Virus record (IMG/VR): IMGVR_UViG_3300040810_000470 | Span: 1-33,112 of that record | Strand: one strand, 5' to 3' | Length of the DNA: 33,112 bases | From: a virus | Shown: piece after piece, positions 1 to 33,112 of the stretch | How the letters are laid out: every line of letters begins with the position of its first letter | Position numbering within the stretch: the stretch's first letter is position 1 | Notes under the pieces: model-generated | The model's database searches: none | Seen by the model: the letters and a program-made list of their open reading frames with translations, nothing else | What the model was told of the DNA's origin: nothing | Program-made: the position numbers and the translations under genes

Positions 1-36
1 TTCATTGAGTTCATCAAAATTTTTTGTCATTTTCAT
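1..36 (-). CDS. 16: Probable small terminase subunit gp16, N-terminus only
   Basis: Only 12 codons lie inside the window, reading MKMTKNFDELNE, and the gene runs off the left edge. The start is at 36, or at 30 if the second Met is used. It sits 7 bases after the gp15 stop codon, with a GAGAA purine stretch just upstream as a weak ribosome binding site. The name rests on synteny: in T4 and in T4-like cyanophages the gene after gp15 encodes the small terminase subunit, which recognises phage DNA and assists the large terminase gp17 in packaging. Twelve residues are too few to confirm the family, so this is inference from gene order. It is probably transcribed with gp15. Confidence 0.55.
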   Translation of the reverse strand, partial: MKMTKNFDELNE

Positions 37-43
37 TTCTCTA

Positions 44-1045
44 TCAATAACTTACACTGAAACCAAAATCGTCTCCATCTTGAATGAGTGCATCGTCCGC
101 ATTTGTAATGGACTTAATCGCTTCCCCTTTAACATGTTTGGTTGGAGTTGTCTTATCTTGCCCTCTTTTAACCTTGATACTATCAGTGAGAACATCAAGC
201 ACATACAATTCCTCACCATCCAGTTCAATGTATGTATTTTCTGTAATTGTGGAAGGATCTGCAACCTTGAATAAAACATCGCCAACTTCAATGTCTTGTT
301 CAAGAGTTGTGAGAACTGTTCCTGTGTAATTCTTAATTGCTCTTGGTTCAACAGCATATGTGAGATCTCTTTGTGGAGTTCCTGTTCCAGTAGATCCAGC
401 AACATATCCAATAGATACCTTTTTGACAATATCGGAATTTGCAGAAGAAACAGGACCAAACAAATAAGTCTTTGCACTAAATCTTAAAGTGTAGACAAGT
501 GCTCTCCGTGTAGAAAAATCTCCCTCATAATCATCGTTCATACTAATGCTTTCAAGAGTAACGGGAATATCTCTTTTTTCGCCAATAGATTCTACCAAAT
601 TGACCGACATCGTATATGCGGGTTGAAAATATGGTAAAATTTGCTCAATGATTTGAAGCATATCATCATTTAACTTGGTCATAATAGCCAATTCAAACTC
701 CATATTATATGGAACTGGCATATATGCAGTTTGAATTGAAGTCTTATCAGATGTAAGTGCTTTTTTAAACTTTTGAGTTTGCGTTACTTTTCTTGACGGA
801 TCATATGTAAGACCAATAAACTCAAATGACATTCTTGGTAAAGAAAGAGAAACTGATTTATTCAGTTCTGGTTGTTGAGTAATTCTTGCCAAGAATTTTT
901 GCGTAGGGCCATATGCCAAAGGAACTCTAAACTGGTTATTTACATTTCCAGAAGAATCTTCCTGTTTAATTTCTATATCATTAAACAGAGAACCGAATGA
1001 TATAATGGTTCTTCTAAAAATTTCGTTATAAAAATATTCAAACAT
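44..1045 (-). CDS. 15: Tail sheath stabiliser / tail completion protein gp15
   Basis: Homologue of T4 gp15, which caps the tail tube and sheath and joins the tail to the neck. The N-terminus MFEYFYNEIFRR matches my memory of T4 gp15 (MFGYFYNSSFRR). Around residues 130-145 the string QIIEQILPYFQPAY is nearly identical to the T4 one. At 333 aa it is longer than T4 gp15 (272 aa). The extra length is a C-terminal region (about residues 245-333) with a DGEELYVLDVL...VKRG module that also occurs in other virion proteins of this window. The start at 1045 is preceded by a late-promoter box at 1070-1077, and the start of gp16 lies 7 bases after its stop. The family call is secure; the role of the extension is unknown. 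Confidence 0.95.
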   Translation of the reverse strand: MFEYFYNEIFRRTIISFGSLFNDIEIKQEDSSGNVNNQFRVPLAYGPTQKFLARITQQPELNKSVSLSLPRMSFEFIGLTYDPSRKVTQTQKFKKALTSDKTSIQTAYMPVPYNMEFELAIMTKLNDDMLQIIEQILPYFQPAYTMSVNLVESIGEKRDIPVTLESISMNDDYEGDFSTRRALVYTLRFSAKTYLFGPVSSANSDIVKKVSIGYVAGSTGTGTPQRDLTYAVEPRAIKNYTGTVLTTLEQDIEVGDVLFKVADPSTITENTYIELDGEELYVLDVLTDSIKVKRGQDKTTPTKHVKGEAIKSITNADDALIQDGDDFGFSVSY

Positions 1046-1069
1046 TGGATCGGTTCTTTGTTTAACTAT

Positions 1070-1077
1070 TATTTATG
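1070..1077 (-). promoter_or_regulatory. Late promoter of gp15
   Basis: On the minus strand this reads CATAAATA, a full match to the NATAAATA late-promoter motif described for cyanophages (TATAAATA in T4). It lies in the gap between gp14 and gp15, 25 bases before the gp15 start codon. Late promoters of this kind are used by the phage sigma factor gp55 with host RNA polymerase. Confidence 0.8.
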
Positions 1078-1080
1078 GGC

Positions 1081-2496
1081 TCAGGGCATACCGAATGGAT
1101 TTCTCTCACTGAAGTCAATAATACTATCTGATTCACTCTCTATTTCTTCATTTGATGTGAATCCTGTTTCTGGATAAGACGCGGAAGAAAGTTTGTAACT
1201 TGCTGAAGAAGCAGAACCAACAATTTGCTCCCCAACAACAAAGTCTCCATCTGCTCGGTAGATTTCTAGCGATCCTCCATCGGCAACCCAATTGAGAACT
1301 CTTGCTGTAGAACCAGAAATAGAACCAGTAACAATTTCGTTCTTCTGGAAAGTTCCAACTCCAGTTTGATTTGGTGCTGCAATTGTAATAGTTGGTGGTT
1401 CAGTGTATCCCAGACCAGCATTGGTGAGATAAATTGCACTAATTGTTCCAGCAGCACTAACAACAACTGTTGCAGCTGCAGAAACTGTTGAAATTCCACT
1501 GAATGTTACAAGTGGTGCAGTTGCTGTCGTATAACCAGAACCTCCACCAGTAATAGTGACAATTCCAAGAACACCATTGCCAATGGACGCAGTTGCAGCA
1601 GCTCCAACACCATCACCGATAAACCTAACTGAAGGAGCAACTGTGTAACCAGAACCTGGATTTGTAAGAAGAACTCTTTGAATAGATTCTGCAACCGGAT
1701 TTGCGTTGAGTTCGCAGGCAACAATTCCAGAAATTCTCTCCGCAGTTGCTATTCCAGTTACACCTGGAGATGATGAGATTGCGACTCTTGGATTGTAAGT
1801 ATATCCACCGCCACGGTTTGTGACACTAATTTGTCTAATGCCACCATCAGAAATATATCCTACAGTTGCTAATGCAGTTGTTCCAACCCCAACAAGAGTT
1901 AGGAGTGTTGTCATTGCATCACCACCTAGGAGTTCCGAATCAGAAGCACCTAGAGTTCCCGCAATAGAATCATCAATTTCAGCAACATCGGTATCGATAA
2001 CTTCGTTTTCGTATCTGAAGAGTTCACACTTCAGTGTATATACGTATCCTTTCTGTAACTGATAGAATGGTTTTTCGTGCTCTACAAATTTAATTTCAAA
2101 TAATCTATCTCCAAGTGGGAAATAAATCAAATCCCCTTCTTTAGGTCTATTGCTTATTTTGATATTATCCTTTCCTTCCATCAAGGGAGTTAAATAAGTC
2201 TCAAATCTTTCTTTTGAAATTGTAAGAGTTATTTCTTGAGTTGATTGAATTCCAAATTTAGATAAAATTGTTGTTTGATCACCATATCCCTCAAAGTTTT
2301 CTACATATGCTTCAATTGGATGGGCCTCATCAAACTCAGATTCAATAACTTCTCTAATAACAGTTTTTTCTGTAATAAATTTTCTGGGCATGTAATGAAC
2401 TTCAACTCCGTACATACGAAGTTGCTCATTAATTAAGTCCTGAATCAGATTCTGTTCTGATGGAGCACCTTGAAGAAAGAAAGGATTTAATGCCAT
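1081..2496 (-). CDS. 14: Neck protein gp14 with an added repeat-rich C-terminal region
   Basis: Homologue of T4 gp14, which with gp13 forms the neck between head and tail. Residues 1-170 carry the family signature: LINEQLRMYGVEVHYMPR near residue 20, then YVENFEGYG, SKFGIQ, and GDLIYFPLGDRLFEIKFVE near residue 140. T4 gp14 is 256 aa and this protein is 471 aa. The excess begins at about residue 190. It contains four copies of a GxGYTxxPxVxI repeat (codons near 1795, 1640, 1530 and 1405), then a TGSISGSTARV / VGEQIVGSASSASY segment. These modules also occur in other structural proteins here. The start is 4 bases after the gp13 stop, without a clear Shine-Dalgarno, so translation is probably coupled to gp13. 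Confidence 0.93.
   Translation of the reverse strand: MALNPFFLQGAPSEQNLIQDLINEQLRMYGVEVHYMPRKFITEKTVIREVIESEFDEAHPIEAYVENFEGYGDQTTILSKFGIQSTQEITLTISKERFETYLTPLMEGKDNIKISNRPKEGDLIYFPLGDRLFEIKFVEHEKPFYQLQKGYVYTLKCELFRYENEVIDTDVAEIDDSIAGTLGASDSELLGGDAMTTLLTLVGVGTTALATVGYISDGGIRQISVTNRGGGYTYNPRVAISSSPGVTGIATAERISGIVACELNANPVAESIQRVLLTNPGSGYTVAPSVRFIGDGVGAAATASIGNGVLGIVTITGGGSGYTTATAPLVTFSGISTVSAAATVVVSAAGTISAIYLTNAGLGYTEPPTITIAAPNQTGVGTFQKNEIVTGSISGSTARVLNWVADGGSLEIYRADGDFVVGEQIVGSASSASYKLSSASYPETGFTSNEEIESESDSIIDFSERNPFGMP
1360..1825 (-). repeat. Four GSGYT-type repeats inside gp14
   Basis: The encoded peptide carries GGGYTYNPRVAI, GSGYTVAPSVRF, GSGYTTATAPLVTF and GLGYTEPPTITI at irregular intervals of about 110-155 bases. 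Between copies lie A/V/T-rich strands such as AAATVVVSAAGTISAIYL. The pattern resembles a beta-solenoid or stacked beta-hairpins. The boundaries are approximate. Confidence 0.8.
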
Positions 2497-2500
2497 AATA

Positions 2501-3355
2501 TCAACCGATCATGTCAAATGGAGGAAGTTCATATGTATTTGACATCTTCTCCATTATTTTTTCTAAGTCTTTTTCTGCATCATCATACATTTGTCTACCA
2601 TTCAATTCAACACCACCTGGAAGTTTAACTCCAGTAAACTTCATCATATTCATTCCCCATTGCCTCTTAATTAAAGCAGTGAGATATGGTTTGATGAATG
2701 AATCATTCCAAACTCTTGCATAATCATTTGGATCTAATGTTGAATGACATTGGATAATGAGATAATCGTCGGCATTAACAGAACCCCAATCAAGATCCAA
2801 ATATAATCGGTCTTGTCGCTTATTAAATCGTATTTGTTTATCAGTTGTCAATAAGAAATTGATATCTTCCAAATATGTCTTTGTCATTGCATAGGTCAAC
2901 ATCTCAGTTGCTCCCCAGTAGTAGATATCATTGAGGAACATTTGATATCTAACACTGAACATATTGTTCGTTACTGTATTTGTCCCATCAAAATGAAACA
3001 ACTTAGTAACACCAATTATATTTGGTGGAACTTGTAAATAATTGCTATTTTCTTCAAAGGTAAAGGTGGTGGCAGAACTATCTCCTGCGATTGTTACTGA
3101 TGCTGTAGTGGTTGCGATACCTACTGCAGTATTACTTCCACCTCTAGTTCTTCCCCTATCAATATCACTTTGAGTAATTTTATACTTATAATATGTTTCG
3201 TAAACCCCATCAAAATGTCTTTCTTGGAAAAACTGAATGGCGTCATCTACCAAATCATCAATTTGCTCATCGGCTACATTGATTTCGAGAACAGGATATC
3301 CAAGTTGTCTTTTGCAGTAGTCTATTAGCTCCTGCCTAGTAGATGGTTGTGCCAT
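2501..3355 (-). CDS. 13: Neck protein gp13
   Basis: Homologue of T4 gp13, the neck protein that closes the head after packaging and provides the tail attachment site. The N-terminal region reads ELIDYCKRQLGYPVLEINV, then QFFQERHFDGVYE, matching the T4 pattern (LGAPIINVELT..., YGEYHFDGI). Near the C-terminus, KLPGGVELNGRQMYDDAEKD and the ending LPPFDMIG match T4 (LPGGVTVDGQRLIEEA, PPFGILVG). At 284 aa it is close to T4 gp13 (309 aa). A Thr/Ala-rich insert around residues 75-95 is phage-specific. GGAG lies 10 bases before the start codon, and a late-promoter box overlaps the stop codon of the upstream gene. gp14 follows after 4 bases. Confidence 0.95.
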   Translation of the reverse strand: MAQPSTRQELIDYCKRQLGYPVLEINVADEQIDDLVDDAIQFFQERHFDGVYETYYKYKITQSDIDRGRTRGGSNTAVGIATTTASVTIAGDSSATTFTFEENSNYLQVPPNIIGVTKLFHFDGTNTVTNNMFSVRYQMFLNDIYYWGATEMLTYAMTKTYLEDINFLLTTDKQIRFNKRQDRLYLDLDWGSVNADDYLIIQCHSTLDPNDYARVWNDSFIKPYLTALIKRQWGMNMMKFTGVKLPGGVELNGRQMYDDAEKDLEKIMEKMSNTYELPPFDMIG

Positions 3356-3378
3356 TTACACATTTCTCCTTATACTGA

Positions 3379-3386
3379 TATTTAGT
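3379..3386 (-). promoter_or_regulatory. Late promoter of gp13, overlapping the upstream stop codon
   Basis: Minus strand reads ACTAAATA, which matches the cyanophage late motif except for C at position 2. It is 24 bases before the gp13 start. The TAA stop codon of the 76-aa gene (3382-3384) is embedded in the box. Confidence 0.65.
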
Positions 3387-3612
3387 CTTGTTTTCTTGCC
3401 AGGTCTAGCAAAAGAGACTTAATTTCATTCAAATCATTTTTAATATCATTGACATCAGTTTCAAGTTGTTCAACTCGTTCTGCTTTTGAAGCATTTTTCT
3501 TCCTTGCCTTCATATATTCATCATACTCAGACTTGCTAGTATTGAGTATTGCATTAGTCCGAGGATCCCTGACTAAACTCAGGTGATCCTTTACTTTTAC
3601 ATATTCTTTCAT
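3382..3612 (-). CDS. Small coiled-coil protein, unknown function (76 aa)
   Basis: A 76-residue charged protein. Residues 1-35 include KDHLSLVRDPRTNAILNTSKSEYDEYM. The C-terminal half, about residues 40-76, has a heptad-like pattern (RVEQLETDVNDIKNDLNEIK then LLLDLARKQD) that should form a coiled coil. The start is only 2 bases after the stop of the 2498-aa gene (TAATTATG), so translation is probably coupled. I believe similar small genes sit before gp13 in other T4-like cyanophages, but I know of no function. A virion-assembly role, for example oligomerisation with the adjacent structural protein, is possible from position only. Confidence 0.85.
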   Translation of the reverse strand: MKEYVKVKDHLSLVRDPRTNAILNTSKSEYDEYMKARKKNASKAERVEQLETDVNDIKNDLNEIKSLLLDLARKQD

Positions 3613-3614
3613 AA

Positions 3615-6600
3615 TTATGCGAGAGCGATAACTCTAAGATCTCTAAGAGAAGGTGGATATGATTGACTTGTAGAAGTCATCACAATTTTGATTCTGAAGT
3701 ACTTGAATGTTGGAAGTTCATCTCGCGTGAAAGTGAAGTCTTGGAAAGAATCATCGCCTCCATTTTGAATTAATTCAACATATTTGTCGGGTCTTCCATT
3801 TGAATCCTGGACATTGATAATTTGCCCTCTATTATTCAGATTATTATAACCTGGGAATGGAATGAAGATAGGATCAAATCCAACATCATTTCCAATTGAG
3901 TAAAATGCTCTTATATCAGTATAAGGATTTTGATGAGCAGAAGTAATAATTTTGATGGAAGTTGCAGAATTTTCAAGACTCATTTCTTTAGAAATATATT
4001 GGAATGCTGTAGGATCTTCATTGATATTAGATATTCTTGGATCGAGAGCAAAGTCCTCAATAACATTATTAACTCTGTTGGATGTTAAAATTGCACTAAC
4101 TCTTTGAGCATCAATTACTGGAGATAATCTCGTATCAATTGTTGACATCTGAATACTCATATTCAAGGATTTATTTCCTGGAAGAGTTGCTAATAAATTT
4201 GCTGAATTTATATTTGATGCAATGAGTCTTGGAGAAGTCAAATAGTTTGGTGTATTGACGGTAACAGACTCAAATCCATTATCTAAGAATGGTATTTCAT
4301 TTCCACTTAGGCTCTTTCCGGTCACTGTTCTAATTGTTGTATTGAGGTTTGTTCCCTCTGGAGTAACGTTTTGAACAATCGGAGTAATAATCTCATAGGG
4401 CATATTTTGAGTTGCCCTAATGCCATCTCCTCCTGATGATTTGTTTTCATTGATAAAGAGTTTGGGGTGCCCAGATGAAGCAGTTCTGTCAGTTCCATTC
4501 GCGGACATATCAATTTTAATATTATAATGATCGAATCCAATAGAATTTAATACTGTAGAATCTGCAAGGTCATGTGACTTGTTAATCCTTCTCAAAGATA
4601 CTCCATTCAACTCATACTTATGAACTGGTGTTCCGACTGGATAATCTTTAGGATCATTTCCTCTCGTAATTGTCCCTCCAAGAGAACCGGAAGTAGCCGT
4701 CGTAAATCCAATAATTTCATCACCAATAAGAATGTAACCGGGATTAGTAGTCCCAACACCAACATTTTCAAAGGTAAAGAATCCACCAGCAACATCTACA
4801 GCAAGTGGGCCAGTAGAATCTGACGTATATGCCGATGTTAATTTAGTTGGTTTTGTATCTGGGTATACTCCGGAAATATTAACTGTATTATCAGTTGAAT
4901 ACATTCCATGATTTTTATGATTTACTTTAATATGAAGTCCATCACTGTCAACATTTATTTCTGTTGGTCTTATCCAAGGACCAATGTCACCAATGCTAGA
5001 ATAATTAAGAGTAGTTGTAACACCCGAATTATTAATAAATTGAATTGTGTTACCAATACCTGTCAGGAAATCTCCTTGAACATTATCAAGAATTAATTCA
5101 CTACTACTTCCAATAGATGTTACAGAAAGTCTAGCACCTGAACCAAGATTGTTCGTTCCAATGGTAGTGATTCCTAAAACATCACCAACTTGATATCCCG
5201 AACCTCCACCAGTGATAGTAGCAAATCCAATTGTACCATCATTTGAGACTTGAATATTTGCAGTAGCATTTCTACCATTACCCGTTACTGTTGTAAGAGC
5301 AATACCACTGAAAGTAAACGGTCCAGTGTAACCAATTCCTGCATTGATTACATTCATAGTTCCAACGGCTGTTCCCGCAGTTCCTACAAAATTAGCTGTA
5401 GCATTTGATCCAATTTGAACAATTGTATTTCCAATAGTTAAGTCGGGATCATTAAATGATGTAGAAAGACCAACTCTAATCTTCTTAGAATTCATAGAGA
5501 GTGCATTTCCAAGAAGATTAGGAATCTGTCCATTGCCTTCTTTGAGTTGTGGATTATAGAATTCTACAGATCCATTTTCAACAAAGTCTGCTCTATAAAG
5601 AGTAAACTTAAGATCTTCCCACTGACTTGGTTCCCAAGTAGATGCATTCTGTGACTTGAACAATGAACCCATGTATGGTTGGTTAGAGATGAATGTATCG
5701 CTAATGAGATCATTCTCTCCAACTCTTGAGATGTATACACTGTACTTTGTGGAATTTGAAGCAACACAAATTGCATAATCAGTTCCTCTCCCTTCAAGAT
5801 AAACTGGGGCTTTAAATTCAAATGTAGTCGGGATAGATCCATCAGAGGAGAGATTGACTTGATCTGGGTCTAACGTCACCTCGGAAAAGGGAAGAATCTT
5901 CTGAGTTGGTAAACCATTATTCATGGTTCTAATCTGAAGAGTTACGGGAACATCAGCATCGTCTTTAGATCTAAAGAAAATATCACACTTAGTGAGATAA
6001 ATTCCAGTATCATCATCAACTAAGAACGATTGTGCTAAAGGATCATACCAGTAATGAACTCTTTGATTAACTGTGGTTGAACTTACCACACGACTATTAA
6101 CTAACTGAGATCCAGTTGTTCTAGCAACAGCTTGTTCTTCAAATTCTAATTTATTCTGAACTCTAGCATTTCTAACAGAAACAATGTTTTCTTGAACTGT
6201 TTCGATAGTTCCACTTGAAATATAACCCTCTTCTGCAATAGTTGTTGCAGTTTCTTGATTATTTGTGATACTGTTTACAAATGTGAGAACTCTGGTTCCT
6301 GCTTCAAATCTTGGATTTGTATTAACATTTGGATCTGGAATAAAGAAACTTCCTTCAAGATGAGAAGAAATATCAGATACTAACTTTACATCAGTAATTG
6401 TTGCTTGAGCACCACTAGTTTTTCCTACTAAAGTCATATTTCTTTCAACATAACCAAAAAAGTCGCCTTGTGGTTGATTTGCGAGAGAAAATGTATCTAC
6501 ATTAAGAATTGTTGATGTTGAAGAATATGCTTCAGACATTGGTTGCGAATTATATGGATTCCTAGCATATACTCTATCAGGAGAATCATATTGTCCCTCT

Positions 6601-9600
6601 TTGTGATTTGCCTGAGCAACTCTGAATGAAATCTTTGGAGAATTATTATTAGATGGTCCAGTTCCTGCATTAACCATCGATCCAACGACAGTTTCCCCAA
6701 CTTCAAATGTTCCAGAAGTCATAGAAATTTCAAGTAACTTAGGAACACAAAACTTACTTACATTAGCATTATCAAAAAATGCATAAAGTCTTGTAAGTGG
6801 TTTAAGTTTTTTCGCAACAAACTGGACATTTCTAGATCTCATATAAGGAACAACGTTCCTGTTTACAACTCTATCCCCAACAGAAGTTCTATCAAACTGT
6901 TCAGTAACAATAGTTCTAGAACCAGTTCTATTCATTACTCCAGTGTCTCTTACCTCACGAATAGTGTCTTCAACAACATCAGCATTAACTTGTCTCGTCC
7001 AAGTTCTATAGATATTGCGATTTCCAGGGCCCTGAATACTAACGCTAGATGGTGGATTGATTGTTCTGTTTCTTGTAGTCTCAACTACGTCTACACCAGT
7101 CCAATTAGTCTCCCAAGCATTCCAAATAGTAGGGGCAAATCCAGTCTGAGGATCAACTCCCTGCTCTTCAACTGCTCTTGCCATGACGCTCTCATAGTCG
7201 CCTTCAGTATCAATAATTTTTGCTTCAAGTCTTACAGTATCAACCCAAGTGTCAGATGCTGGAGTAAGTTCAAGAGATCCTTGCCAAAAACTTACTAAGA
7301 AGGGAGTAACACTTTCAGTTCTTGTGGCAAAAGATTGTTTAAGCCATTCAACGTCAGCATAATCAAGAGTAATGATATCGTTAGACTTTCTGATGTTGAC
7401 ACCTTCGGGTTGATTAACTGATAAATCAGCGGCCGCATTTACATTTACTACTGGTCCTTGAATTAAATCAATGGAATTTGTATAGTGTTGTGGTCTTAGA
7501 ACTTTAAATCCAGAATCTAAACTATTCTTAAATGGTGCCGATGTTTCTTGAGCATTTAATGAAGTAAAGTTATCAACAAAGAAACCTGATTTAAATCTAT
7601 TGAGACCATCACTATCAGGAATGAAGAAGTTGGCAGTATTAGTTTCAAGTAAAGAAAGTGCGGTATAGTACTCTAAACTTCTAATTCTATCTTCCAGTTT
7701 TTTGATATCACGCATCTGATATCTCTTGTGCTGGAGAAAATCTAGTTTTATTTGAGATGTATCATACAGATATGGGGGAAGAGTTGCTGTTGCTACTTCA
7801 ATAGCATCATCAACAGCAAGAGGTCTTTCTAATTTTTCAGAAGGAACTCCATATTGTACTTGGAATTTTCCTCCTTGAGTTAAGAAAATTCTATCAATTC
7901 TTGGCAGATAGTATGAGAATGATACATCAAAAGAATCATCGGAAGAAAGAACGCTAGACGAATTTCCTGCTTGATTGAACGTTCTTCCATAGAATTCAAA
8001 CGGTGATCTTTCACCTTCAGATACTGTATAGGTAGAAGTTTTTGGTCGGATATCGATGATGTCCGTATTTCTACGATTATCAATAGATCTTACATCCTTA
8101 ACATAATCAAAATCTGAGTATGAATTCGTAGTAATGATGTCTCCAGTATCAGATGCTTCAAAATAACCATTAGTGAAATAAACTTTTAACTGTCTAGTTG
8201 GGGCATTGATTTCATTCTTTCTAATAATAGATGAATTCCCATAAAATGAACCTCTTTGTCCAGTGCTAAATTTAAAATCTTTAGATCTATTGAAACTTGG
8301 TTCTGTTACAACAGAAACTGTTGCGTCAATATTAGTTTCTGTAAATACTACAGTTTCACCTTCGATCAATGCATTAGTATTTTTGGGAATATATGAAATC
8401 TTAGTATCTGATATTTTTTCCGCAACTACACATACTGCACCACTAGTTACTCCTTTGAATCTTTCTCCTACTATTAGGTCACTAGTTTTTCCTTCTGGTC
8501 CAGAAAGAGATGCCAAAATTACAGTTGGAGCGGAGGCCTCAGAAGTATCTGCAGATTCATAAATTGCATGAATATTGATAACATCACTAGTATTCAAAGA
8601 AATTCTGTTATCCTGAACTCTTGTTCCATATGCATAATTGCCATATACCAGACCATCATTTAGAGTTGTTGCCCCAACACCAGATTGTATCAGATTTGAT
8701 TTATTAATTATGACTGAGTTAACTCTATTTTTTCTCTTTTTCTTAGCAACTGGTTTAATTTTTTTAACGGTGTAAATTAACTGTGCCCCAGTATCATCTG
8801 TGCCAAGATTATAAATTTGAAGTTCTTTTGCACCATTACCAAATCCAAATTTATCTGCAGTTAAAACCTCAGTAGATCCATCAGATCTAATTAAAGAATA
8901 TCTTTCCTCATCAAATGGTAAGAAAGTTTCATTTGTACCTGCATTTACTACAGTAGAAAGTTGATTATCTACAATGTTAACAGTTTCATACTTTCTAAGA
9001 GTAATAGAAGAATCATTTAAAGATACTGATTCTATGTTTTCTTTTGGGAGAGCTGTAAATAGAGTACTATCACTAGATGCTGATAACTTAGTACCAAGAA
9101 GTTTGAGATCGGTGACTTCAATTCTACTTCCAGTTTCTGGAAGTCTTCCTTGACAAATACCAGAAACAGTTGTAACTCCTGCTACAACAATGTTCGCATC
9201 ATTAACAGTTTTAACCTGGGCAAATACTGGATCCGTAAAACTTTGTGCTACATCTGTAGTAGTGTAACTAATAAGATCTCCAACACTAATCAGACTTGGG
9301 AAGAGTGGATTTGCGGAAATAATAGTACTTTCTCCAGATGCATTGACTGTAGAAATAGTAGCGATTCCGATTGTAGATTCTGTTAATGGAATAGTATCAG
9401 CTGCAAAAGTAGTTCCTACACCAACTTTTCCATAAACAGATTGAATGTCCGAAATGCCATATGCAGTTATTGCAGTCGCAACCCTACCATTATCAATACC
9501 ATCAAATTCAAATCCTTCAAACCTAATAAACTCTCCAGAAGTTTCATAAAGTTCAATAACATTATTATCACTAATGCTATTTTTAAGGAAACCTGTTGCT

Positions 9601-11111
9601 CCACTGTTAGTTCCCTTTACAAAAACTGGAGTTGTTAAAGTTACATTTTCATTTAAAGTAATTTTAGTAATCGTTTGTACATCATAAAGGGAAATATTCC
9701 ACTCATTAATGTCACCATTCGATGTATTGTAAGAACCAGACTCTAACCTAAAGTCATATACCCTGGCAACACCAATTTCATTACCAGCAGGTTCCGTTTG
9801 AGCAACTCCAACTGCCCCACCAACAGAACCTACTCTTGCATCTCTTAAACTCAAAACATAAGTATTACCAGCGCCAACCAATGGAGAACCATATACTCTG
9901 TTCAAATTAAGAGTTGAACCAGTATTATAAAAAATAGACTGATTTTCAATTCTTTTTGTAGTTCTGGGTTTTGGTAAATCAAGTAGAGTGGAACCTATCG
10001 TTTCAATTTCATATCCTTTGACATATGCTTTACCAGGAGAGATTTGATAAAGAGCCAGGTCTTCGGAGGGAATAGATCCGCCTGGTGTAACTTGATTTTC
10101 TTCTAAAAGGCCTCTATTACCTTCCCCATCGTTTAATGATTCTTTGACAATGACATCAAAAGGTTTTACGTAATAATTTCCAGATTCTTCAAAAGTTCTT
10201 CTTGCTAGTTCATGGTTAATAACACTATATTCTGAAGTATTTCTGGTAGATCTCAGAATACCATTTTCTACGACAGCAAGTTCTACAAAGTTTTGATCAT
10301 TAAAGTCTGTTAAAGATTTTTTAAAAAGAAAAGCAGAAACTTTAAGTCTATCTGCACCTGGTGCAGCATAGTTATTGAATCCTTTTGAATTATCCGTCAA
10401 AGTTTCATCTTGGTCTGAGGTAACAATTTCCTCATTAACATACAGACCAATTCTATATGATGGACTATTGGTATATTGATCTAGTATTAAAGTTTCATCT
10501 GCAACATTTACAAACTGACCCCTAATAAAATAAACACCGTTAGAGATTGAGAATGCTGAACCTGTCGATGTTGCTGATTCTGAAATAGTCGATGCAAATG
10601 CTTCTCCTGAAGCAATAATTTCATTACCTAAAAGCCCACTGACAATATTTCCTTCTGCCGAAAGAATTTCACCATTGGCAAATACCTGAGTTTCATTGTT
10701 TTGAGTGCTTGAACCCAAATAATTTAAATATAGAGTTGGATTGCCTCTTTCAGATTCTAAAGATGTAATATGACTTTGAACAACAGCAGTAACTCCAGAA
10801 GTTCTCCCAGTAATCTTTAAACCAATTAATTGATCAAGGTATGCATCAATAGGCACACCTTGATGTGTTGTATTCAGTTCTACTGCAAAGTAATTTCTAC
10901 TATATGCAGTGTTTCCTGGGATTACCTTAGCACCTTCTTTGAAAAAATGCTGACCAAATCTTTCAATCTGATTCTGAAGAATCGATTGGAGAGTTGTTAA
11001 TTCTCTAGCCTGAACTGGATATCCAGGTTTAAACAATACCCTGTGATAGTTGTCCGTTGGATCAAAATCATCATAATATGGAGCAACATTGAGATTGGTG
11101 ATTTGCGACAT
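3615..11111 (-). CDS. Giant virion structural protein with N-terminal DUF4815-type region (2498 aa)
   Basis: The N-terminus (SQITNLNVAPYYDDFDPTDN, then HRVLFKPGYPVQARELTTLQ) is characteristic of the DUF4815 family of large structural proteins in T4-like cyanophages. Near residue 1080 is YYLPRIDRIFLTQGGKFQV. Soon after comes a predicted helical segment (MRDIKKLEDRIRSLEYYTAL), the only clear coiled coil in an otherwise beta-rich chain. Near residue 1690 is YDPLAQSFLVDDDTGIYL, opening a beta-sandwich-like region. Residues 1920-1980 hold GxGY repeats, and about 2110-2165 a GDEIIGF...TITRG module. Several VGETVVGS / SGATGFL modules are scattered through the chain. It lies where T4 has gp9-gp12 and fibritin, so a peripheral baseplate or fibre-connecting role is likely by position. 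AAGGAATT before the start is a good ribosome binding site, located inside the end of gp8. Confidence 0.88.
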   Translation of the reverse strand: MSQITNLNVAPYYDDFDPTDNYHRVLFKPGYPVQARELTTLQSILQNQIERFGQHFFKEGAKVIPGNTAYSRNYFAVELNTTHQGVPIDAYLDQLIGLKITGRTSGVTAVVQSHITSLESERGNPTLYLNYLGSSTQNNETQVFANGEILSAEGNIVSGLLGNEIIASGEAFASTISESATSTGSAFSISNGVYFIRGQFVNVADETLILDQYTNSPSYRIGLYVNEEIVTSDQDETLTDNSKGFNNYAAPGADRLKVSAFLFKKSLTDFNDQNFVELAVVENGILRSTRNTSEYSVINHELARRTFEESGNYYVKPFDVIVKESLNDGEGNRGLLEENQVTPGGSIPSEDLALYQISPGKAYVKGYEIETIGSTLLDLPKPRTTKRIENQSIFYNTGSTLNLNRVYGSPLVGAGNTYVLSLRDARVGSVGGAVGVAQTEPAGNEIGVARVYDFRLESGSYNTSNGDINEWNISLYDVQTITKITLNENVTLTTPVFVKGTNSGATGFLKNSISDNNVIELYETSGEFIRFEGFEFDGIDNGRVATAITAYGISDIQSVYGKVGVGTTFAADTIPLTESTIGIATISTVNASGESTIISANPLFPSLISVGDLISYTTTDVAQSFTDPVFAQVKTVNDANIVVAGVTTVSGICQGRLPETGSRIEVTDLKLLGTKLSASSDSTLFTALPKENIESVSLNDSSITLRKYETVNIVDNQLSTVVNAGTNETFLPFDEERYSLIRSDGSTEVLTADKFGFGNGAKELQIYNLGTDDTGAQLIYTVKKIKPVAKKKRKNRVNSVIINKSNLIQSGVGATTLNDGLVYGNYAYGTRVQDNRISLNTSDVINIHAIYESADTSEASAPTVILASLSGPEGKTSDLIVGERFKGVTSGAVCVVAEKISDTKISYIPKNTNALIEGETVVFTETNIDATVSVVTEPSFNRSKDFKFSTGQRGSFYGNSSIIRKNEINAPTRQLKVYFTNGYFEASDTGDIITTNSYSDFDYVKDVRSIDNRRNTDIIDIRPKTSTYTVSEGERSPFEFYGRTFNQAGNSSSVLSSDDSFDVSFSYYLPRIDRIFLTQGGKFQVQYGVPSEKLERPLAVDDAIEVATATLPPYLYDTSQIKLDFLQHKRYQMRDIKKLEDRIRSLEYYTALSLLETNTANFFIPDSDGLNRFKSGFFVDNFTSLNAQETSAPFKNSLDSGFKVLRPQHYTNSIDLIQGPVVNVNAAADLSVNQPEGVNIRKSNDIITLDYADVEWLKQSFATRTESVTPFLVSFWQGSLELTPASDTWVDTVRLEAKIIDTEGDYESVMARAVEEQGVDPQTGFAPTIWNAWETNWTGVDVVETTRNRTINPPSSVSIQGPGNRNIYRTWTRQVNADVVEDTIREVRDTGVMNRTGSRTIVTEQFDRTSVGDRVVNRNVVPYMRSRNVQFVAKKLKPLTRLYAFFDNANVSKFCVPKLLEISMTSGTFEVGETVVGSMVNAGTGPSNNNSPKISFRVAQANHKEGQYDSPDRVYARNPYNSQPMSEAYSSTSTILNVDTFSLANQPQGDFFGYVERNMTLVGKTSGAQATITDVKLVSDISSHLEGSFFIPDPNVNTNPRFEAGTRVLTFVNSITNNQETATTIAEEGYISSGTIETVQENIVSVRNARVQNKLEFEEQAVARTTGSQLVNSRVVSSTTVNQRVHYWYDPLAQSFLVDDDTGIYLTKCDIFFRSKDDADVPVTLQIRTMNNGLPTQKILPFSEVTLDPDQVNLSSDGSIPTTFEFKAPVYLEGRGTDYAICVASNSTKYSVYISRVGENDLISDTFISNQPYMGSLFKSQNASTWEPSQWEDLKFTLYRADFVENGSVEFYNPQLKEGNGQIPNLLGNALSMNSKKIRVGLSTSFNDPDLTIGNTIVQIGSNATANFVGTAGTAVGTMNVINAGIGYTGPFTFSGIALTTVTGNGRNATANIQVSNDGTIGFATITGGGSGYQVGDVLGITTIGTNNLGSGARLSVTSIGSSSELILDNVQGDFLTGIGNTIQFINNSGVTTTLNYSSIGDIGPWIRPTEINVDSDGLHIKVNHKNHGMYSTDNTVNISGVYPDTKPTKLTSAYTSDSTGPLAVDVAGGFFTFENVGVGTTNPGYILIGDEIIGFTTATSGSLGGTITRGNDPKDYPVGTPVHKYELNGVSLRRINKSHDLADSTVLNSIGFDHYNIKIDMSANGTDRTASSGHPKLFINENKSSGGDGIRATQNMPYEIITPIVQNVTPEGTNLNTTIRTVTGKSLSGNEIPFLDNGFESVTVNTPNYLTSPRLIASNINSANLLATLPGNKSLNMSIQMSTIDTRLSPVIDAQRVSAILTSNRVNNVIEDFALDPRISNINEDPTAFQYISKEMSLENSATSIKIITSAHQNPYTDIRAFYSIGNDVGFDPIFIPFPGYNNLNNRGQIINVQDSNGRPDKYVELIQNGGDDSFQDFTFTRDELPTFKYFRIKIVMTSTSQSYPPSLRDLRVIALA

Positions 11112-11117
11112 AATTCC

Positions 11118-12674
11118 TTAGAATTGTAATATAACCTTGATGTCTTCTTTTTGATTGGTTGATCTTGTCACAGATGGTCTATTGTCAACATAAATTATGT
11201 TTCCAGAGTATTTTGCAACCTCAGGGTTTGCAATTCCATTAGTAAATGATTGACCAAGGTAGAATGTTCTATTATTTATTACGGTTGATACACCCGTAAA
11301 AGTGCTATCAATAGACAGACCTTCAGCAACAGAACCTCCAATAATTTTTAAAGAACCATCTCCAGTGGGGGATGAAGTAAAATCAACCTGGTCAAAACCA
11401 TATTGTGGATTTGTAATAGCGGCCCCAACAGTATTGAAACCTGATTGTGATCTATCTTGCCATACCTTCAAAACACCAGTAGATTGGTCATAACTAATAA
11501 CTCTAGCAACAGCCGTCGTTCCTGTTGAAACTGTTTGCGTAATAAAAGAGTCTGCAGCATAAGTAGCAGAACTATATCCAGTTCCAGTCAGTCTAAGTGC
11601 AATTGCTGCACTAGCTTTATCTGAGGTTAATGGGGTGTTTGATCCAAACGTACTTGGTTGCTCAACAATACCAATTCTTGCTATTTGATTTCCAGTAATA
11701 AAATCTGGGTTTTGAATATCATTTTCAAATCTAGAATAGAGAAGAACATTTTTTGTTCCGAGTTCTCTAAAAATATTTGCACCATGTCCACCTTTTGGTG
11801 GAATAATTACATCAAATGACGGTCTAGTAGAACCTGTTGGAACTCCTCCAGCAACTAGATCCACATTACCATAAGTATACCCAAATCCTTGATTCGATAT
11901 ATTGATAGATTCAACTTGAGAATCTGCATTCATTGTAATTGTACAAGTTGCACCTGTACCATTTCCTTTAATTGGAACGCCAGTATACACGGCATTTGCT
12001 GTTCCAAGCCCAACTCCCCTATTGGTAATGGTTGCAATTTTAATGGATCCATCTATTGCATTGTCTCTAACTGATGCATTTGTGTCTGAATCAATCCAGT
12101 CCGATGGTACTGGAATATAATTAGTAGAATCAAACTTAACTATATCCGATGGACTAATAGTATAGAGGTACTTCCAAACATATCCATCTCCACTTGAACC
12201 AGCAGATCTTGGTTCCAAATCAACAAAAGTTGGTTCATCTAGTGATGGTGCTCCATTTGGAGTTTCTGGTGTTGTTCCGTTCTGAAGACAAATATAGACC
12301 CTATAGTCACTATTCATCACAAAATAGAAAGCGTTATAGAGATTAGTTGCTCCAGAAACTTTTGCGGTATTGGATGTACTATAATCGTGGCGATACATAT
12401 CATACGTATTGCCAGACTTCCAATTAATTTTTGGAACAACTAATCTAACATCACTACCTGTGATTTTCTTCAGTCCGATGACTGTTTCCCAAATTTCATT
12501 TTCATTGTCAAAATTATCTACAGGTGCAGGAGGACTGTTATCCCAGTCTGACTGTAGATCGGTTGCATTTGGTAAACCAATGAAAGAATAATATGAACTA
12601 CCAGTAGTCGTCACGCCAGCAAGAAAATTTCTTGCATTCAATATTCTAATTTGATCAGTAATTATTGCAGCCAT
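11118..12674 (-). CDS. 8: Baseplate wedge protein gp8, enlarged
   Basis: Homologue of T4 gp8, a dimeric baseplate wedge component that contacts gp7 and gp10. The start (ITDQIRILNARNFL...YYSFIG) follows the T4 layout (VTSKFRTEKMLNFYNS...FITFGR). Near residues 165-180, GDGYVWKYLYTISPSDI matches T4 GDGYVWEYLFEIPPDVSI. The C-terminus SGNIIYVDNRPSVTR...QKEDIKVILQF matches T4 SGEMIYMENRPPIIM...TEEINILFTF. T4 gp8 is 334 aa and this one is 518 aa. The added length lies between these landmarks and contains GxGY repeats (NQGFGYTYGN, LTGTGYSSATY) and a TTAVARVISYDQSTGVLKV segment. A GATAAATA late box lies 22 bases before the start. Confidence 0.93.
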   Translation of the reverse strand: MAAIITDQIRILNARNFLAGVTTTGSSYYSFIGLPNATDLQSDWDNSPPAPVDNFDNENEIWETVIGLKKITGSDVRLVVPKINWKSGNTYDMYRHDYSTSNTAKVSGATNLYNAFYFVMNSDYRVYICLQNGTTPETPNGAPSLDEPTFVDLEPRSAGSSGDGYVWKYLYTISPSDIVKFDSTNYIPVPSDWIDSDTNASVRDNAIDGSIKIATITNRGVGLGTANAVYTGVPIKGNGTGATCTITMNADSQVESINISNQGFGYTYGNVDLVAGGVPTGSTRPSFDVIIPPKGGHGANIFRELGTKNVLLYSRFENDIQNPDFITGNQIARIGIVEQPSTFGSNTPLTSDKASAAIALRLTGTGYSSATYAADSFITQTVSTGTTAVARVISYDQSTGVLKVWQDRSQSGFNTVGAAITNPQYGFDQVDFTSSPTGDGSLKIIGGSVAEGLSIDSTFTGVSTVINNRTFYLGQSFTNGIANPEVAKYSGNIIYVDNRPSVTRSTNQKEDIKVILQF

Positions 12675-12695
12675 TGTTTATGGGACTTTTTTACT

Positions 12696-12703
12696 TATTT
12701 ATC
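12696..12703 (-). promoter_or_regulatory. Late promoter of gp8
   Basis: Minus strand reads GATAAATA, a full NATAAATA match, 22 bases before the gp8 start in the 34-base gap after the glycine-rich gene. It is followed by AGTAAAAAAGTC. The 18 bases 12684-12701 are identical to 26242-26259 at the promoter of the 3754-aa gene. Confidence 0.8.
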
Positions 12704-12708
12704 ACAAG

Positions 12709-13773
12709 TTAAACAACGTATTTGATGATCAGAATGCCTTTTCCTCCAGATCCACCATTAGTAACAGGACCATCACCTCCACCTCCACCTGATCCGGTAA
12801 AATCTACTCCTGGTTCTCCATGTTTAGAAGCCGCTCCACCAGCACCACCACCTCCAGGTCCTCCAACTGGACTAGTGGCAGGATACCCTCCTCCACCGCC
12901 ACCGCCAGCATATAGACCAGTAGAACCTACAGCAGAATTCCAGTATGGATACACATACGGTGGAATTGCTGGTCCAATCTTTGCTGTGGTAAATTCCGGA
13001 AATGCTTGCCCAGCACCACCAGTTCTACCTGGGGAATTGCCACCTGCTCCTCCACCACCGCTTGCTGATGAGGTGGCCGTGGGGCCTGATGGATTTCCGT
13101 ATGCTGTCCAGGCATCGGGAAGATCAGAATCTACTCTTTGCTTACGTCTTTCGTGTTCATCATAATAACTTGGTCCCCCTGCTGATCCACCCCTATTACC
13201 TTCTTCATATCCATCAGCACTGTAAGAGCCACCTCCACCACCTCCAAAGGCTCTCATACCTTCGGTCACAAAACCAACATGTGATCTATATACAGTCGCA
13301 ATGCCTGCTGTTGGATGAAGAATAGTGTCCCCACCATTTCCACCACTATTATATTCTCCAGGTGATTGACCACTCATATGAGCAAATCCACCTTCACCAA
13401 TAATTACTCTATATTCACTGCCAGCATCTCTATCATAATTTGAAATGCTAGTTCCAAATCCAACATTTGATCCATAAAGAACTTCTCCAGATCCACCACC
13501 GCCAGCATAGTAATATCCTCCTCCGCCACCTCCACCAGCAATCATTAAGACGTTGGCAGTTTTTGCAAAACCTGCACTAACTCTAAAATAACCTGGTTCA
13601 GTAAATACGTGATACTTTTCTACTGATGTTCCATCATCAGCAGAATGATACAAAATTGTACCTCCTGTTGCATCTGCGGAAAAAACAGGATCTAAAGTTT
13701 CTCCAATGTCCGAAGTTGCTTTATAATCAATCTGCTCAAATTTATTTTTTCCTTGAGTGGATTTAATACCCAT
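12709..13773 (-). CDS. Glycine-rich tail fibre tip / adhesin-like protein (354 aa)
   Basis: Residues 1-80 form an ordinary beta-rich head ending in TANVLMIAGGG. From about residue 80 to the end the protein has many runs of 4-7 glycines (AGGGGGGGYYYAGGGG, FGGGGGGSYS, AGGGGGGGYP, GSGGGGGDGP), separated by short variable segments, and it closes with KGILIIKYVV. Glycine-rich domains of this kind, with a beta-strand before and after, occur in bacterial and phage surface proteins. In T4-like phages such as S16, glycine-rich gp38 adhesins form polyglycine-II helix bundles at the fibre tip. A receptor-binding role is therefore plausible, though no direct gp38 similarity is claimed. One insert (about residues 200-230) is highly charged (DEHERRKQRVDSD). 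Its ATG shares one base with the stop of the 126-aa gene (TGATG), so the two are translationally coupled. Confidence 0.85.
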   Translation of the reverse strand: MGIKSTQGKNKFEQIDYKATSDIGETLDPVFSADATGGTILYHSADDGTSVEKYHVFTEPGYFRVSAGFAKTANVLMIAGGGGGGGYYYAGGGGSGEVLYGSNVGFGTSISNYDRDAGSEYRVIIGEGGFAHMSGQSPGEYNSGGNGGDTILHPTAGIATVYRSHVGFVTEGMRAFGGGGGGSYSADGYEEGNRGGSAGGPSYYDEHERRKQRVDSDLPDAWTAYGNPSGPTATSSASGGGGAGGNSPGRTGGAGQAFPEFTTAKIGPAIPPYVYPYWNSAVGSTGLYAGGGGGGGYPATSPVGGPGGGGAGGAASKHGEPGVDFTGSGGGGGDGPVTNGGSGGKGILIIKYVV

Positions 13774-14153
13774 CAGTTAGTCTCCTCAATATCTCCAAGA
13801 ACCATAATGTTTGCAGTAGATGCAATTCCAACCGTTGCAGTCAAAGTATCATTGGTTGAAAATACCAATGGGTAATTCAGTTCAAACAACTGAGTTTCTT
13901 TAGCAGCAACTGTTTGCGAATAAAACTGCTTTGCTTCATCTGGAGAAGCAGATGCTGGAGTAGTGTTCTCTTCATAGTAAAGAGATACTGTAGAGGCAAA
14001 ACTTGTGGGGTTGTGAATCATAACACTCTTCACATAACAAGTTTTAGCTACACCAAGAGGAGTGCTGCTTACATTGCCAGTAATAATTCCAACGCCACTA
14101 CCCGCACCAGTAATTGAAATGATGCTATGTAATCTAGTCTTCTTGAGCGCCAT
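13773..14153 (-). CDS. Small virion structural protein (126 aa), unknown function
   Basis: A 126-residue beta-rich protein. The recognisable core is VKSVMIHNPTSFASTVSLYY, followed by KETQLFELNYPLVFSTNDTL. This pattern (a small beta-sandwich with an alternating hydrophobic rhythm) is common in small head, tail or fibre accessory proteins of marine phages; I cannot assign a T4 counterpart. AGGAAAT before the start gives a good ribosome binding site. A full-match late box lies 19 bases before the start, and the glycine-rich gene follows with a one-base stop/start overlap. The coupling suggests that this protein and the glycine-rich one are made in fixed proportion and may act together. Confidence 0.82.
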   Translation of the reverse strand: MALKKTRLHSIISITGAGSGVGIITGNVSSTPLGVAKTCYVKSVMIHNPTSFASTVSLYYEENTTPASASPDEAKQFYSQTVAAKETQLFELNYPLVFSTNDTLTATVGIASTANIMVLGDIEETN

Positions 14154-14171
14154 GATTTCCTAGTTTTTAGT

Positions 14172-14179
14172 TATTTATT
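14172..14179 (-). promoter_or_regulatory. Late promoter of the 126-aa and glycine-rich genes
   Basis: Minus strand reads AATAAATA (full NATAAATA match), 19 bases before the start at 14153. It overlaps the TAA stop codon of the upstream 251-aa gene. Confidence 0.75.
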
Positions 14180-14933
14180 ACATACCAAACATTCCTAAGT
14201 CAAACTCAGAAATGTTTAACCCGTAAATACCTGCACCATCTCCAACAAATGATGTTGCGGTGATAATTCCTGTGGTATTAACATTTTGACTGATTGCTGA
14301 ACCAGTGTCGCCAACAATGATGTCACCAGACTTTGTTGGTAGAATTGCCGTTGCATTTCCAGAATATTCTGCGTGTGCTGCAGCTTGAATTCTTGTATAG
14401 TGTGCGTTTGATACCTCGCAGTAGTAATCAATACGTCCTGGGGTTCCATCATCACTTCTAACTTCAACCAAGTTAGTTGTAGTGGTTACTCCACTAATTC
14501 TTGCAGCATTAATAGTCCCGACACCCGTCAAAGACATATTAGCAACTGTTGCCAGACCAGTTACATTGATGTAAGTGAAATCATTTGGTAAGTTTGCAAT
14601 AGCACTTTCAATGGTCGCTGTAGTTGTAGCATCAAGAGTTCCAACTCCATTCAGAGTTGCAATCGTAGCAATACCACTTACACTAACACCAGAAGCACCA
14701 ACGTTACCATTAACGTCTAATTTGTGTGCTGGAATTGTGCTACCAATACCAACATTTGGATATACTAAACTGATTGTGCTAGTAGATCCAGTACCAACGC
14801 TAAGATTGGTTCCATCTCCTATAGCAGCATATATTTCATCAAAATTAGAGTTTATCTTAGAACCACCCAGGCGAAGATTATCGCCTGTGCCGTCATTAGG
14901 ACCAGAACCTGTATTTATTCCTAATTTTGCCAT
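14178..14933 (-). CDS. Tail-fibre-like structural protein (251 aa)
   Basis: The N-terminus holds GINTGSGPNDGTGDNLRLGG followed by KINSNFDEIYAAIGDGTN. This motif opens many fibre and collar-associated proteins of T4-like marine phages. Next comes VGIGSTIPAHKLDVNGNVGA, a repeat seen in tail fibres and other elongated phage adhesins (sometimes ahead of an S74 chaperone domain, which is absent here). The rest is beta-rich with repeated TGIATVANMSLTGVG-type segments, and it ends with SEFDLGMFGM. A trimeric fibre is likely from the sequence style; the attachment point is unknown. A late box lies 23 bases before the start. No strong Shine-Dalgarno is visible (AGGTTTAACGTACC before ATG). Confidence 0.85.
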   Translation of the reverse strand: MAKLGINTGSGPNDGTGDNLRLGGSKINSNFDEIYAAIGDGTNLSVGTGSTSTISLVYPNVGIGSTIPAHKLDVNGNVGASGVSVSGIATIATLNGVGTLDATTTATIESAIANLPNDFTYINVTGLATVANMSLTGVGTINAARISGVTTTTNLVEVRSDDGTPGRIDYYCEVSNAHYTRIQAAAHAEYSGNATAILPTKSGDIIVGDTGSAISQNVNTTGIITATSFVGDGAGIYGLNISEFDLGMFGM

Positions 14934-14955
14934 TGGTACGTTAAACCTTTTCTAG

Positions 14956-14963
14956 TATTTAGA
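14956..14963 (-). promoter_or_regulatory. Late promoter of the 251-aa fibre gene
   Basis: Minus strand reads TCTAAATA, one base off the late motif, 23 bases before the start at 14933, in the 32-base gap after the 3754-aa gene. Confidence 0.6.
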
Positions 14964-14965
14964 AT

Positions 14966-17900
14966 TTAAACATTATAATCTTTGATCTTCAGAGGAACTT
15001 GCCTTCTAACATAAGCAGATGTTGAAATTCCTGTCACTCCATTTTGATTATAGAATGGGAATTCTGAAGTAGAAGTTCTTGCGGTGCAGTTAATCTTACC
15101 CCAAGTGAATAATCCATAATAATTTCTAAATATGAAATTATCAAATGTGGTGGTTGTAGAGTCAAATGTCAATATAGTATCATCGAATGTTTTGGTTACA
15201 AATTCATATCCTTCATAAGAAACAACACCAACCGTTACTTTTCTCAAGAATACATTTCCAACACCAGTGACCAATTCTTGAACTGTTTCAGCCTTGAGGA
15301 CCTTATAAACATTATCAAGAGCAGTAGTTCCTACACCAACTGTTGCTCCATTTTCATCAATTGAAGTTGAAGCAGATCCAACATTTGCGCTTCTAAGTAC
15401 GAAGTAATCATTAGTAGAAATTCCACTAATTGTAATTGCAGTTCCGACAAGTGTTGTATCTCTGAGAGCAGAATTTTCTGGAATATAGAATTCAAATTCC
15501 AATGCAGTTGTTGTTCCAACAATTGATGTTGTTCCAACGCCAACGATCAGTCCAAAATCACCAGAATAATTTACACCAGAATTAATTCTTTCAGAAAGAA
15601 CTGTGGGTGGTTCAATTAGAACAGCAGGTGGATTTGACTGAGAATAACCAGTCTTAGCAACACCAAGATTGACTGAAGTTACAATTCCAGAAGTAATTGA
15701 TGCAGTTGCAGATTGCCTTTGTGTAGTTCCAAGACCAACTGGATTACCAATCGTAACCACTGGAGCAGTCGTGTAACCAACACCGCCATCAGAGATTGCG
15801 ATTGATGTAATTGTTCCAGCAGCAGATACTACTGCTGTTGCTGCGGCTGCTACTCTTGTGTCCTGCGAAACAAGGAAGATATCTTCCTGGAATGCAAGAG
15901 AAATGCTATTCTCATTCTGTTGATTGAAGAGTGGAAGTACACTTTCAACATAAATTGTGGTTGATCCAACACCAACAGTTTGAATTACGTTTGTGACAGG
16001 ATAAACATTTGCTTTATATTGATCACGATCTTTAGCAACTCTTTCGCCATTGATTACAACGTCTTCAGTTTGCTTACACCAGATGACAGGTCTCTGAAGA
16101 TTAATATCATCAACATTTCCTGGGCCATAATATGCATTTGTAGAAACAACGTCAGTGGATTCAATAGCATAGACAAGTCTAGGATCTTCCTCAAGGAACT
16201 TACTTTGATTAAGTTTTGGATCATACGTAACTTTAAGAGTATCTCCTTTCTTAACTGTTTCTAGAACGTCAACCGACTCAACGTCAACAGAACCATTTCC
16301 CCTATAGAAGATAATATCAACCTTATCCCCAGACTTTGGAGCTTCTGGGAAGATGATTGTACTTCCTCCATTGAAGATATAACCTTCACCAGGAACTTGA
16401 AGAATGTTATTTACAAATACGATAAGAACATCTTGAATAACAATACTAGATCCTTTAGATGCAATAATAGAAGTGATTGTTCCTCCAATCTTGATTTGGA
16501 AGTCAGTCTTCTGACCATCAAACTCATTATCAAACTTGTCTATCGCTTGAAGTTGTCCAACTGACCATCCAGCAAACTTATCACTATATGTTTTTTCAAC
16601 CAGAATTGTAAATCTTTCAAAGTCCCCAAGAACAGTTGGATCTGTTGGGATTCCAGTTGCTCCACCAGTTGGAACAGTCAAGAATTGATTCTGCCCAAAC
16701 CCAAATCCAGTATTTGCAATTTCAAAGTCAATAACATCAGATCCAAATCCAACATTGAAGTTGATTTTAGCTTGAGTTCCAACACCAGTTGATGCTTCTG
16801 CCAAACCATCGGTTTGATAGATCAAAGGAATGTTGGTATAAGAAAGAGGATCTTCAATAATAACTTCTGGGAGATCAGATGTTGTATATCCACTACCAAC
16901 TGAAGTTATATGAACCGTTTCTAACAGATGTCCAGCACTAATCGTAGCAACACCAATATGAGTTACTGTATGAATGCCAACAGCACTGCTTGCAACACCA
17001 ACTCTAACGACACCAAGTGTTGGAGAAGGAATATTGATTGCAACTGATGTACCAGCAGCGATTTCAAATGGAGATGTGCTACCAATTCCGATATTGACTG
17101 AAGTTGTCCCTACAGAAATAATATTGGTTGGTTTGATATATGTTCCGACGCCAATTGTACAGGTGCTTCCTGCACTTAAGAAATCTAGATACTTGAATAC
17201 GCTGTTCTGATTGGCAAGGGTCATTATTGTAGAACCGATGCCAACAGTTGTAGCAATACTTGTGAGAACTTGATAGTTTTCAGCAGCTCTGTATCCAGAA
17301 CCTGTGCTTCCAATAGTTACTGCAGAAATAGTTCCAGCAGCGGAAACCGTTGCAGTACCACCCGCAGAAACCAGAGGTTGATATCCAAATCCAGCAGAAG
17401 AACCAACAGAAACGATGACACCACCGACAGGAAGATTTGAAGAATTTGCATCATATGTAATTACCTGACCATCATCGCCAAATACGGCAGATGTGATTCC
17501 AGAAGTTTCAGATAATGTATAATCTCTGGCAGTTCCTGGAATCTGGAAGATATCATTTATTAGGAGGATCGCATTATCATTTTCATATCCATCAGTGTCT
17601 GATCCATTTGATTTGAGTGCAAATGTGTTTTCAGTAGCATCGAATTGATCAGAAATATCATCAAAGATGTAGTTCTTAGCATAAGTTTCATTTGAAGATC
17701 CAGGAGTTCCAGATCTCAGGAATACTCTTGCTTGGAAAGTAGAACTTGTCGTAATTCCAGTATAATCCCTTTCATCAGGTGGGTTAGTTGTGGAAGAAAG
17801 AGGAATGTTTCCATAAGGCGCTTCTACAAAGTTCAGAGTGTTATTAGTGATATTATAATTACCTTGAACCTTAGTAATAAGTGCGCCAGTAGAATAACCC

Positions 17901-20900
17901 GATCTTCTTGTACCAAGCCATGCTCTAGTAACTCTAATAATATTTGTAGATCCAACTCCAACTGACTGGACTTTCATAATTTCATCATCAATCTGGAGAA
18001 GGTCTCCACCAAAGATAGAAGATATGCCAGTTGCATAGAGTGCGTCTTGACTTGCAAAAAGTTGGTCGTCAAGAGAAGTTGTCAGTGCAGTAGCAACAAC
18101 TGGAGATTGAATATAATTATCAATGGCAATCAAGCACTTAGCATTTTGATTATTTGCCGTAAATGTATGAGACGTTCCAATACCAACAGATGAGATTTCA
18201 AAGTACTCATTAGGAACAGCCTTGAGTGCTTTTTCTGGTGTGTCAGTAAGTCTAATTTTGTTAGAATCAACTTTAATCGCATAAACTGTGCTTGGCAGTT
18301 TATCCGTAACACCAACTCCAGAAACATTAGTAGATCCAATACTAATGCTTTGAGTTGTACCAGTTCCTGGATTTGAATACGTGAGTTTCTCACCACTCAC
18401 AAAGAAGTGATTTGGAATGGTAATTGCATTTGGCACCTCTAATCCAGCACCAGATCCAATTACATCTTCATCAGTAGAATCAATATATCTTTCAAAAATA
18501 TCATATCCACCATATTGAAGACGGAATGCTCTCTTAATATCAGAATCTGTTCCACTGTAATCACCATACTGAGTATCTAAGTATGCATTAGTGAAATCAA
18601 GTTCTATAGTAGCATCATCATTATCAACATACTTCATATAGTTGTAGAAGGTTCTTACTTCTGCATTAATTCCAGTATTTGGAGTGAATGTGAGTCTAAC
18701 AACATCTCCAGAAACAGTTGCTCCAAAGGTTCCAAGACCTGTCAATGGGGCTCCAGTACTTGTAAGATTACCAAACTCAGTAAGGAAAGTAGTCGTGAAA
18801 TCTGGACCCTGATCAATCAACATCAGTTCAGAAATCTGATGATGATTGTTATCTGGATCAGAAACCTGAACCACAAAATATCCACCATTATAGGTGCCAT
18901 TCGTATATTCAGCGATTGCATTTTCTGTTGGCGAACCACTAGCAGCAATGGAAGTTGGAAGAGCACCAATTTCTGCATGATTGAAACCGAAAGATCCAAC
19001 TCCTACACCTTCGCTAGAAATTGCAACAACTACAGTATTGACAGAAGATGCAACAGATACATTTGGAATAAAATCAACTTTAATATTCGATCCATCGATA
19101 TATGGATGATATGTACCAAATCCTGGTGTTGAGGCTCCAAATTCTCCAGCAGTTGTTAGTTGTCCATATTCAAGCAGATCTACATCAGTTCCATTGTGGA
19201 GAAGAGTGAGTTCGTCAAATTCATATTCACCATCAACAGTTTTGACTTCTACCAAAACTTTCGCTGATTCAAATGTGCTTGCAATACTAACAATATTTGT
19301 TGTTGTGCCAACAGCAACACTAGAACTTGTAGTTTCAACCTTAACTGCGCCACCAAAATAACTAGAACCAACACTGGTTACAGTATCACCAATATTATAC
19401 GAAAGAGTAAAGATATTATATGGATTTACTTGATACTTAGTTGGATAGAACTGTAAAGTGCCATCTGCCCCATCTTGAGCATAATCAAATGATCCTAAAT
19501 CAAGTTCAGTTTCTACTCTTGCGTATTGGTTCAGATATCCATTTCCAACAGCATCGTGCAGAACAGATACAAACATAACCTGAGCTTCACCAGTGTGATC
19601 AGGATCTTGAATGTATGTCAAGAACTTATGTGCCTTTGCATCTGCAAGTGGCCAACGAGCGATATTACTAAATCTAGTTGCTCTTGGTGAACTATTAAAT
19701 GTGTTGGCAACATTATCGGCGTTAAGAACTCTGTTTCCTACAGATTCTTCATAATCTGTCAGAATTCTATTTGTAAAGATGATATCATCAGAGAAACCTG
19801 ATTTGTAGTTTTCTTTTACCTTATCAAAGTTATAAACGCAATTTAAATCAACATGCTCGACAAATTCTATAATTTTGTCAAAATATGATTGCTCTGTACC
19901 TAATCCAACAGTTGGATTTTCATCTGGAGTATTTTCTATGATAAGATTAGAAAACTTTTTAAATCCAGAAGTGTGATTAATTGAACCAACCAAATCATCC
20001 CATTTTTCCAATTCAATCTTAGATTTAAGTGAATATGAGAACTTTTGATAGTAATCACTATCCTGAATAACCTGTCTGGTATCATTCAAGAATCCAGTTA
20101 TATCTTCCCATCCAGATTCAACTCTGGATGTGGAATCGATATCATAAGATGAGTCCGAAGAAAGAATGGATGCAATAGTTCCCCTAGTTTTGGATGACTG
20201 TCCTTCAACAATATGACCTTTAGTAAAGTCTCTATTAGACTTAACTTTAAGGTATCCATTTTGATTATCCCATCTTTCAACAACCCCCGTTGCCTTTGAA
20301 TCTTCTAAAGAAATAAGATTTTCTCCTTCAACAAAATTCGTTGTTGTTAATTTTACATCAAAAGTTGGAAAATGCTGCTTTGGAATAATTCTTCCAGCCG
20401 ATCTCGATGCACTAAATGTTCCTGGAGATTCTCCTGTGGATATATAACCATCGAGACTAAATGTCACAATACCAATTCCACCAATATTTTCATCAACTCC
20501 AGAAACAACAAATAATTTATAATCATAATTTTCAGTATTGTAACCTCTTCCACTGTTTACTACAACAACTTCTCCATTTGGATTTGTTGACGCGATACCA
20601 ACACTGGTATTTTCAATCATAATTTCATCGCCAACTGCAAATGGGAAAGATCCTGCAGTTGTAAAACCTGTAGCGAGAGTGACAGTAACATCTTTAGTCG
20701 ATAAATTATATGCTAAAGATGAAATTCCAACGCCATTAGAATTTTTTGTTGGTAGTAGTATTGGTGCAACACTATTCATTCCAAAAGTATTGTTAATAAT
20801 TTGAAGTTGATTTATTCCAAATTCAAATCTCAAATCTACTTCTTTCAATTCTTTTCTAGTTTCACCATCAAATACAAGAATTTTTGGTGGAATAGATCCA

Positions 20901-23900
20901 TATCCAAATCCATATGATGTAATCCCAACAGATTCAAGAATTGAAAGATTATTAATTTTTAAAATTTCTGGAAGTTTGGCAGTAGGTCTTAAAGTTCTAT
21001 CATATGGATAATCAAAACCAATGTCTCTAAGTTTTGTTCTTTTAATATTGCCAATAGTATTGCTCTGAAGTTCAAATACTGCATTTGAACCAATGCCACT
21101 AATAACTCCATCAATAGATGGAAGTTTATAATAATTTGTTCCAGAATTGAAAATTTTAAGTTCTGCGATAGAACCAATCCCAGTTGCAGAATCTGTTGTA
21201 TATGTAACTACTGCATTACTATCTGTATAAGATGATTGTTCTGGTGTTTCTTCAGTGAAATATCTAAAAGAGGTAGAAGAAGCTATTGAAACGGATTGTT
21301 TTCCAGAATATACACTATCCAGTATTTGAAGTTGATTATAACCAACAACATCATAATCACAAATAACTGCAAGTTTTGATGTTGGGAGAACATCATTCTG
21401 TACTGGAATCAGTTTATAGTAAAGTGTTTTTGGTAATTTTTCATTAAATGTTATGATGAGTTTGCCGTCAACTCCAACTGTTCCTGTAGTTGCAACTTCA
21501 AAATCCTCATTATCCAGTGTCTTGTTGAACTCTGTGTCAAAATTACTATCAGTAAACAGAGCAAATTTAAATGCGGGATATGAAATAGAATTTCTAACGT
21601 ATGTCAGAGAAGAATCTGACAAATCAAACTCAACTCCAGTTCCCTTACGAACCTTGATTGGGGGATTAATTGGAGAGAACGATGAGTCAGTTGCACTAGT
21701 GATATTAACAATATTAGGAACAGAGCTTATCGAATTGTGATAAGTCTCAGATAATTTAATTGTATCTTCATCAACAATTACAGCGTAGTAAATCTTTTCA
21801 TCAACCAATCCACCAGCTGCGCTAGATGCAGTGTAAATTAAAGACTGTCCAAGAGTATATCCATGCTTTTCGATTGTGATTTCATTGGTGGTTGTATTAA
21901 TGCCACTTGCACTTACGTCCTTTTTATCAATTACAATTCTATGATTGTAATCGTTGTAGGAAACAGTAAATGATGTTGTGATAGATGGTCTTACATCAAC
22001 GTAGACATTATCAGTGACTTGAAGACCATGTGTTTGTGCAGTAGATACGGTAACCGTATTCTTAGAAGAAGCAACAGTGACTACGTTAGTATAATTTGTT
22101 TTGAAACTATGATTGTCACCAGAACCATATCCAGTGAAGAACAACAATCCTTCATTGGAAGTTGAAGATGCAGCTCCTGCAAACGATCCCGTGGAATTGA
22201 TACCGATTCTTACAGTTGATAATCCGATTTGATCTTTTGTAATTCTAGCAACATATACTCTTGATTGATCTGCTAAAGTTACTGAAGTAGAGATACCATT
22301 GGTAGATACTCCAAGAGCAGAACCACCATTCAAGTTATAAATCAGTTCATCACCAGTTTGGAGATCATGTGATGGGAAGTATAATGTTTGAGTTGGGAGG
22401 AATATATTAGTAACTCCAGATCCAGGATTCGAGAATACAATAGTTGTGCCAATGCCAACTCCAGATTGAGTTCCGATAGCTACAGTATCTACTGGATTGA
22501 AATATAACTCTCTATTGAGTCTGAAATTAAAAGTCGTATTAAAACCAATGTTTGCTGAGAATCTTCTAGAATCTTCTCTAAGAATTGTTGATGCGGTATA
22601 TGCAGCACCAGTTGTTCCAGATACTTCTCTCTGTACTCTAACTCTTGAAGATACTCTATCAATGTTTAATATTTTTACTTTCTCACTTCCAATATCAAAG
22701 ACATCATTTTCCGTAATCGCATCTAATCCGACTCCATAAACAGAGAAATATGTTACAATACCAGTAGCACCAGTTGTGCCAACTCCTGCTCTAAGAACTA
22801 AGTTGGCAGTGGAGAGGCCAACACTATATTGGCCAGTTAACTTGACAGCGGTTGTGCTGAGTCCACTAATAGAAACAATTTCTTTGTTTAAAAGATTGTG
22901 AGGAGAACTTGCAGTGAAAGAATAGTTTCCTGATTTTCCTACTGGTAAAACTTCAAGACCATTGATGGTACTAGTTACACAACTAATGGATGAAACTTTT
23001 TTTCCACCAACCTTTCTTACTCTGATATCTGCATTATATCCACCAGTCTCTTCATTATTAATAATTAAAGCGTCACCAACTTTATAGTTAGTTCCACCAG
23101 TCAAAATACCAATCTTATCCAGTTTTCCTGGTGCAGCAAAAGTTACCTTCGATATTTGATTATTTTTTAATTTGAATGGTCTTTCAACATATTGATATGA
23201 CGAATCATCTTCCTCTAAATTGTAGAAACGTGTATTTCTTACCCATCCATTTTTCTGAAGATCATATTGATCTTGGTTTGATGATTTTAGATAATTGAAA
23301 TTAGATGCTTTGGCATATAGAGAATCTCCAATCAAATAAGGAAATACTGGAGATTTGTAATTTTTAAATATACCTTGAGAATCGGGACTTTCTGATATTG
23401 TCGCAAAATATGCATAAGTTCCTTTTGGAAACTCTGGCGTTATACAAAATCTTCCATTGTTTTGATCTAGAATGTCATCACTTGAGTTTTCTACAAATTT
23501 GTAGTCTTCTACAAAAAATCCTTCTTCAAATTGTGTAGTTGGTGGTCTATTGTTCTGCAAACTTAGTATATACCCAGATTTCATCTGGGTAACAACTCCA
23601 CCATCCTTATTCAAATAACCAAATGGTCCATAGATTGGATTGCCATCATATGCCCATCCAATAATTGGTGAGTGATTTTTTGAAGTTACTTTTTCTGCAC
23701 CATTATCAAGAACTAGATCTGGAGAATTGTATAATTTAGTGCCATTTTGATTGGTTTGATATATTTTTTTTCTTAACAACCTTGGGGCATATAAATGAAC
23801 ACACTGGAGGCCGTATAATTCATTTAATCCATTAGTTACGAAAACATCATCGGAGAAAATATTTTTGACATTTTTTTGATACTCATTTACAGTCCATCTT

Positions 23901-26230
23901 TGTATGTGTGCTCTAAATACCGCATAATTTCCTGGATATTCTACCTCTATTGAAGTCTGTCCCGCAATATAACCAAAACCTTGTCCAATAATATTTACTG
24001 AAACTATTTTGCCTCCAGAAACAACTGGAGTAAGAGTGCATCCCTGACCAGAATCAGAAACTACATTTAGAGTTGGAATTGCATTAATGTTTTTGCCACC
24101 ATTATTTACAATTACTTCTATAACTTTTCCGTTTGAAATAATAGGAGTTAATTGTGCATCAGAACCAACTTGAAGTGATATCTGGGGTTCTCTAACATAG
24201 TTGAGTATCTCTGAAGAACCATAACCAACACCACCATTTGAGATATTTACTCCAGTAATACTTCCCCTTACTATTGGAGAAACTTTAGCCTGAAAAGTTT
24301 CTGATCCAACAGAAGAAATTCCAATCTCTCCTAAAACAGATACTACAATTTCTGGATAATTAAAATAGTGACTACCTAGATCTTCCGGAAGAAAACCATT
24401 AATTTGTGTTTTGGGCGAAGTTATATTTACATATTGCTTAGTTCTATAATACAATTCTATGTCAGAAGATGGTCCAATAGGTGACAATCTAATCTTATCA
24501 TTATCAACCACAGTAACATAATATTCTGTGTTGGCAGATAATCCACCTATAGATGTCGATGATGGATTGTATTTAATTTTCTCACCAGAAGAGTATCCAT
24601 GAGACTTGATTATGATCTCATTCAGAGAAGTTGATACTCCTACTGCCGTTGTTTTTCTATTTTGATATCCCGAACCTAAGGAAGATAATTCAATAGACGA
24701 AACAACTTTCTTTGGAGTTGTTGATCTAATTGTGTGGCGACCAGAACCATATCCTGAGAAAAGTACAGTATTGATACCTGAAATAGCATCATCCTTAGTA
24801 TTATGGAGTTTTATTTGTGTTGGATTTTGAATAGAAAGATAATAAAATGCATCTGTCGTTAATCCAACAATTCCACCTCCCCCATTTGTTTTATAGATAA
24901 CTTTTTCATAATCTCTAAATTTATGATAAGTAGAAAACCCAATAGCAGATGAAGACCCAATAGTTACCAATCCATAAATCTCTTCAGAATTAAAATTTAT
25001 ATTATGCTCAACTAAAGAAGTATTAGCTTTTGCTCTAGCTCCTTTTCCATTTCCACCAGAAATTTCTACTACTGGATCTGTTATATAATCAAATCCACCT
25101 TCTATCAAGTTGATTTTATTAAAAGATCCATTTACAATTACATTTCCAGTTGCTCCGCTACCAACATTATCAGTAATTACTAAATTTGGAGGATTAATGA
25201 CATCATATCCACTACCTGAATTGTCTACAATTATATTTTCAATTCTTCCATAGTTTAAACCATTTAATGACTTATAATTTAAAACTTCTACTCCATCAAG
25301 GAGAATACCATTTCTAGTTCCAGGTTCGGTTTTTGTTGAATTTAAAGTATTGTTTTGTGGTGGTATTTCCCTGAAAAGTTTTTGATTCTCAAGATTTTTT
25401 TCATTAAATGTATATAATTCAATAGTATTACTAGAAACAGAAATTGGTTCTGTTGTAATATAATCTTCGTCAAAAAGTTGTGATTTGCTCTTGGCTAATT
25501 TTATAGAAGTTGGATCACTAAGTCTCTTAACAAAATAAATTCCCTCATCGGCAATACCCTTTTGAGTCTCCGTAAAAGTAACAGTATTACCATCAATATC
25601 AGAGGAAGTGGTAATTATTTTTTGAGGAGTGTAATAGATAGTATCTCCAGTGTAGAAACCATGGTCTCCACTGGATATAATTTTAAATGTATCTGTATTG
25701 TCTGAACCTGTTGGTGGAAATGTTCCACTGAAAGTTATTTTAGAATCTTTAACTTCTAAATCAATATCTCCATAATATGGAATTGATGAAGAAGCAACTA
25801 ATGTGCTATTTTCTTTTTTATAAACATTAAGAACATCTGTTGAACTTTGAGAGAGATCATAATTGATTGCTCTTCCTTTTGAAATATTTCGTCTAACTAC
25901 AATACTATCTAAAGAAACATTATCAAGATTTCCTTGATCTCCAATTGTAATTTGATCAGACCCGTTTACAGAATATACCTTAGATGTTGATTTGAAATTA
26001 TTTCCTGTTATCTGAAGAGTATCACCTATTCTAAAAATATGTTCGTTATCAAGTAGTAGTTTATATCTAAAATTTTGCAGATTAATCTTTTCGAGCGACT
26101 TTACTTTATAAGTAGTCGCAGAATTTAAAATCCAAGTATTGGAGGCAGCATCATTTGCTGCTATCCCAAGAGTTTTTACTCGGATGGTATCGCCTTTCTC
26201 GTAATACCTATTATTCAACTGCTGCGACAT
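14966..26230 (-). CDS. Giant modular virion protein with YHYH-type motif (3754 aa)
   Basis: One uninterrupted frame of 11.3 kb, about three times as long as the largest T4 protein (gp34, 1289 aa). The N-terminus (NNRYYEKGDTIRVKTLGIA) starts a beta-rich chain. About six copies of a GD-I-Y...YYV...IKLS repeat occur near residues 190-240, 440-480, 545-585, 1290-1340, 1455-1495 and 2610-2665. GxGY repeats occur near 340, 525, 660, 750, 2980, 3110 and 3490. Near residue 860, PIIGWAYDGNPIYGPFGY followed by YAYFATISES and FPYLIGD is a YHYH-type domain. A DDEIMKV...VTRAWLGT module lies near 2750. VGVGSTT/VGIGST turns are frequent. It follows the gp7-like gene and precedes fibre genes, so I infer a peripheral baseplate or fibre-like structure. 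No enzymatic site is evident. Confidence 0.88.
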   Translation of the reverse strand: MSQQLNNRYYEKGDTIRVKTLGIAANDAASNTWILNSATTYKVKSLEKINLQNFRYKLLLDNEHIFRIGDTLQITGNNFKSTSKVYSVNGSDQITIGDQGNLDNVSLDSIVVRRNISKGRAINYDLSQSSTDVLNVYKKENSTLVASSSIPYYGDIDLEVKDSKITFSGTFPPTGSDNTDTFKIISSGDHGFYTGDTIYYTPQKIITTSSDIDGNTVTFTETQKGIADEGIYFVKRLSDPTSIKLAKSKSQLFDEDYITTEPISVSSNTIELYTFNEKNLENQKLFREIPPQNNTLNSTKTEPGTRNGILLDGVEVLNYKSLNGLNYGRIENIIVDNSGSGYDVINPPNLVITDNVGSGATGNVIVNGSFNKINLIEGGFDYITDPVVEISGGNGKGARAKANTSLVEHNINFNSEEIYGLVTIGSSSAIGFSTYHKFRDYEKVIYKTNGGGGIVGLTTDAFYYLSIQNPTQIKLHNTKDDAISGINTVLFSGYGSGRHTIRSTTPKKVVSSIELSSLGSGYQNRKTTAVGVSTSLNEIIIKSHGYSSGEKIKYNPSSTSIGGLSANTEYYVTVVDNDKIRLSPIGPSSDIELYYRTKQYVNITSPKTQINGFLPEDLGSHYFNYPEIVVSVLGEIGISSVGSETFQAKVSPIVRGSITGVNISNGGVGYGSSEILNYVREPQISLQVGSDAQLTPIISNGKVIEVIVNNGGKNINAIPTLNVVSDSGQGCTLTPVVSGGKIVSVNIIGQGFGYIAGQTSIEVEYPGNYAVFRAHIQRWTVNEYQKNVKNIFSDDVFVTNGLNELYGLQCVHLYAPRLLRKKIYQTNQNGTKLYNSPDLVLDNGAEKVTSKNHSPIIGWAYDGNPIYGPFGYLNKDGGVVTQMKSGYILSLQNNRPPTTQFEEGFFVEDYKFVENSSDDILDQNNGRFCITPEFPKGTYAYFATISESPDSQGIFKNYKSPVFPYLIGDSLYAKASNFNYLKSSNQDQYDLQKNGWVRNTRFYNLEEDDSSYQYVERPFKLKNNQISKVTFAAPGKLDKIGILTGGTNYKVGDALIINNEETGGYNADIRVRKVGGKKVSSISCVTSTINGLEVLPVGKSGNYSFTASSPHNLLNKEIVSISGLSTTAVKLTGQYSVGLSTANLVLRAGVGTTGATGIVTYFSVYGVGLDAITENDVFDIGSEKVKILNIDRVSSRVRVQREVSGTTGAAYTASTILREDSRRFSANIGFNTTFNFRLNRELYFNPVDTVAIGTQSGVGIGTTIVFSNPGSGVTNIFLPTQTLYFPSHDLQTGDELIYNLNGGSALGVSTNGISTSVTLADQSRVYVARITKDQIGLSTVRIGINSTGSFAGAASSTSNEGLLFFTGYGSGDNHSFKTNYTNVVTVASSKNTVTVSTAQTHGLQVTDNVYVDVRPSITTSFTVSYNDYNHRIVIDKKDVSASGINTTTNEITIEKHGYTLGQSLIYTASSAAGGLVDEKIYYAVIVDEDTIKLSETYHNSISSVPNIVNITSATDSSFSPINPPIKVRKGTGVEFDLSDSSLTYVRNSISYPAFKFALFTDSNFDTEFNKTLDNEDFEVATTGTVGVDGKLIITFNEKLPKTLYYKLIPVQNDVLPTSKLAVICDYDVVGYNQLQILDSVYSGKQSVSIASSTSFRYFTEETPEQSSYTDSNAVVTYTTDSATGIGSIAELKIFNSGTNYYKLPSIDGVISGIGSNAVFELQSNTIGNIKRTKLRDIGFDYPYDRTLRPTAKLPEILKINNLSILESVGITSYGFGYGSIPPKILVFDGETRKELKEVDLRFEFGINQLQIINNTFGMNSVAPILLPTKNSNGVGISSLAYNLSTKDVTVTLATGFTTAGSFPFAVGDEIMIENTSVGIASTNPNGEVVVVNSGRGYNTENYDYKLFVVSGVDENIGGIGIVTFSLDGYISTGESPGTFSASRSAGRIIPKQHFPTFDVKLTTTNFVEGENLISLEDSKATGVVERWDNQNGYLKVKSNRDFTKGHIVEGQSSKTRGTIASILSSDSSYDIDSTSRVESGWEDITGFLNDTRQVIQDSDYYQKFSYSLKSKIELEKWDDLVGSINHTSGFKKFSNLIIENTPDENPTVGLGTEQSYFDKIIEFVEHVDLNCVYNFDKVKENYKSGFSDDIIFTNRILTDYEESVGNRVLNADNVANTFNSSPRATRFSNIARWPLADAKAHKFLTYIQDPDHTGEAQVMFVSVLHDAVGNGYLNQYARVETELDLGSFDYAQDGADGTLQFYPTKYQVNPYNIFTLSYNIGDTVTSVGSSYFGGAVKVETTSSSVAVGTTTNIVSIASTFESAKVLVEVKTVDGEYEFDELTLLHNGTDVDLLEYGQLTTAGEFGASTPGFGTYHPYIDGSNIKVDFIPNVSVASSVNTVVVAISSEGVGVGSFGFNHAEIGALPTSIAASGSPTENAIAEYTNGTYNGGYFVVQVSDPDNNHHQISELMLIDQGPDFTTTFLTEFGNLTSTGAPLTGLGTFGATVSGDVVRLTFTPNTGINAEVRTFYNYMKYVDNDDATIELDFTNAYLDTQYGDYSGTDSDIKRAFRLQYGGYDIFERYIDSTDEDVIGSGAGLEVPNAITIPNHFFVSGEKLTYSNPGTGTTQSISIGSTNVSGVGVTDKLPSTVYAIKVDSNKIRLTDTPEKALKAVPNEYFEISSVGIGTSHTFTANNQNAKCLIAIDNYIQSPVVATALTTSLDDQLFASQDALYATGISSIFGGDLLQIDDEIMKVQSVGVGSTNIIRVTRAWLGTRRSGYSTGALITKVQGNYNITNNTLNFVEAPYGNIPLSSTTNPPDERDYTGITTSSTFQARVFLRSGTPGSSNETYAKNYIFDDISDQFDATENTFALKSNGSDTDGYENDNAILLINDIFQIPGTARDYTLSETSGITSAVFGDDGQVITYDANSSNLPVGGVIVSVGSSAGFGYQPLVSAGGTATVSAAGTISAVTIGSTGSGYRAAENYQVLTSIATTVGIGSTIMTLANQNSVFKYLDFLSAGSTCTIGVGTYIKPTNIISVGTTSVNIGIGSTSPFEIAAGTSVAINIPSPTLGVVRVGVASSAVGIHTVTHIGVATISAGHLLETVHITSVGSGYTTSDLPEVIIEDPLSYTNIPLIYQTDGLAEASTGVGTQAKINFNVGFGSDVIDFEIANTGFGFGQNQFLTVPTGGATGIPTDPTVLGDFERFTILVEKTYSDKFAGWSVGQLQAIDKFDNEFDGQKTDFQIKIGGTITSIIASKGSSIVIQDVLIVFVNNILQVPGEGYIFNGGSTIIFPEAPKSGDKVDIIFYRGNGSVDVESVDVLETVKKGDTLKVTYDPKLNQSKFLEEDPRLVYAIESTDVVSTNAYYGPGNVDDINLQRPVIWCKQTEDVVINGERVAKDRDQYKANVYPVTNVIQTVGVGSTTIYVESVLPLFNQQNENSISLAFQEDIFLVSQDTRVAAAATAVVSAAGTITSIAISDGGVGYTTAPVVTIGNPVGLGTTQRQSATASITSGIVTSVNLGVAKTGYSQSNPPAVLIEPPTVLSERINSGVNYSGDFGLIVGVGTTSIVGTTTALEFEFYIPENSALRDTTLVGTAITISGISTNDYFVLRSANVGSASTSIDENGATVGVGTTALDNVYKVLKAETVQELVTGVGNVFLRKVTVGVVSYEGYEFVTKTFDDTILTFDSTTTTFDNFIFRNYYGLFTWGKINCTARTSTSEFPFYNQNGVTGISTSAYVRRQVPLKIKDYNV

Positions 26231-26253
26231 ATCTGCCTTGAGACTTTTTTACT

Positions 26254-26261
26254 TATTTAGT
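26254..26261 (-). promoter_or_regulatory. Late promoter of the 3754-aa gene, overlapping the upstream stop codon
   Basis: Minus strand reads ACTAAATA, 24 bases before the start at 26230. The TAA stop of the gp7-like gene (26257-26259) lies inside the box. It is followed by AGTAAAAAAGTC, as in the gp8 promoter. Confidence 0.65.
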
Positions 26262-27744
26262 AACCGTAACCACCGCTTCCATTTCCAGAAGAACTGGCGG
26301 ATGTCGTATTTGTAATGCTGGAAACTGAGTTTGTATATGATGAAGAACTATTAGTTGCGACTACCGCACTGTATTCTCCTTGATTTAGTAAACTCAATTC
26401 TTTAGTGTCGTAAATATACTCATGTTCTTTCTGTACATGAGTTGGTCCAACCATTTTTCTGCCTCTATGAATGTGATATGGCCCATAGTATGGATTGCCT
26501 TTTACCCACCCAATAAGTTCTCCAATATGATAATTTGATAACACATTTACAATTCTCATAGAAACTACACTATTATCACTTAAAGTGACCGTAGCATAAG
26601 TATTAATGCCAACAATAGTATTATCGGAAATAGTATTGGTAATATTTGTGATGTTGTAAAATTGGGTTAAAGATTTTGATGTGTATGAAACTATACCGAC
26701 ACTGAGATCATCATATGTTACTGTCAGTTCTCCAGACACTGGAAATCCTACAGTAGAATCAACATCAAAAGTTTTAGAAGAAGTAGTGTAATCGCCAATT
26801 AACTTTGTTTTTGCTTGAGCAACAAAAGTTCCATACACAGATCCCTCAAATTTAAGATCTCTTGAATAATTCGCATCAAAACTTACTCTGTAATAATCAG
26901 TTGATGCTCCACTAACAATGACTCTTTCAACATCAGTAATTGGTGCATATGCTTTGTTAATTGAATTACTAAAAGTATTTTGATATAAAGTATATCCTTT
27001 AGTATCCATAACATTGCCAGATATTGGCTCAACGATCATATCTTTTGTTATTTTATATAAAGATTGAGACGGTGTTAAAAGATTGTCTGAGGGTTTTATA
27101 ACTTCAACATCTTCACCGTAGAGTGCCTTAAATAAAATCTTAAATGATTGATCAGTTCCCTTTGAGGTATAAAAATCTCTTGATTGCTTTATAAAAAGAT
27201 TTTTATCAACTTGATCTAAAAGAGTTCTATCTTCAAGTCCAGGTAAAAATTGATGTTTTACTTTCTTAAAAAATCTTGATAAGAAATCAACACTTAAATT
27301 TTCTACAGTTGCTTCTGCATCATGGCTGCTAGAAATAGTATTTGAGAAAGTAAAAGATTCATCTACATCATTTTGAGAATAACCCTGAAATCCACGAATA
27401 CAACCAGTAAAACTAAAACTATTTTTTCCAGTATAAGTTATAATTTCATCATCAATTTTAAGTAATCCATATTCATCAGGAAAACCATTTGTGTTTGACA
27501 CATATATGATATCATCATAGTATGTAATGTCACTTCTCAGAGAAACTGACTTAGTAACATTTGCATTATTGTTTAACTTAATATATCGATCAATATTTTG
27601 CAGTAAATCAAGAGGAGCACCTTGAAATTCTTGGGAAAGATAATATTGAGATAAAAATTCCCCCAAAAGAGGAAACTCGTCCCGAACATAATCGGGAAGT
27701 TGATTCTTTACAATAGTCTTGAAAGGAACTCTAGTCTGTGTCAT
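26257..27744 (-). CDS. 7: Baseplate wedge protein, gp7-like (C-terminal part of T4 gp7)
   Basis: Residues 190-208 read FYTSKGTDQSFKILFKALY. As I recall T4 gp7, its C-terminal third contains FYSTKGIEASYKFLFKVLY followed by NEEVEIE, and here GEDVEV follows. Upstream, LLGEFLSQYYLSQEFQG (from residue 26) has the place and style of the T4 segment that precedes this motif. The protein thus corresponds to the C-terminal region of T4 gp7 (1032 aa) without its long N-terminal part, and its place after gp6 is the T4 place of gene 7. A DDEIITYTG...IRGFQG module sits near residues 95-125. Near residue 420 is IGWVKGNPYYGPYHIHRGRK, similar to the YHYH motif of the next gene. The C-terminus is a Ser/Gly-rich tail. 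The ATG lies 1 base after the gp6 stop. Confidence 0.8.
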   Translation of the reverse strand: MTQTRVPFKTIVKNQLPDYVRDEFPLLGEFLSQYYLSQEFQGAPLDLLQNIDRYIKLNNNANVTKSVSLRSDITYYDDIIYVSNTNGFPDEYGLLKIDDEIITYTGKNSFSFTGCIRGFQGYSQNDVDESFTFSNTISSSHDAEATVENLSVDFLSRFFKKVKHQFLPGLEDRTLLDQVDKNLFIKQSRDFYTSKGTDQSFKILFKALYGEDVEVIKPSDNLLTPSQSLYKITKDMIVEPISGNVMDTKGYTLYQNTFSNSINKAYAPITDVERVIVSGASTDYYRVSFDANYSRDLKFEGSVYGTFVAQAKTKLIGDYTTSSKTFDVDSTVGFPVSGELTVTYDDLSVGIVSYTSKSLTQFYNITNITNTISDNTIVGINTYATVTLSDNSVVSMRIVNVLSNYHIGELIGWVKGNPYYGPYHIHRGRKMVGPTHVQKEHEYIYDTKELSLLNQGEYSAVVATNSSSSYTNSVSSITNTTSASSSGNGSGGYGY

Positions 27745-27745
27745 T

Positions 27746-29677
27746 TTATGGCCTTACCAACAAACCTCTGTTATAGTCGTAACTTGAAGAAACGACATAT
27801 GATGATGCGGATGGGTCTAACCCAGAAGCAATAGAATCATTTACCATCTCAAAAACACTATTGTTAACATCTAATTGTAAGTACAAATCTTGCAATCCAA
27901 TCACATCATTTGATTGTGGTGTCACTACAATTTGAATTGTTGATTGTCCATCAATAACTTTCTGAGTTGATTGAATGTTAATTGGATTTAGGGTAACAAC
28001 TCCTTTCACATAATCAATTCTTCCAACATTTCTCCTAACAATCGTTGGATCAGTTGCGTTTGGATTTTGGAGTGTAAACAAGAACAAAGAACCATTCGTT
28101 CTGTTAGTATTTGGAATATCACCTATGTAAACATCTTGGGTAATGCCAGCAACCTTGAATGCACTAGAGCGAATATTATATCCACTCATCCTTGAAATGT
28201 GGAATTGATTGCCGAACCCTATAGAGTACTCTGCAAGGGTGTTGAGGGCAGCCCTGACATCTCTACGCATCGATACAGCGGTGATATTTGAAGTGATTGA
28301 TTCATGACTATCATCAATAATTTTTAAGAATTTACTATACTTAAATCTTGCACCATACTTATTGAGTTCACTTGAGTCTGCATATGACTCAATATTATTT
28401 TGTATTATGGAAGAAACTTCAGATGCAGATGATGCTTGATTGGTGTTATAATAAATCTTGGAAGATACCTCAAGGTAAAGATACTTGAGGTCTAAAATTT
28501 CTGGAACGATTCCTGCAACTGCATATTTTTTCAAATCTCTCTTAATATTCTCTTTGATGAGATTTGGAAGAAATTCGCCTGTTCTTGGTTTAATACTAAT
28601 AAAAACTTTTCCGTATTGGGGAGGAACTAACTCTTCACCACCAAATACAGAAATAGATTCTGTTTCTGGATAGATTTTCGCAGGTATTAGAGTTTCATAA
28701 TCGTTTGCAGTTAAGGCTCTATTTTGAGAAGCATAGATTCTAGGAGCAAACTTTTTAATCGAATCTACTTTTTCAATAGCATCTCCACCAGTAGCAGAGA
28801 TATCAGTTGTGATAATTGAAATTCCTTGAGAAATAGTATATGTAACACCATTTCTTACATAAGTCATTCGACCATTGAAGGCAAAACTACTTAATCCATT
28901 AGAACCACCACCAGAAGTGGTCAAATAAGTGATTTCAATTTCATTACCTTCACTTAATTCCTTACCAAAAATACCATCACCAAAAAGTATTTCATATCTT
29001 TCGTCTTCTACCTCTTGTAAGAAGAAAACTCTTGAATCTCCATCAATATCAAATAAACTATCTTGTTTTGTGTAGGTTCTTTTTGCAGTAGAACTATTTG
29101 TTCCTACTCTAACACGGATTAAATCAGTATCTGCCCCAGGATTGTTGATTAAAAATCTCTGATTTGGGTTTCTTGAACTATAAGTATATGATTCGGTAAT
29201 ATATGTTCCTTCATAAATCGGTAGTGTATCAAATGATGCTTCTCCATTCACTACAGGAACTGTTATATCATCCATAATGGAGAATATATAAGAATTTCCA
29301 GCAAAAGTACCGCCCGATGTTGCGATTGGGCCCTTATTCAAGGTAATTGATGTTGGTGCTGGGGTAATTCCAGTAGTATCAACGAAAAAACTAATAGTTG
29401 CTCTTGAAGCTTTTCTTGATCTTGGGGTATATCCAATATTTCTTGCAAGCGAAACAACATTTTCTCTTAATGTTGCGCTATCAATGAAACACTCATTTGA
29501 TACCATATTGGCATTGTATGATGCCAAGTAAGTATTGTATGCTAAAACATCTAAAATTGTGGACAGGTTAGACCCTTCAAAGTCATAGTCCGTAAAATTA
29601 GAATTGTTTCTTAGATATTCTCTAAGTGTAGATTTAATCTGGGCGAAATCCAGATTTGCGTAGTTTACTAGTGCCAT
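27746..29677 (-). CDS. 6: Baseplate wedge protein gp6
   Basis: Homologue of T4 gp6, whose dimers form the continuous inner ring of the baseplate. At 643 aa it is close to T4 gp6 (660 aa). The N-terminus (VNYANLDFAQIKSTLREYLR, then DFEGSNLSTILDVLAYNTYL) and the following SATLRENVVSLARNIGYTPR are the typical opening of gp6 in T4-like cyanophages and of related baseplate J-type proteins. The C-terminal half contains VFGGEELVPPQYGKVFISIK and VSMRRDVRAALNTLAEYSIG. The ATG directly follows the TAA stop of gp25 (TAAATG), so it should be translated from the gp25 transcript. Confidence 0.95.
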   Translation of the reverse strand: MALVNYANLDFAQIKSTLREYLRNNSNFTDYDFEGSNLSTILDVLAYNTYLASYNANMVSNECFIDSATLRENVVSLARNIGYTPRSRKASRATISFFVDTTGITPAPTSITLNKGPIATSGGTFAGNSYIFSIMDDITVPVVNGEASFDTLPIYEGTYITESYTYSSRNPNQRFLINNPGADTDLIRVRVGTNSSTAKRTYTKQDSLFDIDGDSRVFFLQEVEDERYEILFGDGIFGKELSEGNEIEITYLTTSGGGSNGLSSFAFNGRMTYVRNGVTYTISQGISIITTDISATGGDAIEKVDSIKKFAPRIYASQNRALTANDYETLIPAKIYPETESISVFGGEELVPPQYGKVFISIKPRTGEFLPNLIKENIKRDLKKYAVAGIVPEILDLKYLYLEVSSKIYYNTNQASSASEVSSIIQNNIESYADSSELNKYGARFKYSKFLKIIDDSHESITSNITAVSMRRDVRAALNTLAEYSIGFGNQFHISRMSGYNIRSSAFKVAGITQDVYIGDIPNTNRTNGSLFLFTLQNPNATDPTIVRRNVGRIDYVKGVVTLNPINIQSTQKVIDGQSTIQIVVTPQSNDVIGLQDLYLQLDVNNSVFEMVNDSIASGLDPSASSYVVSSSYDYNRGLLVRP

Positions 29678-30079
29678 TTATCGAGTTGATTCTAATACAA
29701 ACTCTAACTGTTGAGGTGGTATATCAACTCCAATAATTCTGTAGATAATAGTTACATTAAAACCGTTGTTATCGAAATCAGGATCGACTACAACGGAAGA
29801 TAATGAAACTCTTGGTTCATAGTTAATGATGGAGTTTTCTATTTCATCTCTAATCGTCACTGCAGTAATGTTATCAATGTTTTCAAACAGTGATTGACTA
29901 ATGTTTGATCCAAAATCTGGATCAAAAAACTTTTCACCAGGAGCAGTAAAGACAATGTTTCTAACAGATCTTGCGATTGCAGAAGCATTATTCAAAGCAA
30001 TGACATCATATGTAAGGGGATTAGCCTTAAATGATGCACTAATATCTTTGAAACCTTGACTTACCCTTTCTAAAGGCAT
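29678..30079 (-). CDS. 25: Baseplate wedge protein gp25
   Basis: Member of the gp25/GpW family, a small wedge component that contacts the tube and helps start sheath assembly. At 133 aa it equals T4 gp25 (132 aa). The family core is visible as ALNNASAIARSVRNIVFTAP, then GEKFFDPDFGSNISQSLFEN around residues 47-66, and a C-terminal strand (GFNVTIIYRIIG). It is the first gene of the late wedge operon 25-6-7, with a perfect TATAAATA promoter 30 bases upstream. In T4, gene 25 is in a different cluster from gene 6; the 25-6 pairing is the usual cyanophage arrangement. Confidence 0.95.
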   Translation of the reverse strand: MPLERVSQGFKDISASFKANPLTYDVIALNNASAIARSVRNIVFTAPGEKFFDPDFGSNISQSLFENIDNITAVTIRDEIENSIINYEPRVSLSSVVVDPDFDNNGFNVTIIYRIIGVDIPPQQLEFVLESTR

Positions 30080-30108
30080 TATTTATGATTATATTATAAG
30101 TTCTGACT

Positions 30109-30116
30109 TATTTATA
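30109..30116 (-). promoter_or_regulatory. Late promoter of the gp25-gp6-gp7 operon
   Basis: Minus strand reads TATAAATA, identical to the T4 late-promoter consensus, 30 bases before the gp25 start in the 47-base gap after the 50-aa gene. A second box, CATAAATA at 30080-30087, touches the start codon and is too close to give a leader. Confidence 0.85.
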
Positions 30117-30126
30117 GGGGCAAATC

Positions 30127-30279
30127 TCATTCGTAAAGTGGTTCTGGATCACTTTGAGGATCAAATAATTCACCCTCTTGTTGCAATTTCTTCTTTTTAG
30201 GCGTCAAATCATCATTTGAGATTTCACGAAGCATTTTTTGATGATTATGATTAGCTAAATTGTCTAAAAAATCATTCAT
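30127..30279 (-). CDS. Small charged protein, unknown function (50 aa)
   Basis: The reading frame is open further upstream, but the Met at 30279 is the likely start: GGAG lies 7 bases before it (GGAGAACGAAAATG), and the ATG overlaps the stop of the 225-aa gene by 8 bases. The protein is MNDFLDNLANHNHQKMLREI followed by a Lys cluster (TPKKKKLQQ) and an acidic C-terminus (FDPQSDPEPLYE). I do not recognise it. Position suggests translation coupled to the 225-aa gene, just ahead of the late structural genes. Confidence 0.7.
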   Translation of the reverse strand: MNDFLDNLANHNHQKMLREISNDDLTPKKKKLQQEGELFDPQSDPEPLYE

Positions 30280-30949
30280 TTTCGTTCTCCTTAGGTAAAT
30301 TTTCGCGTTCTTTAGCAGTTTTCCAAAAATATTCGTCTTCACGACCCATTCCAAGTCGATCAAAACCATTTTCAACACTATAATATTGAGTTGATACCTT
30401 AAAATCAGGCATTTTGGGGTCAACAGGTGTCAAACTATTGTCAAAAATACGCATTCTATTGTTTGGATAGAGTGCATATTGTCCATTATTCAATTCAATA
30501 AGGTTATGAGACTTGTGTTCAGCTGGATTTTCACTGGTTGCATAGTCAATCATATCGCAATCTTGATGATAGTTATCAATTGTGCAAATATATTCACCTT
30601 TCATTATACCATGATCGCGAGTATAACACTCAAAATCCATTGAACCAATGAACTGTTTATGAATTGATACTACACCATAATCCATACAGTTCCAAAACTG
30701 TAGATTTGGTAGGTTCATATCAGGTGTAGGTGTTACTGGTTCACTTACAAAAGCACTAATAGGTAATTTATCATACATTGCAGCATATTCTGGTAAGTAA
30801 GTCTCAAAATAAAAAGCACGCCCAGGTATCGATTTACACGATACCCAAACGCCCTTTACAAATTCACCATGACCACTTTGATGATCAGTGAGATATTCTT
30901 TTCTTACCCATACTTCAACAGAAGGTAAGTTACAAATTAATGCTGACAT
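30272..30949 (-). CDS. Conserved phage protein, unknown function (225 aa)
   Basis: A soluble 225-residue protein with no signal peptide or membrane segment. Visible features are VEVWVRKEYL near the N-terminus, GVWVSCKSIPGRAFYFETYL around residues 33-52, NLQFWNCMDYGVVSIHKQF near residue 82, a His/Asp-rich stretch (CTIDNYHQDCDMIDY) near 123-137, ELNNGQYALYPNNRMRIFD near 152-170, and a charged tail (KERENLPKENENE). I believe similar proteins occur near gp25 in other T4-like cyanophages, but no function is known to me. No strong Shine-Dalgarno is seen. A weak TAAATA box (30974-30981) lies 25 bases upstream, the same spacing as the late promoters. Confidence 0.82.
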   Translation of the reverse strand: MSALICNLPSVEVWVRKEYLTDHQSGHGEFVKGVWVSCKSIPGRAFYFETYLPEYAAMYDKLPISAFVSEPVTPTPDMNLPNLQFWNCMDYGVVSIHKQFIGSMDFECYTRDHGIMKGEYICTIDNYHQDCDMIDYATSENPAEHKSHNLIELNNGQYALYPNNRMRIFDNSLTPVDPKMPDFKVSTQYYSVENGFDRLGMGREDEYFWKTAKERENLPKENENE

Positions 30950-30972
30950 AAAGTAACAAAGGATTGTTACAT

Positions 30973-31119
30973 CTATTTACCTTGTCCACGATACATCTTT
31001 TTTTTACCATTACGGGAAGTGGCAGCATACTTAGTATGTTTACCTTGTCCTTGACGAGTATTTTTGGGCTTTGATTCAATAATCTTATCACCCGAAAGAC
31101 CAACTTTTGATCGTGCCAT
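30973..31119 (-). CDS. Small basic protein, unknown function (48 aa)
   Basis: Starts MARSKVGLSGDKIIESKPKN and ends KKKMYRGQGK. It is strongly basic and glycine-rich (GQGK occurs twice), with no hydrophobic segment, which suggests RNA or DNA binding. GGAG sits 8 bases before the ATG (GGAGATTTAATTATG) and lies inside the end of the preceding gene, whose stop is 2 bases upstream. I recall similar short basic proteins with the YRGQGK ending in T4-like cyanophages, but no function. Confidence 0.78.
   Translation of the reverse strand: MARSKVGLSGDKIIESKPKNTRQGQGKHTKYAATSRNGKKKMYRGQGK
30974..30981 (-). promoter_or_regulatory. Possible weak late promoter of the 225-aa gene
   Basis: Minus strand reads GGTAAATA, overlapping the stop of the 48-aa gene. 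Six of eight positions match TATAAATA. The 25-base spacing to the start codon equals that of the stronger late boxes, which is the main reason to list it. Confidence 0.3.
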
Positions 31120-31121
31120 AA

Positions 31122-31274
31122 TTAAATCTCCTTAAGTTGAATTTTTTGTGGTTCAATAGTACCTTCACCCGAGAAAAATTTTTCGGAGAAGTCTTGTAGA
31201 ACCTCTGCTGCTTCTTCAAACGAGAGGTTGCTACAAATCATCTTATCCTCATAATATAAGTTAAAACGAGTCAC
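31122..31274 (-). CDS. Small protein, unknown function (50 aa, GTG start)
   Basis: The frame opens with GTG at 31274, 2 bases after the stop of the glycosyltransferase-like gene, and gives (V/M)TRFNLYYEDKMICSNLSFE, then EAAEVLQDFSEKFF, ending in EPQKIQLKEI. An alternative ATG at 31241 has a strong GAGG 5 bases ahead of it (GAGGATAAGATG) and would give a 39-aa product. I prefer the GTG because the residues before the internal Met read like protein and the gene is close-packed with its neighbour, but the Shine-Dalgarno favours the ATG. It is probably one alpha-helical domain. Function unknown. Confidence 0.62.
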   Translation of the reverse strand: MTRFNLYYEDKMICSNLSFEEAAEVLQDFSEKFFSGEGTIEPQKIQLKEI

Positions 31275-31276
31275 GC

Positions 31277-32050
31277 TCAAATAACACGAGTTTTTTCATG
31301 CCCAACACGAATCCGAGGATCACACCAAATATCATAACCTGCTTCAATAGCATCAAGACAGAATGAGACATCCTCACCACACATGTCCTGAACACTTCCA
31401 GATTCAAAAACTTGCATCTTAGGTGCAAACCATGGATACTTCATCTTCTTATCCTCAAAGACACCATTCTTAATCATAACCCAACCAAAACCAGTGTAGT
31501 CAACAGTAAATGGTTTCTTACGCTTCTGGATGGAATCGACAGTTTCGTGATTCATTACTCCACCATTCTTACGGAAATCATCCTCTTCTAACCAGTGTGC
31601 GACAGAAGTTGTGTGTCCATCCTCAGTGGCATACCACCCAGCAGTGATTTCACGCTCTGTGCCATCTTCTGAGATAGCAAGATCACAAAGCTGCCAAAAC
31701 TTGTTAGTGTCAAATACAATATCACTATCAATCCACAATTGATAATCATACTGCAACTTACCATCCCAAGGAATTTGATCAGGTCCACGCAATACATTCG
31801 CACCAAGTACCTTACAACGTGCAAAGTTTACCATTGAACTATAGTCTTGACTAATCTGAATGGCCATACCATTCTGTACCATATCAAAACAAAGTTGAAC
31901 AAAGTTCTTCAGAAAGATATATGATACTCCTCGTCCAGGTAGACAAAATACAATTGTCTTGCCTTTCATTCGTTCTTTGATAGCAGCAATGTCCCACTCC
32001 TCTTTCTTTGTAGTAGGTGTGTTTGCTTTTACAGTAAATCCTTTTGCCAT
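31277..32050 (-). CDS. GT-A-type glycosyltransferase-like protein (257 aa)
   Basis: Residues 30-40 (KTIVFCLPGRGVS) form the first strand of a nucleotide-sugar-binding fold. WIDSDIVF near residues 107-114 supplies the DxD-type metal and nucleotide-sugar site. CGEDVSFCLDAIEAGYDIW near residues 222-240, followed by DPRIRVGH, resembles the C-terminal acid/His region of GT2-like enzymes (ED...C...AG..I..D......H). The length suits a single catalytic domain. Similar proteins are common in T4-like cyanophages. A perfect sigma70 promoter ends 24 bases before its ATG, so it is probably made early, when it could act on host or phage components (DNA, lipopolysaccharide or protein). The substrate is unknown. 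Activity is inferred from motifs only. Confidence 0.75.
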   Translation of the reverse strand: MAKGFTVKANTPTTKKEEWDIAAIKERMKGKTIVFCLPGRGVSYIFLKNFVQLCFDMVQNGMAIQISQDYSSMVNFARCKVLGANVLRGPDQIPWDGKLQYDYQLWIDSDIVFDTNKFWQLCDLAISEDGTEREITAGWYATEDGHTTSVAHWLEEDDFRKNGGVMNHETVDSIQKRKKPFTVDYTGFGWVMIKNGVFEDKKMKYPWFAPKMQVFESGSVQDMCGEDVSFCLDAIEAGYDIWCDPRIRVGHEKTRVI

Positions 32051-32073
32051 AGTTTTGAAATTACTTCAGTTCA

Positions 32074-32102
32074 ATTATAACTCCTAGTATGTAGTCTGTC
32101 AA
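32074..32102 (-). promoter_or_regulatory. Perfect sigma70 promoter of the glycosyltransferase gene
   Basis: On the minus strand TTGACA (32097-32102) and TATAAT (32074-32079) are separated by exactly 17 bases. Both hexamers match the bacterial consensus without a mismatch. The promoter lies between the 74-aa gene and the start at 32050, giving a leader of about 17 bases. Phage early promoters read by host polymerase look like this. Confidence 0.9.
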
Positions 32103-32106
32103 TGGT

Positions 32107-32331
32107 TCAGTATGAATCATCACCCGCAGGTTCTGTAGTGTTATTACCACCAGCTCCTCCCCAATACTTAGTACATTCCTCATAAGAAAGATCAGTGGGC
32201 GAAAAATCAGTATGCAATAATCCTACCATTGCATTCAGTTCTGTCCACTTCTCAGTAAACTCATCTTCACTTAAATTGTTGTATATACACTCATTCTTTG
32301 TGTATATGTGATAAACCTTTGTAGCGTTCAT
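32107..32331 (-). CDS. Small conserved phage protein, unknown function (74 aa)
   Basis: The N-terminus is MNATKVYHIYTKNECIYNNL, followed by SEDEFTEKWTELNAMVGLLH, then DLSYEECTKYWGG and a Gly/Asn/Thr-rich acidic tail. GGAGGTAAAATG gives a strong ribosome binding site and fixes the start. A sigma70-type promoter lies 44 bases upstream. I believe relatives occur in T4-like cyanophages; no function is known to me. It is too small for an enzyme, and a host-takeover role would fit the early promoter but is speculative. Confidence 0.82.
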   Translation of the reverse strand: MNATKVYHIYTKNECIYNNLSEDEFTEKWTELNAMVGLLHTDFSPTDLSYEECTKYWGGAGGNNTTEPAGDDSY

Positions 32332-32359
32332 TTTACCTCCGGAATTTTTTTCTACTTAT

Positions 32360-32500
32360 TCAATTCATAATCGCATTATATACCAAAACAATAAAAAATC
32401 CAAGAGGTATTAATACCACCTTGGACATTGTTTTTGGATATCGAATACACCAACCTGCTAATACAACTTTCCAAAAATTCCAATACGGTCGCTTTTTCAT
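32360..32500 (-). CDS. Small membrane protein, unknown function (46 aa)
   Basis: A 46-residue frame reading MKKRPYWNFWKVVLAGWCIR, then YPKTMSK and a hydrophobic segment VVLIPLGFFIVLVYNAIM (about residues 28-45) that should span the membrane. The first part is basic and Trp-rich, so the N-terminus probably stays inside. CCCGGAT before ATG is only a weak ribosome binding site. It is short, so coding is not certain, but the topology, the basic start and the placement between two promoters argue for a real gene. Upstream are a TCTAAATA box 25 bases away and a sigma70 promoter with a leader of about 130 bases. Confidence 0.65.
   Translation of the reverse strand: MKKRPYWNFWKVVLAGWCIRYPKTMSKVVLIPLGFFIVLVYNAIMN
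32375..32403 (-). promoter_or_regulatory. Sigma70-type promoter of the 74-aa gene
   Basis: On the minus strand TTGGAT (32398-32403) and a perfect TATAAT (32375-32380) are 17 bases apart. The promoter lies inside the 3' end of the 46-aa gene, 44 bases before the start at 32331. Confidence 0.7.
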
Positions 32501-32525
32501 ATCCGGGATTTTTTTATGAGAGTGA

Positions 32526-32533
32526 TATTTAGA
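32526..32533 (-). promoter_or_regulatory. Possible late promoter of the 46-aa gene
   Basis: Minus strand reads TCTAAATA, the same octamer as at the 251-aa fibre gene, 25 bases before the start at 32500. It overlaps the foot of a small hairpin. Confidence 0.45.
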
Positions 32534-32551
32534 GGTCGATTTGTCACCTCT
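32531..32551 (-). other. Small hairpin in leader of the 46-aa gene
   Basis: AGAGGT and ACCTCT form a perfect 6-base stem around a 9-base loop. It lies just before and partly inside the TCTAAATA box. There is no T-run after it, so it is not an intrinsic terminator. Confidence 0.45.
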
Positions 32552-32638
32552 GTAGGTTAGGGTAGTGAGGGGTTTTTATCACGCCGCCCGCGACGATATA
32601 AATCAACGCCGCAAATAACTGCTGGTCACGCACGCATC
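32552..32638 (-). other. GC-rich non-coding stretch, candidate leader or small RNA
   Basis: The stretch from 32581 to 32640 has about 33 G/C in 60 bases, clearly richer than its surroundings. On the minus strand GCGGCG...CGTCGC can pair (one G-T) around a 10-11-base loop. No open frame of useful length is present on either strand. It lies directly downstream of the promoter at 32639-32667. It could be a structured 5' leader or a small RNA; I recognise no known RNA family in it. Confidence 0.4.
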
Positions 32639-32667
32639 ATTCTATCAAATTACAGGGGCAAAGTCAA
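32639..32667 (-). promoter_or_regulatory. Sigma70-type promoter upstream of the GC-rich stretch
   Basis: On the minus strand TTGACT (32662-32667) and TAGAAT (32639-32644) are 17 bases apart, each hexamer one base from consensus. Transcription would start near 32632, giving about 130 bases of leader before the 46-aa gene. The -35 lies in the loop and arm of the hairpin at 32653-32679. Confidence 0.65.
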
Positions 32668-32679
32668 GCTCTGCCCCTG
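32653..32679 (-). terminator. Strong hairpin after the 84-aa gene, possible terminator
   Basis: CAGGGGCA and TGCCCCTG form a perfect 8-base stem with an 11-base loop, 13 bases after the stop of the 84-aa gene. After it the minus strand reads TAATTTGATAG, so there is no proper T-run. It could stop or pause transcription, protect the 3' end, or regulate the promoter that overlaps it. Confidence 0.5.
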
Positions 32680-32691
32680 CCGCAGTTAGCA

Positions 32692-32946
32692 TCAAAGTTC
32701 TGCCAACATTTCATTCAGTTCGTTGATATCAATTGCGGGGTCATTCCACTTAACACCGTCTGGAGTATCTGCATCATTGAATGAACATGCTTCCAGACAA
32801 TCTACAAAGGTATGATAATCCTTTGCCTCGCGTGCTAAGTGATAAAGACCCTCTTCATTACCAATCCAGAGAGCAACATTCCAGGTCTCGTAGTTTGCCC
32901 AACCGTTGTAAGTTTGAGTCGTCATGTTCGTTTGAGTGATGTTCAT
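32692..32946 (-). CDS. Small conserved protein with NGWANYETWNVALW motif (84 aa)
   Basis: Residues 14-28 (NGWANYETWNVALWI) are the hallmark of a small phage and bacterial protein family; I recall it as DUF7249 but cannot check the accession. After it come GNEEGLYHLAREAKDYHTFV and an acidic C-terminus (INELNEMLAEL). No function is known to me. No Shine-Dalgarno precedes either the Met at 32946 or the Met at 32925. The second start (MTTQTYNGW) gives a 77-aa product like the family members I remember, so it may be the real one. The gene is flanked by hairpins at 32653-32679 and 32959-32989. Confidence 0.82.
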   Translation of the reverse strand: MNITQTNMTTQTYNGWANYETWNVALWIGNEEGLYHLAREAKDYHTFVDCLEACSFNDADTPDGVKWNDPAIDINELNEMLAEL

Positions 32947-32958
32947 ACAACTGAGACA

Positions 32959-32989
32959 CTTTAGAGGCTACAGTTAGTAACCCCTAAAG
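32959..32989 (-). other. Hairpin between two small genes
   Basis: CTTTAGGGG pairs with CCTCTAAAG (nine pairs, one of them G-T) around a 13-base loop. It lies between the stop at 33001 and the start at 32946. No T-run follows, so it may be a weak terminator, a processing site or a leader structure. Confidence 0.5.
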
Positions 32990-33000
32990 TACGATGATAC

Positions 33001-33112
33001 TCAGAAGGTCACAGATTCCCCACTAACATAACTCACGGCATCACCTTGATTGTCACTTTGCACATCACTCTCAATAACATCGAGGACTGTCAAAATGTCA
33101 TCACCAGTGTTA
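33001..33112 (-). CDS. C-terminal end of an unknown acidic protein (partial)
   Basis: An open frame enters from the right edge and ends at 33001, giving 36 residues: NTGDDILTVLDVIESDVQSD, then NQGDAVSYVSGESVTF. It is acidic, rich in Asp, Ser and Val, without cysteine. The frame is open to the edge, and its codons look like those of neighbouring genes. Too little is visible to assign a family. Confidence 0.6.
   Translation of the reverse strand, partial: NTGDDILTVLDVIESDVQSDNQGDAVSYVSGESVTF

Follow-up and report, generated by a model that had tools for sequence, protein, structure and literature searches.

A giant open reading frame in an uncultured T4-like cyanophage lineage probably encodes the larger piece of a naturally split gp7, the baseplate wedge protein

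The baseplate of T4-type phages contains six wedges, each built from a gp6 dimer and one gp7. In T4, gp7 (1032 aa; PDB 5IV5, 5HX2) is a monomer with six copies per baseplate, and its binding partners are gp6 and gp8 (PMC3004832). The core domain of the solved minimal homologue, gp17 of XM1, is discontinuous (residues 1-79 and 107-133), and the tail spike attaches to its unresolved insert (PMC10457771). In T4-like cyanophages gp7 is normally a single chain of approximately 3,000-6,600 residues, with lengths of 4156 aa in S-SM2, 4067 aa in Bellamy, 4120 aa in S-SCSM1 and 5195 aa in P-SSM2, and a giant size is ordinary in the Kyanoviridae. Compact gp7s are found in Ochrobactrum phage OC (631 aa) and Sinorhizobium phage phiM19 (1007 aa). 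It has also been stated that cyano- and pelagimyophages have no gp7, with VrlC in its place (PMC7029224).

We analyzed a giant open reading frame, here called gp7C, in a window of 33,112 nucleotides (IMG/VR virus record IMGVR_UViG_3300040810_000470, positions 1 to 33,112). An earlier note on this DNA, made from the sequence alone, had described an unbroken frame of 3754 residues and interpreted it as a modular virion protein of a size not found in T4, possibly a long fibre, a baseplate skirt or a replacement for several T4 proteins. The ORF check reproduced the frame exactly, with an ATG start, a single terminal stop and 3754 codons free of internal stops, on the minus strand, which had not been given. 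Relatives from cultured phages, including gp7 of S-SM2 and Bellamy, align along the full length at 27-45% protein identity (tblastn), and complete relatives in other metagenomes measure 3740-3749 aa. The dN/dS ratio was approximately 0.13-0.18 between the window and three relatives and approximately 0.11 among close contigs, and purifying selection was seen on both gp7C and the upstream frame gp7N. Based on the full-length relatives, the selection and the near-identical lengths, we conclude that gp7C is a real gene and neither a chance frame nor an artefact. A sequencing error that fuses separate genes is excluded; the reverse was found, a gene that is split. A nucleotide search for close named relatives of the window returned 55-base patches only.

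The PHROG profile phrog_2885 ("baseplate wedge subunit", 4179 positions) covers the two frames end to end, with positions 6-406 in gp7N and 407-3360 in gp7C. In all named relatives examined, both parts are fused; in S-SM2, Bellamy, S-SCSM1 and P-SSM2 they form one gene, gp7, located directly after gp25 and gp6. The "gp7-like gene" of the earlier note and the giant thus derive from a single ancestral gp7. The neighbourhood had been read correctly in that the giant lies between a gp7-like gene and small fibre-like genes, but this gp7-like gene encodes the N-terminal part of what was once one protein with the giant. Since the core segments lie on two frames in the split clade, we assign the pair of gp7N and gp7C, rather than the giant alone, to phrog_2885. 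By its homology, the giant is the C-terminal nine tenths of gp7 of T4-like cyanophages and no new kind of virion protein. A modular virion baseplate protein far larger than its T4 counterpart is supported, whereas a protein lacking a T4 counterpart is not, and neither is a fibre. The coordinates of all features are given in Table 1.

Table 1. Features of the split gp7 locus and its surroundings, in window coordinates
Feature	Position	Strand	Basis or comment
DUF4815 / "VrlC" protein, second giant, 2498 aa	3615-11111	-	phrog_358
gp8, baseplate wedge	11118..12674	-	phrog_438
Second copy of 18-base element TAAATAAGTAAAAAAGTC, exact, upstream of gp8	12684..12701	-	
gp7C, giant ORF, 3754 aa	14966..26230	-	C-terminal nine tenths of cyanophage gp7; phrog_2885 E 0, tblastn
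GxGY-type repeat, gp7C 3416-3531	15638..15985	-	iterated profile
GxGY-type repeat, gp7C 3106-3214	16589..16915	-	iterated profile
GxGY-type repeat, gp7C 2937-3014	17189..17422	-	iterated profile
GD..Y..IKLS repeat 6, gp7C 2603-2664	18239..18424	-	iterated profile
Core segment 2, gp7C 1961-2200	19631..20350	-	present in all cyanophage-type gp7s examined
GxGY-type repeat, gp7C 1639-1743	21002..21316	-	iterated profile
GD..Y..IKLS repeat 5, gp7C 1451-1496	21743..21880	-	iterated profile
GD..Y..IKLS repeat 4, gp7C 1283-1340	22211..22384	-	iterated profile
YHYH-family domain, gp7C 846-946	23393..23695	-	PF14240 E 3.7e-25, 89.5 bits vs curated cut-off 25
GxGY-type repeats, gp7C 616-756	23963..24385	-	iterated profile
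GD..Y..IKLS repeat 3, gp7C 539-585	24476..24616	-	iterated profile
GD..Y..IKLS repeat 2, gp7C 432-478	24797..24937	-	iterated profile
GxGY-type repeats, gp7C 292-415	24986..25357	-	iterated profile
GD..Y..IKLS repeat 1, gp7C 185-248	25487..25678	-	iterated profile
Spacer gp7N/gp7C, 26 bases, AAGG ribosome-site-like sequence before ATG	26231..26256	-	
18-base late-promoter-like CTAAATA element TAAATAAGTAAAAAAGTC at gp7N/gp7C junction	26242..26259	-	
gp7N, 495 aa, N-terminal part of ancestral gp7 and new C-terminal tail	26257..27744	-	phrog_2885 positions 6-406
gp7N C-terminal tail, 405-495, gp5-like	26260..26532	-	absent in fused gp7s; gp5 similarity
gp7N beta-barrel, 225-404, RG module inserted	26533..27072	-	predicted model vs T4 gp7 758-844
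RG module copy 2, gp7N 317-369	26638..26796	-	iterated profile; hhalign to copy 1 2.6e-10
Core segment 1, gp7N 179-216, FIKQSRDFYTSKGTDQSFKILFKALYGE	27097..27210	-	T4 gp7 725-758
RG (DDE...RG) module copy 1, gp7N 71-121	27382..27534	-	iterated profile
gp6, baseplate wedge	27746..29677	-	phrog_219; order as in relatives
gp25, baseplate wedge / sheath initiator	29678..30079	-	phrog_261
ATAAATA/CTAAATA sites, examples	26254-26260, 12696-12702, 14172-14178, 3379-3385	-	

The window keeps the gene order gp25-gp6-gp7-gp8 of S-SM2, Bellamy and P-SSM2. In S-SM2 and Bellamy gp8 follows directly after gp7, whereas in the window three small genes intervene (12709-14933, minus strand), encoding a protein of 251 aa with a fibre- or connector-like N-terminus, a protein of 126 aa of unknown type and a very glycine-rich protein of 354 aa. 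The gp7 proteins of S-SM2, Bellamy and S-SCSM1 resemble the window pair in end-to-end homology (approximately 35-51% identity), in their location between gp25-gp6 and gp8, in the repeats and in the YHYH domain. They differ in being encoded by one gene, whereas the window has two, cut near residue 410, and its N-terminal product carries a new tail.

The relationship to T4 gp7 is clearest for core segment 1. This segment of gp7N matched T4 gp7 with an E-value of 8.9e-8 (200 shuffles of T4 gp7 and unrelated T4 sequences as background) and in hhalign with 97.3% probability and 1.7e-11, as compared to 0.84 for the reversed control. In an hmmsearch of PDB sequences (E 8.4e-6), the only significant matches were two T4-type gp7 sequences. 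For gp7N, AlphaFold2 gave a model of only intermediate confidence (mean pLDDT 66), and a Foldseek search of this model against the PDB gave no match with E below 0.001. In a second look with VIA-align, residues 225-404 of the model superposed on T4 gp7 758-844 in all three T4-type gp7 structures listed (5iv5, 9f4a, 5hx2) with Z 8.5-8.8 and 2.1-3.1 A over 82-83 residues, a score tied with other phage beta-domains but supported by its collinearity with the sequence match of core segment 1. Thus, the counterpart of T4 gp7 725-844, core segment 1 plus barrel, sits on gp7N and not on the giant.

Core segment 2 is located in the giant and contains a conserved helix motif, YYQ..SY..S...W...V...H..G...F (gp7C 2060-2093). 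It was detected in every cyanophage-type gp7 examined, including the compact ones of OC and phiM19 (1e-15 to 1e-31), and also clearly in S-PM2 and Syn9. The match to T4 gp7 at approximately 781-924 is weak: T4 gp7 ranked first with an E-value of 0.035, and hhalign gave 3e-4 to 5e-3 at low probability. A profile search of PDB sequences with this segment returned chance hits only. A T4 counterpart at gp7 residues ~855-920 is therefore only suggestive. The model of the segment is of poor confidence (pLDDT 58), which may be expected if it needs a partner. We also considered whether the insert is flanked on both sides by copies of the same barrel, since the first part of this model resembles the T4 gp7 barrel (Z 5.3), but the profile comparison was unsupportive and the idea was rejected.

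The two core segments occur in the same order in the compact gp7s of OC and phiM19 as in the window. They are separated by ~110 residues in OC, ~800 in phiM19 and roughly 1,600-3,000 in cyanophages. The cyanophage insert, about 1,950 residues or more, consists mostly of beta-modules, and further residues come after core segment 2. Thus, the size of cyanophage gp7 largely reflects an expansion between two core parts together with a long C-terminal extension. A second expansion site lies before core segment 1 in Syn9 (L049 12165-28738) and S-SZBM1 (L131 24249-44108), with ~500 further residues between the N-terminal helices and this segment. T4 gp7 shares core segment 1 and the barrel, and may share core segment 2. 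For most of its N-terminal ~660 residues no counterpart was found in cyanophage gp7, and it lacks the beta-modules that separate the core segments and that follow them. By analogy with the spike-binding insert of XM1 gp17, a peripheral, receptor-side placement of the cyanophage insert is plausible.

The virion homologue S-SZBM1_208 (6619 aa) has both core segments and the same location after gp6 as the window genes, but is unsplit and nearly twice as long. It was identified by LC-MS in purified virions with 71 peptides and 13.5% coverage (PMC9146016), which, by analogy from this unsplit homologue, is the best available evidence that giant gp7 chains are virion proteins. According to a review, g10, g11 and g12 are among the T4 genes missing from cyanomyoviruses (PMC2984593). 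A wider role of the giant, such as the replacement of several T4 proteins, is thus possible.

The repeats reported for the giant were confirmed. Iterated profiles identified exactly six copies of the GD..Y..IKLS repeat, where about six had been claimed, and eight GxGY-type stretches. The claimed DDE...RG module is present as one stretch at gp7C residue 2748, and two clear RG modules sit in gp7N. The claimed YHYH-type domain stands as a significant PF14240 match, but its naming Y-H-Y-H motif reads YAYF in the window and in the four relatives inspected; the histidines of the motif are lost in all of these. The GxGY module was also identified in gp14 and gp8 of the window; it is therefore a module that several proteins of this virion have in common and no hallmark of gp7C. 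In gp14 (head closure, 1081-2496, minus strand) it forms a C-terminal GxGY-repeat extension, common to gp7 and gp8.

The split is shared by a set of related contigs. Among loci with both core segments, from GenBank phages and IMG/VR contigs, the segments are in one frame in 70 and in two frames, cut at the junction of the window, in 12; the latter represent 11 distinct IMG/VR contigs (L016 and L052 are the same contig), and the window is one more. The junction itself was seen in ~20 distinct contigs from many metagenomes at 67-83% protein identity, with the layout of a TAA stop, a short spacer with AAGG, and ATG. In a tree of core segment 2 (IQ-TREE), the split rows group in a single clade (support 100/100) that lies within the fused sequences and also includes one contig too short to judge. 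Since the split loci are cut at the same place and form one clade, we conclude that the fission happened once and has been kept since. No named phage was found in the clade among the loci surveyed. In contig L030, a piece of gp7C lies on the opposite strand at the contig start (1-201, minus strand) and the gp7C frame stops at approximately residue 3166 (16484), as would result from an assembly inversion or a further break.

The gp7s of Synechococcus phage B23 and DSL-LC02 are likewise annotated as two genes, but the cut falls after core segment 2 in B23 and inside it in DSL-LC02, each seen once here, whereas in the window clade it falls between the core segments. The split in L099 (1160-13109) gives 1572 and 2412 aa; this and the splits of DSL-LC02 (L008 5499-17345) and B23 (L004 5909-17688) are single cases and perhaps errors. 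A literature search found no account of a gp7 fission between the core parts with a gp5-like tail and a promoter-like element. To judge from that search, the conserved fission is new, whereas giant gp7 itself is already known from T4-like cyanophages.

The tail of gp7N comprises ~90 residues with a YHIH...GRKMVGxxH...YIYDTKE motif, a Ser/Gly-rich linker and a terminal GGYGY. Its similarity is to gp5, the baseplate hub and tail lysozyme (hub/spike). The motif matched the C-terminal part of S-SCSM1 gp5 with 55% identity (E 2e-12), and also gp5 of S-SSM7 and P-TIM68. In gp5 of S-SCSM1 and S-SSM7, as in the gp7N tail, a low-complexity region and then a Gly-Tyr terminus come after the motif. The gp5 gene of the split lineage itself was not found on the contigs searched. 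L030 is split yet its gp7N has no gp5-like tail; either the tail was acquired once the split had occurred, or L030 has lost it.

An 18-base element with the CTAAATA sequence lies at the gp7N/gp7C junction and, as an exact copy, before gp8 (Table 1). A near-identical element precedes gp8 in the fused relatives L087, L088, L099 and L120, and a third similar site, TAAATAACTAAAAAC, precedes the 126-aa gene. The idea that the junction element was copied specifically from upstream of gp8 is weakened by this third site, and the element may be an extended late-promoter sequence of the lineage. ATAAATA or CTAAATA occurs 11 times on the coding strand, with 9 of the 11 at gene boundaries, which make up ~6% of the window (binomial p 5e-10); the two occurrences on the other strand are both inside genes. 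The late promoter of cyanophages has been reported as NATAAATA (PMC2984593), and CTAAATA is the late promoter of the T4-like phage Aeh1 (PMC1524935). The two forms are probably used together as one late-promoter set. Based on the CTAAATA at the junction, the enrichment at boundaries and the reported promoters, gp7C probably has its own late promoter.

We consider it likely that the gp7 wedge protein of this uncultured T4-like cyanophage lineage is split in nature and that the giant, gp7C, is the larger of the two products. A single ancestral fission placed core part 1 in gp7N (495 aa) and core part 2 in gp7C (3754 aa). In our model, both would be translated late, from the same operon, and the wedge core would consist of a gp6 dimer, gp7N and gp7C, rejoined non-covalently with core segments 1 and 2 in contact across two chains. 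The repeats and beta-modules of gp7C would spread to make up the periphery of the baseplate and offer attachment sites for fibres or receptor-binding parts. For gp7C, we infer the complex formation, the copy number, the peripheral position and the receptor-side role.

An assembly or sequencing error, which would make the break at 26231-26259 spurious and gp7 a single gene, has a negligible probability. The named relatives are fused, and the odd splits of L099 and DSL-LC02 could be errors, but stop, spacer, ribosome site and start recur at the same break in the ~20 contigs of different metagenomes and 67-83% identity. The ~90 extra tail residues are present in nearly all split contigs, and independent contigs already refute an error. 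That a programmed frameshift or stop readthrough joins the two frames, so that some full-length gp7 is made, is suggested by the mere 26 bases that separate them in the window, yet we regard it as very improbable. The spacers are 23, 25, 26 and 30 bases long in relatives and the frame of gp7C relative to gp7N differs, which argues against a conserved frameshift or readthrough signal; moreover, gp7C has its own AAGG...ATG, and the gp7N tail is absent from fused gp7s.

Less easily dismissed, although still improbable, is the interpretation that the giant acts chiefly as a long tail fibre or adhesin and does not contribute to the wedge core. Repeats, YHYH domain and size would suit a host-facing surface protein, and the Syn9 homologue was deposited as "putative fiber". 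However, the giant contains a conserved non-repeat core segment that is also present in the compact gp7s of 631 and 1007 aa, gp7C is continuous with gp7N in fused relatives, and the gp7C matches in PHROG (E-values up to 0.001) and Pfam (up to 0.1) included no fibre family. Somewhat more weight, while still unlikely, is given to gp7N alone being a reduced gp7 and gp7C a separate peripheral protein, the two no longer forming one unit. This would agree with the core part 1, barrel and gained gp5-like tail of gp7N and with the promoter-like element of gp7C, but core segment 2 is well conserved in gp7C of the split clade (69-86% in close relatives, motif retained), as expected if it still completes the core. 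Returning to the split wedge protein, we tentatively suggest as a more speculative extension that the core is completed in trans, with gp7N as a small assembly nucleus carrying a tail shared with gp5 and gp7C as a giant periphery expressed on its own; the outer baseplate could then be dosed or swapped independently of the core.

These results correct the published view that VrlC replaces gp7 (PMC7029224), as VrlC/DUF4815 and gp7 are separate genes in the window. The giant gp7 of cyanophages is the wedge protein of T4, very much enlarged by sequence that separates two conserved parts of the core. Within this insert evolution has cut the chain, and both halves have been kept under selection. A natural split of gp7 would allow a core component of contractile tails to be tested in the form of two separable pieces.
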